A stretch of DNA of 64,000 bases from Thioalkalivibrio sulfidiphilus (lineage in GTDB: Bacteria > Pseudomonadota > Gammaproteobacteria > Ectothiorhodospirales > Ectothiorhodospiraceae), in the NCBI RefSeq assembly GCF_000377945.1, contig NZ_KB898935.1:1-64000 (forward strand), read 5' to 3'. The translations under genes were made by a program, and so were the position numbers. The number at the start of each line of letters is the position of its first letter. The first letter of the stretch is position 1. Below are positions 1-64,000 of the stretch, piece by piece. The notes under the pieces are model-generated. The model did no database searches and had not been told where the DNA came from. It saw only the letters and a list, made by a program, of their open reading frames with translations.

Positions 1-25
1 TGTCGATACCTATCACAGTCATCAT
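1..25 (-). CDS. Start of a gene running off the window, possibly an IS110-type transposase
   Basis: Reading leftwards from base 25 the sequence gives ATG ATG ACT GTG ATA GGT ATC GAC, i.e. MMTVIGID, preceded on the same strand by AAAGGA about 4 bases upstream. An opening VIGID followed by a Ser/Ala-Lys is typical of IS110-family DEDD transposases, where the Asp is the first catalytic acid. Only eight residues are visible, so the family is a guess; other proteins with an RNase H-like or actin-like fold begin in the same way. Confidence 0.3.
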
Positions 26-270
26 CGGTCCTTTCCCATTCGGGGGGTGGTTGAGTCACAATAAGCACCGGTTCCCCGACCTCGCGCTTTTTGCGGCTTC
101 GACCTTGTAATGCAAAGTCCAGCTTGGCTGGCTTTTGGATACTCCACGAAGTCAGCAATGAGGCGGGGAGCCGCTCTACGTACGAGGTCAGACAAACGCT
201 GCCTCCAGGTCGGGACGGCTTACCCGGTGTCCGGCTGATAACCTATCAAACCAGACCTGCTCAACATACA
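26..270. other. Non-coding leader with no gene recognised
   Basis: I see no convincing gene between the partial gene at the left edge and the REP-like repeat. A 71-codon open frame at 91-306 has no ribosome-binding site, runs through the repeat and has no recognisable protein features. A short hairpin (CCAGC-TTG-GCTGG followed by CTTTT) near 120-138 could be a weak terminator. Confidence 0.3.
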
Positions 271-335
271 AGGTCGGGCTTCAGCCCGACACCGGCGCTC
301 GAATGAAGCCTCGCTGTCGGGCTGAAGCCCGACCT
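271..335. repeat. REP-like inverted repeat pair (copy 1)
   Basis: Two perfectly inverted 21-bp arms (271-291 and 315-335) enclose a 23-bp spacer. Each arm is itself palindromic around GTCGGGCTTCAGCCCGAC. The same family recurs at 49788-49856 and, degenerate and single, at 30098-30121. The element lies just beyond the 3' end of cheV, the usual position for gammaproteobacterial REP/BIME sequences, and could protect the mRNA end or limit read-through. No REP-associated tyrosine transposase gene is in the window. Confidence 0.8.
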
Positions 336-358
336 ACCCTGGCTGGCGGCACTGTGTG

Positions 359-1282
359 TCAGGCCGATGTATCGGCGCCAATGCGCTCCTGAACCGCTCG
401 GGCCAGGTCATCCGGGTGGTATTTCTGGATGAACTTGTTGGCGCCGGTGCGCTTGACCATGTCCACGTTGAACACGCCGCTGATGGAGGAGTGCAGCAGT
501 ATGTAGAGGTCCTTCAGTTGCGGCTGCTGGCGAATCCAGGTGGTGAGCTGGTAGCCGTCCACCACGGGCATCTCGATGTCCGAGACCACCATGGTGAAAT
601 GCTCGCTCACGTCCACGCCGTCGGCCAGCATCTTCTCCAGCAGCTGGATGGCGTGCTGGCCGTCGGGCACCTGGGTGCACTGGATGCCCAGCTGCTCCAG
701 GGCGCGGCTGATCTGGTTGCGGGCCACGCTGGAATCATCCACCACCAGCACGTGGCGGTTGCCGGCATCGATCTGGGCGCTCAGGTCGGTGGACACATCG
801 GTACTGGCACGCACCACCTGGTCCAGCACCTTCTCCACGTCCAGGATCTCCACGATCTTGTCGTCCACCATGGTCACGGCGGTGACGTAGGCATTGCGGC
901 CCGTGGCCCGGGGCGGGGATTGCACCTTGTCCCACTGGGTGTTGACGATGCGCTCCATGCGCCGGATCAGGAAGCCGTGCACCGAGCGGTTGTATTCGGT
1001 GATGATGATGTAGCCGTTTTCCGGGTCCTTCATGGCGGGTCCGCCGATGGCCCGGGACAGGTCCATGATGGGCATGGTGACACCGCGCAGGGTGGCTACG
1101 CCGCTGACCATGGGGTGCGAGCCCGCCAGCCGGGTCAGCTTCTTGAAGGGGATGACTTCCTGGACCTTGAACACGTTGATGCCGTAGAGCTGGCGTCCCT
1201 CCAGCTGGAACAGCAGCAATTCCAGGCGCGTGCCGGCGGCCTTGTTGGATTCGAGGCTCGAGCCCCAGCTGTTCGTGCTCAT
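359..1282 (-). CDS. cheV: CheV chemotaxis coupling protein (CheW-receiver fusion)
   Basis: The protein of 307 residues has an N-terminal CheW domain (about residues 15-160, with GVATLRGVTMPIMDL) and a C-terminal receiver (about 176-305). The receiver shows the acidic pair VVDDSS near 182-183, the predicted phospho-acceptor Asp235 in VVSDIEMP, and a Lys near the C-terminus (FIQKYHP). CheV proteins link receptors to CheA and adapt when phosphorylated. The start chosen is the ATG at 1282, preceded by AGGA 7 bases upstream; a longer open frame to 1339 lacks a ribosome-binding site. It is a single-gene unit, remote from the main che operon at 19.5-30 kb but plausibly serving the same kinase. A REP pair follows its stop. 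Confidence 0.93.
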   Translation of the reverse strand: MSTNSWGSSLESNKAAGTRLELLLFQLEGRQLYGINVFKVQEVIPFKKLTRLAGSHPMVSGVATLRGVTMPIMDLSRAIGGPAMKDPENGYIIITEYNRSVHGFLIRRMERIVNTQWDKVQSPPRATGRNAYVTAVTMVDDKIVEILDVEKVLDQVVRASTDVSTDLSAQIDAGNRHVLVVDDSSVARNQISRALEQLGIQCTQVPDGQHAIQLLEKMLADGVDVSEHFTMVVSDIEMPVVDGYQLTTWIRQQPQLKDLYILLHSSISGVFNVDMVKRTGANKFIQKYHPDDLARAVQERIGADTSA

Positions 1283-1331
1283 GGCGGCATCCTGACTGTG
1301 TTGAAGAGTGTGCATGTTAGCTGAAGCACGC

Positions 1332-1365
1332 AGGGGCATGGCCGACGTCCGTCGGGCATGCCCCT
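1332..1365. repeat. 34-bp inverted repeat between pirin and cheV
   Basis: Left arm 1332-1347 (AGGGGCATGGCCGACG) and right arm 1350-1365 pair over 16 bases with one mismatch, leaving a 2-base loop. It lies after the pirin stop and before cheV, both on the minus strand. There is no T-tract, so it is either a palindromic repeat or a weak terminator for pirin. Confidence 0.6.
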
Positions 1366-1391
1366 ACGCCGGTCCGTTTAGATTCGCCGAG

Positions 1392-2252
1392 TCAGGCGTG
1401 ACCGCTCATACGGGCCTTGCTGCGCACCAGTCGCCCGGTCTGGTAGTCCTGGAAGGCCTGCTCGATCTCCTCGCGACGGTTCATCACGAAGGGCCCGTAC
1501 TGCACGATGGGCTCACCGATGGGCCGTCCCGCGACCAGCACCAGCCGCGCGCCCTGAGCGCCGGCCTTGAGGGCAACGCCTTCGCCATTCTCAAGCACCG
1601 CCAGCTGGTGCTGTTCCAGCGCCGTGCCCTGGATGTCCACCGAGCCCTCGTAGACATACACGAAGGCGTTGTGCCCGACGGGCAGGGCATGCTCGAAGCC
1701 GGCGCCGGGTTCCAGGTTCACGTCCAGGTAATGCACCTGGGTGATCGGGTCCTCGATGGGCGCACGGGCATCGCCGTGTTCACCCATGAGTACCTTGACC
1801 CGGGCGCCCGCGCTTTGCACCTCGGGGAAGGCGTCGGGGCCGTATTCCTGGTAGGCGGGATCGGTCATCTTCTCCCGGGCGGGCAGGTTGATCCACAGCT
1901 GGAAGCCGCGCATCAGGCCCTCGCTCTGGCGCGGCATCTCCGAGTGGATCACGCCGCTGGCGGCCTTCATCCACTGGGCGCCACCGCTCTTGAGATCGCC
2001 CTGGTTGCCCATGCTGTCCTTGTGCTCCATGTGGCCGTCCAGCATGTAGGTGAAGGTGATGAAGCCCCGGTGCGGGTGGTCCGGGAAACCGGCCACGTAG
2101 TCGTCCGGGTCATTGCTGGAGAAGTGGTCCAGCATCAGGAACGGATCCAGGTTCTTGAGTGCCGGAGAGCCGATGCTGCGGCGGAGCATCACGCCGGCGC
2201 CGTCGGAGGCGGGCATGCCGGGGATGCGGGTCTTGACGGTGCGTGCCTTCAT
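1392..2252 (-). CDS. Pirin family protein (cupin, possible quercetinase-type)
   Basis: The 286-residue protein is full length for a bacterial pirin and has the two cupin domains. The four metal ligands known in human pirin are all conserved: His59 and His61 (FPDHPHRG), His103 and Glu105 (VIHSEMP). Such proteins bind one Fe(II); some bacterial members have quercetin 2,3-dioxygenase activity and others act as regulators, so the substrate cannot be assigned. The ATG start at 2252 has GGAGGA-like purines a few bases upstream. The gene is monocistronic and divergent from the aldo/keto reductase remnant. A short TTTATTC-G-GAATAAA dyad lies in its upstream region and may be an operator. Confidence 0.92.
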   Translation of the reverse strand: MKARTVKTRIPGMPASDGAGVMLRRSIGSPALKNLDPFLMLDHFSSNDPDDYVAGFPDHPHRGFITFTYMLDGHMEHKDSMGNQGDLKSGGAQWMKAASGVIHSEMPRQSEGLMRGFQLWINLPAREKMTDPAYQEYGPDAFPEVQSAGARVKVLMGEHGDARAPIEDPITQVHYLDVNLEPGAGFEHALPVGHNAFVYVYEGSVDIQGTALEQHQLAVLENGEGVALKAGAQGARLVLVAGRPIGEPIVQYGPFVMNRREEIEQAFQDYQTGRLVRSKARMSGHA

Positions 2253-2317
2253 GATGAAGTCCTCCAGTCGGTCCTTGAGAATAGACCAGGTCAGTGTGTA
2301 GTCATTCTCGTTGTTTA

Positions 2318-2332
2318 TTTATTCGGAATAAA
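2318..2332. promoter_or_regulatory. Possible operator dyad upstream of pirin
   Basis: TTTATTC and GAATAAA form a perfect 7-bp inverted repeat around a central G. A second TTCGGAA box, flanked by TTCG/CGAA, follows about 40 bases away (2362-2374). Pirin genes are often controlled by a divergent LysR regulator, but no such gene is present here, so the binding protein is unknown. Confidence 0.3.
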
Positions 2333-2481
2333 CGCCATGAATCGCAATCATGGGTTCTGTATTTCGGAACGAATAGTGCATTGCCGCGCGGGTGACTTTT
2401 CCCGTCCGCGCGTTGTCCATCAACATGGGGCAGGCGCTGTCCTGAATCCCCCGTGAACCTGAGAGACCGCCGGAGCCCGCC

Positions 2482-2763
2482 ATGATTCCCCGTCCCAAGC
2501 ACCTGTCCCGCCGCCGTTTCCTGACCTGGCTCGGGGGTGCCAGCCTGCTGCCGTTGCTCCCGGGCGTACCGGCCGGGGCGAATCCCGCCGGGATCCTCAC
2601 CCGCCCCATCCCGTCCTCGGGTGAAGCGATCCCGGCGGTCACCTGCGCCATCCCCGCCACCACCCGGGTGGAGCACATGGTGCAGAACATGGGCGCGGCC
2701 TACGGGGCGCTGCCCGACGAGGCCCTGCGCCGGCGCATGCTGGCGGACTTCGCTGTGGCTTAA
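2482..2763 (+). pseudogene. Tat-exported aldo/keto reductase with a large internal deletion
   Basis: The 93-codon frame begins with a twin-arginine signal peptide (RRRFLTWLGGAS, then a hydrophobic run to residue 32), followed by ILTRPIPSSGEAIPAV, the conserved opening of exported aldo/keto reductases. It then jumps directly to TCAIPATTRVEHMVQNMGA and LPDEALRRRML, which are the extreme C-terminal motifs of the same family. The whole catalytic barrel, including the Asp-Tyr-Lys-His tetrad of about 200 residues, is missing, yet the frame is intact. It is therefore an in-frame deletion remnant that cannot be catalytically active. Its stop codon abuts a 16-bp mobile-element end at 2764. Confidence 0.8.
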
Positions 2764-2779
2764 CCCGCATATCTCACCG
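2764..2779. mobile_element. Remnant terminal repeat of the 60.9-kb MITE-like element
   Basis: The 16 bases CCCGCATATCTCACCG are identical to the outer part of the terminal inverted repeats of the element at 60907-61168. No second end is present nearby. The remnant lies exactly between two truncated genes, so it probably marks a deletion that started from an inserted copy. Confidence 0.6.
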
Positions 2780-2787
2780 ACCGGCTG

Positions 2788-3060
2788 GGTGTGGCCAAGA
2801 GCCGGTATCGGGACAAGAACGCGGCCCGTCTTGCCGAATTGGTCCGAGGCATTGCGCTGCAACCCATCGATGCCGAGGTGGCGCGCCACTACGCCCGCAT
2901 ATGGGCCGCCCTGGAGCAGGCGGGTACGCCCATTGGCGCCAATGACCACTGGATCGCGGCTCAGGCCCTGGCCCAGGAGCTGATCCTGGTGAGTGACAAT
3001 GTCCGGGAGTTTTCCCGCGTGGATGGACTGAAACTGCAAAACTGGATGGCGGCGCCATGA
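2788..3060 (+). pseudogene. 5'-truncated VapC-type PIN-domain toxin
   Basis: About 90 codons match the central and C-terminal parts of a VapC endoribonuclease: GVAKSRYRDKNAARL, then an acidic helix, GANDHWIAAQALAQELILVSDN and REFSRVDGLKLQNW. The N-terminal segment with the first catalytic Asp (LLDTN) is absent and no start codon with a ribosome-binding site precedes it. The sequence begins only 9 bases after the mobile-element remnant. No VapB antitoxin is present. PIN nucleases need that first Asp, so this is almost certainly inactive. The stop overlaps the HIT gene start. Confidence 0.75.
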
Positions 3061-3470
3061 ACCCATTCGAACTCGATGCCCGCCTCGCGGCAGACACCCT
3101 CGCCCTCGGTGAATCCGAGTTATGCCTCTATCGCCTCATGGATGATGCCCGCTGGCCCTGGGTGATCCTGGTGCCCAGGCGTGCCGGGGTCACCGAGATC
3201 CATGACCTGAACGACGCCGACCACGACACCCTGTGGGCGGAGTCCCGCGCCGTGGCCCGCGCCCTCGCAGAGACATTCAACGCTCGCGCCATGAACGTGG
3301 CCAAGCTGGGCAACGTGGTGTCCCAGCTACATCTGCATCACGTGGTGCGCCAGGAGGGCGACCCGGCCTGGCCCGGCCCGGTGTGGGGGTTCGGGCAGCG
3401 GGTGGCCTATGAGGGGCGGGAGCGGGAGACGATGGTGAGGCGGTTGAGGGATGTGCTGAGTTGTCAGTAG
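3057..3470 (+). CDS. HIT family hydrolase (diadenosine-polyphosphate type)
   Basis: This 137-residue protein has the histidine-triad motif as QLHLHHVVR near residues 90-98; the last position of the classic HxHxHxx is varied. The preceding asparagine/lysine region (NVAKLGNVVSQ) is typical of the short branch found in gammaproteobacteria. Members hydrolyse nucleoside phosphoramidates or Ap4A-like compounds; the substrate here is unknown. The ATG overlaps the stop of the VapC remnant (ATGA), suggesting that translation was once coupled. The stop codon lies inside the first unit of the heptamer array that follows, so the last residues (SCQ) are repeat-encoded. Confidence 0.85.
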   Translation: MNPFELDARLAADTLALGESELCLYRLMDDARWPWVILVPRRAGVTEIHDLNDADHDTLWAESRAVARALAETFNARAMNVAKLGNVVSQLHLHHVVRQEGDPAWPGPVWGFGQRVAYEGRERETMVRRLRDVLSCQ

Positions 3471-3640
3471 TCAGTGGTCAGTAGTCAGTAGTCAGTAGTC
3501 AGTGGTCAGTGGTCAGTGGTCAGTGGTCAGTTGTTGAAACCCATGGACATACGCTTTGACGTGGCCAGACAACAGACAACAGACAACAGACAACAGACAA
3601 CAGACAACTGACAACTGACAACTGACAACTGACAACTGAC
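3463..3640. repeat. Heptamer inverted array 1 (GTCAGTR / AGACAAC units)
   Basis: Ten direct 7-bp units, GTCAGTA or GTCAGTG with a last GTCAGTT (3463-3532), face six AGACAAC and four TGACAAC units (3567-3640) across a 34-bp spacer. The right side reads as (GTCAGTT)n and (GTCTGTT)n on the opposite strand, so the two arms can pair with about one mismatch per unit. The array fills the junction between two convergent genes, and both stop codons fall at its edges. It may act as a bidirectional terminator. Confidence 0.85.
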
Positions 3641-4605
3641 TAACTCAACGCCCCGCCGCAACTCGACCCCTGCCCGGCGGTGCAGCCGAAGCAGTGATCC
3701 GCCACGGCGATCTCCCGCCCCTCCAGATCCGTGCCCATCAGCTCCCGCAGATGGGCACGGCCGCTGTCCCCGCCCAGGGGTATGCCCAGCATCTGGTTGA
3801 AGTCGCAGTCGTAGACATAGCCCTGCCAGTCCACGCTGATCAGGGAGCGGCACATCACCGCCGCCAGGTTCTCGTCCCGGTGAGCGCCTTTCAGCAGGTC
3901 CAGGTATTCCCCCAGCCGTCCCTCCTTGCGCAGCTGTTTGCCGAAGCGGTGGATGGGCATGTTGGCGATGGTGAACAGCTGGTTGAACACCACGCCGTAG
4001 CGTTCGCCCAGGTGGCGTTTGTAATCCGCCTCCAGCGGCCCCTGGGGCGGCGGCAGGCTGGGGCCCTGGGGGTTGAAGACCAGGTCCAACACCAGGCCGC
4101 TGCCCGGTTGTCCGTAGCCCCGGGCGTTGAGCTGTTGCAGGCCCCGGATGCTGGCCTGGAAGACCCCGTCGCCCCGCTGGGCGTCCACGTTCTGCTCCAG
4201 GTAACAGGGCAGGGAGGCCACTACCTCCACCCGGTGCTCGGCGAGAAACGCCGCCAGGTCCTCCTGACCGGGCTGCTCCAGGATGGTGAGATTGCAGCGA
4301 TCCATGACCTTCACCCCGAGGTGCCGGGCCTCGCGCACCAGGTCACGGAAATGGGGATTCATCTCCGGCGCGCCGCCGGTGAGGTCCAGGGTCTTCGCCC
4401 CCGAGGCGCGCAGGTAATCGAGCACCAGCGCCACCGTGTCCCGGTCCATCACCTCCCGGCGGTTGGGGCCGGCATTGACGTGGCAGTGAAAGCAGGTCTG
4501 GTTGCACACATAGCCCAGGTTCACCTGCAGGGTCTCGAGCCGGCCACGGCGGATGGCGGGGAAACGGGTGTCGTGCAGGGGGATCAGGGGCTGAGTTGCA
4601 GACAT
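3640..4605 (-). CDS. arsS: Arsenosugar biosynthesis radical SAM protein ArsS
   Basis: The 321-residue protein has the radical SAM cluster motif CNQTCFHC (Cys34, Cys38, Cys41), the LDLTGGAPEMNPHF strand, and the C-terminal DUF3641-type region rich in cysteine (ending CFGCTAGQGSSCGGALS). This combination defines ArsS, which converts methylated arsenic to arsenosugar precursors together with ArsM. Some relatives carry selenocysteine in the final GSSxGG motif; here it is Cys. The ATG at 4605 has AGGAA six bases upstream. The flavoprotein gene upstream ends 8 bases away, so the two form an operon. No arsM is visible in the window. Confidence 0.88.
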   Translation of the reverse strand: MSATQPLIPLHDTRFPAIRRGRLETLQVNLGYVCNQTCFHCHVNAGPNRREVMDRDTVALVLDYLRASGAKTLDLTGGAPEMNPHFRDLVREARHLGVKVMDRCNLTILEQPGQEDLAAFLAEHRVEVVASLPCYLEQNVDAQRGDGVFQASIRGLQQLNARGYGQPGSGLVLDLVFNPQGPSLPPPQGPLEADYKRHLGERYGVVFNQLFTIANMPIHRFGKQLRKEGRLGEYLDLLKGAHRDENLAAVMCRSLISVDWQGYVYDCDFNQMLGIPLGGDSGRAHLRELMGTDLEGREIAVADHCFGCTAGQGSSCGGALS

Positions 4606-4613
4606 GGGTGTTC

Positions 4614-6062
4614 CTACGGAATGAGACGTTGAATCCAGCGTACCAGACGCCGGGTGGCAGGGCTGAACAACCTCGGGCTGTAGGCGGTATTGACCGCGCG
4701 GCGATGGATTTGTGCCAGGGTGGGGTAGGCGTGGATGGTCGCGGCGATGCGGCTCACGGGGGTCTTCGCCTGCATGGCGAGCGCCAGTTCGTGGATCAGC
4801 TCGCCGGCCCGGGGGCCCAGCAGGGTGGCGCCCACCAGCCGCCCCTTGCGCACCAGGAGTTTCGCCTCGCCCGCGGTCTCGCCCTCGGCCAGGGCCCGGT
4901 CCACCTGGCTGAAGGGGAAGCGCAACACATCCACCTCAAGCCCCTGCTCACGGGCCTCCCGTTCATTGAGCCCGACGCGCGCCAGTTCAGGATCGCAGTA
5001 GATCACCCGGGGCAACACCCGGTAGTCGGCACGCCGGGGCAGGCGGAATACCGCATTGGCGATCACGATGCCCGCTTCATATTCGGCCGCGTGGGTGAAG
5101 GGGTAGGGCGTGTCGCAGCAGTCGCCGCAGGCATAGATGTGTTTGGCGCTGCTGCGCATGCGCCGGTCCACGCGGATGCCGCGTGCGCCGAAGTCCACCC
5201 CCGCCGCCTCCAGGCCCAGGTCCTCCACGTTGGGCCGCCGTCCCGTGGCCACCAGGATCTCGTCGACTTCCAGTGTACGGGAACGAGCGTCCTGCACGTA
5301 GTCGAGGCGTTTCACGGCATCCAGGCTGCTTACGCCGGTCACCTGCGCACCGAGCCGGATCTCCAGACCTTCCTGATCCAGGATGGCCTTCAGCGCCGCG
5401 CCGGTGTCCGGATCCTCGCCGGGCAGCAGGCGAGCTGCGGCTTCCAGGATCGTGACCCGGCTGCCCAGCCGGGCCAGGGCCTGGCCCAGCTCCAGCCCGA
5501 TGGGCCCGCCGCCGAGCACCGCCAGGCGGCGGGGCAGGCTGCGCTGGGTCCAGAGGCTGTCGCTGGTGAGATAGCCGGCCTCATCGAGGCCGGGGATGGC
5601 AGGGATGGCAGGCCGTGAGCCGGTGGCAATGACAAATCGCCGCCCGGTGAGGCGCCGGTCCTCCACCATGAGCTCCCGGGGGGCGGTGAAACGGGCCTGG
5701 CCGAAGATCACCTCCACCCCGTAGCCCCGGAATCGTTCCGGGTCGTCATGGGCCTGGAGGGTATCGATGACGCTGCGTACCCGGTCCATGACGGCGCCCA
5801 GGTCCACGCGGGGATCGGCCGCCGGCAGTCCGAACTCGCCGGCCCGACGCATCAGGGAGGCCACCTTGGCGCTGTGGATCAGGGTCTTGCTGGGCACGCA
5901 GCCGGTGTGCAGGCAATCGCCGCCCAGTTTCGGGCCTCGCTCGATCAGGGTGGTGCGCACCCCCAGCTGGCCCGCCACGCTGGCCGTGACCAGCCCGCCC
6001 ACGCCGCCGCCGATGACCACCAGTTCAGGATTGTCTTGCTGTCGGGGACTCATGGGCATCAT
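4614..6062 (-). CDS. MerA-like FAD-dependent pyridine nucleotide-disulfide oxidoreductase
   Basis: About 482 residues long. It has the FAD motif GGGVGGL (18-24), the redox disulfide GGDCLHTGCVPSK (Cys50, Cys55), a second nucleotide motif GGGPIGLELG, and HAYPTLAQIHRRA near the C-terminus. It lacks the N-terminal heavy-metal domain and the C-terminal cysteine pair of true mercuric reductases, and the C-terminal active-site HPxxxE motif is altered. The redox substrate is therefore unknown. It is cotranscribed with arsS, as is common for this pair, which suggests a role in arsenic or organoarsenic metabolism. The start is uncertain: ATGs at 6062, 6059 and 6053 and a GTG at 6077 are possible, none with a clear ribosome-binding site. 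Confidence 0.85.
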   Translation of the reverse strand: MMPMSPRQQDNPELVVIGGGVGGLVTASVAGQLGVRTTLIERGPKLGGDCLHTGCVPSKTLIHSAKVASLMRRAGEFGLPAADPRVDLGAVMDRVRSVIDTLQAHDDPERFRGYGVEVIFGQARFTAPRELMVEDRRLTGRRFVIATGSRPAIPAIPGLDEAGYLTSDSLWTQRSLPRRLAVLGGGPIGLELGQALARLGSRVTILEAAARLLPGEDPDTGAALKAILDQEGLEIRLGAQVTGVSSLDAVKRLDYVQDARSRTLEVDEILVATGRRPNVEDLGLEAAGVDFGARGIRVDRRMRSSAKHIYACGDCCDTPYPFTHAAEYEAGIVIANAVFRLPRRADYRVLPRVIYCDPELARVGLNEREAREQGLEVDVLRFPFSQVDRALAEGETAGEAKLLVRKGRLVGATLLGPRAGELIHELALAMQAKTPVSRIAATIHAYPTLAQIHRRAVNTAYSPRLFSPATRRLVRWIQRLIP

Positions 6063-6100
6063 TACGGGGCCAGGCACGTATCGGATGCAAGGCCCGGCAA

Positions 6101-6125
6101 CAAAAAGGGGGCCTGATCGCCCCCT
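6101..6125 (-). terminator. Rho-independent terminator of the diiron oxygenase gene
   Basis: AGGGGGC (6106-6112) and GCCCCCT (6119-6125) form a 7-bp GC-rich stem with a 6-base loop. Read on the minus strand the stem is followed at once by TTTTT (6105-6101). It separates the oxygenase gene from the flavoprotein gene on the same strand. Confidence 0.8.
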
Positions 6126-6156
6126 CGTATATTGTGTATATGGTGATCGGCCTTCA

Positions 6157-7020
6157 TCAGCGCCAGTTGAGCTTCAGCCCGTGGTCCTCCAGGACCCGCA
6201 GGGCCGATTCCACGCAGCGGTCGACGAAGGCCGTACGCTGAGTGTTCTGGCGTGCCAAGCGCGCCCAGCGGCGGCCGTCGGACAGCCCGGCCAGCTCATA
6301 GATACGCGGGCGGGGATAGTAGAAGGCGTGCACGAACTGACGGAATACCGCGTTCATCACCGGCCGGAACAGGGCACGCTGCAGGGGCGAGAGCTGATCC
6401 ACTAGGCCCCCCAGGGTCTCCCGGGCGTGGGCGATGTGGCGCGCCTCGTCGATCACGTGCACGGTGATCATGTCGTAGATGGTGGGGCAGATGTCGTCCC
6501 GGTGCTTGCGGATCAGCCGGTTCATGCGATCCGGCACCTCCTCGCCGATCAGCACCGCGATCCAGAAGGCCGGGGACTCGTAGGGCGCGTGGCGGCCCAG
6601 CAGGTTGGCGAGGTTGAAGCGCCGGAAGCGGGTGCGTGGCATGGGCAGGCGGGAGCGGCGCATCAGCTCCAGGAACATCAGGCTGTGGCCGGCCTCCTCG
6701 CGCAGCTCGTGCAGACGGTAGGTGGCCCGGGACAGGTCCCCGCCCAGGTGCACCATGGAGCGGCTGATGCGTTCCATGAACAGGCTCTCCAGCCACAGCG
6801 CCCCCTCGATGAAATTGATGAACTCGTACTGGGACAGGGCCTGGCGGCGTTCCAGGGGCAGGGCGTCGAACTCCGGGATGCCGTGCAGGGACACGGCCTC
6901 CTCGGGCAGCCAGAAGCTTTCCAGGCTGAGCGCCTCCCAGTCCACCCGGGCCAGGGGGTCCAGGTAGGGGGTGCTGTTGCGGCTCAGGTGCTCCAGGAGT
7001 TCGGATGAGGGCTGGGTCAT
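6157..7020 (-). CDS. AurF-like diiron oxygenase
   Basis: The 287-residue all-helical protein carries the carboxylate/histidine ligand set of AurF-type non-haem diiron oxygenases: a Glu in FIEG (72), EEAGH (Glu109, His112), GEE (about 160), and a histidine-rich final helix with HVIDEARH (His187, Glu191, His194). Spacings match AurF, where the extra His is diagnostic. AurF oxidises an aryl amine to a nitro group; the close family is much broader, so the substrate is unknown. The gene is monocistronic, with its own terminator downstream, and divergent from the DUF1820 gene. Confidence 0.78.
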   Translation of the reverse strand: MTQPSSELLEHLSRNSTPYLDPLARVDWEALSLESFWLPEEAVSLHGIPEFDALPLERRQALSQYEFINFIEGALWLESLFMERISRSMVHLGGDLSRATYRLHELREEAGHSLMFLELMRRSRLPMPRTRFRRFNLANLLGRHAPYESPAFWIAVLIGEEVPDRMNRLIRKHRDDICPTIYDMITVHVIDEARHIAHARETLGGLVDQLSPLQRALFRPVMNAVFRQFVHAFYYPRPRIYELAGLSDGRRWARLARQNTQRTAFVDRCVESALRVLEDHGLKLNWR

Positions 7021-7191
7021 GGCCTTGATCGGGTCTTGAACCGTGGCGGCAAACCCCCAGATTCGGCACAGCTACCGGGGTCTGCCGGAAATTAGCATTT
7101 GCTTAATAAGCGGTGAATGATAGCCGCTTGTCACGAGCGGGTAAAATATCCTTCACCGACACCTATCCTCAGCCGCGGAGCCCCATGGGCC

Positions 7192-7527
7192 ATGAGTCGC
7201 AGAAAGAGCATCTACAAGGTCAGTTTCATCAACCAGGGCAAGGTCTACGAGGTCTTCGCCCAGAAGGTCTACCAGGCCGACCTGTACGGTTTCGTGGTCA
7301 TCGAGCAGCTGATCTTCGGCGAGCGCAGCACCGTGGTGGTGGACCCGGGCGAGGAGCGGCTGAAGAGCGAGTTCGCGTCCGTGCGCCGCAGCTTCGTGCC
7401 CATGCACGCCATCATCCGCATCGACGAGGTGGAAAAAGAGGGTGTGGCCAAGATCCACGAACTGGGCGCCAACATCACCGCCTTCCCGCCGACCCTGCCC
7501 CCACCGGGCGGGCGCCGGGACGGCTGA
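7192..7527 (+). CDS. DUF1820 family protein
   Basis: A small 111-residue protein beginning MSRRKSIYKVSFINQGKVYE, with a basic start, a beta-rich core (GFVVIEQLIFGERSTVVVDPGEERL) and a Pro-rich tail. This is the DUF1820 family, widespread and uncharacterised in gammaproteobacteria. The ATG at 7192 was chosen because the family begins at MSRRK or similar; GGAG lies 12 bases upstream. An earlier start at 7117 would add 25 residues unlike the family. It is followed directly by tRNA-Ser. Confidence 0.8.
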   Translation: MSRRKSIYKVSFINQGKVYEVFAQKVYQADLYGFVVIEQLIFGERSTVVVDPGEERLKSEFASVRRSFVPMHAIIRIDEVEKEGVAKIHELGANITAFPPTLPPPGGRRDG

Positions 7528-7649
7528 AAAGGCACCGCGGGGTATTTGCAGAAGTCCCGCATCTGGGGTAACCTTCCGCCCCTTGCCCGGCCCCGGATGG
7601 GGCCCGGCAGCCCGCCCCGGCATGAGTCCTCGGGGCGGAAACATCCAGC

Positions 7650-7740
7650 GGAGAGGTGGCCGAGCGGTCGAAGGCGCACGCCTGGAAAGTGTGTATACGG
7701 TAACCCCGTATCGAGGGTTCGAATCCCTCCCTCTCCGCCA
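7650..7740 (+). tRNA. tRNA-Ser (anticodon GGA)
   Basis: A class II tRNA of 91 bases with encoded CCA. The acceptor stem GGAGAGG (7650-7656) pairs with CCTCTCC (7730-7736), followed by discriminator G and CCA. The anticodon loop reads CTGGAAA, giving GGA for UCC/UCU codons. There is a long variable arm (TGTATACGGTAACCCCGTA) and a T-arm with GGGTTCGAATCCC. Confidence 0.97.
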
Positions 7741-7745
7741 TATTT

Positions 7746-7789
7746 AAAACAAAGGGGCCCCGGGTGTTTTCCCGGGGCCCCTTTGTTTT
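7746..7789 (+). terminator. Strong terminator after tRNA-Ser
   Basis: A perfect inverted repeat of 19 bp (7746-7764 against 7771-7789) around the loop TGTTTT. The core is GGGGCCCCGGG, and the A-rich left end and T-rich right end make it work on both strands. Confidence 0.9.
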
Positions 7790-7807
7790 GAATATCGATG
7801 TGAACGA

Positions 7808-7826
7808 GATTCGAACCCTCGAAATA
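7808..7826 (-). repeat. Inverted copy of the tRNA-Ser T-arm
   Basis: On the minus strand this reads TCGAGGGTTCGAATC, identical over 15 bases to the T-arm of the tRNA gene about 100 bases upstream but in the opposite direction. No other tRNA part is present. It may be a scar of an integrase att-site event or of a lost tRNA gene. Confidence 0.45.
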
Positions 7827-7947
7827 GTCACGGGGGTTCGATCAGGTCGGCAGGAAGCTGATCTGACATCGCCCGAATGGGCGGCGCCGCGCAAGAGTGA
7901 GGGCCATGGAGGGTCCGAGTCAATATCTCTCTCTGGCACACAAAAGC

Positions 7948-7979
7948 AAAGGGGCCCCGGCATGATTGGGGTCCTTTTT
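7948..7979 (+). terminator. Second terminator, similar to the one at 7746
   Basis: AAAGGGGCCCC (7948-7958) pairs with GGGGTCCTTTT (7968-7978) over 11 positions, two of them G-U, followed by further T. The left side GCAAAGGGGCCCCGG repeats the sequence of the first terminator, so it looks like a duplicated copy. It can also stop transcription of the converging minus-strand operon ending at 8029. Confidence 0.6.
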
Positions 7980-8028
7980 ATGGATCTAAGTGGGTGAACT
8001 CTCAACGGAGTGCGGTGTGATCACGCCA

Positions 8029-9693
8029 TCAGGGTGTCATTACTGGATAGCCCTGTCTGACCCGGTTCCTGCCCGCGCGCTTGGCCGCGTAGAGGGCCTC
8101 GTCTGCGGCGACTAGGAGTTCGTTGCTGCGGTGGTCCGTGGAATCCGTGGAGCTTGCCAGACCTGCGGAAAGCGTGCACTGGAAGGGCTGTTCTCCATGG
8201 CTGAAACTCAATGAGGCGAAACGGCGACGTATGTCGTCGATGAGCAACTGCGCATCTTCAGCGGTGCATTCGGGCAGAACGACGAGAAACTCCTCTCCCC
8301 CATAGCGGCCGATCAGGTCGGACTCCCGCAAGCGCTGTCGCAAGAGCGTGGCCAGGGCCATGATGACCACATCGCCGGTGGCGTGTCCGTGGGTGTCATT
8401 GATCATCTTGAAGTGATCGATGTCGAGCATGGCGAGGGTGAGCGGTTTGCCCGTACGCCGGGCGCGCGCAATCTCGATCTCGACGGCTTCCTTGATGCTG
8501 GCGTGCTTGAGCAGCCCCGTGAGGCTGTCCTTGTTGACGTGTTCGGCGAGCTCTCTGGCGCGGTCTATGCGTGCGCGGACTGCGGCGACCAGTTGCACGT
8601 CGGGAACCGGCTTGGTGAGGAAGTCATCGGCACCGCTGGACATGGCGCTGACCTGCCGTTCGATGTCGGTCTCCGCAGACAGAAAAACGATCGGCAGCGT
8701 GGTCCAATTGTCGTGCTGGCGGATGACGCCAGCGAGATCCTTCCCCGTGTAATCGGGCATGTACAGGTCCATGAGTACCAGCTCCGGCCGGAAGGAGTTG
8801 AGTCTGTTGATGATATCCCCCGGCGATGCGAGGACTTCCGCCTCCATGCCCGCGCCCGTGAGCACCAGTCGATAGCGTTCTCCCAGATCCTGGTCATCCT
8901 CCACGATCAGCACCCGTTCTGGCGGCGCGCGACGTTTCTTGAGTACCCGTTCGATATCGTGGATCAGCCTGGGGATGTTGACGGGCTTGAGGTGATAACC
9001 CGCCGCACCCAGTCGCGCCGCCTGGACTCGCAGGAAGAAGTCGTCTAGGGAAGAGATGAAGATGAGCGGGCATGACAAGGCGCGCAGGGCCTGACAGGTG
9101 GGCAGGGCGATGGTGGCGTTCTGGTTCTCCTTGGGTAGAAACACGTCTACCAGCAACAGGTCCGGCGTTTCGCTGCGGGCCGCGTCCTCGGCCTGGCTGA
9201 GGCTGTCGAAGTGGTGCACCACATAATTGAATGATTGCAGCTGTTTGCTTAATTCTTCGGCGAGCACGGTGTCGCCGGTGATCAACCAGGCGCGGTCTGT
9301 CTTGCCAGTACGGGCCATGTGTATCGGGGGAAGGCTTTGAGGCTCGACGGCGTTTGTATTCACGCGCTCAGACAGGGCGTGAATCTGCCGTTGGAGATCC
9401 CGTAGAGACTCTGGATCCATGTGCAATGATTTCCCGCTGAGCCAGCTGGAGACACGTTTTTCCAGATCGCGTGCCGTGTCGCTCAGTGTCTGGAGCCCGA
9501 AGGAACCACCAGAGCCTGAAAGCCGGTGCAGGTGTTGGCGGATCTCCAGCAGGGGCGAACGATCCGCAGGAGTGCCGGTGAGGCGTCCGGCCAGGTAGGT
9601 CAGCTCGGCAAACTGTGCAGGCAGTTTGGCCATGTAGCTGCGACGCAGCGCTTCCAGCTCGCCCCGAACAGAGGAGGTCTCCTGCTCAGTCAT
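8029..9693 (-). CDS. HPt-REC-REC-GGDEF diguanylate cyclase
   Basis: The 554-residue protein has, in order, an HPt domain (about 20-120, HRLSGSGGSFG with His56), a receiver-like domain that lacks the usual N-terminal acidic pair (about 133-255), a complete receiver (about 262-380, EDD and LMDLYMP), and a GGDEF domain (about 392-550) with the active GGEEF signature. RESD just before it is the RxxD product-inhibition site. It should make cyclic di-GMP when phosphorylated, with the HPt offering a relay input. It is the last gene of a five-gene minus-strand operon and overlaps the preceding receiver gene by 8 bases. Its HPt-REC-REC front end is paralogous to that of the kinase at 14900-18958. Confidence 0.9.
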   Translation of the reverse strand: MTEQETSSVRGELEALRRSYMAKLPAQFAELTYLAGRLTGTPADRSPLLEIRQHLHRLSGSGGSFGLQTLSDTARDLEKRVSSWLSGKSLHMDPESLRDLQRQIHALSERVNTNAVEPQSLPPIHMARTGKTDRAWLITGDTVLAEELSKQLQSFNYVVHHFDSLSQAEDAARSETPDLLLVDVFLPKENQNATIALPTCQALRALSCPLIFISSLDDFFLRVQAARLGAAGYHLKPVNIPRLIHDIERVLKKRRAPPERVLIVEDDQDLGERYRLVLTGAGMEAEVLASPGDIINRLNSFRPELVLMDLYMPDYTGKDLAGVIRQHDNWTTLPIVFLSAETDIERQVSAMSSGADDFLTKPVPDVQLVAAVRARIDRARELAEHVNKDSLTGLLKHASIKEAVEIEIARARRTGKPLTLAMLDIDHFKMINDTHGHATGDVVIMALATLLRQRLRESDLIGRYGGEEFLVVLPECTAEDAQLLIDDIRRRFASLSFSHGEQPFQCTLSAGLASSTDSTDHRSNELLVAADEALYAAKRAGRNRVRQGYPVMTP

Positions 9694-10075
9694 CGGATCG
9701 GCTGCTCCAAAGTTCCCGCAGCTGCTCGGCGAGGGTCATGGGGTCGAAGGGTTTGGCGATGACGCCCACCGCGCCCAGGGCAAGCAACTGCTCAAGCTCC
9801 TGTGGCTGTGCCTTGGCGGTCATGAATACCACGGGGATGGTCGCGAGGTTTGGGTCGGCGCGCAGGGCCTTGAGCGTGCCCGGGCCATCCAGGCCGGGCA
9901 TCATCACGTCCAGCAGGATCAGGTCAGGGGCGAAGCCCGGGGCCTCGTTCAGGGCGGCTTCACCGCAGGCGCATACATGAACCGTGAAGCCACCCACCTT
10001 CTCCAAGGCCAGACGTGCGATGGCCTGGATGTCGGGATCGTCTTCCACATAAAGGATACGCTGCAGTTGGCTCAT
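9686..10075 (-). CDS. Single-domain response regulator
   Basis: A 129-residue stand-alone receiver with the acidic pair YVEDD, the acceptor in LILLDVMMPG, the Thr in VFMTAK and the Lys in IAKPFD. There is no output domain, so it is likely a phosphate shuttle or allosteric regulator in the relay of its neighbours. The ATG at 10075 overlaps the stop of the kinase gene (ATGA), implying translational coupling; a longer open frame to 10159 would run inside the kinase gene. Confidence 0.9.
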   Translation of the reverse strand: MSQLQRILYVEDDPDIQAIARLALEKVGGFTVHVCACGEAALNEAPGFAPDLILLDVMMPGLDGPGTLKALRADPNLATIPVVFMTAKAQPQELEQLLALGAVGVIAKPFDPMTLAEQLRELWSSRSDD

Positions 10076-13000
10076 GGCTCGGTACCCTCGTTGTGCCTGG
10101 TCTCGGGGTTGTCGCCTCCTTGCTGCTCGTTCCAGATCGGCAGATCGATATGGAAACAACTGCCCTGGCCTTCGACGGATTCAAAACCGATGCTGCCGCC
10201 CATGCGCTGTACCAGTTCGCGTGTGATCGCCAGGCCGAGGCCGGTGCCGCTCCGCTTGCGGGTATTTGAGCCATCCGCCTGGGAAAATTTCTCGAACAGG
10301 TGCGCTTGGAAGTCTGCCGGAATGCCGGGTCCCCGGTCTTTGACCGCGATCCTCACCTGGTCATCGATCCTGGTGACGGCGATCTCCACCTGGGCGCCTT
10401 CTGGGGAGAATTTGGCCGCATTGGATAGTAGGTTGGTGAGGATCTGATGAAGGCGTTGGGCATCGACGTTCACCATGACGTCATCCTGGCGGCTGGTCAG
10501 CGAGAAAGCTACGTCAAACTGATCCGCGTAGGGGCGATTGTCTGTCATGGCCTGTTTCACCAGAGGCATCAGTGCCTGTGGCTGCAGGTTGAAACGCATC
10601 TTGCCTGCCATGAGTTTTTCCATGTCGAGCAGGTCGTTGATGAGGTAGGTCAGGCGCTGGCTGTTCTTGTGGGCCAGTTGGACCAGTTGACGGACATTCT
10701 CGGGTATCTCGCCCATGGCGCCACCCTGGATCAGGCCCAGGGCGGCGGCGATGGAGGTCAGGGGGGTGCGCAGTTCGTGGCTCACCGTGGAGACGAACTC
10801 GCTCTTCATGCGCTCCAGGCGCTTGCGCTCGGAAATGTCCTCAATGATCGACCAGATCAGTTTGCGTCCATTGGTGTCCAGCACCACCATGCCATGCAGC
10901 AGCACCGGGTATCGGCTGCCGTCCTTGCGGATGTATTCCTTCTCATAGGGCCCGTACTGGCCGGTCTTTTCAAGGCTTTCCAGCTGAAGTCTTTCCTGAG
11001 CCTCGTATTCCCGGGGAGTCAAATCCCAGTAGCTCAGGGTCATGAACTCGTCTTGACTGTAACCGGAGGACCTGAGCAGGGCTTCGTTGACCTCGAGGAA
11101 ATTGCCGGTCTCGAAATCATTCAGGGCGATACCTACCGGCGACAGTTCGAACAGGCCACGCAGGCGGGCCTCGCTGCGCGCCATGGCCAATTCGGCGTGT
11201 TTCTGTTGCGTGATATCCCTGATGTAACCGTGCCACAGGGTGCTGCCGTCAGCCATGGCCTCGGGCGTGGCATGGCCTTCCAGCCAGCGCACACGGCCGT
11301 TGTAGCGCAGGGTGCGATACTGCAAATGCCAGGTGCTGAGGTCCTGCATCGATCGCTTGATGGATTGTGCCACGGCGTGCAGGTCATCCGGATGGATAAC
11401 GCGGTAGACGGCAGCGGCATTCTCGCGCACCTCCTCGGGGTGCACGCCGTAGATATCCAGGATGCCGGGGCTGCTGTAGGGGAGGGCTCCGCGCCCATCG
11501 GGCCATTGCTGGTACTGGTACACCATACCCGGGATGTGGGAGACCAGTTTCTGCAGCTGCTCATGGCTTTTTTGCTTCTCAAGGGTGACGGCAACCCAGC
11601 GGGACAGGAGGCGTATGAATTCGCGCTCGCTTTCCTTGAAGGGATTGGTGCGTGCCTTGGAAGAGGAGAAGCTCAGGGTGCCGAACAACTGCCCGGACAC
11701 CTGCAGGGGAATGCTGATATAGCTCTCCACGCCGTTGGCGAGATAGCTGGGGTGACTGCGATAATCTGATGCGCCCAAGTGGTGTATGGAGTCTAGGTCG
11801 CTGCCAGCGATGGCCAAGTGATGATAGGTGTCCTGCAGGGGAAAGGCCTGACCCACGCGTAGATCCACGTTCTCCGGCGCCACCAGCCATCTGATCCGGA
11901 AGGTCTCACGCTGAGCCTCACCGATGACGCCGATCTCCATACCCAGGTGCCTGGCTCCCAAGCTCAGGGCCAGGGTCAGTTGTTGATCCACGTCCTGAGC
12001 AGGCAACGATGCGATCTCGTTGAGTACTGCGAGACCCTGGAGGTGATGCTCCACTTCTTCCCGCGCCTGCCGCTCGTGGGTGATGTCGGTCTCAATGGCC
12101 ATGAAGTTGGTGATCTGGCCGGCGCTGTCGTACATGGGGCTTGACTGGATCCGGATCCAGTAGGGCTGGCCGTCCCGGGTGTAATTGAGAATGTCCACCT
12201 GAAAGGGTTTGCCGCGACAGATGGCCTCGCGCATGACGGCAACGGTCTCCGGATCGGTATCAGGCCCCTGCAGCAGTTCGCCCGGTTTCCTGCCGCGCAT
12301 CTCATCCAGGGTGTAGCCGCTGATGCGGGTAAAACCCTCGTTGATCCATTCCACCCGGGCTTCGGTGTCGGTGATGATCACCCCGTTGATGGTCTGGCTG
12401 GCCACCCGGGACAGGCGCGCCAGCTCGGCCTGGTTGTCCTCGAGCCGGCGCTTCATGCGTGCGGCAATGATCAGCTGTCCCAAGGTCAGCAGGAGCGGAT
12501 CCAGGAATTCGATCAGGGCCTGGTCATAGCCTCCGGGGCGGTTGGCGATGCCCAGCATGGCGACCATCTCGCTGCCATGGTGCACTGGCAGACCCAGGAA
12601 GGCCTTGAGTGGCGGGTGGCCATCGGGCAGTCCGCCGCGTCGAGGGTCGGTGGCGGGTGCGTTGGCGATCACCGCCTCGCCGCTGGTGACTACCGCGCCA
12701 AACAGGGTCTTGAGATTGGTGAACACCAATCCCTGCGGTGCGTTGGCCTCATAGAAGGCGCGGGTATCGGCGTTCCAGGCGATGTTGGTGATGGCGTGGG
12801 TCTTGAGATAGGGCTCACCCCCGGGGGTATGGAGGACCTCGCCGATGAAGCCGTATTCGCTGTGGGTGAGTGCCAGGATGTCACCCAGCAGGGTATCGAA
12901 GGCCTCGCGCTGATCCGGTTCGCTGATGAAGCTGGCCTGGGCGTGGGCGATCATGGCGGTGATGCGTTGCTGCTCGTGGAGGGCGGTCTCCGCCTGTTTT

Positions 13001-13841
13001 TGTCGGGTGATGTTGCGGATGATGATCAGCGCCTGGTCGGCGTTGATCCGGCGCACCCGGGCCTCGAAACTGGCCGGTCCGGCGGGGATGTCCAGGTCGT
13101 ATTCGAAGGCGACCGTCTCGCCGGTTTGCAGGGTGTCGCGGATGGCGGCCATGGCGCGTTCCGCTACATGGGCAGGCAGGGTGTTGGGAATCGAGGTCCG
13201 AAGTAACTGCTCCCTGGGCATCAGCAGATCGGGGTGGTCGTGGCAATCAATGAAGCGCCCCGCCTGATCGACCACGAAGACCATGTCGGGCAGTGCCGTG
13301 AGGATGCCGAGATGTCTGGCCTGGCTGGCGGCCAGCAGGCTGGCCAGTTCCCGGTCCTGTCGCAGGTTGATTTCGTCCTGCACGCAGTCGGCCAGCTCCC
13401 GCAACGCCAGGCGCTGGGATGGCGTGAGCTCGCGGGGCCGGGTATCGATGATGCACAGGGTGCCGATGCGGTAGCCGTCCCGGGTGGCCAGCGGCGCGCC
13501 GGCATAGAAACGGATGTGGGGTTCGCCGGTGACCAGCGGGTTGTTGGCGAAGCGGGGATCCGTGGCGGCGTCATTCACCGCCAGGATGTCCTCCTCCAGT
13601 ATGGTGTGGGCGCAGAAGGAGACATCCCTGCCGGTTTCACAGACATCCAGCCCCTGGCGGGACTTGAACCACTGACGCTGCTCATCCACCAGGGAAACGA
13701 GCGCGATGGGCACCTCGAACAACCGTTGCGCAAGTCGGGTGATACGATCAAAGCGTTCTTCAGCGGGCGTGTCCAGTATCGCCCGTTCATATAACGCGTT
13801 CAGGCGTTGTGTTTCGTTCTGTGGGCGTTCGGGTGGTTGCA

Positions 13842-13845
<4 letters not shown>
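10072..13845 (-). CDS. Multi-sensor histidine kinase (GAF/PAS, soluble)
   Basis: About 1257 residues with no membrane segment. The order is GAF (opening NALYERAILDTPAEERFDRI, about 10-160), PAS, GAF (with SEYGFIGEV), PAS-PAC, GAF, PAS, PAS, then the HisKA phospho-acceptor VSHELRTPL and a HATPase with NLLSNAAKF, DRGPGIP and GTGLGLAI. It has no receiver, so its partners are probably the single receiver and cyclase encoded immediately downstream. Three GAF domains suggest small-molecule or light/redox input, but no ligand residue can be read. The start at 13845 (ATGATG) overlaps the HD-GYP stop by the ATGA pattern; a longer frame to 14097 lies wholly within the HD-GYP gene. Confidence 0.9.
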
Positions 13846-14899
<1,054 letters not shown>

Positions 14900-14903
<4 letters not shown>

Positions 14904-17900
14904 GAAGATTCTCCAGCGGGCGCAGGGGTATCGATCGCTGAGGTGTCCTTGAGATGTCGCTGCACGGTTTCCAGGAGCCGCTCCACCTGCAATGGCTTGG
15001 TGAGATACTCCGCGAAGCCCGCGGCTCGCCCGTGCTCGATGTCCCGGGGCATGGCATTGGCGGTGACCGCGATCACCGGGATGTCCCTGAGATAGATGTC
15101 GCCCTGGAGCACGCGCATCACCTGGTAGCCATCCAGTTCGGGCATGTTGATGTCCATGAGGATCAGGCGCGGTCGCCGCGCCATGGCCAGCTCGATGCCC
15201 AGCGAGGGCGTGTGTGCGGTCAGCAGGCTGATGTGGGGCAGGCGGCCGAGGATCTGCGCCACCAGCTTGATGTTGGAAGGGTTGTCCTCGATGTAAAGCA
15301 CGAGATGCTGGTCACTTTCTGCTGGCGCAGCCGTTGCGTCCGAGGCCAGGTCCCGCTCTTGAGCCGGGATCGGTCTGTCATCGGAGATGGACTCCAGGGG
15401 CAGCTCGATCCAGAAGGTGCTGCCCTCACCCGGTTCGCTTTGCACGCCCACATTGCCGCCCATCATTTCGACCAGGCGCCGGGTGATGGTCAGGCCGATG
15501 CCAGTTCCCTCGACGCCGCTGCGTTCGGCACCCAGGCGGTTGAAGGGCTCGAACAATCTGGCGACCTGTGATCGAGTCAGGCCCTGGCCCGTGTCGCTCA
15601 CCAGGATGCGCAGCCATGCGCCGTCTCGAACCGGCTGGATGTCCAGGCTCACGCGGCCCCCTTGCCGGTTGTACTTCACCGCGTTGGACAGCAGGTTGAG
15701 CAGGGCCTGCTTGAGCCGTGTGCGATCGGCACGCACCCACACGCCCTCCATGCCGCCATGGTTGACGCGAACATCACGTTTGGCCGCCAGGGGCTCAATC
15801 AGACTGATGCATTCCTCGATGACGGGACAGAGCGCCACCGGCTCGATGGACAGATCCAGATTGCCGGACTCGATGCGTGCCAGGTCCAGGACCTCGTTGA
15901 TCAGTTCCAGCAGGTGCCGTCCCGCCTTGAGGATCTCGTGGAGGTTGTCGACATGTTCCGCCGGCAGCGCATCGTCGTATTCCATGAGCTGGGCAAAGCC
16001 CAGGATGGCGTTCATGGGGGTGCGCAGCTCATGGCTCATGCTGGAGAGGAACTCGGACTTGGCGCGGTTGGCCCGGTCGGCCTCCTCCCGGGCGGCGATG
16101 AGGGCCAACTCCGCCTGTTTGCGTTCATCGATGTCCTGGACCACACCCAGCATCTGCAGCGGCCTGCCCTCGGCATCGCGTGTCACCGCCCCCTTTTCCA
16201 GCAGCCAGCGCACGGTGCCGTCGGGCCAGATCACCCGGTGTTCGATCTCGTAGGGTTCGTCGCGTTCCACACAGGCGTTGACGGCGTCGATCACCGATTG
16301 CCGGTCGTCCGGGTGTACGGCATTGAGGAAATTCTCGTAGGAGGTCTCCAGGTCGCCCTCCGGATAGCCGAACAAGGGGGCGATGCGCTCGGTCCAGAAC
16401 AGTTCGCCGGTGACGATGTTCCATTCCCAGGTGCCGATGTTGGCGTAGGCCTGGCCCCGGCGCAGGCGCTCCTTGTGCAGTTCCGCGGCGGCCTCGGCCT
16501 GCTTGATGGCGGTGATGTCGTGGAAGCTCCAGACCATGCCGCCGGGTTTCCCGTTCCAGAACAGGGGTTTACAGTAACGTTCGATGACGCGTCCGTCCGT
16601 GAAGTGCAGGATATCGTGGGACGCCTGGCCGGAAGCGTAGAGGGCCTCCACCCCGGCCAGGAAGACCTCCGGGTCAGCGACCCGGCTGCGGGCATGGGAA
16701 AGCAGGTGATGGTCATCCTGACCCTGGAACAGGTCCTGATCCGGGATGCCCCAGATCTCCTGAAAGCGCTGGTTGACAAAACATACCCGCCGGTTTTCAT
16801 CCACGGCGAGGATGCCGTCCTGGGTGGACTCCAGGGTGGCGATCAGGCCTTGCTCGCTCTCGATCAATGCCTGCTCGGCGCGCATCCGGGTGAGCGCGCT
16901 GCTGATGACGTCGGCCAGCAGTTTGAGCAGCGAGAGTTCCTCCTCGTGCCAGTCGCGGCGCTGGCGCACGGCGTCGTAGCCAAGGAATCCTATGGTCCTG
17001 TCGTGTCGCAGTAGGGGGAAGGCAAACAGGGACTGGATGTCCTGTGTCTGGAAATGCACCTTTTCCATCGCTGCCTCGGCGGGCAGTTGGTCCACGTCCG
17101 GGATGATCACCTGGCCCTGGGTACTGATCTGTTGCCACCACCAGGGCGTCTCATGCACGGGCATGTCCTGCACCTGCTGTTTCTGCGGTGCGATGCCCGG
17201 CGCGCACCATTCATGGGTGTTGCTCATACGGGCGCCGTCATCGCTCACTAGGAACAGGTAGGCCCGGTCGGCGCCGATGAACTCACCACTGACGCGCAGT
17301 ACATCCTCGATGGCCGTGTCGGTTTCATGCAGGGAGAGGGACAGGAAACGGGCGGCCTGGTGGATGATGAGTTGCTGCATGTCTCGCTGCCGCCGCAGGG
17401 ACAGTTCCGCCAGCTTGACATGGGTGATGTCCGTGCGGATGGAGACATACTGGTAGGGTATTCCCTGTTCATCCATGAAGGGGACGATGGTGGATTCCAC
17501 CCAGTAGAGCGAGCCGTCCTTGCGGCGGTTGCACAGCACGCCCTGCCATATGCGACCCGAGGCGATGGTGCCCCACAGGCCGTGGTAGAACTCGGGCGCG
17601 TGCTCGCCGGACTTGACGATGCGGTGGTTCTGGCCGATCAATTCCTCGCGCCGGTAGCCACTCACCGCGCAGAAGCGGTCATTCACGTAGAGGATGTCGC
17701 CGCGCCGGTCGGCGATGCTCACGATGGCATGTGTATTGATCGCCTGGTGTTCCCGCTCCCGTTCATATAGGGCGTTCTGCAGGCGGCAGCGCATGGCATT
17801 GGCCTGGCGCGCGCGCCTGGCCCGGGCAGTGACCGCGGCCACCAGGTGATCCGGCGGCACCGGCTTGACCAGGAAGTCGTCGCCGCCGAGATTCAGCGCC

Positions 17901-18958
17901 AGCAGTTGCTGGCTCATGTCGGTCTCGGCGGAGAGAAACAGGATGGGCAGGTTCAGCTGCTCGTCCCGCTCGCGCAGCACTGCGGCCAGTTCCGGGCCGC
18001 TGATCTCCGGCATGTACACGTCCAGCACCACCACGTCCGGTCGCGTGCTGTCCAGCACCTCCAGGACCCGCATGGGCTGGTCCAGGGTGGTGACCTCCAT
18101 ACCGGCGGCGCGCAGCACTGTGGCCTGGGCCTCCAGCAGCAGGGGTTCGTCGTCCACCAGCAGCACCCGGTAGGGTTCCGGCGGCTGTCGGTGGGTGAGG
18201 GCGTCCAGCAGGCTGGTTAGGCGCGCCTCGTCCACTGGCTTGGTGAGGTAACGGCAGGCCCCTGCGCGCAGTGCCGCCAGCCGGGTGGGCAGATCGTCCC
18301 GCACGGAGACGACCACCACCGGGATGTTGTCTTCCCGACGCAGGTCCAGTCGGGTCAATGCCTGGGCGCCGGCGTGCTCGCCTTCCGGGAACACCATGTC
18401 CAGCAGCACCGCGGCGGGCCGTTCCGCATCGCTGTCCTCCCAGTCCTTGTGAAAGGCCGGCAGTTCCAGGAAGACCCGGGTGCGGTAGCCGCCGTCCCGC
18501 AGGGTCCGGGCCAGTGATTCGGCCTGTGCGGCGTCATCGTCCACCACATAGACCAGCGGGACGTCAGCCTCGCGCCTGACAGGGGCGTGGCGGGGTCGCG
18601 CCGAGACCTCCGGTTCTTTGGCGGAGACGATCACTTCCGCCACCCGTTCCAGGGCCAGGCCGATGGACCGGATATCCGCATCTCCGGGTTCGGGGTCCCG
18701 GTGGATCAACTCCTGTACCAGCCTTTCCAGGGCGCGGGCGGCGTCGGACAGGGTGTGCAGGCCGAAGCTGCCCGCCGCGCCAACGAGTCCGTGGGCCAGG
18801 CGTGCCAGGGACTGGGCCTCCTCGGCGGACCAACCGTTCCTGGCCAGATGGGAGTAGTGGGCCTGCATGGCGGAGAGGCGCTGCTCGAGCCCGGCGATGA
18901 ACTGCCGGTGCAGGTCGGCCAGTGGCTTGTCGAGGTCATCGTTGTTCAGGTCGTTCAT
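14900..18958 (-). CDS. HPt-REC-REC hybrid histidine kinase
   Basis: The 1352-residue protein starts with an HPt domain (ARLAHGLVGAAGSFG, His56), two receivers (about 135-255 and 260-380), then PAS, GAF (with [15 protein letters not shown]), PAS, PAS ([25 protein letters not shown]), HisKA ([20 protein letters not shown]), HATPase ([18 protein letters not shown]) and a C-terminal receiver (LYIEDNPSN, LILMDINMP). It carries every element of a multi-step phosphorelay in one chain, with no membrane segment. It is the first gene of the minus-strand operon, divergent from the che operon. Its PAS-GAF-PAS-kinase-receiver part is paralogous to the kinase at 33719-37375. Confidence 0.92.
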
Positions 18959-19501
18959 CGCGTCGCCCGTGTGTTGAGGGCTTGTAGTTGTGTGGGTCCT
19001 GAGCGCCCGTGGTCCATATCAGCGGGGCAGGGCGCGCGTCGTTTGTCCTTTCTTCCTGTGCGTCTGGCCGTGGCTTCACCGAAGTCTGGCTCATGGGGCT
19101 GCAGCTTGAGGATGCCAGCTCCAGCCGTGAGCCAATCTTGCCATAAAAATATAAAAAGTGGTAATAGTGAAAAAAATGTTTTATAACGTGGCCAGAGCGG
19201 GGAGGGTGTCTCTCGGCCTTATCGCGTGGGCCGGATTTCCAGGCCCGGGTTCTCCTGTCCTCAAGTTATCGGCAGATACGGCCGATACATGAGCTGGGAG
19301 CGCGGTTAAAAGGCCTGCCAGAACCAGACGTGTGAGTGCGTTCGGGCGTCAATCTCCTGGCGCGGCGCGGCCGGAATGCCTTCGGAGGGTTAGGCGCCGG
19401 AGTCGCAAGTGACTGGATATAAAGACTTATTCATTATAGGGCATGGATATTGCTAGTTTTTATTCATGCCACAGATGTCTGACGAATCGGAAGGAATTGC
19501 C
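18959..19501. other. 543-bp divergent control region
   Basis: This non-coding stretch separates the minus-strand relay operon from the plus-strand che operon. It contains a very AT-rich segment (19142-19190) likely to hold the minus-strand promoter, and a candidate FliA-type promoter at 19261-19287 for the plus strand. A TATAAAG...CATTAT stretch close to the first plus gene (19417-19438) is a possible further start. No open frame here has a ribosome-binding site or recognisable product. Confidence 0.5.
19261..19287 (+). promoter_or_regulatory. Candidate sigma-28 (FliA) promoter of the che operon
   Basis: TCAAG (19261-19265) and GCCGATA (19281-19287) are separated by 15 bases. This resembles the FliA consensus of pseudomonads (TCAAG ... 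GCCGATA); E. coli spacing would be 14. The -10 box also forms a 7-bp dyad with TATCGGC at 19267-19273, so a regulator could bind there. Transcription would begin roughly 200 bases before the first gene. Confidence 0.45.
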
Positions 19502-19783
19502 ATGCAGAGCATCGTGCTGCCGGACAGCCTGGACATCAGCTACGCGGCCGAATTGCACGCCCTGTTGCGGGACGGCCTGGAGGCCGGTGAGGGAGTGGAG
19601 CTGCAGGCGGCCGGTGTGAGCCGTCTGGACACCGCCGGGGTGCAGCTGGTTGCCGCGTTCCTGCACGAGGCCCGCGCACGGTCGCTGCCGGTGCGGCTGG
19701 TGGAGCCTTCCGATGCGCTGGTTTCGGCGGCCGAGCGCCTGGGTCTGGCAGCGCTGATCCCGGCGCCGACCGGTACGCCCTGA
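19502..19783 (+). CDS. STAS-domain protein (first gene of che operon)
   Basis: A 93-residue single STAS domain. The loop that carries the phospho-Ser in anti-sigma-factor antagonists reads SRLDTAGVQLV, with Thr44 at the acceptor position. Such proteins bind anti-sigma kinases when unphosphorylated. STAS genes occur at the head of several environmental che operons, where their role is not clear. The ATG at 19502 follows AAGGAA by 8 bases; an upstream frame to 19466 has a poorer site. A second STAS protein is encoded at 30147. Confidence 0.85.
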   Translation: MQSIVLPDSLDISYAAELHALLRDGLEAGEGVELQAAGVSRLDTAGVQLVAAFLHEARARSLPVRLVEPSDALVSAAERLGLAALIPAPTGTP

Positions 19784-19842
19784 CCTGCCGGGATGAGGGT
19801 TGATCGAGTGTCTTGTGTAACAAAATAAGCGGAGAAATCACG

Positions 19843-20205
19843 GTGGCAAAGATTCTTGCGGTGGATGATTCGACCTCCCTGCGCCAGATGGTGGCCTTCA
19901 CCCTCAAGCAGGCGGGCCACGAGGTGGTTGAAGCGTCGGATGGGCGTGATGCCCTCCAGAAGGCCAAGGGCGGCCGGGTGGACCTGGTGCTTTCCGATGT
20001 GAATATGCCGGGCATGGATGGCATCTCGCTGGTGAAGGAGCTGCGTACACTGCCCAGCTACAAGTTCACCCCCATTCTGATGCTGACCACCGAATCGAGC
20101 CCCGAGAAGAAGCAGGAAGGCAAGGCGGCGGGTGCCACGGGCTGGATCGTCAAGCCCTTCAGCCCGGACCAGCTGCTGGCCACCGTGAAACGGGTGCTGG
20201 GTTGA
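19843..20205 (+). CDS. cheY: CheY response regulator
   Basis: A 120-residue single receiver with VDDS (8-9), predicted acceptor Asp52 in LVLSDVNMPGMDG, Thr in MLTTESS and Lys in WIVKPFSP. The GTG at 19843 follows GGAG by 9 bases and gives the typical opening MAKILAVDDS; an upstream TTG at 19813 lacks a site. Placed between the STAS gene and cheA, it is the natural target of CheA. It could reach the flagellar motor, but the Che2/F7-like gene order leaves open another output. Confidence 0.93.
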   Translation: MAKILAVDDSTSLRQMVAFTLKQAGHEVVEASDGRDALQKAKGGRVDLVLSDVNMPGMDGISLVKELRTLPSYKFTPILMLTTESSPEKKQEGKAAGATGWIVKPFSPDQLLATVKRVLG

Positions 20206-20228
20206 ACTGAAACCGGGGTACGCGCGCC

Positions 20229-22325
20229 ATGAGCATCGACGTCAGCCAGTTCGTACAGACCTTCCTGGAAGAGAGCTTCGAGGGGCTGGATGTGATGGAG
20301 GCCCAGTTGTTGGATCTCCAGGGCGATGACGTGGAGGCCGTCAACACCATCTTTCGTGCCGCCCACTCCATCAAGGGGGGCGCAGGCACCTTCGGTTTTG
20401 CCGCCGTGGGCGAGTTCACCCACGGGGTGGAGACCCTGCTGGACGAGATGCGATCCGGGCATCGCAGTGCAACCCCGGAGCTGGTGAAACTGCTGCTGGA
20501 ATCCGTGGACTGCATCCGCGAGATGCTGCAGGCGGCCCGGGACGGCGCCGAGGTGGACGCTGCGCGCATCGCCACCGTGGGCGCCGCCATCGAGGCCTCC
20601 CTGGGCAAGGGCGAGGCCGCAAGCGCGGATGGCGAGGCGGCTCACGGGGAAGTGAATGTCTCATCGGGCTGGCACATCCGCTTCGTGCCCGAGCCGGAGG
20701 TGCTGCGCACCGGCAATGACCCCCTGCGGCTGTTCGCCGCCCTGGAGGAACTCGGTCCTCTGCAGGTGCAGTGTGATCTGGATCGTCTGCCACCCTTTGC
20801 GGACATGGATGCGGAGGCCTGCTGGCTGGCCTGGGATCTGCGCCTGGAAGGCGATGCCAGCCGCGAGGCGGTGGCCGAGGTCTTCGAGTGGGTCGAGGAT
20901 CAGTGTGAACTGCTCATCGAGCCCCTGCGGGAGGACGAGGGTGCAGGGGCCGAAGAAGATGCACCGGAGTCAGTGAGCCCGCCGCCTGTCTCCGGCGCCA
21001 CTTCCGGGACGCCGGTGCCGATTGCGTCTGTACCCGGGTCGGCCGTCCCGGCTTCGGCGGCCAGCGCCAAGTCACGCCCCGCCACCGAGAGCAGCTCCAT
21101 CCGGGTAAACATCGACAAGATCGACGCGCTCATCAATATGGTGGGTGAACTGGTGATTACCCAGTCCATGCTCAGCCAGGTGGGTGAGCGCCTGGAGGGC
21201 AGCGCCGGGGCAGACAATCTGCCCTGCCTGGAGAAGCTCCTGGAAGGCCTGGCCCAGCTGGAGCGTAATACCCGGGAGCTTCAGGAAAGCGTCATGGGCA
21301 TCCGCATGCTGCCCATCAGCTTTGCCTTCAACCGCTTCCCGCGCATGGTCCATGACCTGGGCGCCAAGCTGGGCAAGCAGGTGCAGCTGAAACTCTCCGG
21401 GGAGCAGACCGAGCTGGACAAGACGGTCATGGAGAAGATCGGTGATCCGCTGGTGCACCTGGTGCGCAATTCCATCGACCACGGCATCGAGACCCCCGAG
21501 GTGCGCGTCGCCGCCGGCAAGCCGGCGGCGGGCGAGGTGCATCTCAATGCCTTCCACAAGGGCGGCAATATCGTCATCCAGATCAGCGATGACGGTGCCG
21601 GATTGAACCGCGACCGGATCCTCAACAAGGCCGTCGAGCGGGGCCTGGTGGCGCCGGACCAGGTGCTCAGCGACGAACAGATCCACGACCTGATCTTCGC
21701 GCCGGGTTTCTCCACCGCCGAGCAGGTGAGCGATGTCTCCGGCCGGGGCGTGGGCATGGACGTGGTGCGCAAGAACATCAAGGCCCTGGGCGGCTCCGTG
21801 GAGGTGCAGTCCCGGCCCGGCGAGGGCAGCACCTTCACCATCCGTCTGCCCCTGACCCTGGCCATCCTGGACGGTCAGCTGGTGGAGGTGGACGGTGAGC
21901 GCTACGTGGTGCCGCTCATCTCCATCGTCGAGTCCATCCAGGTGCGCCCCGAGTTCGTCAAGTCGGTGGCCGAGCGGCGCCTGGTCTACCGCCTGCGGGA
22001 CGAATACATCCCCATCCTGTTCCTGGACGCCCTGCTGGGCGCCGGTGCCCGCCCGGAGCGGCAGCTGACCGACTCCCTGCTGGTGGTGGTGGAGGCGGAA
22101 GGCCAGAAGCTGGCCCTGGTGGTGGACGACCTGCTCGGTCAGCAGCAGGTGGTGATCAAGGCCCTGGAGACCAACTTCCGGCGCGTGGAGGGGCTCTCGG
22201 GCGCCACCATCCTGGGTGATGGCACCGTGGCCCTGATCCTGGACGTCTCCGGTCTGATGACCCTGGACAAGCAAGCGGGAGGGCAGCCGGGATGGCGCCC
22301 GTCCCGGGAACACGAAGCGGCATGA
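20229..22325 (+). CDS. cheA: Chemotaxis histidine kinase CheA
   Basis: The 698-residue protein has the HPt domain (AAHSIKGGAGTFG, His46), an intermediate domain (about 138-235, beginning GWHIRFVPEPEVLRTGNDPL) in place of the E. coli P2, an Ala/Pro-rich linker, the dimerisation domain (IRVNIDKIDALINMVGELVI), the HATPase (HLVRNSIDHGIE, DDGAGLN, GRGVGMDVV) and a C-terminal CheW-like domain. The intermediate domain type is common in CheAs of non-enteric gammaproteobacteria. All catalytic boxes are intact. It autophosphorylates in receptor arrays and passes phosphate to CheY and CheB. Confidence 0.97.
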   Translation: MSIDVSQFVQTFLEESFEGLDVMEAQLLDLQGDDVEAVNTIFRAAHSIKGGAGTFGFAAVGEFTHGVETLLDEMRSGHRSATPELVKLLLESVDCIREMLQAARDGAEVDAARIATVGAAIEASLGKGEAASADGEAAHGEVNVSSGWHIRFVPEPEVLRTGNDPLRLFAALEELGPLQVQCDLDRLPPFADMDAEACWLAWDLRLEGDASREAVAEVFEWVEDQCELLIEPLREDEGAGAEEDAPESVSPPPVSGATSGTPVPIASVPGSAVPASAASAKSRPATESSSIRVNIDKIDALINMVGELVITQSMLSQVGERLEGSAGADNLPCLEKLLEGLAQLERNTRELQESVMGIRMLPISFAFNRFPRMVHDLGAKLGKQVQLKLSGEQTELDKTVMEKIGDPLVHLVRNSIDHGIETPEVRVAAGKPAAGEVHLNAFHKGGNIVIQISDDGAGLNRDRILNKAVERGLVAPDQVLSDEQIHDLIFAPGFSTAEQVSDVSGRGVGMDVVRKNIKALGGSVEVQSRPGEGSTFTIRLPLTLAILDGQLVEVDGERYVVPLISIVESIQVRPEFVKSVAERRLVYRLRDEYIPILFLDALLGAGARPERQLTDSLLVVVEAEGQKLALVVDDLLGQQQVVIKALETNFRRVEGLSGATILGDGTVALILDVSGLMTLDKQAGGQPGWRPSREHEAA

Positions 22326-22335
22326 GGACACGCAC

Positions 22336-22845
22336 ATGAACATGGGACAGGCCCTGGAAAGCGATTTTTCCGGCGTCAGCGGCGAGGGGGATCAGTACCT
22401 CACCTTCATCCTGGCCGGCGAGGAATACGGCATCGACATCCTGCGGGTCCAGGAGATCCGCGGCTGGACCAAGACCACGCCCATCCCCAACGCGCCCCAT
22501 TACCTCAAGGGGGTGATCAACCTGCGCGGCACCATCGTGCCCATCGTGGACCTGCGCGAGCGCTTCGGCCTGGAGCGCCTGGACTACGGCCCCACCACCG
22601 TGGTGATCGTGGTGCGGGTGCAGGGGGAGAGCCGCGACCGGGACATGGGCATCGTGGTGGACGCGGTCTCCGAGGTCTACAACTTCAACGCCAAGGACCG
22701 CCAGGCGCCGCCGGACCTGGGTGGTGCCATCGATGACCAGTTCGTGCAGGGGCTGGCCACGGTGGAGGAGAAGATGATCATCCTGCTGGACATCGACCGG
22801 TTGCTGAACACCGGCGCCCTGGCCGCGGCGGAGCAGGCGGACTGA
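22336..22845 (+). CDS. cheW: Chemotaxis coupling protein CheW
   Basis: A 169-residue single CheW domain with YLTFILAGEEYGIDILRVQEI and HYLKGVINLRGTIVPIVDLRERFGL split over the usual strands. It bridges receptor tips and the P5 domain of CheA. It starts 10 bases after cheA. Confidence 0.96.
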   Translation: MNMGQALESDFSGVSGEGDQYLTFILAGEEYGIDILRVQEIRGWTKTTPIPNAPHYLKGVINLRGTIVPIVDLRERFGLERLDYGPTTVVIVVRVQGESRDRDMGIVVDAVSEVYNFNAKDRQAPPDLGGAIDDQFVQGLATVEEKMIILLDIDRLLNTGALAAAEQAD

Positions 22846-22851
22846 GGGGCC

Positions 22852-23601
22852 ATGCGGGTGATCGCCGTCATGAACCAGAAGGGAGGTGTGGGCAAGACCA
22901 CCACGGCGGCCAACCTCTCCCATGGCCTGGCCCTGGAGGGGCGCCGGGTGTTGGCCATCGACCTGGATCCCCAGGGGCATCTGGCCGCCAGTTTCGGCGT
23001 GCATGGCGCTGAACAGGGGCTGGACGCGGTGCTGCGCGGCGAGGCGGATTTGGACGTGGTGCGGATCAAGGTGCGAGAAGGCGTGGACCTGGTGCCGCCG
23101 GGACCGAGGCTCAACGAGGTGGACGGACTCACCGAGGGCGGCGTGGCCCGTGGCTGGCTGCTGCACAACACCCTCGCACAGCTGGATGACGAGGACTTCG
23201 TGATCGTGGACTGCCCGCCGTCCTCCGGGCTGTTGGGCATGAATGCCCTGCTGGGCGCCGAGGAACTGCTGATCCCCGTCTCAGGCGATTACCTGGCCCT
23301 GGTGGGCCTATCGAAACTCATGGCCCTGCTCAAACGCCTGGAGGCGAAGACCGGTCGCGAGACCCGCAAGTGGATCCTCATCACCCGCTTCCAGGAGCGC
23401 CGTCGCCATGCCCAGGAGGTGCGCGAGAAGATCCGCGCCTATTTCCCGGGGCAGGTGCTGGGTACCCCGGTGCGCGAGGCGGTGGCTCTGACCGAGAGCC
23501 CCAGTTTCGGCAAGACGATCTTCGAGTACCGACCCAATTCCCGCAGTGCCGATGAATACCGGGCCCTGGCCGTGGACCTGATGAACGGCTGGGCCTGCTG
23601 A
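22852..23601 (+). CDS. ParA-family ATPase of the che operon (array positioning)
   Basis: A 249-residue MinD/ParA ATPase with a deviant Walker A motif ([11 protein letters not shown], residues 8-18), [10 protein letters not shown] for switch I and [10 protein letters not shown] for Walker B. No ParB partner is nearby. ParA homologues inside che operons (PpfA in Rhodobacter, ParC in Vibrio) position chemoreceptor arrays at poles or along the cell and segregate them. That role fits here because the main receptor of this operon is soluble and would need active placement. Confidence 0.85.
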
Positions 23602-23620
23602 CAGGTGCAAGGGTGAAGCG

Positions 23621-26206
23621 ATGAGTGCAAAGACAACGACAAAGATGGGCAACGACCCCCTGGCCTGGCTCCAGGATGCGCCCGATGCGGCCCCTGCCGT
23701 GACGACGGCACCCAAACCCGTGGAGCGGCGCAAGCGGGCGCGGCGCAAGTCCGATATCTCCCGGGAACAGCCGGAGGGACTCGCGGTGGATGCCCTGGAA
23801 CGCAGTTTCGAGCTGCTGGCCGACCAGGGTGAGGCGCTGGTGGCGCGTTTCTATGCACGCCTGTTCCAGGACCACCCGGCGGTGCGCCGGCTGTTCGACA
23901 ACACCACCCCCGCCGAGCAGCAGCGCAAGCTGCTGGCGGCCCTGAAGCTGGTGATCAACAACCTGCGCAAGCCCGAGGCGCTGCAGAAGGTGCTGCGGGA
24001 ACTGGGCGCCCGTCATCAGGGTTACGGCGCCCTGCCAGCCCACTACGGGGCGGTAGCCACCACCCTGCGCGAGGTGATGGCGGAGCTGGCGGGCGATGCC
24101 TGGAACGAGGAATTCGACAATGCCTGGCGGTCGGCTCTGACCGCGATTGGTGAAATCATGCTGAGTGCCTACGGCACGACGGAGGACGGAACAATGGTCG
24201 CGAGCAAGAAGGTGATGGAAGAACAGGTGGCCGGTGCCGATGTGGCGGCCGAACTCAATCGCATGCGCTCCGCGGTGGACGGGGCCATGACGGCGATCAT
24301 GATGGTGGACCGGGACCTGGTCATCACCTACGCCAACAAGTCCACCATCGAGCTGCTGGGCCGCAATCAGGCGGAATTACGCAAGATCTACCCCGGCTTC
24401 GATGTGAACAAGTTGGTGGGTACCTGCATCGATGATTTCCATGCCAATCCGGCCCATCAGCGCCGGCTGCTGGAGGACCCCGCCAACCTGCCTTACCGCA
24501 CCGACATCCAGGTAGGCAGCCTGCGCTTCAACCTGAACGTCACGGCCATCATGGACGCTCAGGGCAATTACATCGGTAACACCCTGGAGTGGTCCGATGT
24601 GACTGAAGAACGGCGCAAGGAGCGGGAGGTGGCTCGCCTGCAATCAGCCATCGACGGATCCACCTCCAACATTATGATGTGCGACGACGATCTGAACATC
24701 GTCTATGTGAATCCTGCGGTGATGGCCATGTTCCGCAAGCGGGCCGCCGAACTGCGCCAGGCCTTCCCCGGTTTCGACCCGGAGAACCTGCTCGGGCAGA
24801 ACATCGACAAGTTCCACAAGAACCCGGCCCATCAGCGGGCCCTGCTCAAGGATCCGAATCGTCTGCCTGCCAAGGCGGAGATCAAGGTGCTGGACCTGGA
24901 GTTCGAGGTCAACGCCACCTATGTGAGCGGCCCCAACGGCGAGTACATGGGCAACATGGTGGAGTGGAAGGACATCACCGAGATGAAGGACGCGGAACGC
25001 CAGATCCGCGACCTGGTGGCTGGTGCCGCCCGGGGTGAATTCTCCAACCGCATCGACACCGGGAAGTACCAGGGTTTCTTCCAGCAGTTGGGTGAACTGC
25101 TCAATGATCTCATGGACATCAGCGAGAAGGGCCTCACCGACGTGGCGGAAGTGATTCGCCGCCTGGCCCAGGGGGATCTCACCGGCAGCATCGACGCCGA
25201 GTACCATGGCCTGTTCGGCCAGCTCAAGGAAGACGTCAACGGTACGGTGGAGAACCTGCGCAACACGGTGGAGCAGATCCGCGAGGGTGCCACCAGCATC
25301 AGCACCTCCGCCTCGGAGATCTCCCAGGGCAACACGGATCTCTCCCAGCGCACCGAGGAGCAGGCCTCGTCCCTGGAGGAGACCGCCTCCAGCATGGAGG
25401 AGATGACCTCGGCGGTGAAATCCAGCGCCGACAACGCCCGCCAGGCCAACCAGCTGGCGGCCGGTGCCCGGGATCAGGCCGAGCGCGGCGGTGAGGTGGT
25501 GGGCCAGGCGGTGGCTGCCATGGCGGAGATCAACAGCGCTTCCAAGAAGATCGCCGACATCATCAGCGTCATCGACGAGATCGCCTTCCAGACCAACCTG
25601 CTGGCCCTCAATGCCGCCGTGGAAGCGGCCCGCGCCGGCGAGCAGGGACGCGGCTTCGCGGTGGTGGCCGCCGAGGTGCGCAACCTGGCCCAGCGCAGCG
25701 CCCAGGCCGCCAAGGAGATCAAGTCCCTGATCAAGGACAGCGTCGAGAAGGTGGAGGACGGTTCCCGCCTGGTGGGCGACTCCGGCAAGACCCTGGAGGA
25801 GATCGTCACCGCGGTGAAGAAGGTGAGCGACATCATCGCCGAGATCGCCGCCGCCGCCCAGGAGCAGTCCGCCGGCATCGAGCAGGTCAACAAGGCGGTG
25901 ACTCAGCTGGACGAGGTGACCCAGCAGAACGCCGCCCTGGTGGAACAGGCCGCCGCCTCCAGCGAGGCCCTGGATGAACAGGCCCGGGCGCTGACGGAAC
26001 TGATGGCCTTCTTCCATACCGGTGAAGTGGAACCCGCGCCGCGCATGCCGGCGGCCCGTCAGGCCCAGGCGCGACAAGCTCCGGCCCGCCAGGCTGCCGG
26101 TCGGCCTGCCACTCCCGCGCGTCCTGCCCAGCGCAGTGCCCCGGCACCCCGTGCCCGCACCCGTCCCGTGCCCCAGGATCAGGGCGAGGATTGGGAAGAG
26201 TTCTGA
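23621..26206 (+). CDS. Soluble globin-PAS-PAS methyl-accepting chemotaxis protein
   Basis: The 861-residue receptor has no membrane segment. After a basic linker comes a globin domain (about 56-182) resembling Vitreoscilla haemoglobin: Tyr78 (B10, in FYARLF), Gln100/101 (E7 region) and His132 (proximal, in RHQGYG). Two closely similar PAS domains follow (about 212-340 and 340-465), then a short HAMP-like segment and the MCP signalling hairpin with the tip [21 protein letters not shown]. After an Ala/Pro/Arg-rich linker the protein ends in DWEEF, matching the CheR-binding pentapeptide; cheR is the next gene. By family knowledge it should sense oxygen or another gas through haem. The position matches the haem-PAS receptor Aer2 of the P. 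aeruginosa Che2 cluster, which ends in GWEEF. Confidence 0.9.
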
Positions 26207-26212
26207 GCGCGT

Positions 26213-26238
26213 CCCGCCGGACGCATCCGTCCGGCGGG
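26213..26238 (+). promoter_or_regulatory. Intra-operon hairpin between the receptor gene and cheR
   Basis: CCCGCCGGACG (26213-26223) and CGTCCGGCGGG (26228-26238) form a perfect 11-bp stem with a CATC loop. It is not followed by a T-tract. It could be a partial terminator or an mRNA-stabilising structure that lets the receptor be made in excess over CheR, CheD and CheB. Confidence 0.65.
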
Positions 26239-26262
26239 TCTGATCCAGGGGAGAGGCGCTAC

Positions 26263-27150
26263 ATGGCAAGCGGTATGGCGGCAGCGCGCAGTACGGGCAG
26301 GTCAATGGAGGCTGGCGAGGCGGGTGCCCGGACGGGGGACTTTGAGTTCACTGACCGGGATTTTCGCTTCATCGCCCGTTTCATCGGTGAGCACGCCGGG
26401 ATCGTCCTGAGCGACGCGAAACGGGATCTGGTCTACGGCCGTCTGCAGCGGCGCCTGCGGGCCCTGGGACTACGGCGGTTCTCGGATTACTGCGAACTGC
26501 TGGAGCAGGGTGACGGCGAGGAACTGGAGCATTTCGTCAATGCCCTGACCACCAACCTCACCTCGTTCTTCCGCGAGCCCCATCACTTCGAGTACTTGCA
26601 GAAGGATCTGCTGCCCCGGCTGCTTCGAGAGCGGAGCGAGCGCCGGCTGCGCATCTGGTCGGCGGGCTGTTCCACCGGGGAGGAACCCTATTCCATCGCC
26701 ATGGTGGTGGCGGAGACCGTGCCCGAGGACTGGGACGTGCGCATCCTGGCCACGGACCTGGACACCAACGTGGTGGCCACCGCGGCGGCGGGCCGCTACG
26801 GCGCGGATCGCGTCGAGGGCATCAGCGAGGCCCGGCGCCGGCGCTGGTTCCTGCGTGGCAAGGGGGCGAATCAGGGCATGGTACGGGTGCGCCCGGAACT
26901 CCAGGAGTTGATCCGCTTCCGTCCGCTCAATCTGCTCGATCCCTGGCCCATGCGCGGTGCCTTCGACATCATTTTCTGCCGCAACGTGGTGATCTATTTC
27001 GACAAGTCCACCCAGCGGGTGTTGTTCGATCGCTTTGCCGGGCAGATGCGTCCCGATGGCCATCTGTTCATCGGCCATTCCGAGACCCTGCACAAGGTCT
27101 CCGAGCGGTTCCAGCTGCTGGGCAACACCATTTACAGGAGGGTCGGCTGA
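26263..27150 (+). CDS. cheR: Chemoreceptor glutamate methyltransferase CheR
   Basis: A 295-residue protein with the N-terminal helical domain (FTDRDFRFIARFIGEHAGI) and the SAM-binding domain (RIWSAGCSTGEEPYSIAM, ILATDLDTNVV, FDIIFCRNVVIYFD). It methylates receptor glutamates. The beta-subdomain (RWFLRGKGANQGMVRVRPEL) is the part that in tethered CheRs docks the xWxxF tail, which the receptor encoded just upstream has. The ATG at 26263 follows GGGGAGAGG. Its stop overlaps the cheD start (TGATG). Confidence 0.95.
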   Translation: MASGMAAARSTGRSMEAGEAGARTGDFEFTDRDFRFIARFIGEHAGIVLSDAKRDLVYGRLQRRLRALGLRRFSDYCELLEQGDGEELEHFVNALTTNLTSFFREPHHFEYLQKDLLPRLLRERSERRLRIWSAGCSTGEEPYSIAMVVAETVPEDWDVRILATDLDTNVVATAAAGRYGADRVEGISEARRRRWFLRGKGANQGMVRVRPELQELIRFRPLNLLDPWPMRGAFDIIFCRNVVIYFDKSTQRVLFDRFAGQMRPDGHLFIGHSETLHKVSERFQLLGNTIYRRVG

Positions 27151-27806
27151 TGGCACAGGGCGTGGTGACCCGTCTGTCCAGGGCCAACAGCGCGCGCCCC
27201 CCGCCGCCTGTACTGCCCGGTTACGAGCACATCAACCGCTACTGGGATCCGACACACGATCGCTACGCGGCCAAGATCCTGCCCGGGGAGTATTACGTGA
27301 CCCTCTATGGTGAGCTGATCACCACCGTGTTGGGTTCCTGCGTGTCCGCCTGCGTGCGCGACCGCAAGCTGGGCATCGGCGGCATGAACCACTTCATGTT
27401 GCCCCACAGCGAGCGGGTGGAGGCCTGGGGCGGGGCCAGCGCCGCGGCCCGTTATGGCAGCTATGCCATGGAGACCCTGATCAACGACATTCTGAAAAAC
27501 GGCGGGCGCCGGGAGCACCTGGAGGTGAAGATCTTCGGCGGAGGACAGGTGCTCGCGCAGATGACCGATGTGGGACGCAAGAATATCGCCTTCGTGCGCG
27601 AGTTCATCCGCGTGGAGGGCTTGAACCTGGTTGCCGAGGACCTGGGTGGGCCGCACCCCCGCAAGGTGGTGTTCTTCCCCGACAGCGGCCGGGTGAGGAT
27701 CAAGAAGCTGCGCGCCATGCACAACGAGACCATCGTGCAGCGCGAGACCCGTTACATGGCGCAGTTGCAAGAAGCGCCGGTGCAGGGTGAAGTCGAACTT
27801 TTCTGA
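27150..27806 (+). CDS. cheD: Chemoreceptor glutamine deamidase CheD
   Basis: A 218-residue protein with the CheD catalytic Cys64 in TVLGSCVSACV and His81 in GGMNHFMLP, plus KIFGGGQVL. It deamidates receptor glutamines and can modulate CheY-P dephosphorylation. The N-terminal extension (DPTHDRYAAKILPGEYYVT) is typical of the gammaproteobacterial branch. It ends in GEVELF, a tail also present at the end of the MCP-like protein encoded at 28917-30089. Confidence 0.94.
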   Translation: MAQGVVTRLSRANSARPPPPVLPGYEHINRYWDPTHDRYAAKILPGEYYVTLYGELITTVLGSCVSACVRDRKLGIGGMNHFMLPHSERVEAWGGASAAARYGSYAMETLINDILKNGGRREHLEVKIFGGGQVLAQMTDVGRKNIAFVREFIRVEGLNLVAEDLGGPHPRKVVFFPDSGRVRIKKLRAMHNETIVQRETRYMAQLQEAPVQGEVELF

Positions 27807-27822
27807 GAACTGAGGAGCATGC

Positions 27823-28908
27823 GTGTCCGGACCCATTCGTGTACTGATCGTCGATGACTCGGCGCTGATCCGAAAGCTGCTCACGGAGATCCTGAGCAGC
27901 GCACCGGGTATCGAGGTGGCGGGAACCGCCTCCGATCCCTACATGGCCCGGGACAAGATCAAGGCCCTGAATCCGGACGTGCTGACCCTGGACGTGGAGA
28001 TGCCGCGCATGGACGGCATTACCTTCCTGCGCAACCTGATGCGCCTGCGTCCCATGCCGGTGGTGATGGTGTCATCCCTCACGGAGCAGGGGGCCGATGT
28101 GACCCTGCAGGCCCTGGAACTGGGGGCGGTGGATTTCGTCACCAAGCCCAAGCTGGATGTCTCTCACACCTTAAAAGACTATGCCGAGGAGCTGATCGAG
28201 AAGGTCAGGGTCGCCGCCGGCGTGAAGGTGCGCGCCCTGACGCGTCTGCCCGATCCTGCGCCGTTGAAGACCACTGACGCGGTACTGCCCAAGGCGGCAC
28301 CCAAGCATTTCCGTACCACCGATCGCATCCTGGCGATCGGTGCTTCCACGGGCGGTACCGAGGCCATCAAGGAGGTGCTGCTGCGCCTGCCGCCGGACGC
28401 GCCGGGCACCGTGATCGCACAGCACATCCCGGCCGGGTTCAGTGCCGCGTTTGCCGAGCGCATGAACCGCCAGACCGGCCTGACGGTGAAGGAGGCCGCC
28501 GACGGCGACCTGGTGATACCCGGTCACGTGTTCATCGCCCCGGGCGACCGCCACCTGCTGCTGGTGCGCGATGGTGCCCGCTATGTCTGCCGGCTCAATG
28601 ACGGGGAACCGGTCAACCGGCACAAACCCAGCGTGGACGTGTTGTTCCGCTCCGTGTTGCAGGCGGCGGGGAGCAATGCCGCCGCGGCGCTGCTCACCGG
28701 CATGGGCGCGGATGGTGCCCAGGGGCTACTGGAGCTGCGCGAGGCGGGCGTGCATACCATCGCCCAGGACGAGGCGACCAGCGTGGTCTGGGGCATGCCC
28801 GGTGAGGCCGTGAAACGGGGCGGCGCCTGCGAGGTGCTGCCCCTGGAGGCCATCGCGCAAGGGCTCTTGCGCGCCGCCCGTGGACAGTCAATGGCCGGCA
28901 CCGGATAG
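27823..28908 (+). CDS. cheB: Chemotaxis methylesterase CheB
   Basis: A 361-residue protein with a receiver (VDDS, predicted acceptor Asp57 in [12 protein letters not shown]) and a C-terminal esterase domain. The catalytic triad is visible: Ser175 (GASTGGT), His201 (QHIPAGF) and the Asp in TGMGADG. It removes methyl groups added by CheR and is activated by CheA phosphorylation. A GTG start at 27823 is preceded by GAGGAG. Confidence 0.96.
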
Positions 28909-28916
28909 GGGGAAGG

Positions 28917-30089
28917 ATGTTCGACGAGCTCAAGATAGGTGCCCTGCGTCGCGCGGGAGAGGCCTGGGGACGCTGGCTGGTGGCGGGTCTGGCGCTGGCG
29001 CTGGTGGTGATGTCACTGCTCTCCGGCGCTTGGGTGCAGATGCTGCTTGCATTGGCCGCAGGTGGGGCGGCCATGCTGTTCTGGCCGCGAATGCTCCCCG
29101 GGTCTGGGGATAGTGCCCTCTCCAATGAACAGGCGCCCTGCGCCCGGGTCCTCGAGGAAGTGGGCCAGACCATTCAAGGCGAGGCCAGCCACGTGGAGGA
29201 GGAGGTGGGGCGTGTCACGTCCATGATCGGTCACGCGGTTCAGGAACTGTCCTCCACCTTCACCCGCATGCATGAACTCTCCAACCACCAGGCCGCACTG
29301 CTCCGCGACAGCATCCAGTTTGAGGATGAGGGCGGTGAGCCCGTGAGCCTGTCCACGTTCATGAGCGGTTTCGCCTCCCGCTCTGACCACTCCCTGCAGC
29401 ACTTCATTGACACCCTGGTCGAGGTGAGCAAGCTGAGCGTGCAGACCGCCCATCACATGGACGACATGCTGGGGCACCTGGACGGCATCTTCCGGCTGCT
29501 GGAGGAATCCAGTTCCCTGGCGGACCAGACCAACCTGCTGGCCCTGAACGCCAGCATCGAGGCCGCCCGCGCCGGGGATGCGGGCCGGGGTTTCGCGGTG
29601 GTCGCCACCGAGGTCCGCGCGCTGTCGCAGCGCTCGGCGCAGTTCAACGAGCAGATCCGCGCCAAGGTCAACGAGACGCGCCAGGCGGTGGCCAAGGTCC
29701 AGACGACCGTGGACCAGATGGCCTCCCGGGACATGAACGAGACCCTGGGAGAGAAGGAACACATCCAGGAGATGTTCTCCCGCGCCGAGGCCCTGAGCGG
29801 TCGTCTGCAGTCGGCCCTGGACACGCTCTCGGACATCAGCCCGCAGCTGGAAACAGCGGTGGCCACGGCGGTGCGTGCCCTGCAGTTCGAGGACATGTCT
29901 TCCCAGTCGTTGGGCGCGGCCTCCCGAAGCCTCGCCCATGTGCGCGAGTTGTGCGGCGATCTGGAAACCCCCGGTGACACCGAGGCCCTGGTGCAGCGTG
30001 TGCGCTTGCGGCGCGAGGAATGGGCGCAGTCCCGCCACCGCCCGGTGTCCCAGACCTCCGTGGATGAAGGCGAAGTGGAGCTGTTTTGA
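28917..30089 (+). CDS. Short membrane MCP-like protein without periplasmic sensor
   Basis: A 390-residue protein with two adjacent hydrophobic helices (about 17-37 and 39-57) and no periplasmic loop, followed by a long coiled coil with an MCP-type tip ([20 protein letters not shown]). The signalling region is shorter than in true receptors, and near the C-terminus it has [13 protein letters not shown], a motif seen in CheZ-like and accessory MCP proteins. It ends in DEGEVELF, the same tail as CheD. It could be a membrane anchor for the otherwise soluble array, or a phosphatase-like accessory. The true role is unknown. Confidence 0.75.
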
Positions 30090-30097
30090 GGCAGTGT

Positions 30098-30121
30098 TGT
30101 CGGGCCAAAGTCCGGCCTACG
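30098..30121. repeat. Degenerate single REP-like unit
   Basis: TGTCGGGCCAAAGTCCGGCC followed by TACG differs at only a few positions from the right arm of the REP pair at 49832-49856. It is a lone copy between the MCP-like and STAS genes and still forms an imperfect hairpin. Confidence 0.5.
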
Positions 30122-30146
30122 AATGGTTTACAGATCAGGAGCAGCT

Positions 30147-30452
30147 ATGGGTATCAAGCGAAGCGAGGATTCCAACGGCAAATGCATTGTCATCCACGTG
30201 GACGGTCGTTTCGATTTCTCTCAACAGCGGGCGTTCCGGGATGCCTATCGGGACATGGCCGGCGGGCAGGTGGAGTACGTGGTGGATCTGAGCAAGGCGA
30301 GCTACATCGACAGCGCAGCCCTGGGTATGCTGCTGCTGTTGCGGGAGCATGCCGGTGGAGACAAGGCCAGGGTGAGCATCCAAGGCTGTTCCGCCGATGT
30401 GCGGAGAGTTCTGGATATTGCCAATTTCGGCCGCTTGTTCAACCTGAATTGA
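30147..30452 (+). CDS. STAS anti-anti-sigma-type protein (HsbA-like)
   Basis: A 101-residue single STAS domain with the classic phospho-acceptor loop SYIDSAALGML (Ser56). The ATG at 30147 follows AGGAG. The next gene, 5 bases away, encodes a receiver-PP2C-HATPase protein, so this is the antagonist whose Ser is phosphorylated by the HATPase part and dephosphorylated by the PP2C part. The pair matches HsbA/HsbR of Pseudomonas aeruginosa. Confidence 0.88.
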   Translation: MGIKRSEDSNGKCIVIHVDGRFDFSQQRAFRDAYRDMAGGQVEYVVDLSKASYIDSAALGMLLLLREHAGGDKARVSIQGCSADVRRVLDIANFGRLFNLN

Positions 30453-30457
30453 TCCCC

Positions 30458-32173
30458 ATGCTGCAGGACATGCCGGACACCGGAGCGCAGCAGCAGGCCG
30501 ACCGCGGTATCGCCCTGGTGGTGGATGACGAAGGTGCCAACCGGCGCCTGCTCCAGGCCCTGCTTCAGCGGCAGGGCTTTCGCACCCTCTGTGCCAGCAC
30601 CGGTGAGCAGGCCCTGGAGCTGTTCGCCGCCGAGTCCGTGGACCTGGTGTTCATGGACGTGATGATGCCGGGCATGGACGGATACGAGACCACGCGCCGC
30701 ATCAAGGCCATGGCAGGGGAGCGCTTCGTGCCGGTGATCTTTCTCACCGCCCTCAAGGACTCCGAATCCCTGGCCCGCTGCACCGAGGCCGGGGGGGATG
30801 ATTTTCTCAGCAAGCCATTCGACTTCGCCATCCTGGATGCCAGGGTGCGGGCCATGGAGCGCATCCGTGATCTGCACCGCCGTCTTGCTGCGCAGCATCA
30901 GGTGCTGGCCGAGGCCCGGGAACGGGATCACGTGGAGCAGCAACTGGCGGAGCGCATCTTTCACCGGGTGGTGGCCGCGCGCAACGTGGCCACCGACGAG
31001 ATCGGTATCCTGCAACGGGCTGCGGCCACCTTCTGTGGCGACCTGGTGCTGTCCGCCTATCTGCCCGACGGCGGGCTGCGGGTCCTGGTGGGCGATTTCA
31101 CCGGCCACGGGCTGGCGGCGGCCATCGGCGCCCTGCCGGTCACGGAGATCTTCCATGCCATGACCTGGGACGGCGCGGATGACCTGGAACTGCTCACGGA
31201 GATCAACCGCCGGCTCTACGACCTGCTGCCCGCGGACCGGTTCATGGCCGCCTGCCTGGCGACCCTGTCTGCACGGCACAACGTCCTGAGATTCTGGAAC
31301 GGCGGCATGCCGCCCGCCCTGTTGTGGGGACCCCAGGGCGTACGTTCACTGCCGTCCCGCGGCCTGCCCCTGGGCATCGTTCCGGATCTGCCGCGGGATG
31401 GCGCCCTGGAGCAGATCAGCGTTCTGGCCGAGGAGCGCCTGCTCATGCTCAGCGATGGTCTGACCGAGGCCGAGGACGGGGCGGGAGCCATGCTGGGAGA
31501 GGGGGCTGTGCTGGACTGGCTGCGGCACATCGATGACCCGCAACGGCTGCTGCCCGATCTTGCCCGGCTCCTGGAGGCCCACTGTGACGGGATCCCGCAA
31601 CGGGATGACATCACGGCGGTCGAGTTGCCCATGAATGCATGTACCGATGCCTGTCCGGTGCGGCGGGATCTGGAGTGGCCCGCCGAGGGCGGTTGGCGCT
31701 GGTTCATGGAATGGAGCGGCAGGCATCTGCCGGCCTCCCCGGGCTTGCTGGATGCCCTGCGGCCCCTGGGCCTGCTGGAGGGGCTGGAGGCCCATCAGGC
31801 CGCCCTGGAGGGCATCGTCAATGAGCTCTATGCCAATGCCCTGGAGCACGGGGTGCTGGAATTGCCCTCGGCCATGAAATCCCTGCCGGACGGCTTCGAA
31901 CTCTACTACGCCGAACGGGCCAGGCGGCTGGAAAAGGGTGTGCGCGGGCGCATTTGTGTCGAGGTGCGTTACGAGGCCCTGGATGCCGGCGGCCGCTTCA
32001 TCGTGCGCGTGGGTGACAGCGGCCAGGGTTTCGAGCCTGAACCGCCGGTCCCGCCAGAGGAGGCCCTGTTGCGCCCCTGGGGGCGGGGAGTCTCCCTGGT
32101 GCGAGAATGGTGTGAGTCCGTGCAGTACCTGGGCAATGGCAACCAGGTCGAGGCGGTTTACCGCTGGTCCTGA
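30458..32173 (+). CDS. Receiver-PP2C phosphatase-HATPase switch protein (HsbR-like)
   Basis: The 571-residue protein has a receiver (VVDDE, predicted acceptor Asp67 in LVFMDVMMPGMDG), a SpoIIE/RsbU-type PP2C phosphatase (GDFTGHGLAAAIGA, LMLSDGLTEAED, QRDDITAVE, giving the metal-binding Asps) and a C-terminal GHKL ATPase with IVNELYANALEHG and VGDSGQGFE. The architecture equals HsbR, which sets the phosphorylation of its STAS partner in response to receiver phosphorylation and thereby controls an anti-sigma factor or a diguanylate cyclase. The ATG at 30458 was chosen by alignment of the receiver; the ribosome-binding site is weak, consistent with coupling to the STAS gene. Confidence 0.87.
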   Translation: MLQDMPDTGAQQQADRGIALVVDDEGANRRLLQALLQRQGFRTLCASTGEQALELFAAESVDLVFMDVMMPGMDGYETTRRIKAMAGERFVPVIFLTALKDSESLARCTEAGGDDFLSKPFDFAILDARVRAMERIRDLHRRLAAQHQVLAEARERDHVEQQLAERIFHRVVAARNVATDEIGILQRAAATFCGDLVLSAYLPDGGLRVLVGDFTGHGLAAAIGALPVTEIFHAMTWDGADDLELLTEINRRLYDLLPADRFMAACLATLSARHNVLRFWNGGMPPALLWGPQGVRSLPSRGLPLGIVPDLPRDGALEQISVLAEERLLMLSDGLTEAEDGAGAMLGEGAVLDWLRHIDDPQRLLPDLARLLEAHCDGIPQRDDITAVELPMNACTDACPVRRDLEWPAEGGWRWFMEWSGRHLPASPGLLDALRPLGLLEGLEAHQAALEGIVNELYANALEHGVLELPSAMKSLPDGFELYYAERARRLEKGVRGRICVEVRYEALDAGGRFIVRVGDSGQGFEPEPPVPPEEALLRPWGRGVSLVREWCESVQYLGNGNQVEAVYRWS

Positions 32174-32266
32174 GACCGCTCCCCACGCCTGGGCATCTTC
32201 AGGTCGGCCCAGGGATGAGAGCCAGCTCACACATTGATTCATGGTTTCGATGAATCTGCCCGATAC

Positions 32267-32294
32267 TTGGCCGTGTCTATTGAAAAAATATTAA
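32267..32294 (+). promoter_or_regulatory. Candidate sigma-70 promoter for the HTH-REC gene
   Basis: TTGGCC (32267-32272) and TATTAA (32289-32294) are 16 bases apart in an A-rich island that stands out from the GC-rich surroundings. The transcript would have a very short leader before the ATG at 32315. Confidence 0.35.
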
Positions 32295-32314
32295 AAATGT
32301 TAATCATTGCATTT

Positions 32315-32917
32315 ATGGCAAAGCGACACGATCAAGCAAGGGATTTCTACACCACCCGAGAGGCGGCCAAGGTCCTGGGTGTGTCTCTCACCACCGTGCA
32401 GCTCTGGGTGGAGGCGGGCATCCTGCCGGCCTGGAAGACGCCGGGAGGGCACCGGCGCCTGGCCAGGGATGCCGTGGATCGGCTGCAACGGGAGCAGCAA
32501 AGCGCCAAGCAGCCGGCCCTTGGTCGGCTCAAGGTCCTGGTGGTGGAGGATGAGCCGGTGCAACGGGAACTCTACCGCCTGCAGTTCGCCCGCTGGGGCC
32601 TGAACCTGGATCTGCGCCTGGCGGAAAACGGGTTCGATGGCCTGATTCAGGTGGGTCGTGAGGTGCCGGACCTGGTGATCACCGACCTGGACATGCCGGG
32701 CATGGATGGTTTCCAGATGATCCGTCACCTGTTCCGCCAGGTGCCGGGCATCGGCAAGGTGGTGGTGGTCAGTGCGCTCTCGCCCGAGGAGATCAGGGCT
32801 CGCGGAGGTGTGCCGGAGCAGATTCCGGTTTACGCCAAGCCCGTGCCCTTCGCCGCCCTGCGCAAGCTCATCGAGCAGGAACTCACTGAGCGCGCCTTCC
32901 CGAGACGCGCCTCATGA
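32315..32917 (+). CDS. MerR/excisionase-type HTH fused to a receiver domain
   Basis: A 200-residue protein. Residues 11-58 form a winged helix of the excisionase/MerR type (FYTTREAAKVLGVSLTTVQLWVEAGILPAWKTPGGHRRL). Residues 72-190 form a receiver (VVEDE, predicted acceptor Asp124 in VITDLDMPGMDG, Lys in PVYAKPVPF). Putting a DNA-binding domain in front of the receiver reverses the usual order of response regulators. It is a candidate transcriptional output for this cluster; target sites are unknown. No clear ribosome-binding site is visible; an alternative ATG lies at 32297. Confidence 0.82.
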   Translation: MAKRHDQARDFYTTREAAKVLGVSLTTVQLWVEAGILPAWKTPGGHRRLARDAVDRLQREQQSAKQPALGRLKVLVVEDEPVQRELYRLQFARWGLNLDLRLAENGFDGLIQVGREVPDLVITDLDMPGMDGFQMIRHLFRQVPGIGKVVVVSALSPEEIRARGGVPEQIPVYAKPVPFAALRKLIEQELTERAFPRRAS

Positions 32918-33738
32918 GTGAACTGCCGGCCCTGCGTGTCCTGGTGGTGGAGGACCACCCGGTCAACCGCGGCCTGCTGGCCCGGCAACTGGGGCTGCTC
33001 GGCTGCCAAGTGGAGGCCGTGGCCGATGCCGAGACCGCATTGGAGGCATGGCGTCGCAGCCGTCATGACCTGGTGCTTACAGACCTGAACCTGCCCGGCA
33101 TCGACGGCGCCGAGTTGGTGCGCCGGCTGCGGTCGGAGACGGCGGACCGGGGCGAGGCGCCCGTGATCATCGCCATCACCGGCACCTGGGAGCCGGAGCG
33201 TCAGGCCCCGCTGCAGGCGGCCGGCGTAGACCAGATCCTGGTCAAACCGGTGGATCTCCACGAGTTGCGTGCCATTCTCATGCGTTGGCAAGAAGGCGAG
33301 CCAGACCGGGTCCCCAAGGCCATCGCCAAGCCCGTGCAGCCGGCAGCGTTACCGGTGGCTTTCGATCGCCGGGTCCTCTCCGAACTGCTCGGCGAGGCAG
33401 CGGGCGAGGATTCCAGGCGGCTGGTGCAACTGTTTCTGGATAACGCGATGCAGGGGTTGGCGGAGGCCGAGGCGTCGCTGGCGGACCGTGACAGGGAACG
33501 GCTCAGGCAATTCCTGCATCGCCAGCGTTCCGCCGCCGCCGCCGTCGGCGCGCTCGGATTCGTGGACCAGGTGCTGGGCCTGGAGCTGGCCCTGCGCGAA
33601 GGGGATTGGGACACGCTGGAACGGCAATGGCCACGGTTGCACGAGGCCCTGTCGAGTCTTGAACGCATGTTGCGGGGCAGGGATGCCAAAGAGACAGCGA
33701 TGTCGTCACGGGGCACCCATGTCCGCGGTCGGGATTGA
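32914..33738 (+). CDS. Receiver-HPt phosphotransfer protein
   Basis: A 274-residue protein with a receiver (VVEDHPVN, predicted acceptor Asp57 in [13 protein letters not shown]) and a C-terminal HPt domain with [17 protein letters not shown] (His202). It would accept phosphate from the hybrid kinases encoded next and hand it on. The ATG overlaps the previous stop (ATGA), tying it to the HTH-REC regulator. Confidence 0.87.
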
Positions 33739-36700
33739 TCCGCTCTGCGGCGCCCGGGTGCTGCTCCTGGCCCCGGCGCCGGAGGTGCTGGCGGCCCACG
33801 TGGATCTGCTGGCAGGGCTCGGCTGTGAGCTGCATGTGGAGCACGACACCGGCCAGGCCCTGGCCGGGCTTGCCGACCTGGATCCCCACGTGATTCTCCT
33901 GGCCCTGGACGACAGCCAGGATGCGCTCTCCGCCCTGGCCAGCGCCATGGCGGGGGAGACACCCGATCTCTCAAGGCCTGTGCTGTGCCTGACCGACGCG
34001 GAGCGCTGGTCCGAGGCGCCCGCCTCTGACATGGAACTGGATGTCCTGCCTGGGCCGTTGAGCCCTGTCCAGCTGGCGGTGGCGCTGCGGGCGCGGGTGC
34101 GACAGGCGCGGGCCCTTCGGGACCTGCGCGACAGGCTGGACGAGAGACACCGCGAGTGGCAGCGGGTGCGCGAAGCACTGGACCGGCACGCCATCGTGAG
34201 TATCGCCGACCGGGCCGGCAACATCACCCATGTCAACGACCTGTTCTGCCGCATCAGTGGATACAGCCGGGAGGAACTCCTCGGACGCAACCATCGCCTG
34301 ATCAAGTCCGGGGAGCATCCGGACGGGTTTTACCAGGATTTATGGCGCACCATTGCCGGGGGCGAGACCTGGCAGGGGGAGATCTGCAACCGTCGCAAGG
34401 ACGGTTCCCTTTACTGGGTCAGCAGCACGATCACCCCGGTCCTGGACGGGCAAGGCAGACCCTGTCAGTACATCTCCATCCGCACCGATATCAGTGCACT
34501 GAAGACCGCCGAGATGGGCCTGCGTCGTCAGCACGAGATGCAGCGCATGGTGGCCCGCGCGGCCGTGGGCTTCATCAACAGGAACATCGACGAGGCCTTC
34601 ATGCAGGCCTTGCAGATCTGCGGCGAGTACGTGGGCGCCGACCGGTCCTACCTGTTCCTGTATTCCGATGACGGGACTACGGTCACCAACACCCATGAAT
34701 GGTGCGCGCCGGGCATCACGCCCCAGAAGGATCGTATCCGCGATGTCTCAATCGCGGAGATGGGCTGGATCGCGCAGCGGCTCGCGACCGATAGCGAACT
34801 GGTCATCTCGGACGTCGCCTGCCTACCGTCTGAGGCGACGCGGGATCGCGCCTTCCTGGAGGCCCAGGGGATCCGTTCTCTGCTCCTGGTGCCGGTCCGC
34901 CATCGGGGCGTGACCATCGGCTTCATGGGTTACGACGCCGTGTCGGATACCCGGGAGTGGACCACGGAGGAGATCTCAGGCCTGCGGGTCCTGGCGAACA
35001 TGCTGGCCAACGCCCTGGTGCGTCACAGGACCCAGATGGCCCTGCGGGACAGCGAGGCGCAGCTGCGTCTGCGCACCGAGGCCATCGAGGCAGCCATGAG
35101 CGCCATCGTGATTGCCGATGCCCGCCAGCCGGACATGCCCATCATCTACACCAACGCTGCCTTCAAGCGCATCACCGGCTATGGAGATGACGAGGCACTC
35201 GGGCACAACTGCCGCTTCCTGCAGGGCGAGGATACCGGGCAGCCGGCGCTCGATGAACTGCGTGCGGCCGTCCGGGCAGGGCGTCCGACCAAGGTGCTGT
35301 TGAGGAATTACCGCAAGGACGGTGCCCTGTTCTGGAACGAACTGAGCCTGGCACCGGTACGGGATTACGCGGGTGAACTGTCCCATTACATCGGCGTTGC
35401 CACCGATGTCACCGACCGGGTCGCCGCCACCGAGGCCCTGGAGCGCAGCGAAGAGCGTCTGCGCATGAGCCAGGTGTACGCCAATATCGGTACCTGGGAT
35501 TGGGACATCCGGTCGGGTGCCCTGTTCTGGTCCGAGCGCATCGCCCCTTTGTTCGGCTATAACGAGGGATTCACCGAAACCAGCTATGAGAACTTCATGG
35601 CGGCGGTGCATCCCGAGGACCGGGACAGCGTGGTGGAGGCGATTCGGCGCTGCATGGAGGACGGGCAGGACTACTTCGTAGAGCATCGCGTGGTCTGGCC
35701 CGACGGCAACATTCGCTGGCTGCTGGAACGAGGGGACGTGGTGCGCGGCGAGCAGGGCGAGCCATTGCACATGCTCGGGGTGGTGCAGGACATCACAGAC
35801 CGCAAGCAGGCTGAGCTGGCCCTTGAAGAGCAGCGGCAGCTGCTGCTGGAAGCCCAGCGCCTGGCGCGATTGGGTAGTTGGAGTGCGGATATCTCCAGTG
35901 GTGTCGTGCTGTGGTCTGACGAGATCTACCGCATCTTCGGGCGCGACCCTGACCAGTTTCAACCCAGTGTCGAAGCCTTCCATGCCTCGGTACATCCCGA
36001 GGACCTGCACCTGGTGCATGAAAGCGAGCGCCTAGCCGAGCTCACGGGCAATCACGACGTGGTGCACCGTATTTTGCGCCCCGATGGGGAGATCCGCTAT
36101 GTGCACGAGTTGGGTCGGGCGGAGTGGGATGAGGCGGGTCGTATGGTCCGTATGGTGGGCACGGTTCAGGATATCACCGAGCAGGTCGATGCGGAGAATG
36201 CCCTGATCCGGGCGCGCGAGGAGGCCGAGCAGGCCAGTCGCGCCAAATCGGAATTCCTGTCCAGCATGAGTCATGAGCTGCGCACCCCGATGAACGCCGT
36301 GCTGGGTTTCGCACAATTGCTGCAATACGACGCCCGACTCGAGCAGGATCAACAGGACAGTATCCACGAGATCCTGCGCGCCGGACGCCATCTGCTGGAG
36401 CTGATCAACGAGGTGCTGGATCTGGCCAGGGTGGAGTCGGGACGCATCGACCTGTCCCTGGAACCGGTCGAGCTGTGCGCTGTGGTGGAGGACTGCCTGG
36501 GGTTGATGGAGCCCCTGGCCCGGGAGCGGCGACTCACCGTGGAACACCAGGGCCTGTCCGGCGTGGTGGTCCGGGCGGACCGGGGGCGTCTCAAACAGGT
36601 GCTGCTCAACCTGATCAGCAATGCCATCAAGTACAACCGCGATCAGGGCCGGATCGACCTGCGCGTCGCCAGCGCCGGCGCGCAGCGGGTGCGTGTGCTG

Positions 36701-37375
36701 GTGGAGGATACCGGTCCGGGCATCCCCGTTGAGTTGCAGGCCCGCTTGTTCGAACCCTTCAATCGGCTGGGGGCCGAAGGCAGCGACGTGGAGGGCACCG
36801 GCATCGGCCTGACCATCAGCCGTCGCCTGATCGAGATGATGGGTGGACAGATTGGTGTGGATAGCAAGCCTGGCAAGGGCAGCCGGTTCTGGGTTGAACT
36901 GCCCCTGGAACAGCAGGAGGTGTCGGAACACGCTCAGTCGGACGCCGATGAGGATTCAGAGACACTGACCGATGACGGTCGGCAGCATCTGCTGCTGTAC
37001 GTGGAGGACAACCCCGCGAACCTCAAGCTGGTCAGCCAGATGCTGGCGCGGCGTCCGCATATCCATCTGCTCACCGCCCATACCCCGGAACTGGGGCTGG
37101 AACTGGCCATGGCCAGGCAACCGGATCTGGTCTTGCTGGACATCAACCTGCCGGGCATGGATGGCTACCAGGTGCTGGAGGTGTTGCGGGCTGACAGTCG
37201 GCTGCGCCATGTGCCGGTGGTGGCCATCAGCGCCAACGCCATGGAGCGGGACATCGAGCGTGGGCGGACGGCGGGCTTTGCCGAGTATCTGACCAAGCCC
37301 CTGGACTTGATGCGTTTCAACGCGGTGCTCGACCGTCTGCTGGGCACTGCGGCACCGGGCGGGCAGGCGCCATGA
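33719..37375 (+). CDS. Hybrid histidine kinase with N-terminal pseudo-receiver
   Basis: About 1218 residues. The first ~125 fold like a receiver ([20 protein letters not shown]) but lack the acidic pocket and acceptor Asp. Then come PAS, GAF ([17 protein letters not shown]), PAS (with [11 protein letters not shown], a flavin-PAS-like motif but with Ala/Gly replaced around the Cys), PAS ([17 protein letters not shown]), PAS, HisKA ([20 protein letters not shown]), HATPase ([18 protein letters not shown]) and a receiver ([22 protein letters not shown]). It is a close paralogue of the kinase at 14900-18958. The ATG at 33719 overlaps the previous gene by 20 bases; an ATG at 33683 is also possible. 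Confidence 0.87.
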
Positions 37376-40300
37376 CCGCCTGGGTCACGGATCATCTGCC
37401 TGCGTTCTACGGGCTCTATGGCCTGGCCCTGTTTTCTCTGGGTGTGGCGGCACTGGTGCTGCCCCGTTCCGGCAAGGGCTTGTCCGTGGCGCCGCACCTG
37501 CCCTGGCTGGCAGCCTTTGGATTGTTGCTGGGTCTGGTGAAGGTCCTCGACGTGGACATGATGTTGGCCCCTTCGGGCGTCCTGGCCTGGTCGTCCACAC
37601 TCATCTCTGCGGGCGCCTTCATCGCCTTGCTGGAATTCGGGAGACGCCTCTGGAACACCGGGTCTGGTCGGATCCGCCTGTCAGCCGTACCGCTCTATGG
37701 CGTGCTGATGCTCGGCGTCACGGGATTCATCGGGTGGCTGCCCGATATGCGCCTGGGCGTGGAGGTGGGGGCACGCTACCTGCTGGGTTTGCCGGGCGCC
37801 TGGCTCACGGGCGCCGCCCTTCTGCTGGCCTGGCGCGAGGCCCTCAAGAACAACGCAGCAAGCCTCATGGCCCCGTGGTTGTTGGCGGCGTCAGTGGCCA
37901 TGATCTTCTTCGGTGTGCTGATTCCCGTTACCCCGAATGCCGGGACCCTTGTGCCGCCCTGGCTCCCCACTGATGAGGATTTCCTTCGCCTCACGGGCAT
38001 GCCTGTGCAGTTTCCCCGTGCGTTCTCTGCGCTGATCCTTGCGGCTGCGTTCGTCATGCTGATCCGTCAGGTCAGCCAGCGTACCGCAGAGAGCCTGCAT
38101 CGGGTGGTGGATAACCTCAACGGCTTCGTCTACCGCTGTCGCAACGACCGCAACTGGACCGTGGTGTACATGAGCGAGGGTACCGAGCGGCTGACCGGCT
38201 ACCCCGCGGACGACTTCCTGAAACGGGACGGCGTACATTTCGGCACATTGATTCACCCCGACGATCAGGAACGGGTCTGGGAACAGGTCCAGGCGGGCCT
38301 GGCCGAGCGCAGACCCTACGAGATCGGCTACCGCTTCATCGATCGGCAGGGGAGGGTGCGCTGGGTTTATGAGCATGGTCAAGGTGTGTTCGACGCGCAC
38401 GGGTATCTGCTTTACCTGGAAGGCCATGTGCAGGACGACAGCGCTCGCCGCCAGGCGGAGGCGGAGATGCGCGTCAAGAACGCCGCCGTGGACTCCTCCA
38501 TCAATGCCATCGCCATCGCCGGACTGGATGGCCGCCTGCAGTATGTGAACCCCGCCTTTGTGAAACTCTGGGGCCTGCCCGATGCGGATGGGGCCATCGG
38601 GCGATCCGCGCTGGAGTTCTGGGAGCAGCCGCAGGCCGCCCAGGCGGTGATCGAGGCCCTGATGGCGCGGGGCTATTGGCAAGGCGAACTGCTGGCCAGG
38701 CGCCAGGACAGCAGCACCGCGGAACTGCAGCTCTCGGCTCACCTGGTCAAGGATGAGAATGGCGGCCCCTTGTGCCTGATGGCCTCCTTCGTGGATGTCA
38801 CTGCCCACCGGGAGGCGGAGCGTCAGATACAGCGGGAACGGGATTTCGCCACCAGCCTGCTCAACACGTCTCCCGTGATCGTGCTGCTGCTGGATCCCCA
38901 GGGCAATATCCAGTACATCAACCCCTTCTTCGAGCGGCTCGCCGGCTACAGCCTGGAGGAGGTGCGCGGCAAGCCCTGGTTCGAGACCTTCCTGCCTGAA
39001 CGGGACCGGGCGAGGATCCGGGCGATCTTCGAGGGTGCCATCACGGACACGCCGGCCAGGGGGAACATCAACCCCATCGTCACCCGCGCGGGCGCGGAGC
39101 GGGAGATCGAATGGCATGACCAACTGATGCGCGATGCCGATGGACATACCACCGGGCTGCTGGTAATAGGCCTGGATGTCACGGAGCGCCTCGCCGCCAA
39201 CCAGCAGGCGAAGATGCTGCAGTGGTTGGTGGATAGATCTCCGCAACCCATCGGCTGGGCCAATCTGGATGGTTCGATACAGTATCTCAATGAGGCCTTC
39301 CGGGCGCTGATGCAGGTCCCTGATACGATCCCCAACAGCGATCTCCAGGTACGCGCATTCTATGACGCAGAGGGTGTGGCCTTGCTGGAGTCCCGTTGTT
39401 TGCCCGAGGTGCTCGAACAGGGGCAGTGGACCGGGGAGCTGACCCTGCACTCACCCTACGGGCCAGTCGTGCCCACCCTCCACAGTGTCTTCAGTCTGCA
39501 AGATAGCGACGGCCAGGTGATCGCGATCGCCAACGTGATGACCGACCTCACCGAGCTCAAACGTGCCCAGGCGGCCACCCTGGAGAGTGAATCCCGCTAC
39601 AGGCTCCTGTACGAGCTTTCCTACGAAGGCATCGTCTACGCCGATGTGGAGACCCTGGGCTTCGTCGCGGCCAATCCCCGTTTTGCGGAGATGCTCGGAT
39701 ACGACCCTTCGGACATACCACGCCTGGGTGTCAGGGACATCCACCCGGAGTCCTCGCTGGCCTGGGTCATGGAGCGCTTTCAGGATTTGGCCCGCGGCCG
39801 GATCAAGATCGCCACCGACATCCCCGTGCTGCGGCGGGACGGCTCGGTGTTCTATGCCGATGTGACCGCCAGCATGATCGCCCTGGAGGGTCGGATGTTG
39901 CTGGTGGGCATCTTCCGGGACGTGACCCAGCGCCGCCGGGAGGCGGAGCTGATCCGGGAGATGAACCTGCAACTGGAGAGTCGTGTCAGGGAGCGTACCC
40001 GGGAGCTGGAGATGTCCAAGGCCTTCGCCGAGGCGGCCAATCTGGCCAAGTCGGAGTTTCTCTCGCGCATGAGTCACGAGCTGCGCACCCCGCTGAATGC
40101 CATCCTGGGCTTCGCCCAGTTACTGGACACCGATCCGGTGCAACCCTTGCATGGGAACCAGGCGGAGAGCGTGGCGGAGATCCTGCGAGCTGGAGAACAC
40201 CTGCTGGCCCTGGTCAACGAGGTGCTGGATCTCAGCCGTATCGAGAGCGGCCATCTGGACCTGCAGCTGGAGGTGGTGGATCTGGGCGAGGTCGCCCGGG

Positions 40301-41157
40301 CCTGCCTGTCCCAGTTGCGGCCCCTGGCCATCCAGCGTGGCATCGCGCTCCCTGGTCAGGCCTGCGCCTCGACCTGGGTCCGTGCCGACAGGCGGCGACT
40401 GACCCAGGTCCTGTTGAACCTGGTATCCAATGCCATCAAGTACAACCGCGACGGCGGGCGCGTGGACATCGAATGCCTCGTGCAGCCCGACGGGCGGACA
40501 CGCGTCAGTGTGCGCGATACCGGCCGCGGTATTGCCCGGGACGACCTGCCGCGTCTGTTCCGGCCCTTCGAGCGCCTTGAATCCGCCTACGAAGGCATCG
40601 AGGGCACGGGGATCGGCCTGGCCCTGGCGAAGCGGCTGGTGGAGGCCATGGGCGGGGCGATCGGGGTGGACAGCGTACCGGGGGAGGGGAGTTGTTTCTG
40701 GTTTGAGCTGGAGGCGGTGGGCAGTACAAACGGAGGCGTCGTCGCGGAGACCCCCTCGCAGGCCCTGCCGGCCTCCGCGCATGCTGTGCGCAAGGTGCTC
40801 TGTATCGAGGACAATCCAGCCAACCTGAGACTGGTCAGCAAACTGCTGGCGGCGCGACCCGATGTGCGTCTGCTGGAAGCGCGGGATGGCCGCAGCGGGG
40901 TGCAGCGTTGTCTCTCCGAGCGCCCCGACCTGGTCCTGCTGGACATCAACTTGCCGGACATGGATGGCTTCGAGGTGTTTCGCCTGCTGAGGGAGAACAT
41001 CGAGACCCGTCACATCCCGATCATTGCCGTCACCGCCAATGCGATGCCCGGCGATCAGGAGCGGGGCAGGCAGGTGGGTTTCGACGCCTATCTCATCAAG
41101 CCCCTGGATGTCACCCGTTTCTTCGAGTGCCTGGATCGATACCTGGATTCACCCTAG
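37372..41157 (+). CDS. Membrane-bound multi-PAS hybrid histidine kinase
   Basis: The 1261-residue protein begins with about seven hydrophobic helices (residues 10-230), a MASE-like integral membrane sensor. Five PAS domains follow (the first with [15 protein letters not shown]), then HisKA ([20 protein letters not shown]), HATPase ([25 protein letters not shown]) and a receiver ([22 protein letters not shown]). It overlaps the previous kinase gene by ATGA. Its stop codon TAG coincides with the outer TA(G) of the MITE-like element that follows; the empty site would also read TAG, so the protein end is unaltered. Confidence 0.9.
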
Positions 41158-41420
41158 TGTCCTGAGTCAGAGATTCGTTGCATTTCAGAGCCCCGCACAA
41201 GACCCAAGGCAAGGCGCGGGCCGCAGGCAATGGCAAGCCCTTGGCAAGGACCGCAACGCCGCATTGGGTCTTGTGCGGGGCTCCCTGCGGGCGGGCCTGT
41301 CCGGGCGCTCGGCCGCGTTGCTCTCGCTCGAATGGGCCTGCCCGTCCTTCGCTCGTGCGCCTTGCCGCGCATCCCGTACAGGCCCGCTGAAATGTAACGA
41401 ATCTCTGACTCAGGACACTA
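41155..41420. mobile_element. MITE-like element with 34-bp terminal inverted repeats
   Basis: Left end 41155-41188 (starting TAGTGTCCTGAGTCAGAGAT) and right end 41387-41420 are inverted copies with one mismatch. The element starts and ends with TA, as expected for TA-target insertion (IS630/mariner style). Inside, a perfect 18-bp inverted repeat (41189-41206 with 41265-41282, AGCCCCGCACAAGACCCA) forms a second hairpin. No transposase is encoded in its 266 bp, so it is non-autonomous. Confidence 0.85.
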
Positions 41421-41493
41421 GCGTCCTCGGCTTGCTACGCGCACCTGACTCCAACAGGCTCCCGGGCGGGCTTGTGTCTCATTTTCAGAAAGT

Positions 41494-41507
41494 GTGACAA
41501 TCGTCAC
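41494..41507. promoter_or_regulatory. Possible operator and promoter of the PAS hybrid kinase gene
   Basis: GTGAC-AATC-GTCAC is a perfect 5-bp dyad, followed 3 bases on by TATAAG (41511-41516), a plausible -10 box. The segment lies between the MITE and the kinase start at 41537. No -35 box is obvious, so activation by a bound regulator is conceivable. Confidence 0.3.
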
Positions 41508-41536
41508 GGTTATAAGACCTCAGTGAGTTTGAGGCC

Positions 41537-43162
41537 ATGAGCGATTTTGACAACGATGTTCCTGAAAACCTGTCGCGCAAGGTCCTGAACAGCCTCGAGG
41601 ACCGCATTGCGGTCCTGGATGCCCGGGGTGAGATCATTGCGGTGAACCGCGCCTGGCGGGCGTATGGCGAGGCCCATGGCCTAAGCCCTGACCGGGGCGC
41701 CTGCGGTGGCAATTACCTGTCAGTCTGCCAGCGCGCCGCCCGGGAGGAATCGCTGGGTGCGGCGGAGGTGGCCGAAGGTCTGCAGGGGGTCATCGAAGGC
41801 AGGCTGTCCCGGTTCGAAACCCTGTATCCCTGTCACGACGGCCACGAACTGCGCTGGTTCCTGATGCGGGCCACGGCTCTGTCCCCTTGTGAAGGCGACG
41901 CCCGGGTCGTGGTCAGCCATGTGGATGTCACCGCGTCCCATCGGCTGGAACTGGACCGGGCGGCCCATGACCGGGAAAACATCCGGGTGGCGGAGCAGTT
42001 GCTGAAGGCGCGCCAGGCCGCCGAGCGCGCCAGCGAGGCCAAGACGGCGTTCATCTCCAACATGAGTCATGAGCTGCGCACCCCGCTCAATGCCATCATC
42101 GGCTTCGCGCAGCTCATGGAGCTGGATCCGCTCGGCGAGGATACCGCGGCCAGTCTCAGGGAGATCGTGCGGGCCGGCCGGCACCTGCAGGCCCTGCTGG
42201 ACGAGGCCCTGGACCTGACCCGTATCGAGCAGGGCAGGGTGGAGTTGCACTGCGAGCCGGTCAACCTGCGCACCGTGCTGCTGGAATGCTTCTCCCTGAC
42301 CGAACCCGATGCCGCCGCCCACGGCGTTAGCCTGGAGGCGCCACCCGAGGACTGCGCGTCCCTGTGGGTCACGGCGGACAGGCGGCGTCTGTGCCAGGTC
42401 CTGCTGAACCTGCTCTCCAATGGCATCAAGTACAACCGGCCCGGGGGACGGGTGGATGTCCATTGTCATCGTCACCGTGACGGCCGCGCCGAGATCATCA
42501 TCACCGATACCGGCGTCGGCATTCCCGAGGCCCGCCAGTCCGAGTTGTTTCAGGCTTTCAACCGCCTGGACCAGGAAGGCGGCTTCATCGAGGGCACCGG
42601 GCTGGGTCTGGCGATCAGCAAGCACCTGGTGGAACTGATGGGGGGCGGTATCCAGGTTACCAGCGCGCAAGGGAAGGGCAGCAGCTTCAGCCTGTTCCTG
42701 CCCCTGGCCGGCGATTCCGGCGCGGCCCTTGGCCGGGAGGCGTCGGGGCCCCGTGCGGCACTCGGGGGGCCGGCCGGCCGACGGCACAAGGTGCTGTACG
42801 TGGAGGACAATGCCGCCAACCTGCGCCTGGTGGAGGCCCTGCTATCGCGCCGGGAGGATCTGGAATTCCTGGGTGTACAGGACCCGGCCGAGTGCCTACC
42901 CCTGGCCCGGCGGGCACGGCCGGACCTGATCATGCTGGACATCAACCTGCCCGGTACCAGCGGCTATGCGCTGCTTGAGGCCCTGCGTCAGACCCCCGGA
43001 TTCGAGCGCACGCCCATCATTGCCGTCAGCGCCAATGCCATGCCCTTCGAGGTGGAGCGGGGTCTGGAGGCGGGTTTTGCCCGCTATCTGACCAAACCCC
43101 TGGACATCGGCCTGTTCATGGAGACCCTGGACGAGTTGCTCGAGGCCCCTGACGAGGGCTGA
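41537..43162 (+). CDS. PAS hybrid histidine kinase
   Basis: A 541-residue soluble protein with a PAS domain (NSLEDRIAVLDARGEIIAVNRAW), HisKA ([20 protein letters not shown]), HATPase (NLLSNGIKYN, DTGVGIP, GTGLGLAI) and a receiver (YVEDNAANL, LIMLDINLPGTSG). The kinase and receiver are closely related to those of the two preceding genes, implying local duplication. It is separated from them by the MITE and probably has its own promoter. Its predicted partner is the REC-HPt protein at 32914. Confidence 0.9.
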   Translation: MSDFDNDVPENLSRKVLNSLEDRIAVLDARGEIIAVNRAWRAYGEAHGLSPDRGACGGNYLSVCQRAAREESLGAAEVAEGLQGVIEGRLSRFETLYPCHDGHELRWFLMRATALSPCEGDARVVVSHVDVTASHRLELDRAAHDRENIRVAEQLLKARQAAERASEAKTAFISNMSHELRTPLNAIIGFAQLMELDPLGEDTAASLREIVRAGRHLQALLDEALDLTRIEQGRVELHCEPVNLRTVLLECFSLTEPDAAAHGVSLEAPPEDCASLWVTADRRRLCQVLLNLLSNGIKYNRPGGRVDVHCHRHRDGRAEIIITDTGVGIPEARQSELFQAFNRLDQEGGFIEGTGLGLAISKHLVELMGGGIQVTSAQGKGSSFSLFLPLAGDSGAALGREASGPRAALGGPAGRRHKVLYVEDNAANLRLVEALLSRREDLEFLGVQDPAECLPLARRARPDLIMLDINLPGTSGYALLEALRQTPGFERTPIIAVSANAMPFEVERGLEAGFARYLTKPLDIGLFMETLDELLEAPDEG

Positions 43163-43175
43163 CGTGGCACGTCTT

Positions 43176-43196
43176 GCCGGGCCTGCCTGGCCCGGC
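43176..43196 (+). terminator. Hairpin after the hybrid kinase gene
   Basis: GCCGGGCC (43176-43183) and GGCCCGGC (43189-43196) form a perfect 8-bp stem with a 5-base loop, 14 bases after the stop. There is only a weak T-tract, so termination may be partial. Confidence 0.5.
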
Positions 43197-43219
43197 TGTA
43201 CCCACCCGGCGGCGGGGTG

Positions 43220-43225
43220 TTACAC
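43220..43225 (+). promoter_or_regulatory. Candidate extended -10 promoter for SRP RNA
   Basis: TACACT preceded by TGT gives an extended -10 element; no good -35 is present. Transcription would start near 43232, leaving about 30 bases of leader for removal by RNase P, as known for E. coli 4.5S RNA. Confidence 0.4.
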
Positions 43226-43262
43226 TGCGCCCCCGCTCGTTGACCGGTCCAGGCCGGTTGAC

Positions 43263-43390
43263 TTGCAACCCTTCAATGGTGACCCGCATCGGTCCCCTCG
43301 CGACAATAAGCTGTGAACCCCGCCAGGCCCGGAAGGGAGCAACGGTAACAGTGGACTTGGGCGCCGGGGTGTGGCTGGTGCGGGTTGCCA
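43263..43390 (+). ncRNA. ffs: Signal recognition particle RNA (4.5S, small bacterial type)
   Basis: The conserved apical domain is present: CCAGGCCCGGAAGGGAGCAA in the asymmetric and GGAA-loop region, and GGACTTGGGCGCCGGGGT on the other side. The ends pair as GCAACCC (43265-43271) with GGGTTGC (43382-43388). The position directly before dnaX is the usual one in gammaproteobacteria. The exact ends are estimated from base pairing. Confidence 0.88.
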
Positions 43391-43399
43391 CCTTTAAGG

Positions 43400-43552
43400 G
43401 CAGTGGCAAGTCTCAAGTGGCTAGTGGCAAGGAAAGTCAACCGACTTTCTCCCTCCCCCTCATGGGGGAGGGCCGGGGTGAGGGTGGTTTTCCTTGCCAC
43501 TTGCCACTTGCCACTTGCCACTTGCCACTTGCCACTTGCCACTTGCCACTGC
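43400..43552. repeat. Heptamer inverted array 2 (GGCAAGT / ACTTGCC units)
   Basis: The right arm (43492-43552) has eight head-to-tail ACTTGCC units. The left arm (43400-43432) is a shorter, more degenerate complement (GCAGTGGCAAGTCTCAAGTG, then GCTAGTGGCAAGG). Between them lies a further palindromic repeat (CTCCCTCCCCCTCATGGGGG). The array fills the space between SRP RNA and dnaX. Confidence 0.85.
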
Positions 43553-43640
43553 ATTCATCGCCACTGTTCCATTGAGCCAAGGTGTGCCGCCTGCGGTATC
43601 ATGGTCCTCCCATGCCTACCCAGAACACGTAGCATCCCAA

Positions 43641-45314
43641 ATGTCTTATCAGGTTCTTGCCCGCAAATGGCGTCCGCGCAGTTTCGAGGAGATGGTGGGC
43701 CAGCCCCATGTGGTGCGCGCCCTCTCCAATGCCCTGCGCGACCAGCGTCTGCACCATGCCTACCTGTTCACCGGGACCCGGGGCGTGGGCAAGACCACCG
43801 TGGCCCGGGTGCTGGCCAAGTGCCTGAACTGCGAAACGGGCGTGACCGCCACACCCTGCGGCCAGTGCAGCGCCTGCCGTGAGATCGACGAGGGGCGCTT
43901 CATCGACCTGATCGAGGTGGATGCCGCCTCCCGCACTAAGGTGGAGGACACCCGCGAACTGCTGGACAACGTCCAGTACGCGCCCACCCGGGGCCGCTAC
44001 AAGGTGTACCTCATCGACGAGGTGCACATGCTCTCCACCCACAGTTTCAACGCGCTGCTCAAGACCCTGGAAGAGCCGCCGCCCCACGTGAAGTTCCTGC
44101 TGGCCACCACAGACCCGCAGAAGCTGCCCGTGACCATCCTCTCCCGCTGCCTGCAATTCAGCCTCAAGGCCATGCCCGCGGACATGGTGGGCGCGCACCT
44201 GAGGAAGGTGCTGGAGCAGGAGGGGGTTGATTTCGACCCGCCGGCCATCCTGCGCCTGGCCCGGGCCGCCTCGGGCAGCATGCGCGATGCCCTGAGCCTG
44301 CTAGACCAGGCCATCGCCTACGGCAGCGGCGCCCTGCGTGACGACGACGTGCGCGAGATGCTCGGCGCCATCTCCCAGGATCACCTGGAGCGCATGCTCC
44401 AGGCCCTGGCGGCCGGTGACGGCCCCGCCCTGATGGGGGCCGTGGACGACCTGGCCCAGCGGGCCCCGGACTACAACGCGGTGCTGGGAGAACTGGTCTC
44501 CCTGCTGCACCAGGTGGCCCTGGCCCAGCAGGTCCCCGAGGCCCTGGACGAGGGGGCGGTGGATGTGGCGGCGGTGCAGGCCCTGGCCCGGAGCCTGGCC
44601 CCGGAGGACGTGCAGCTCTATTACCAAATCGCCCTGCTGGCCCGTCGCGACCTTCCCCTGGCCCCGGATCCCCGGGCGGGCTTTGAGATGGCCCTGCTGC
44701 GCATGCTGGCCTTCCGGCCGGCGGGCGCCGGGGAGACCACGGCAGCTTCGTCCGTGCGCAGCCGGCCAGCGCCGGCACCCCGTAACGAGACCCAGGCACG
44801 GGCACCGGTCGAGCCCGCGCGCAGCGCGACGACACCGGAGCCGGCACCTGCGGTGCGCGAACCCCGAGTGCCCGAATCCATAGCCTCTCGACCGGCCCCG
44901 ACCCCGGCCTCGACCCCGGCCTCGACGACGGCCCCCGGTGGGCTCGACTGGGTGGCCACGGTGGCGGCCATGGGGCTGGGCGGCCCGGTTTTGAACCTGG
45001 CCAACCACTGCGCCGTGGGCCGCTACCAAGATGGCGAGCTGGTGCTGAGCCTGGCCGCCCGGCACGAGACCCTGAAATCCGCAAACAGCGAACGGCGCCT
45101 GATCGAGGCGGTCAGACAGTATCTGGGTGAAGACCTCAAGGTACGCATCGAGATCGGCGAGCCCACGGCGGAGACCCCGGCACAATCCCAGGTACGCGCC
45201 TCGGAGGAACGTCAGCGGGCGGCGGAGGCGGCGGTGGCCGGCGATGAACTGACCGCCCGTCTGGGCGAGGTCTTCGGTGCCCAGGTGGTGCCGGGCTCCG
45301 TGAAACCCGTGTGA
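43641..45314 (+). CDS. dnaX: DNA polymerase III tau/gamma subunit DnaX
   Basis: A 557-residue clamp-loader ATPase: [21 protein letters not shown] at the start, Walker [10 protein letters not shown], zinc-binding cysteines in [28 protein letters not shown], and the sensor SRC. An Ala/Pro-rich linker (about 375-445) leads to a C-terminal tau domain. I see no A-rich slippery sequence of the E. coli type, so a frameshift gamma form is not supported here. The ATG at 43641 gives the family start; upstream codons lie in the heptamer array. It heads the dnaX-ybaB-recR operon. Confidence 0.95.
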
Positions 45315-45391
45315 GCCCCGAACTCGGGGCGGCAGGCGAGAGGCCTTGCCGCCATACAACGAACAACCCCAGCAAGACAGGTGATGAGATG

Positions 45392-45715
45392 ATGAAAGGT
45401 GGACTTGGCAACCTGATGAAGCAGGCCCAGAAGATGCAGGAGCAGATGGCCCGCGCCCAGCAGGAGCTGGCCAACATGGAGGTGACCGGGCAGTCCGGCG
45501 GCGGTCTGGTAAGCGTGGTGATGACCGGCAAGCACGAGGTGCGCCGGGTGGCCATCGATCCGAGCTTGTTGGCGGACGACAAGGACATGCTGGAAGACCT
45601 GGTGGCCGCGGCCATCAACGATGCCGTGCACCGCGTCGAGGAGACCACCAAGGAACGCATGGCGGGCCTGACCGCGGGCATGAGCTTGCCCCCGGGTTTC
45701 AAGCTGCCGTTCTAG
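45392..45715 (+). CDS. ybaB: YbaB/EbfC nucleoid-associated protein
   Basis: A 107-residue protein with the [19 protein letters not shown] opening and a Gly-rich turn ([14 protein letters not shown]). The dimer binds DNA and the gene always lies between dnaX and recR. The second of two adjacent ATGs (45392) was chosen because AGGTGA lies 7 bases upstream. Confidence 0.93.
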
Positions 45716-45722
45716 TCGCTGC

Positions 45723-46316
45723 GTGAAGTCCTCGCTGCTGGATGAACTGATCGACGCCCTGCGCTGCCTGCCGGGCGTGGGGCCCAAGTCCGCCCAGCGC
45801 ATGGCGCTGCACCTGCTGGAGCGGGACCGCCCCGGCGGCGAGCGCCTTGCCGCCGTGTTGCAGGATGCCATGGCGCGCATCGGCCACTGCAAGGTGTGCC
45901 GTACACTCACGGAACACGAACTCTGCCGGGTCTGTGCCGATCCCGGGCGCCAGCGGGATGTTTTGTGCGTGGTGGAGACACCCGCCGATGTGCTGGCGGT
46001 GGAGCAGGCCACGGGATTCCGCGGCCAGTACCACGTGCTGCTGGGGCATCTCTCGCCCCTGGACGGGATCGGCCCCGAGGAACTGGGCCTGGACCGGCTC
46101 GAGGCCCGCCTGGACGAGGGCGAGATCCGCGAGGTGATCCTGGCCACCAGCACCACTGCCGAGGGCGAGGTCACCGCCCACTACATCGGCGAGCTGGCCC
46201 GGGCCCGGGGCATCCGCAGCACCCGTATCGCCCACGGCGTGCCCCTGGGCGGAGAGCTGGAATACGTGGACCGCGGCACCCTGTCCCACGCCTTCGAGGG
46301 CAGGCGCGAATATTGA
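45723..46316 (+). CDS. recR: Recombination mediator RecR
   Basis: A 197-residue protein with the helix-hairpin-helix ([20 protein letters not shown]), a four-Cys zinc finger (CKVC ... CRVC), a Toprim domain ([12 protein letters not shown]) and a C-terminal [12 protein letters not shown]. It works with RecO, encoded at 62.2 kb, to load RecA at gaps. The start is GTG at 45723, 7 bases after ybaB ends. Confidence 0.95.
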
Positions 46317-46325
46317 TTAAAGCGC

Positions 46326-46398
46326 AGAGACAAGAGACAAGATACAAGAGGCAAGTGGGAGGTCTTTCTTGTATCTTGCCTCTTGGATCTTGTCTCTA
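46326..46398. repeat. Heptamer inverted array 3 (GAGACAA / GATACAA / GAGGCAA units)
   Basis: Left arm units (46326-46355) are GAGACAA, GAGACAA, GATACAA and GAGGCAA. The right arm (46369-46398) reads, on the other strand, GAGACAA, GATCCAA, GAGGCAA and GATACAA. The order of variants differs between arms, so pairing is imperfect. The array ends directly at the AGGAG ribosome-binding site of hinT and could hide it in a hairpin. Confidence 0.8.
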
Positions 46399-46409
46399 GG
46401 AGTCATGCA

Positions 46410-46754
46410 ATGACGACCTGTATCTTCTGCAAGATTGCCAATGGTGATATCCCTGCCGAGATCGTCTACCAGGACGACCAGGTGCTGGCCTTCCGGGATC
46501 TCAATCCCCAGGCGCCTCTGCACGTGCTGGTGATTCCCCGCAAGCACATCGCCACCATCAATGACCTGACCCCCGAGGACGAGGCCCTGGTGGGCCGAAT
46601 GTACCTGGCGGCGCGTCAGGTGGCCGAGGAGGCCGGTTTGGCGACGCGCGGCTATCGTACCGTGATGAACTGCAACTCCGAGGCGGGTCAGAGTGTCTAT
46701 CATTTACACTTACATGTGTTGGGTGGCCGCTCCATGCAGTGGCCGCCGGGCTGA
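46410..46754 (+). CDS. hinT: HinT-type histidine triad purine phosphoramidase
   Basis: A 114-residue protein with the CIFCKIANGDIPAEIVYQDD opening, the helix LNPQAPLHVLVIPRKHI and the triad HLHLHVLGGR. HinT hydrolyses adenosine phosphoramidates and lysyl-AMP. The ATG at 46410 follows AGGAG by 7 bases. It is distinct from the more divergent HIT protein at 3057. Confidence 0.93.
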   Translation: MTTCIFCKIANGDIPAEIVYQDDQVLAFRDLNPQAPLHVLVIPRKHIATINDLTPEDEALVGRMYLAARQVAEEAGLATRGYRTVMNCNSEAGQSVYHLHLHVLGGRSMQWPPG

Positions 46755-46836
46755 GGCCGACGGGATAACGGCGAAAGGATACGGCGTAACCCGAGGCGCG
46801 ACCGGCAGGGGGAAACCCCGAGGGGAGGGCTGAACA

Positions 46837-47631
46837 ATGAACAAGGCACGCATCTGTACCTGGGCCATGCTGGCCGGTGTCCTATGGGGTACGGCGGTCA
46901 TGGCCGAACCTGAATCCACCGGCTACCAGGCGGGTGTGTTCCTCGAGACCTATCCCGACCGCTGGCAACTGACCGGCCGTCATCACGATCCCCTGCTGAC
47001 CACGCCCACCAGCCGGACCATCCTCAACGCCCAGCTGGACAACTTCCTGCGTGGTGATGCCGGCTACCTGTTCGGGGTCGATGGCCGCATGCAGTGGGCC
47101 AAGGCAGACCCGCTGAGCGAATTGCCCGTGCATCAGGATGCGGATTTGCGCAGCCTGCAGTTCCAGGCTCTGGGCGGCTACCGTTTCGGGGCCCATGGCG
47201 ATCCGGTGCGCTACGACCTGCGCATGGGTCTCGGTTACCAGGGTTGGAGCCGGGAGGCACTGCCCGGCAGCGGCCTGGCCGACGAGGATCTGGGCTTGCT
47301 GTACACCCAGTTCTCCGGCGGTCCCCGCTTCGCCAGCGGCGGCTGGCAGGGTTTCCTGGAACTGGGTGTGCGCATGCCCGTCTCGCTCACGGACTCCGGC
47401 ATGTACGGCCGGGCGGATCCCGCTGAGGCCAATGGCCTGCGCAGCTCCGGTTTCATCAGCTTCCAGAATCAGTTCCAGCTGGGCGACAGCAGCGCCCTGC
47501 GCCTCGATCTCTACTACGACAGCCAGCGCTACGGCCTGCCCAACGCCCGGGGCAGCGATCTGTATGGAGATGACGCCTTCAACGCCCGGGATCGCGACGT
47601 GTTCGGGGTGGAGATGGGGGTGAGGTTCTGA
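46837..47631 (+). CDS. Putative outer-membrane beta-barrel protein
   Basis: A 264-residue protein with a signal peptide (basic MNKAR, hydrophobic run, cleavage near VMA-EPE). The mature part alternates short polar turns with amphipathic strands rich in Gly, Tyr and Leu, and ends in MGVRF, the C-terminal Phe signature for BAM-mediated assembly. I recognise no named family; the size suggests 8-10 strands. It has its own GGGGAGG ribosome-binding site and is followed by a strong inverted array. Confidence 0.65.
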   Translation: MNKARICTWAMLAGVLWGTAVMAEPESTGYQAGVFLETYPDRWQLTGRHHDPLLTTPTSRTILNAQLDNFLRGDAGYLFGVDGRMQWAKADPLSELPVHQDADLRSLQFQALGGYRFGAHGDPVRYDLRMGLGYQGWSREALPGSGLADEDLGLLYTQFSGGPRFASGGWQGFLELGVRMPVSLTDSGMYGRADPAEANGLRSSGFISFQNQFQLGDSSALRLDLYYDSQRYGLPNARGSDLYGDDAFNARDRDVFGVEMGVRF

Positions 47632-47638
47632 GGGGGGG

Positions 47639-47740
47639 ATTCAAGATTCAAGATTCAAAATTCAAAATTCAAGATTCAAAGGGGTGAAGCGAAGTACCTT
47701 TGAATTTTGAATTTTGAATTTTGAATCTTGAATCTTGAAT
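47639..47740. repeat. Heptamer inverted array 4 (ATTCAAR units, 44-bp hairpin)
   Basis: The left arm (47639-47682) has six ATTCAAG/ATTCAAA units plus GG; the right arm (47697-47740) is its reverse complement with a single mismatch over 44 bp. The loop is 14 bases. The order of G and A variants is mirrored between arms at five of six units. It fills the junction of two convergent genes and directly abuts the rsgA stop. Confidence 0.92.
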
Positions 47741-48610
47741 TTATTTCTTCATCGCCAGATAACTGCCGTAGCGCTCGCCACTGATTTCTCCCGCTTCGAC
47801 CGCCGCCTTGATGGCGCAGCCGGGTTCCCGGTCGTGGTTGCAGTTGTGGAAGCGGCACTGACCCAGGTAGGGCCGGAACTCCACGAAGCCCCGGGCCAGT
47901 GCCTCGGCGGGCAGGGGCGGGGGGGTGAAGTCCCGCACGCCCGGCGAGTCGATCAGATCACCTCCGCCCGGCAGGTGATAGAGGCTCGCGGCCGTGGTGG
48001 TGTGGCGGCCTTCTCCGGTGGCTTCCGAGACCTCCCCGATGCGCAGACTTTCCCCGGGCAACAGGGCCTGGATCAGGGATGACTTGCCCACGCCCGACTG
48101 TCCCACCAGGATGCTGGTCCTGTCCTTGAGCTCCCCACGCAGATCATCGAGTCCCAGGCCGGCACTGGCGCTGGTGTGCAGCACCGGGTAACCCAGTTGC
48201 CGATAGCGTTCTTCCATCCCGGGTTGCGGGTCCGAGGGATCCGGTTCCAGGTCGGCCTTGTTGAGCACCAGCAGTGCCCGGGCATCCAGGTGTTCGATGG
48301 CGACCAGGTAGCGGTCCACCAGGGGCCACTGGGGCGGCGGGGGGCGGGCGATGACCACGACTACCTGATCCAGATTGGCGGCCACGGGCCGGGTCTGGCC
48401 CCGGGGGTCCAGGCGTTGCAGGAGGTTGTGCCGGGGCAGGATGGCGGTGACCACGTCATTGCCCGAGTCGCTGGGACTCCATTCCACCCGGTCGCCGCAC
48501 ACCGCGTCCTGCAAGCGGCGACGGCTGGTGCAGCGTCGGCGCTGGCCCGTCTCGTCCTCGATCACCAGCTCCGCGCCGAAGCGGGTGACCACCCGTCCCG
48601 TGTGAGTCAC
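47741..48610 (-). CDS. rsgA: Ribosome small-subunit biogenesis GTPase RsgA
   Basis: A 289-residue circularly permuted GTPase: an N-terminal OB fold, then G4 (LNKADLEP), G1 (GQSGVGKSSLI), G3 (DSPGVRDF) and a C-terminal zinc site (CRFHNCNHDREPGC). It checks maturation of the 30S decoding centre. The start is GTG at 48610 with GGGA upstream on the coding strand. Confidence 0.95.
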   Translation of the reverse strand: MTHTGRVVTRFGAELVIEDETGQRRRCTSRRRLQDAVCGDRVEWSPSDSGNDVVTAILPRHNLLQRLDPRGQTRPVAANLDQVVVVIARPPPPQWPLVDRYLVAIEHLDARALLVLNKADLEPDPSDPQPGMEERYRQLGYPVLHTSASAGLGLDDLRGELKDRTSILVGQSGVGKSSLIQALLPGESLRIGEVSEATGEGRHTTTAASLYHLPGGGDLIDSPGVRDFTPPPLPAEALARGFVEFRPYLGQCRFHNCNHDREPGCAIKAAVEAGEISGERYGSYLAMKK

Positions 48611-48676
48611 GCGTGATCCGGTCCCTGGGTCTGAAGGGTTTGGAGGGTGTCGGGACGGATCACGGGCTTGGCAGGC

Positions 48677-48979
48677 TCAGAATCTGTAGAAGTTGCTGTT
48701 GAGGTATTCCACCACGGCCATCACGTCCTCATCAAACCAGCGCAGGCCCAGGGTGCTCTCGCAGCGCCGAACCTGGGCGATGAGCTGATCCCGGGAGCCC
48801 ACCATGCGGTTGGGGCGGGTGTACAGGGCCGTGCCGTTGCCGCCCACCATGCTGGTGTGGCAGCTGACGCAGTTGGCGGCATGCAGTTGCTGGCCGCGCT
48901 TGACGTCGGCCTGGGCCGTGGCGCCGAACAGCAGGGCCAGGATGGCGATCACGGCGGTGAGGGTGAGGGTCGGTTTCAT
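48677..48979 (-). CDS. Small periplasmic c-type cytochrome
   Basis: A 100-residue protein with a signal peptide (MKPTLTLTAVIAILALLFGA) and one haem-binding site CVSCH (about residues 36-40). The Met ligand is probably in TRPNRMVGS. It resembles the monohaem cytochromes often found beside rsgA and orn in gammaproteobacteria. Its electron partners are not evident. The ATG at 48979 has a near-perfect AGGAGGA upstream. Confidence 0.88.
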   Translation of the reverse strand: MKPTLTLTAVIAILALLFGATAQADVKRGQQLHAANCVSCHTSMVGGNGTALYTRPNRMVGSRDQLIAQVRRCESTLGLRWFDEDVMAVVEYLNSNFYRF

Positions 48980-49165
48980 GGGTGGGTCCTCCTGGAAGCG
49001 CGTGCAGCCTGCTGACACAGGCACAAATCTTAGTGTAAGACTAGGGCATTGCCGGTGCCGAGTACACAGCCCAATGCTCTCGGTCCCGTGCCGCCCCGCC
49101 TCGAACACCCCCGGGGGATGCGTGTACACTGCCTCCCGAAGCCATATGCTGCACAAAGGACGTCC

Positions 49166-49711
49166 ATGAATCCCAATCCCGACAACCTGGCCTGGATCGA
49201 TCTGGAGATGACCGGTCTGGACACGGACAACGACTACATCATCGAGATCGCCACCCTGGTCACTGACAAGGACCTGAATATCCTGGCCGAGGGCCCGGTG
49301 ATCGCCGTGCATCAGAGCGATGCGATCCTGGCGCGCATGGACGACTGGAATCGGGATACCCACGGCCGCTCCGGGCTCATCGACCGGGTCAGGATGAGTC
49401 TCCATACGGAGATCGAAGCGGAGCAGGAGACTCTGCGTTTCCTGGAAAAATACATCCCCCGTCGCGGCTCACCCATGTGCGGCAACAGCATCTGCCAGGA
49501 CCGCCGTTTTCTGGCCCGCTGCATGCCGGACCTGGAGGCCTTCTTCCACTACCGCAACCTGGACGTGAGCACCCTCAAGGAACTGGCACGGCGCTGGGCG
49601 CCGGGTGTGGCCAATGCCTTCACCAAAGAATCCAATCACCAGGCCCTGGACGACATCCGCGCCTCGGTGCAGGAACTGCGGCATTACCGGGAACACTTTA
49701 TTAAGGTGTGA
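49166..49711 (+). CDS. orn: Oligoribonuclease
   Basis: A 181-residue DEDDh exonuclease with [32 protein letters not shown] and HQALDDI holding the catalytic acids and His. It degrades 2-5-mer RNAs, including pGpG from cyclic di-GMP breakdown, which is relevant given the GGDEF/HD-GYP genes at 8-15 kb. The ATG at 49166 follows AAAGGA. Confidence 0.96.
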
Positions 49712-49738
49712 AGTGGGAATTGGGAAGTGGGAATGAAA
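49711..49738 (+). repeat. Short heptamer run (AAGTGGG / AATTGGG)
   Basis: Three 7-bp units, AAGTGGG, AATTGGG and AAGTGGG, lie just after the orn stop. There is no inverted partner. It looks like a minimal or decayed member of the heptamer family found elsewhere in the window. Confidence 0.5.
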
Positions 49739-49744
49739 GGCAAG

Positions 49745-49769
49745 AAGGCGAGCTTGGCTCGCCTTTTTT
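49745..49769 (+). terminator. Rho-independent terminator of orn
   Basis: AAGGCGAGC and GCTCGCCTT form a 9-bp stem with a TTG loop, followed by a run of T. Confidence 0.92.
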
Positions 49770-49787
49770 GTCAGCGTAGCCCCGGTG

Positions 49788-49856
49788 GTAGGTCGGGCTT
49801 TAGCCCGACAGCACGGCTTCGACCGGACACCGCTGTCGGGCTAAAGCCCGACCTAC
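49788..49856. repeat. REP-like inverted repeat pair (copy 2)
   Basis: Arms 49788-49812 and 49832-49856 are perfect 25-bp inverted copies around a 19-bp spacer, with the core GTCGGGCTTTAGCCCGAC. The family is the same as at 271-335. It lies between two convergent genes. Confidence 0.85.
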
Positions 49857-49872
49857 GCCTACGGGACAGGTG

Positions 49873-50706
49873 TCAACGCGGGGTGCCGGTCTCCACGGGC
49901 ACATCCGGGGCGTTGCCCCAGTCGGACCAGGCGCCGGGATAGCCGCGTACCCGCTCGAAGCCCAGGTGCCTGAGCATCAGCCAGGTGTGGGCGGAGCGGT
50001 GGTGGGTCTGGCAGTAGACCACCACCTCCTTGTCGGGGGTGATGCCCAGGCCGGCCAGTTCCTCGCGCAGCTCATCGGCGGGGCGCAGACGCAGGTTGCG
50101 GTGGATGTCCATGGCCCGGGTCCATTCGTAGTGCACGGCACCGGGAATGTGTCCGCCGCGGGCGGCTCGCATGTCGCTGCCCTGGTATTCACCTGCGGTG
50201 CGGGTATCCACCAGGCACAGGCCAGGGTCGTCGAGGTGCTCGAGGATCCAGGCCCGCTCGGCCACATCCTCGCCGGTGTAGTGCCAGGTATTCCGGGTAG
50301 GTGCGGGCGGCGCGACAGGCCGGCTGTCGAGCGGGTGGCCTTCCTGGGCCCAGGCATGCAGGCCGCCGTTGAGCAGGCTGGCGTGGTGGTGACCGTAAAC
50401 GGCCAGGGTCCAGATCAGGCGCGCGGCCTTGCCGCCGCCCTCGTCGTCGTACGCGATCACCCGGGTGCTCGGGGTGATGCCCAGCTCACCCAGGACGGCG
50501 GCCAGGGTGTCGGCGTCCGGCAGCAGGCCCTTGACGGGATCGCGACTGGCCACGATGCGCCCGTAGTCCAGGTGCAGGGCGCCGGGCACATGGGCCTGGG
50601 CGTAGGTCTCCGGTTTGCACAGGTCCACGACGCACATGCCCGGTGTGCCGAGCAGGTGTTCCAGCTCGGCGGGTTCGATCAGCAGGGGTGTTGGCCGTGG
50701 TGTCAT
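49873..50706 (-). CDS. Two-domain rhodanese (thiosulfate/3-mercaptopyruvate sulfurtransferase)
   Basis: A 277-residue protein with two rhodanese domains. The second has the active-site loop YCQTHHRSAHTW with catalytic Cys; the first lacks it. The CQTHHR loop is closer to the thiosulfate type than to the CGSGVTA loop of mercaptopyruvate enzymes. The ATG at 50706 follows GGAGA. It may serve sulfur metabolism, but it stands alone between orn and nadB. Confidence 0.87.
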   Translation of the reverse strand: MTPRPTPLLIEPAELEHLLGTPGMCVVDLCKPETYAQAHVPGALHLDYGRIVASRDPVKGLLPDADTLAAVLGELGITPSTRVIAYDDEGGGKAARLIWTLAVYGHHHASLLNGGLHAWAQEGHPLDSRPVAPPAPTRNTWHYTGEDVAERAWILEHLDDPGLCLVDTRTAGEYQGSDMRAARGGHIPGAVHYEWTRAMDIHRNLRLRPADELREELAGLGITPDKEVVVYCQTHHRSAHTWLMLRHLGFERVRGYPGAWSDWGNAPDVPVETGTPR

Positions 50707-50776
50707 GGGCGTCTCCGAAAGCTGAGGGAAGAATGTCTTGTGATCAGAATTGCGCCGGTGGCCAAACAAAAAATTT

Positions 50777-50845
50777 TTTGCCACAGAGGTCACAGAGTCA
50801 TTTATGCGGTGGTTTCTCTGTGTCCTCTGTGAGCTCTGTGGCAAA
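50777..50845. repeat. Inverted repeat between nadB and rhodanese genes
   Basis: TTTGCCACAGAGGTCACAGAG on the left pairs with the complementary CTCTGTG, CCTCTGTGAG and CTCTGTGGCAAA on the right. Both genes are on the minus strand, and the long T-run beyond the stem (50774-50779 region) would suit termination after nadB. The CCACAGAG/CACAGAG motif is a repeat seen in many proteobacterial genomes. Confidence 0.65.
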
Positions 50846-50860
50846 TCGCTTTTCTGAGCG

Positions 50861-52489
50861 CTACACCCAGCCTGGCGGCGCAAGTATGGTGGGCTTTCCG
50901 TCCATGGCCGGATCCCGCTCCGGGTAGTCCAGGGTGTAGTGCAGGCCGCGACTCTCACGGCGCTGCATGGCGCAGCGGATGATGATGTCGGCCACCATCA
51001 CCAGGTTGCGCAGCTCCAGCAGGTCGTTGGTGACCCGGAAGTGGCTGTAGTACTCGTCGATCTCCGCCATCAGCAGGTCCACGCGATGCTGGGCACGCTC
51101 CAGGCGCTTGGTGGTGCGCACGATGCCCACGTAGTCCCACATGAAGCGGCGCAGTTCGTCCCAGTTGTGGGAGACCACCACCTCCTCGTCGGAATCGGTG
51201 ACCCGGCTCTCGTCCCAGGCGGGGATGGCGAGCGCCGGCAGTGTGGCGGTGTCCCGGGACAGGATGTGCTCGGCGGCGGCCCGGGCGAACACCAGGCATT
51301 CCAGCAGGGAGTTGCTGGCCATGCGATTGGCGCCGTGCAGGCCGGTGTAGGCGGTCTCGCCGATGGCGTAGAGGCCCTCCAGGTCGGTGCGGGCATCCAG
51401 GTCCGTGACCACGCCGCCGCAGGTGTAGTGGGCGGCAGGTACCACGGGGAGCGGCTCCTTGGTCATGTCGAAGCCGAATTCCAGGCAGCGCTCGTGGATG
51501 GTCGGGAAATGGCCTTTCACGAAGTCCGCCGGCTTGTGGCTGATGTCCAGGTACACGCAGTCCGCGCCCAGGCGCTTCATCTCGTGGTCGATGGCCCGGG
51601 CGACGATGTCCCGGGGGGCCAGTTCGCCCCGGGGGTCGAAGCGGTGCATGAAGGGCTGGCCGTCGGGCAGCAGCAGCCGGCCGCCCTCGCCGCGCACCGC
51701 CTCGGAGATCAGGAAGGACTTGGCCCGGGGGTGGTAGAGGCAGGTGGGGTGGAACTGCATGAATTCCATGTTGGCCACCCGGCAGCCGGCGCGCCAGGCC
51801 ATGGCGATGCCGTCGCCGGTGGCGCCGTCCGGGTTGCTGGAGTAGAGGTACACCTTGCTGGCGCCGCCGGTGGCCAGCACCACGCAGGGGGCATGGAAGA
51901 TCTCCACGCCGTTGGAACGATCCAGCACGTAGGCCCCCACGCAGCGGTTGGGGCCGTCCAGGCCCAGCTTCTCGCGGGTGATCAGGTCCACGGCGATGTG
52001 CTGTTCGAACAGTTCGATGTTCGGGGCGCGCCGGGCCTGACCCACCAGGGTGTCCTCCACGGCCTTGCCCGTGGCGTCGGCGGCGTGCACCACGCGCCGG
52101 TGGCTGTGGCCTCCCTCCCGGGTGAGGTGCAGCTGGATGCTGCCGTCGGGCAGGGTCTCCTCGGTGAAGGGCACCCCCAGGTCCTGGAGCCAGCGGATGC
52201 TGGCCGGGCCGTGTTCCACCGTGTAGCGGACCGACCGCTCGTCACACAGACCGGCACCGGCCGTCAGGGTGTCCCGCACGTGGGCCTCCAGGGAGTCCTT
52301 GTCGTCCAGGACCGCGGAGATGCCACCTTGGGCATAGAAGGTGCTGCCCTCGGTGATGGGACCCTTGCTGAGCACGGCCACCCGACGGTGGGGGGCCAGG
52401 TGCAGGGCCAGGGACAGGCCCGCCGCGCCGCTGCCGATGATCAGCACGTCATGGTGGTGGACAGCGGACTTGGCTTGAGGCGGGGTCAT
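50861..52489 (-). CDS. nadB: L-aspartate oxidase
   Basis: A 542-residue flavoprotein with [11 protein letters not shown] for [15 protein letters not shown], the HPTCLYHP loop, and [26 protein letters not shown]. It makes iminoaspartate for NAD synthesis with NadA. The position divergent from rpoE is the same as in Pseudomonas. Confidence 0.95.
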
Positions 52490-52597
52490 GATTTGAGTTA
52501 TTTTGTCACAGTTTTTGCGGCCTTAGCGTGGCAACCACGGGTCGCGCCACATGGGTTCGCCCGCTCGGGCGGGCATTCATCAGGCAACTATCCGCCA

Positions 52598-52624
52598 GAA
52601 CTTACCGCTGGTTTTCAGGTCAAT
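52598..52624 (+). promoter_or_regulatory. Candidate sigma-E autoregulatory promoter of rpoE
   Basis: GAACTT (52598-52603) and TCAAT (52620-52624) are 16 bases apart, close to the sigma-E/AlgU consensus GAACTT-N16-TCnnA. rpoE operons are commonly autoactivated from such a site. Confidence 0.55.
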
Positions 52625-52668
52625 CGCTGGTAGGGTACAGGACGTGCCCTGAGAGGGGGAGTGCCCGC

Positions 52669-53244
52669 ATGGGCAAGAAGGTCACCGACGAGGAGCTGGT
52701 CAAGCGTGTTCAGGCCGGAGACAAGAAAGCTTTTGACGCCCTTGTGCTCAAGTACCAGCACAAGATCGTCAATCTTGTCTCACGCTATGTGCACGACCCC
52801 TCTGCCGCCCTGGATGTCTCCCAGGAGGCCTTCATCAAGGCCTACCGGGGGCTGTCCAATTTCCGTGGTGACAGTGCCTTCTACACCTGGCTCTACCGGA
52901 TCGCCATCAACACGGCGAAGAATTATCTCGTCTCCCAGAACCGGCGCACCCCCGACTACGAGGTGGACGCCCAGGACGCCGAGCAGATGGGCGGTGAATC
53001 CGCTCTCAAGGAATATGCAACCCCCGAGGGTGAATTGCTGTCACAGGAGATACAGGCCGCGGTGCAGCGCACCATCGAGACCCTGCCTGAGGACCTGAAG
53101 ACCGCCATCACCCTGCGGGAACTGGAAGGCATGAGTTACGAGGAGATAGCGCAGACCATGGGATGCCCGATCGGCACCGTGCGCTCGCGCATCTTCCGGG
53201 CCCGGGAGGCCATCGACCGGACCCTGCGGCCCCTGCTGGAGTGA
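52669..53244 (+). CDS. rpoE: Extracytoplasmic sigma factor RpoE (AlgU type)
   Basis: A 191-residue ECF sigma factor with region 2 (YQHKIVNLVSRYVHDPSAALDVSQEAFIKAY, FYTWLYRIAINTAKN) and region 4 (ELEGMSYEEIAQTMGCPIGTVRSRIFRAREAI). The ATG at 52669 follows GGGGGAG. It directs the envelope stress response and is held by RseA, encoded next. Confidence 0.96.
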   Translation: MGKKVTDEELVKRVQAGDKKAFDALVLKYQHKIVNLVSRYVHDPSAALDVSQEAFIKAYRGLSNFRGDSAFYTWLYRIAINTAKNYLVSQNRRTPDYEVDAQDAEQMGGESALKEYATPEGELLSQEIQAAVQRTIETLPEDLKTAITLRELEGMSYEEIAQTMGCPIGTVRSRIFRAREAIDRTLRPLLE

Positions 53245-53293
53245 TCCCGGGGACGCCCATGGTTATTTTCAATCGAGTAGAGAGTGTACGCCC

Positions 53294-53899
53294 ATGACCG
53301 CCACGAAGAATGAACGCCTGTCCGCCCTGGTGGACGACGAGGCCGACAGCTTTGAGGTACGACGCCTGGTGGATGAGCTTGGCAAGCATCCCGAGGACCT
53401 GGCCCAGTGGGGCCGATACCACCTGATCGGCGACGCCATCCGCGGCGGTCTGAGTCGCTCGGCCCCGGCAGACTTCGCCAGTCGGGTGAGCGCCCTGATC
53501 GAGCAGGAACCGGCCCTGACGGGCGTGCCCCATCAGGCCAGCCGCGGCCTGCTCAAACCGGTGGCCGGCGTTGCCATGGCCGCCTCCGTGGCGGTGGCTG
53601 TGCTGGTCGGTGTCATGAACGTGGGCGGTACCCCGGACAACAGCCTGCCGGCCCCGGTGCTGGCCGATCGTTCCGCGCCCAATCAACTGGCCGCGCAGGG
53701 CATCAGGCCGGTGGCCGAAGCCGAGCGCTCCGTGGCGATCAGCAGCGTGCCGGTGAGCCGCGAAGCTCCCCGCCTCAGCCGCCTGGAGACGCCCGATGCC
53801 CGGCTCAACAGCTTCATCGTCAACCATGCTGAGCATGCCGCCGGGCAGGGCCTGATGCCCGTCGTGCGTGTGGTTGGCTACGAAACCCCCGGGGAATAA
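53294..53899 (+). CDS. rseA: Anti-sigma factor RseA (MucA)
   Basis: A 201-residue protein with an N-terminal sigma-binding domain (ERLSALVDDEADSFEVRRLVDEL, LAQWGRYHLIGDAIRG), one membrane helix (about 89-106) and a periplasmic tail that would bind RseB and be cut by DegS-type proteases. The tail ends GYETPGE and lacks the C-terminal aromatic motif usual for DegS exposure. Confidence 0.92.
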   Translation: MTATKNERLSALVDDEADSFEVRRLVDELGKHPEDLAQWGRYHLIGDAIRGGLSRSAPADFASRVSALIEQEPALTGVPHQASRGLLKPVAGVAMAASVAVAVLVGVMNVGGTPDNSLPAPVLADRSAPNQLAAQGIRPVAEAERSVAISSVPVSREAPRLSRLETPDARLNSFIVNHAEHAAGQGLMPVVRVVGYETPGE

Positions 53900-53902
53900 G
53901 GC

Positions 53903-54877
53903 ATGGGTCTGCGGGGACTCACCCGGTACGTACTGGCCGTGGGCCTGCTGGCCTCCAGTCATGCCTGGGCCGACGAGCACCGGGCCGATGCACTGCTGGA
54001 TCGCATGATCGAGGCGGTCAGGAGTCTCAGTTACGAGGGCACCTTCGTCTACATCCACGGCCAGAAGACCGAAACCATGCAGATCGTCCACACCCGGGAC
54101 GAGCGTGGTGAGCGGGAGCGTCTGCTGTCCCTGACCGGCGAACCCCGCGAGGTGATCCGCGACGAGGACGTACTCACCTGCGTCTGGCCTGCCAGCCGCT
54201 CGGTGGTAATCGAGCCCCGGCGCAGCCGTCTCGGTGGTCTGCCCGCCGCCATCCCGGACCGTCAGTTCGGTCCCGACTCTCCCTACCGCTTCCAGGTGGA
54301 AGGGGAGCAGCGCATCGCCGGCCTGAGCTGCCGCACCCTGCAGATCATCCCCAACGACGACCTGCGCTACGGTCACCGCCTGTGCATCGATGAGGACTCG
54401 GGCATGCTGCTCAAGTCCGAGATGCTCGATCACCAGGGCAACACCATCGAGCAGTTCATGTTCACCAGCATCCAGTTTCCGGATTACGTTCCCGACGACC
54501 GTTTCATTCCGGTCATGAAGGGTGAGGGCTTCACCACCCACCGGGTGGATGCCCAGAGCGAGATGAACCCGGATCCGGGCTGGAGGGTGCGAGATATCCC
54601 CGACGGTTTCCGAGTGGCAACCGTGAGCAAACGTCCCATGGCCGCAAATCTCAACCCGGTACAGCACCTGGTGCTGAGCGATGGGCTGGCCACGGTCTCG
54701 GTGTTCATCTCCCGGGCCAGCAGCCTGGACGACCTCTACATGGGCCTGACCCAGTCCGGTGCCCTACACGCCATGGCGGTGCCCGCCGGCGAATACCAGG
54801 TCACGGTGGTGGGCGAGGTGCCCGAGAGCACAATTCGCATGATCGCCGACTCCGTCTACCACGAGGCCCGTCCGTGA
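53903..54877 (+). CDS. rseB: Periplasmic regulator RseB (MucB)
   Basis: A 324-residue protein with a signal peptide (cleaved near SHAWA-DEH), a lipoprotein-carrier-like N-terminal domain (SYEGTFVYIHGQKTETMQIVH) and a C-terminal domain (GWRVRDIPDGFRVATVSKRP). It protects RseA from proteolysis and senses mislocalised lipoproteins or LPS. It starts 3 bases after rseA. Confidence 0.93.
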   Translation: MGLRGLTRYVLAVGLLASSHAWADEHRADALLDRMIEAVRSLSYEGTFVYIHGQKTETMQIVHTRDERGERERLLSLTGEPREVIRDEDVLTCVWPASRSVVIEPRRSRLGGLPAAIPDRQFGPDSPYRFQVEGEQRIAGLSCRTLQIIPNDDLRYGHRLCIDEDSGMLLKSEMLDHQGNTIEQFMFTSIQFPDYVPDDRFIPVMKGEGFTTHRVDAQSEMNPDPGWRVRDIPDGFRVATVSKRPMAANLNPVQHLVLSDGLATVSVFISRASSLDDLYMGLTQSGALHAMAVPAGEYQVTVVGEVPESTIRMIADSVYHEARP

Positions 54878-55347
54878 TCGAGGAGCAGGCCCGGGTCATC
54901 AGTGTCGAACAGGGGCATGCCTGGGTGGAGACCCAGCGTCGTTCCACCTGCGGCAGCTGCGCCGCCAACAAGGGTTGCGGCACCTCCGTGATCGCCAAGG
55001 TGGTGGGCAACCGGCGCAGCCGGGTGCGCGCCATCGACCCCGTCGGCGTGCGCCTGGGTGACGAGGTGGTGGTGGGCATCGAGGAGGCGGCCCTGGTGCG
55101 TGGCTCCCTGGCAGTCTATACCGTGCCCCTGATCACCCTGCTGGTGGGTGCCCTGCTGGCCCGCTGGCTGTGGCCGGCGGCCGGTGAGCCGGTGGTGGTG
55201 CTGAGCGGCCTGGCGGGACTGGCCGCGGGGCTGGTGTGGCTGCGGCTGTTCGCCGGCCGGGTCAGTTCCGATCCCCGTTACCAGCCCGTGATCCTGCGCC
55301 GCCTGCACAGCCTGCATCCCCGCGCCAATGGTGTTTTGGCCCCCTGA
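54874..55347 (+). CDS. rseC: SoxR-reducing / sigma-E regulator RseC
   Basis: A 157-residue protein with a Cys cluster (RSTCGSCAANKGCG) and two membrane helices (about 74-92 and 100-118). RseC takes part in the SoxR-reducing complex and modulates sigma-E. It starts at GTG 54874, overlapping the rseB stop. Confidence 0.88.
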   Translation: MIEEQARVISVEQGHAWVETQRRSTCGSCAANKGCGTSVIAKVVGNRRSRVRAIDPVGVRLGDEVVVGIEEAALVRGSLAVYTVPLITLLVGALLARWLWPAAGEPVVVLSGLAGLAAGLVWLRLFAGRVSSDPRYQPVILRRLHSLHPRANGVLAP

Positions 55348-55391
55348 TTGTCATAATCCCCACTGGGTTTATTCCCCGGACCGGTTTCCAG

Positions 55392-56825
55392 ATGATGGTT
55401 TTCTCGCGTAGTACCCTGCCTTTCGTCCTGTTGTTCATCACCCTGGTGTTTTCCGCGGCTGCCCAAGGGCGCGCCGCACTGCCGGATTTCGTCCCCCTGG
55501 TGGAGGACAACAGCCCGGCGGTGGTCAACATCAGCACCAGCCGCAAGATCGCCCGCGGTGGGCGTGATCATCCCCAGTTCCGCATCCCCGACATGCCCGA
55601 TGACGGCATGCTGGGCGACCTGCTGCGGCGTTTCTTCGGCGAGGGCGGCGAGATGCCCGAGCAGTTCGACACCAGCTCCCTGGGCTCGGGCTTCATCATC
55701 TCCCGGGACGGCTACGTGGTGACCAATCACCATGTCATCGAGGATGCCGACGAGATCATCGTGCGCCTGAGTGACCGGCGCAGCTTCCCCGCCACCGTGG
55801 TCGGTTCCGACCCCAAGAGCGACGTGGCCCTGCTCAAGATCGAGGCCAGCGACCTGCCGACCCTCAAGCTGGGTAACTCCGAGCAGCTCAAGGTGGGCGA
55901 GTGGGTGCTGGCCATCGGCTCGCCCTTCGGCTTCGACCATTCCGTGACCGCGGGCATCGTCAGTGCCAAGGGCCGTGCCTTGCCCACGGAGAACTACGTG
56001 CCCTTCATCCAGACCGACGTGGCCATCAACCCGGGCAACTCCGGCGGTCCGCTGTTCAACATGAAGGGCGAGGTGGTCGGCATCAATTCCCAGATCTACA
56101 GCCGCACCGGCGGTTTCATGGGCCTGTCCTTCGCCATCCCCATCGAGATGGCCATGGAAGTGGTCGAGCAGCTCAAGACCCAGGGCTACGTGAGCCGGGG
56201 CTGGCTGGGTGTGCTGATCCAGGAGGTCACCCGGGAACTGGCCGACTCCTTCGGCATGAGCCGCCCCACCGGCGCCCTGGTGGCCCGGGTGCTGCCCGAC
56301 AGCCCGGCGGAGAAGGCCGGCGTGCGGGTGGGCGATGTGATCCTGACCTTCAATGGCGTGGAGGTTACCCGCTCCAGCGCCCTGCCGCCCCTGGTGGGCC
56401 GTGCCCCGGTGGGCAAGGATGCCCGGGTCGAGATCCTGCGCGACGGCCGCAAGCAGACCCTGCGGATACGCATCGCCGAACTGCCGCCGGACGACGAACT
56501 GGCCAGCCGTACGCCGGCCGAGCCTGCGGCCCCGTCGGCCCCGGAAACCCACTTCGGCATGACCCTGGAGCCGGTGCCTGCCGAGCTGCGCAAAGACCTG
56601 GACCTGGAGCAGGGCGGCGTGCTGGTGGCCGGGGTAGGCGAGGGCGCGGCCCGGGATGCCCGTATCCAGCGCGGCGACGTGCTGGTGATGATCAACAACC
56701 AGCGCATCGAATCCCCCGCGCATTTCGCCGAGCTGGCGGGTAAACTCACCCCCGGCAGCAGGGTCCCCGTGCTGGTGCAGCGTCGCCAGGGTCCGGTCTT
56801 TCTGGCACTGAAGGTGCCGGATTGA
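55392..56825 (+). CDS. mucD: Periplasmic serine protease DegP/MucD
   Basis: A 477-residue HtrA protease with a signal peptide (cleaved near GRA-ALP), the catalytic His (VTNHHVI), Asp (KSDVALLKI) and Ser (NPGNSGGPL), and two PDZ domains (GWLGVLIQEVT onward and FGMTLEPVPA onward). The position in the sigma-E operon is that of Pseudomonas mucD. Two adjacent ATGs (55392, 55395) are possible starts. It is a quality-control protease and chaperone. Confidence 0.94.
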   Translation: MMVFSRSTLPFVLLFITLVFSAAAQGRAALPDFVPLVEDNSPAVVNISTSRKIARGGRDHPQFRIPDMPDDGMLGDLLRRFFGEGGEMPEQFDTSSLGSGFIISRDGYVVTNHHVIEDADEIIVRLSDRRSFPATVVGSDPKSDVALLKIEASDLPTLKLGNSEQLKVGEWVLAIGSPFGFDHSVTAGIVSAKGRALPTENYVPFIQTDVAINPGNSGGPLFNMKGEVVGINSQIYSRTGGFMGLSFAIPIEMAMEVVEQLKTQGYVSRGWLGVLIQEVTRELADSFGMSRPTGALVARVLPDSPAEKAGVRVGDVILTFNGVEVTRSSALPPLVGRAPVGKDARVEILRDGRKQTLRIRIAELPPDDELASRTPAEPAAPSAPETHFGMTLEPVPAELRKDLDLEQGGVLVAGVGEGAARDARIQRGDVLVMINNQRIESPAHFAELAGKLTPGSRVPVLVQRRQGPVFLALKVPD

Positions 56826-56829
56826 CCCC

Positions 56830-57064
56830 GTGGCACGGACGCTGATCCTCTACAGCCGGGCCGGATGTCACCTGTGCGAGCAGATGCACGCGCAGCTTGC
56901 CGCCATTGATCTCCCGGACGATGTTTCCCTGAACACCGTGGATGTGGACGCGGACCCTGCGCTGCGCGCGCGTTTCAACGTCAAGGTGCCGGTGCTGGCC
57001 CTCGACGACGAGATCCTGTGCTGCCATTTCCTCGATGAAAACGAATTGCGACAGGCCCTGAGTG

Positions 57065-57072
<8 letters not shown>
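56830..57072 (+). CDS. Glutaredoxin-like protein
   Basis: An 80-residue thioredoxin-fold protein with the redox motif [11 protein letters not shown] near residue 9-19 and the cis-Pro in KVPVLAL. It belongs to the DUF836/glutaredoxin 2-like group and probably reduces protein disulfides. The start is GTG at 56830, 4 bases after mucD. Its stop overlaps the lepA start. Confidence 0.85.
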
Positions 57073-58879
<1,807 letters not shown>

Positions 58880-58943
58880 AAACAGGCAGTCAGGAACAGG
58901 CAGCCGAGAACTGCAGGGCTGAAAGACTTAAGGGGAGCAGTGC

Positions 58944-59747
58944 ATGACCTTCGATCTTGAACTGGTGCTGGTGCTGGGCACGCTCGTCACGGGCGTGGTC
59001 TGGCTGCTGGATGCGCTGTGGTGGAGCAAGGCCAGGAAGGCGCCGGTGCCCGTGGAGGGAGAGAGCCGCAATGCCCGTCCCCCCGAGCCCTGGTACGTGG
59101 AGTACTCCAAGTCCTTCTTCCCGGTGCTGATCATCGTGCTGGTGCTGCGCTCCTTCGTGGTGGAGCCGTTTCGCATCCCCTCGGGCTCCATGATGCCCAC
59201 CCTGCTGGTGGGCGACTTCATCGTGGTCACCAAGTACAGCTACGGCATCCGCCTGCCGGTAACCCGTCAGCTGATCATCCCCACTGGTCTGCCCAAACAT
59301 GGTGACGTGGCGGTATTCCGCTATCCTGAGAATCCCAGAGAGGATTACATCAAGCGGGTGGTGGGACTGCCCGGGGACCGGGTGGCGTTCTACAATAAGA
59401 CCCTGTTCATCAACGATCGCGCCGTGACCCAGCGGGAGATCGGGACCTACGAGGGCAGCGGTTCCGGGGACGTGATGACCGGTGCGACCCTGGCCGAGGA
59501 GACCATCGGCGATGTCACCCACCAGATCCTGATCTGGCCCAACCGGCCATCGGTGCAGGGCGAGATCCTAGTCCCCGAGGGGCATTACTTCGTGGTGGGT
59601 GACAACCGGGACAACAGCAACGACAGCCGCTACTGGGGGTTCGTGCCCCAGGAGAACCTGGTAGGCAAGGCCGTGATGATCTGGATGCACTGGGATTTTG
59701 CTGACCGCTCCTCGGATCTGAGCCGGATCGGGACGCGGATACGTTAA
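58944..59747 (+). CDS. lepB: Signal peptidase I
   Basis: A 267-residue membrane protease with two N-terminal helices (about 5-25 and 56-72), catalytic Ser in PSGSMMPTL and Lys in DYIKRVVGLPGD, and GDNRDNSNDSRYWGFV. It cleaves Sec and Tat signal peptides, including those predicted for MucD, RseB and the cytochrome here. Confidence 0.96.
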   Translation: MTFDLELVLVLGTLVTGVVWLLDALWWSKARKAPVPVEGESRNARPPEPWYVEYSKSFFPVLIIVLVLRSFVVEPFRIPSGSMMPTLLVGDFIVVTKYSYGIRLPVTRQLIIPTGLPKHGDVAVFRYPENPREDYIKRVVGLPGDRVAFYNKTLFINDRAVTQREIGTYEGSGSGDVMTGATLAEETIGDVTHQILIWPNRPSVQGEILVPEGHYFVVGDNRDNSNDSRYWGFVPQENLVGKAVMIWMHWDFADRSSDLSRIGTRIR

Positions 59748-59769
59748 TCACGTCAAGGGGGAGATGAAC

Positions 59770-60168
59770 ATGAACCAGCTGCCTGCCATGCACCTGCATG
59801 CCCTGGCCTTCCGCAAAGAGCGCGGCATCGCGCTCATCCCGCTGCTGTTCGTCGCGGCGGTACTGGTGATCTTCGGCACCGTGGGCCTGCGCCTGTTTCC
59901 CATCTACAGCGAATTCATGACGGTGAACTCGGTGCTCAAGGACGTGGCCGCCGAAGGTGCCGCAAACCGCAGCATGCGCGAGATCTGGGGCGCCACCAGC
60001 CGGCGCTTCCAGGTCAACAGCGTGGACAATGTGCGCCAGGAGCACCTCAAACTGGAACAGCGGGGTGACAAGCGCGTCCTCGTGCTGGACTACGAAGTGC
60101 GCACCAAGATGATCTCCAACATCGATGCGGTGGTCAGCTTCAAGAAGGAATATCCCCTGGGCCCATGA
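59770..60168 (+). CDS. DUF4845 family membrane protein
   Basis: A 132-residue protein with one N-terminal helix (GIALIPLLFVAAVLVIFGTVGLRL) and a small periplasmic or cytoplasmic domain. The DUF4845 family is conserved between lepB and rnc in gammaproteobacteria; its function is unknown. The second ATG (59770) was chosen because it is properly spaced from GGGGGAG, which directly abuts the first ATG at 59764. It overlaps rnc by ATGA. Confidence 0.82.
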   Translation: MNQLPAMHLHALAFRKERGIALIPLLFVAAVLVIFGTVGLRLFPIYSEFMTVNSVLKDVAAEGAANRSMREIWGATSRRFQVNSVDNVRQEHLKLEQRGDKRVLVLDYEVRTKMISNIDAVVSFKKEYPLGP

Positions 60169-60851
60169 GCCGGATTCCGCTTCTCGATCTCCTGCCCGAG
60201 CGGCTGCACGACTCCGAACTGCTCACCGAGGCGCTCACCCACCGCAGTGCCGGAAGCCCCAACAACGAGCGCCTGGAATACCTGGGTGACGCGGTGCTCG
60301 GGATGGTGATGGCGGAGCATCTGTTCAAGGCCCATCCCGAGGCCAGCGAGGGCGATCTCAGCCGGCTTCGCGCCACCCTGGTGAACAAGGACAGCCTGGC
60401 CGTGATCGGCAAGGCACAGGGTCTGGGCGGGCAGATCAATCTGGGGCAGGGGGAACTGAAAAGCGGTGGCGCCCGGCGCAACTCCATCCTGGCCGATGCG
60501 GTGGAGGCGGTGATCGGCGCGGTCTACCTGGACAGTGGTTTCGATGCCGCGCGGCGCTTCGTGCTCGCGCTCTACGCCGACCGGCTGGAGAGCCTGCCTG
60601 CGCTGGACGCCCTCAAGGATCCCAAGACCCGGCTCCAGGAATGGCTGCAGGGCCGCAGCCGAGAGCTGCCCGTCTATGAAGTGACCTCCGTGACCGGCAA
60701 ACCCCACGAGCAGCGCTTCCGCGCCCTGTGCCGTATCGGCGACAGTGAATACTCGGGTGAAGGCACCAGCCGCCGGCGCGCCGAACAGGCCGCGGCGGAA
60801 TGCGCATTGAAGGCGCTGGAGACCAGTGGCAAGAGGCAAGAGGCAAGTTGA
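60165..60851 (+). CDS. rnc: Ribonuclease III
   Basis: A 228-residue RNase III with the signature NNERLEYLGDAVLGMVMAE, the catalytic acids (also DAVEAVIGAVYLD) and a C-terminal double-stranded RNA-binding domain. The last ten residues (ETSGKRQEAS) are encoded by the first units of a heptamer array, so the tail has been altered by repeat sequence. RNase III could itself cut the long hairpins formed by the heptamer arrays in this genome. Confidence 0.95.
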   Translation: MSRIPLLDLLPERLHDSELLTEALTHRSAGSPNNERLEYLGDAVLGMVMAEHLFKAHPEASEGDLSRLRATLVNKDSLAVIGKAQGLGGQINLGQGELKSGGARRNSILADAVEAVIGAVYLDSGFDAARRFVLALYADRLESLPALDALKDPKTRLQEWLQGRSRELPVYEVTSVTGKPHEQRFRALCRIGDSEYSGEGTSRRRAEQAAAECALKALETSGKRQEAS

Positions 60852-61183
60852 AGTCAGTCTCGCCCGACCCGGCACCCAAAGCATCATGTTTTCTTGTATC
60901 TTGTATCTAGCCCGCATATCTCACCGGTCGGACACCGGCGGATGCGTAACTGCCTGAAACGTATGTGGAATACACTGAAATGATCGGCACCCTCAGCATG
61001 ACAGCCTGTTCCCGCCGGTGTCCTATCGCGGTTCAGGCTCGTCTTCGCGCCCGTATGCTTGCTCTTCACTCAACCCATAGCTACTGCTATGGGTTTCGCT
61101 CCAGAGCGGCGCCTACGGGCACGAATCCTTCGCCTGCTCCCGCGATCCCGGTGAGATATGCGGGCTAGTCACTTGTCTCTAGC
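60831..61183. repeat. Heptamer inverted array 5, interrupted by a MITE
   Basis: The left arm lies at the 3' end of rnc (AGTGGCAAGAGGCAAGAGGC, 60831-60850). The right arm (TCTTGTATCTTGTATCTAG before, TCACTTGTCTCTAG after) is split by the element at 60907-61168. Removing the element with one CTAG copy restores the 7-bp register (CTTGTAT, CTTGTAT, CTAGTCA, CTTGTCT). Confidence 0.7.
60907..61168. mobile_element. MITE-like element with 21-bp terminal inverted repeats
   Basis: The ends 60907-60927 (CTAGCCCGCATATCTCACCG, plus G) and 61148-61168 are perfect inverted copies. The outer CTAG is probably the 4-bp target duplication. Inside is a small hairpin AACCCATAG-CTACTG-CTATGGGTT (61071-61094). No transposase fits in 262 bp. 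A remnant of the same end occurs at 2764-2779, so the family has moved in this genome. Confidence 0.85.
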
Positions 61184-62105
61184 GCCTTCCTGGAGCCCCA
61201 TCATCGAAACCCAGTCCCCATCCCGCTGCGGCTACATTGCCATCGTCGGACGCCCCAACGTGGGCAAGTCCACGCTGCTCAATGCCCTGGTGGGCGAGAA
61301 GATCGCCGCCACCACCCGCAAGCCCCAGACCACCCGTCATCGTATCCTGGGCATCGTCACCCGGGGCGCGGATCAGCTCATCCTGGTGGATACGCCGGGC
61401 ATCGATACCCGCTCCGAAAAGCTGCTCGGCCGGGTCCTGAACCAGGCCGCCCAAGCCGTGTTCGCGGACACTGACGCGGTGCTGTTCGTGGTGGAGGCGG
61501 ACCGCTGGGAGAGCGGCGATGCCCAGATCCTGGAGATGCTCAAGCAGGCCGGCGTGAAGAAGCTGGTGCTGGCCATCAACAAGGTGGACCGTCTCGAGCG
61601 CAAGGAGACCCTGCTGCCCTTCATCGAGCGACTGCGGGGCCTGCATCCGTTCTCGGACATCGTGCCCATCTCGGGGCTGCGCGGCGTGAACCTCGAGCCC
61701 CTGGTGGACGTGCTCATGGGCTTTCTGCCTGAAGGTGTGCACCTGTTCCCGGAGGATGAACTCACCGATCGCAGCCAGCGCTTCAGGGTCACCGAGGTGA
61801 TCCGCGAGGAACTGCTGGAACGCCTCGGGCAGGAGGTGCCCTACGCCACGGCGGTGGAGGTGGAGTCCTGGAAGGACACGCCCACGGTCACCCACATCGA
61901 CGCGGTGATCTGGGTGGAGCGTGACAGCCAGAAGGCCATCGTGGTGGGCAAGGGCGGTCGCATGATCAAGAGCGTCGGCACCGCCGCCCGCCACACCCTG
62001 GAAGAGATGCTGGAGCGCAAGGTGATGCTGCGCCTCTGGGTGAAGGTCCGGGAAGGCTGGCAGGCGGACGTGGACTCCATCCGGCGCATGGGGATTGATA
62101 CTTAG
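61158..62105 (+). CDS. era: GTPase Era
   Basis: A 16S rRNA-binding GTPase with G1 (GRPNVGKST), switch I (KPQTTRHRI), G3 (DTPGID), G4 (NKVD) and the KH domain (IVVGKGGRMIKSVGTAAR). From the first in-frame ATG (61158, in the right repeat of the MITE) it would be 315 residues, about 14 longer than E. coli Era. That ATG is poorly spaced from GGTGAG. A good GGAG (61192-61195) instead sits 7 bases before an ATC at 61203, where the family start would be expected. An in-frame TTG lies at 61173. The start is thus unsettled. Confidence 0.9.
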   Translation: MRASHLSLAPSWSPIIETQSPSRCGYIAIVGRPNVGKSTLLNALVGEKIAATTRKPQTTRHRILGIVTRGADQLILVDTPGIDTRSEKLLGRVLNQAAQAVFADTDAVLFVVEADRWESGDAQILEMLKQAGVKKLVLAINKVDRLERKETLLPFIERLRGLHPFSDIVPISGLRGVNLEPLVDVLMGFLPEGVHLFPEDELTDRSQRFRVTEVIREELLERLGQEVPYATAVEVESWKDTPTVTHIDAVIWVERDSQKAIVVGKGGRMIKSVGTAARHTLEEMLERKVMLRLWVKVREGWQADVDSIRRMGIDT

Positions 62106-62106
62106 A

Positions 62107-62210
62107 ATTCAACATTCAAGATTCAACATTCAAAGGGGGCAGCTATGCTGGAGATTCAGGCCGTACGGCCCTGCTCAGCCCCTTTGAATGTTGAATCTTG
62201 AATTTTGAAT
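62107..62210. repeat. Heptamer inverted array 6 (ATTCAAN units, 32-bp hairpin)
   Basis: The left arm (62107-62138: ATTCAAC, ATTCAAG, ATTCAAC, ATTCAAA, GGGG) and the right arm (62179-62210) pair over 32 bp with one mismatch. The 40-base loop contains the palindrome GGCCGTACGGCC (62159-62170). The array begins 2 bases after the era stop and ends 17 bases before the recO start, leaving no room for a normal recO ribosome-binding site. Confidence 0.9.
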
Positions 62211-62227
62211 CTCGATTTCATTACCCC

Positions 62228-62929
62228 GTGAACAGAGTCCACACCACCGGCTTCATCCTGCATGTGCGTCCCTACCGGGACAACAGTCACATCCTGGATC
62301 TGCTCACCGAGGCCGAGGGACGCACCGCCTGTCTGTTCCGCGGCCGCAGCCAGAAGGCGCGCAGTTTCGCTCGCTACGAACTGGCCTGGCAGGGACGGGG
62401 CGAACTCAAGACCCTCAGCCTGCTGGAGGAGCAGTCTGCCGTGGTGCTGGCTGCCCAACGCCTGGCCTGCGGCTTCTATGTCAACGAACTGGCCCTGAAG
62501 CTGTTGCCGCGCCAGATCCCCCTGGAGGGTTTTTTCGAGGACTACGCCCACACCGTCGCGGCGCTGGCCCGACCGGACGAGGATCTGGAACCGCTGCTGC
62601 GGGGCTATGAGCGCAGCCTGCTGCATTACCTGGGTGAGGGGCTGGAAAGCATCGACCTCGCGGCGCTGGAGCCCGAGGCCTGCTATGTGTACGAGGCCCA
62701 GCGGGGCTTGCGGATTGCCGGACCCGGGGAACGATCCCGGGGCGCCTGTGTCCATGGCGAGACCCTGCGTGAACTGCTGGGCGGGGGTGTGCAGACGCCC
62801 AGGGGGCGCCAGGAGGCCAAGCGCCTGCTGCGTGGTCTGCTGGACCATCATCTCCAGGGCCGCCGGATCATGAGCCGCGCGCTGTTTCCCGGCGCAGCGG
62901 GACAGAGACAAGAGAATCGAGAACCATGA
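62228..62929 (+). CDS. recO: DNA repair protein RecO
   Basis: A 233-residue protein with an N-terminal OB fold ([26 protein letters not shown]) and a helical domain. It lacks the zinc-binding cysteines of some homologues. The GTG at 62228 is the only start matching the family (VNRVHTTGF); no ribosome-binding site is visible because the heptamer array precedes it. It ends overlapping pdxJ (ATGA). Confidence 0.92.
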
Positions 62930-63666
62930 ACACGCAAACCGCCCTGCGACTGGGCGTTAACATCGACCACATCGCCACCATCCGCCAGGCCCGGGGCACG
63001 TCCTATCCTGATCTCGTCGAGGCGGTGCGCATCGTCGAGGAGGCCGGCGCGGACATCATCACCCTGCACCTGCGCGAGGATCGCCGTCACATCCAGGACC
63101 GCGATGTGGAAGTGCTGCGCGAGCGCATCACCACCGGCATGAACCTGGAGATGGCCGCCACCGAGGAGATGCAGGCCATCGCCCTGCGCATCCGCCCCGA
63201 GGCCTGTTGCATCGTGCCCGAGCGGCGCGAGGAACTGACCACCGAGGGAGGGCTGGACGTGTTGGGTCAGGAGGCACGACTCAAGGCCTTCTGCGCGCCG
63301 CTGCTCGCGGCGGGTATCGAGGTGTCCCTGTTCGTGGAGCCCGACCTGGCGCACCTGGATGCCGCCTTGCGCATCGGTGCGCCGGTGGTGGAACTGCATA
63401 CCGGTGCCTATGCCAGTGCAGCACCGGGGCCGGATCGCGAGGCGCATCTGGAGCGCATCGTGGCCGCCGCAGCCCACGGCCACGCACGGGGCCTGGTGGT
63501 CAATGCCGGGCACGGCCTCGACTACGAGAACGTCCTGTCCATCGCGGCGATCCCTGTGATGCACGAACTCAACATCGGCCACGCCATCGTCGCCCGTGCG
63601 CTGTTCACGGGGATCGGCGAGGCGGTGCGCGCCATGCGTGCCGCCATGGACCGGGCACGGCGGTGA
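62926..63666 (+). CDS. pdxJ: Pyridoxine 5'-phosphate synthase
   Basis: A 246-residue TIM-barrel enzyme with [58 protein letters not shown] and [12 protein letters not shown]. It condenses 1-deoxyxylulose 5-phosphate with 3-amino-2-oxopropyl phosphate to give pyridoxine phosphate. The recO-pdxJ-acpS order is standard. Confidence 0.97.
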
Positions 63667-63674
63667 ACCCTGCC

Positions 63675-64000
63675 ATGAGGATCCTGGGTATCGGCACCGA
63701 CCTGGCCAGCATCCCGCGCATGGCGGGTCTGCTCGAGCGCCACGGCGAACGCCTCGCCCGGCGCATCCTGCATCCCGTGGAATGGCCCGGGTATCACAAC
63801 ACCGCGTCCCCGGCGGCCTTCCTGGCCCGCCGCTTCGCCGCCAAGGAGGCGGCGAGCAAGGCGCTGGGCGTCGGGGTGGGCGCACACATGCGCTTCATGG
63901 ACGTGGGCGTGGATCATGATGCGCGGGGGCGCCCGTTGCTGGTCTTCTCCGGGCGCGCCGCCGAGACCGCCGGGCGTCTCGGGGTGAAGGAGTCCCACAT
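63675..64000 (+). CDS. acpS: Holo-[acyl-carrier-protein] synthase, 3' end beyond window
   Basis: The visible 108 residues start MRILGIGTDLASIPRM with the Mg-binding Asp, and include FLARRFAAKEAASKALG with the second metal-binding Glu. It transfers 4'-phosphopantetheine to acyl carrier protein. The ATG at 63675 is 8 bases after the pdxJ stop; a GTG at 63663 is a less likely start. About 20 residues are missing at the right edge. Confidence 0.94.
   Translation, partial: MRILGIGTDLASIPRMAGLLERHGERLARRILHPVEWPGYHNTASPAAFLARRFAAKEAASKALGVGVGAHMRFMDVGVDHDARGRPLLVFSGRAAETAGRLGVKESH

Follow-up and report, generated by a model that had tools for sequence, protein, structure and literature searches.

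The closest described relatives of the repeats analysed here are the GGGAATC heptads of Xanthomonas, which the accessible text of their report presents as dispersed intergenic units with variable positions, forming 70 and 75 convergent inverted pairs, lying near stop codons and seldom found between divergent genes (PMC4692102). Four units are preferred, the number of units varies between close species, and quadruplex formation was suggested by that source. Intergenic heptads are also known from the Beggiatoaceae, sulfur-oxidising gammaproteobacteria like the genus studied here. In these, as far as the accessible text goes, TAACTGA units form direct repeats upstream of start codons, with one inverted case in 170 sets (PMC4679880), whereas the heptads described below are inverted and lie on the stop-codon side.

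Two components of the present system are known already, as their sources present them: inverted heptads, from Xanthomonas, and loop inversion, from plastids and, by template switching, from yeast and rRNA. Hairpin loop inversion in chloroplast non-coding DNA was reportedly described by Kelchner and Wendel in 1996. In plastid non-coding hairpins, loops are found reverse-complemented between related taxa and a single-event origin is assumed (PMC6005162); in yeast, template switching between inverted repeats inverts spacers of 2-5 bp and sometimes homogenises the arms (PMC8604942); and in rRNA, inverted loops are typically 4 nt and up to 7-8 nt long (PMC8794818). No report of loop inversion in bacterial heptad arrays was found in the open-licence literature searched by title and start of abstract.

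In this study, we analysed a hairpin of (N)ATTCAA heptads, hereafter array 4, located at positions 47639-47740 of a stretch of 64,000 nucleotides from Thioalkalivibrio sulfidiphilus (the window), where the sequence matches its earlier description. Two arms of 44 nt, 98% complementary, enclose a spacer of 14 nt. The left arm (47639-47682, + strand) carries six ATTCAA cores, has the junction letters G,G,A,A,G when read towards the loop and ends with a closing AGG; the loop (GGTGAAGCGAAGTA, 47683-47696) follows, and the right arm (47697-47740, - strand) is an inverted array of six cores. The hairpin takes up the interval that separates two convergent genes: the stop codon of a 264-aa ORF (46837-47631, + strand; no match when compared with NCBIfam and Pfam) lies 7 nt from the left arm, and the stop codon of rsgA, encoding the ribosome small-subunit GTPase (47741-48610, - strand), abuts the right arm. 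At the same site in a sister species, the same genes flank an array of 2+2 units, against 6+6 in the genome under study, and the loop is exactly reverse-complemented. Together with its closing bases (18 nt), this loop is single-copy in each genome, in + orientation in the genome under study and in - orientation in the sister species. We consider that slippage within single arms, exchange between the arms and a preferred arm form shared by all loci best explain the arrays, with a probability of roughly 0.7.

Heptad hairpins and their genomic setting

The genome under study (G000) is a 3.05 Mb draft of 69 contigs, and the sister species (G004) and three further genomes (G001-G003) belong to the same genus. 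Searches of G000 gave 393 matches to four spaced CAA motifs, against 129 for the reversed control, and 275 matches to three ATTCAA heptads, against 0 for the control. Paired arrays were present in all five genomes of the genus and absent from the 14 other family members and the 11 other members of the class examined. From several pattern searches and the window we assembled a sample of 76 hairpins, to which the spaced-CAA search contributed the first 100 of its 393 matches; one additional detection was a run of N and was excluded. The corresponding flanks were located in G004 for 74 of the 76, and 70 hairpins were paired through both flanks, which are 95.6% identical.

According to our own simple gene caller, which gives an uncurated annotation, 40 hairpins lie between codirectional genes, 25 between convergent genes, 7 between divergent genes and 4 at edges, with a median distance to the stop codon of 5.5 nt (67 of 90 within 0-20 nt). 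Compared with hairpin-free gaps, convergent positions are in excess (25/72 against 16/108, p=0.003) and divergent positions are depleted (7 hairpins against 25/108, p=0.03). Array 4 is one member of a genome-wide class of heptad hairpins set directly against stop codons. The nearest known kind, on the accessible text of PMC4692102, is that of the inverted Xanthomonas heptads, which share with these arrays the tandem arrangement of 7-nt units, some positions of which are conserved and others variable, the pairing in inverted, convergent orientation, the proximity to stop codons and the rarity between divergent genes. The modal number of four units is also shared: a search pattern indifferent to how many units an arm holds gave 30 hairpins, in which 38 arms out of 60 have four, and no hairpin but array 4 is 6/6. 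Unlike the Xanthomonas unit, ATTCAAN has no G-tract, so the four-unit preference in this genus cannot be explained by quadruplex formation. These arrays thus uncouple the four-unit preference of heptads from G-quadruplex formation, to which it had been ascribed in Xanthomonas.

A symmetrical RNA or DNA hairpin in such positions is probably a 3'-end barrier, serving convergent or neighbouring genes as a mark or protection of their 3' ends. Selection on the RNA hairpin, as a 3'-end stabiliser or bidirectional terminator, might by itself keep the arms complementary and leave inversion as a neutral by-product; we regard this as possible, although we lean against it, and it is compatible with the explanation that we prefer. 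As RNA, array 4 is predicted to form a very stable fold (-69.5 kcal/mol, z -13.3), and the position near stop codons, the convergent excess and the divergent depletion are all as expected for such selection. So is the pattern of mirrored change: among the 15 loci with arms of equal length in both species, where 6 substitutions fell in the left and 8 in the right arm, mirrored positions were substituted together twice, against 0.12 expected (p=0.005). Pairing was kept in one of the two cases, in a comparison whose registers were chosen in G000 and which is biased toward loss of the pair in G004. Substitutions and indels are mostly uncompensated, which argues against such selection. A strict consensus scan of 43300-63000 for intrinsic terminators (a GC-rich short-loop stem followed by a U-run) returned 6 sites against 7.6 expected, none of them in these hairpins.

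A preferred arm form shared between loci

Arms resemble one another in part because they share a form. Four-unit arms of G000 favour alternating junction letters (AGA in 17 arms, 10.7 expected; GAG in 7, 1.7 expected; p=0.0075), a preference that was non-significant in G004 (p=0.17). Complete orders of units, GAAGTAC-GAAGTGT-GAATTGG-GAAGTGC in the GAAGTG family and GTGGCAA-GTCTCAA-GTGGCTA in the GTGGCAA family, reappear at unrelated loci. Given the shared alternating order and the modal four units, similar arms are possible without locus-specific copying. Some locus-specific likeness exists nonetheless, and order makes up little of it. Similarity is slightly higher between the two arms of a locus than between arms taken from separate loci (in G000, 0.544 against 0.435, p=0.004; in G004, p=0.04), and the G content of left and right arms is correlated in G004 (rho 0.65, p=1e-5; in G000, rho 0.23, p=0.14), which together point to some locus-specific homogenisation. 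Rare units common to both arms numbered 3 against 0.8 expected in G000 (p=0.03) and 1 against 1.0 in G004.

The recurrence of arm orders (AGA and the two orders above) at unrelated loci would also be expected if the arm of about four units were a mobile REP-like sequence, the hairpin two such arms in inverted orientation, and each arm a copy of a family consensus. REPIN and REP elements carry a conserved tag tetranucleotide at the foot of the stem, and their presence tracks that of a Y1 REP transposase. Like them, the present arrays are dispersed, intergenic and paired in inverted orientation around a short loop; unlike them, on the accessible text of the two reports, the arms consist of tandem heptads in variable number (PMC3116915, PMC3733652). 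We consider such an origin unlikely, although the modal four units fit it and the heptad family differs between G000 and G004 at the same intergenic site at six loci of the sample (idx 2, 21, 26, 61, 63 and 67). The outer ends of the arms have no invariant bases just outside them that could serve as a REP-type tag, such as the GTAG/CGTC named in the title of PMC3733652. Y1 transposase domains are present, but 17 of the 20 relatives have them, among these family members that lack hairpins; occurring in genomes with and without hairpins, they do not discriminate for or against a transposase as the cause. The loops of ATTCAA hairpins look locus-unique. Across different loci, loops formed more similar pairs than shuffled loops did (for example, 16 against 3 at score 13), the strongest matches being nested repeats in GTGGCAA-type and GAAGTG-type loops.

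Several heptad families are only one or two bases apart (GATTCAA, GATACAA, GAGACAA, GAGGCAA and GTGGCAA), and the change at idx 61 resembles a conversion unit by unit. At idx 10 and 55, hairpins of GCGAAGG-like and CACGAAG-like repeats stand in G004 in place of the G000 heptads. A few G004 sites orthologous to G000 hairpins have no heptads.

Variant order and arm-length changes

The earlier note had read the mirrored order of unit variants in array 4 as proof that its arms were copied. The mirrored order is present, with five of six letters agreeing in the version given there, but it does not exceed chance (p=0.20). Read from the loop outward, the left arm gives G,A,A,G,G and the right arm A,A,A,G,G; four of five letters agree, a match that has p=0.30 when the letters within one arm are permuted exactly, with the loop as anchor. 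Array 6, another (N)ATTCAA hairpin (62107-62210, with arms at 62107-62138 and 62179-62210), had been said to match at three of four variants; two of three junctions agree, but again within chance (permutation p=0.33).

Over all (N)ATTCAA hairpins parsed in G000 (44 of the 70 compared loci), 68 of 125 loop-anchored positions match (0.544), against 0.498 after permutation (p=0.12), and in G004 (37 of 70 loci parsed) 55 of 105 match (52%), against 55% expected (p=0.77). Order matched in T. denitrificans at p=0.027 (18 loci), a value uncorrected for the five sets, and not significantly in the MAG SKOF (p=0.14, 11 loci) or in other taxa (p=0.98, 22 loci). Pooling the 95 loci with G004 left out gave p=0.106. 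With about three informative junctions per arm, this test picks up strong copying and misses weak copying. Families other than (N)ATTCAA gave p=0.12 for GANNCAA (8 loci), p=0.81 for GTNNCNA (10 loci) and p=0.04 for GAANTNN (9 loci, several arms offset by one unit). The last match is a family feature, because the same order recurs at many loci. When arms are aligned at other loci and in relatives, order correlation is thus mostly absent, which is largely the outcome that the earlier note had named as telling against its claim. The argument from mirror order to arm copying fails, since the match lies within chance, arms share an alternating order across loci and their lengths cluster; by itself, the order in array 4 is no evidence of copying.

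The same note had derived the arms of each locus from one inverted duplication, or from correction in a hairpin, which would account for a mirrored order. Changes in arm length between the species bear on this directly. At loci with unchanged loop orientation, 28 of 38 non-zero changes are multiples of 7 (p=2e-16), counts in which idx 38 and 65 were kept although their flank matches run into the array and make their arm lengths unreliable (idx 42, affected in the same way, is an inverted locus outside these counts). Coordinated changes, which the earlier note had proposed to look for, were found in length at 7 loci (4 of the 7 with the same sign) and in sequence at the two mirrored columns, but at 14 loci a single arm changed by heptad steps, and changes in left and right arms are uncorrelated (rho 0.16, p=0.29). 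Nor do the unit counts of the left and right arms go together in the set of 30 hairpins (rho 0.14, p=0.45), and for the parsed sets their correlation is weak (rho 0.33 and 0.43). Array 4 itself, with four of five letters in agreement and arms that differ alike between the species (6/6 against 2/2), is what a duplication or correction of whole arms would give, as are the coordinated substitution at idx 17 and the weak similarity of arms within loci. With mostly single-arm length changes and a genome-wide order effect absent in both species, we hold inverted duplication or hairpin correction at each locus to be quite unlikely, and an origin of the arms by one inverted duplication finds no support here.

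Inversion of hairpin loops between the two species

Loop orientation was called with a threshold set for each loop by shuffling it 200 times. Among the 70 paired hairpins, 44 loops have the same orientation in G000 and G004, 11 are inverted, and 15, without clear orientation or replaced, were excluded. Inverted loops, 12-38 nt long, make up 11 of the 55 scorable loops (20%; 95% interval of the inverted fraction 0.10-0.33), corresponding to about 0.26 inversions per locus at 0.044 substitutions per site. Inversion was not associated with loop length (p=0.10; p=0.18 when split at 40 nt). Because the array 4 loop and 11 of 55 loops overall are inverted, the arms do exchange DNA. These inversions, unlike the variant order on which it had been based, support the kind of process proposed earlier, namely template switching between the arms or their exchange within a hairpin. 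At idx 27, the loop has flipped, yet a TTTAAAGG arm variant adjoins the same loop side in G000 and G004, and idx 24 and 11 have a similar pattern; at most of the remaining inverted loci, the bases of the arms do not distinguish travel with the loop from staying in place. A comparison with the rest of the genus did not polarise the inversion at the rsgA locus, where G003 has an ATTCAA hairpin with a different loop and G001 and G002 have no heptads.

Control hairpins free of heptads (74 found; 54 without a fetched ortholog, 3 unscored) gave 17 loops in the same orientation and none inverted. The contrast of 0/17 with 11/55 has p=0.056, most controls having arms of 10-12 nt, and the controls do not establish that loop inversion is specific to heptad hairpins.

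Template switching in yeast and rRNA is described as inverting exactly the spacer that two inverted arms enclose (PMC8604942, PMC8794818), and the orthologous sites compared here show the same outcome. Unlike in those cases, as far as the accessible texts go, the loops here are 12-38 nt long, the arms are tandem repeats, and inversion affects 20% of the comparable loci of one bacterial species pair. Plastid loops are similarly reverse-complemented between related taxa, with stems that the accessible text does not describe as tandem heptads (PMC6005162), and the accessible text on the Xanthomonas heptads makes no mention of loop inversion (PMC4692102).

Inversions this clean and frequent could also be the work of a site-specific invertase. 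We consider this very unlikely, since at least two arm families are affected (ATTCAA, and GAAGTG at idx 24), loop and arm lengths vary, and orientation is kept in 80% of the scorable loops. That the inverted loops are assembly artefacts of a 69-contig draft is scarcely credible, with most hairpins of about 60-140 nt and unique loops that single reads should span, 44 loops agreeing between the species and arm variants holding their position beside the loop.

In the explanation that we favour, each arm would gain and lose 7-bp units separately by replication slippage, in keeping with the step size and the one-arm nature of the changes observed. Occasionally, the arms would exchange through the hairpin, perhaps by template switching between the strands or by recombination of the inverted repeats. 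Such exchange would flip the unique loop, as found between the two species, sometimes carry loop-proximal arm bases along, and probably make the arms more equal from time to time. All arms would have in common a favoured unit, a favoured alternating order and a modal number of about four units. Slippage, exchange and a shared arm form then account for the likeness of arms, with no need for an inverted duplication to have founded each locus. The joint change of both arms of array 4 (6/6 against 2/2) runs counter to this explanation, as do the somewhat greater likeness of arms within a locus, the correlated G content of the arms in G004 and the order effect seen in T. denitrificans alone. The hairpins offer a natural genome-wide read-out of arm-to-arm exchange, with dozens of bacterial loci whose unique loops can be scored in any pair of strains.

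Occurrence in other phyla and further repeats in the window

A scan of a species-genome collection for hairpins of 3+3 ATTCAA units found 50 stretches, over half of them from the genus. The others include MAGs assigned to Nitrospirae, Nitrospira, Acidobacteriota, Thermoanaerobaculia, Rikenellaceae, Cyclobacteriaceae, Cytophagales, Bacteroidetes, Deltaproteobacteria, Patescibacteria and other Gammaproteobacteria; the viral contigs scanned gave no match. It is a long shot, prompted by the NATTCAA unit forming hairpins in unrelated phyla, that these are one widespread class of self-inverting 3'-end elements. In the genus, such elements would lie at stop codons, keep to about four units per arm through something other than G-quadruplex selection or simple slippage, and flip in a clock-like manner (about 0.26 per locus per roughly 4.4% flank divergence). 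In one Thermoanaerobaculia MAG, two loci have related loops in opposite orientation.

Within the window, array 6 retains its loop orientation in G004 and has both arms shorter there. A hairpin of GAGACAA/GATACAA/GAGGCAA units downstream of recR (46326-46401), probably array 3 of the earlier note, where it was suggested that it may be older, likewise has an orthologous hairpin in G004, built of different units. In a GTGGCAA/GTCTCAA/GTGGCTA hairpin (43402-43552), the right arm is expanded and the unit order of the left arm is found again at other loci. A heptad hairpin at 3459-3640 has the opposite polarity, with TTG-side units before and ACAA-side units after the loop, the units being GTCAGTN and CAGACAA/CTGACAA. 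Palindromes of the GTAGGTCGGGCTTTAGCCCGAC type occur at 49788-49856 and 271-335; we take them to resemble GTAG-tagged REPs, and the loop of the one at 49788 has the same orientation in G004. An inverted repeat of 38 nt (95%, arms 198 nt apart) at 41151-41424 possibly represents the terminal inverted repeats of a small element, and a perfect inverted repeat of 21 nt, with arms 220 nt apart, lies at 60907-61168.
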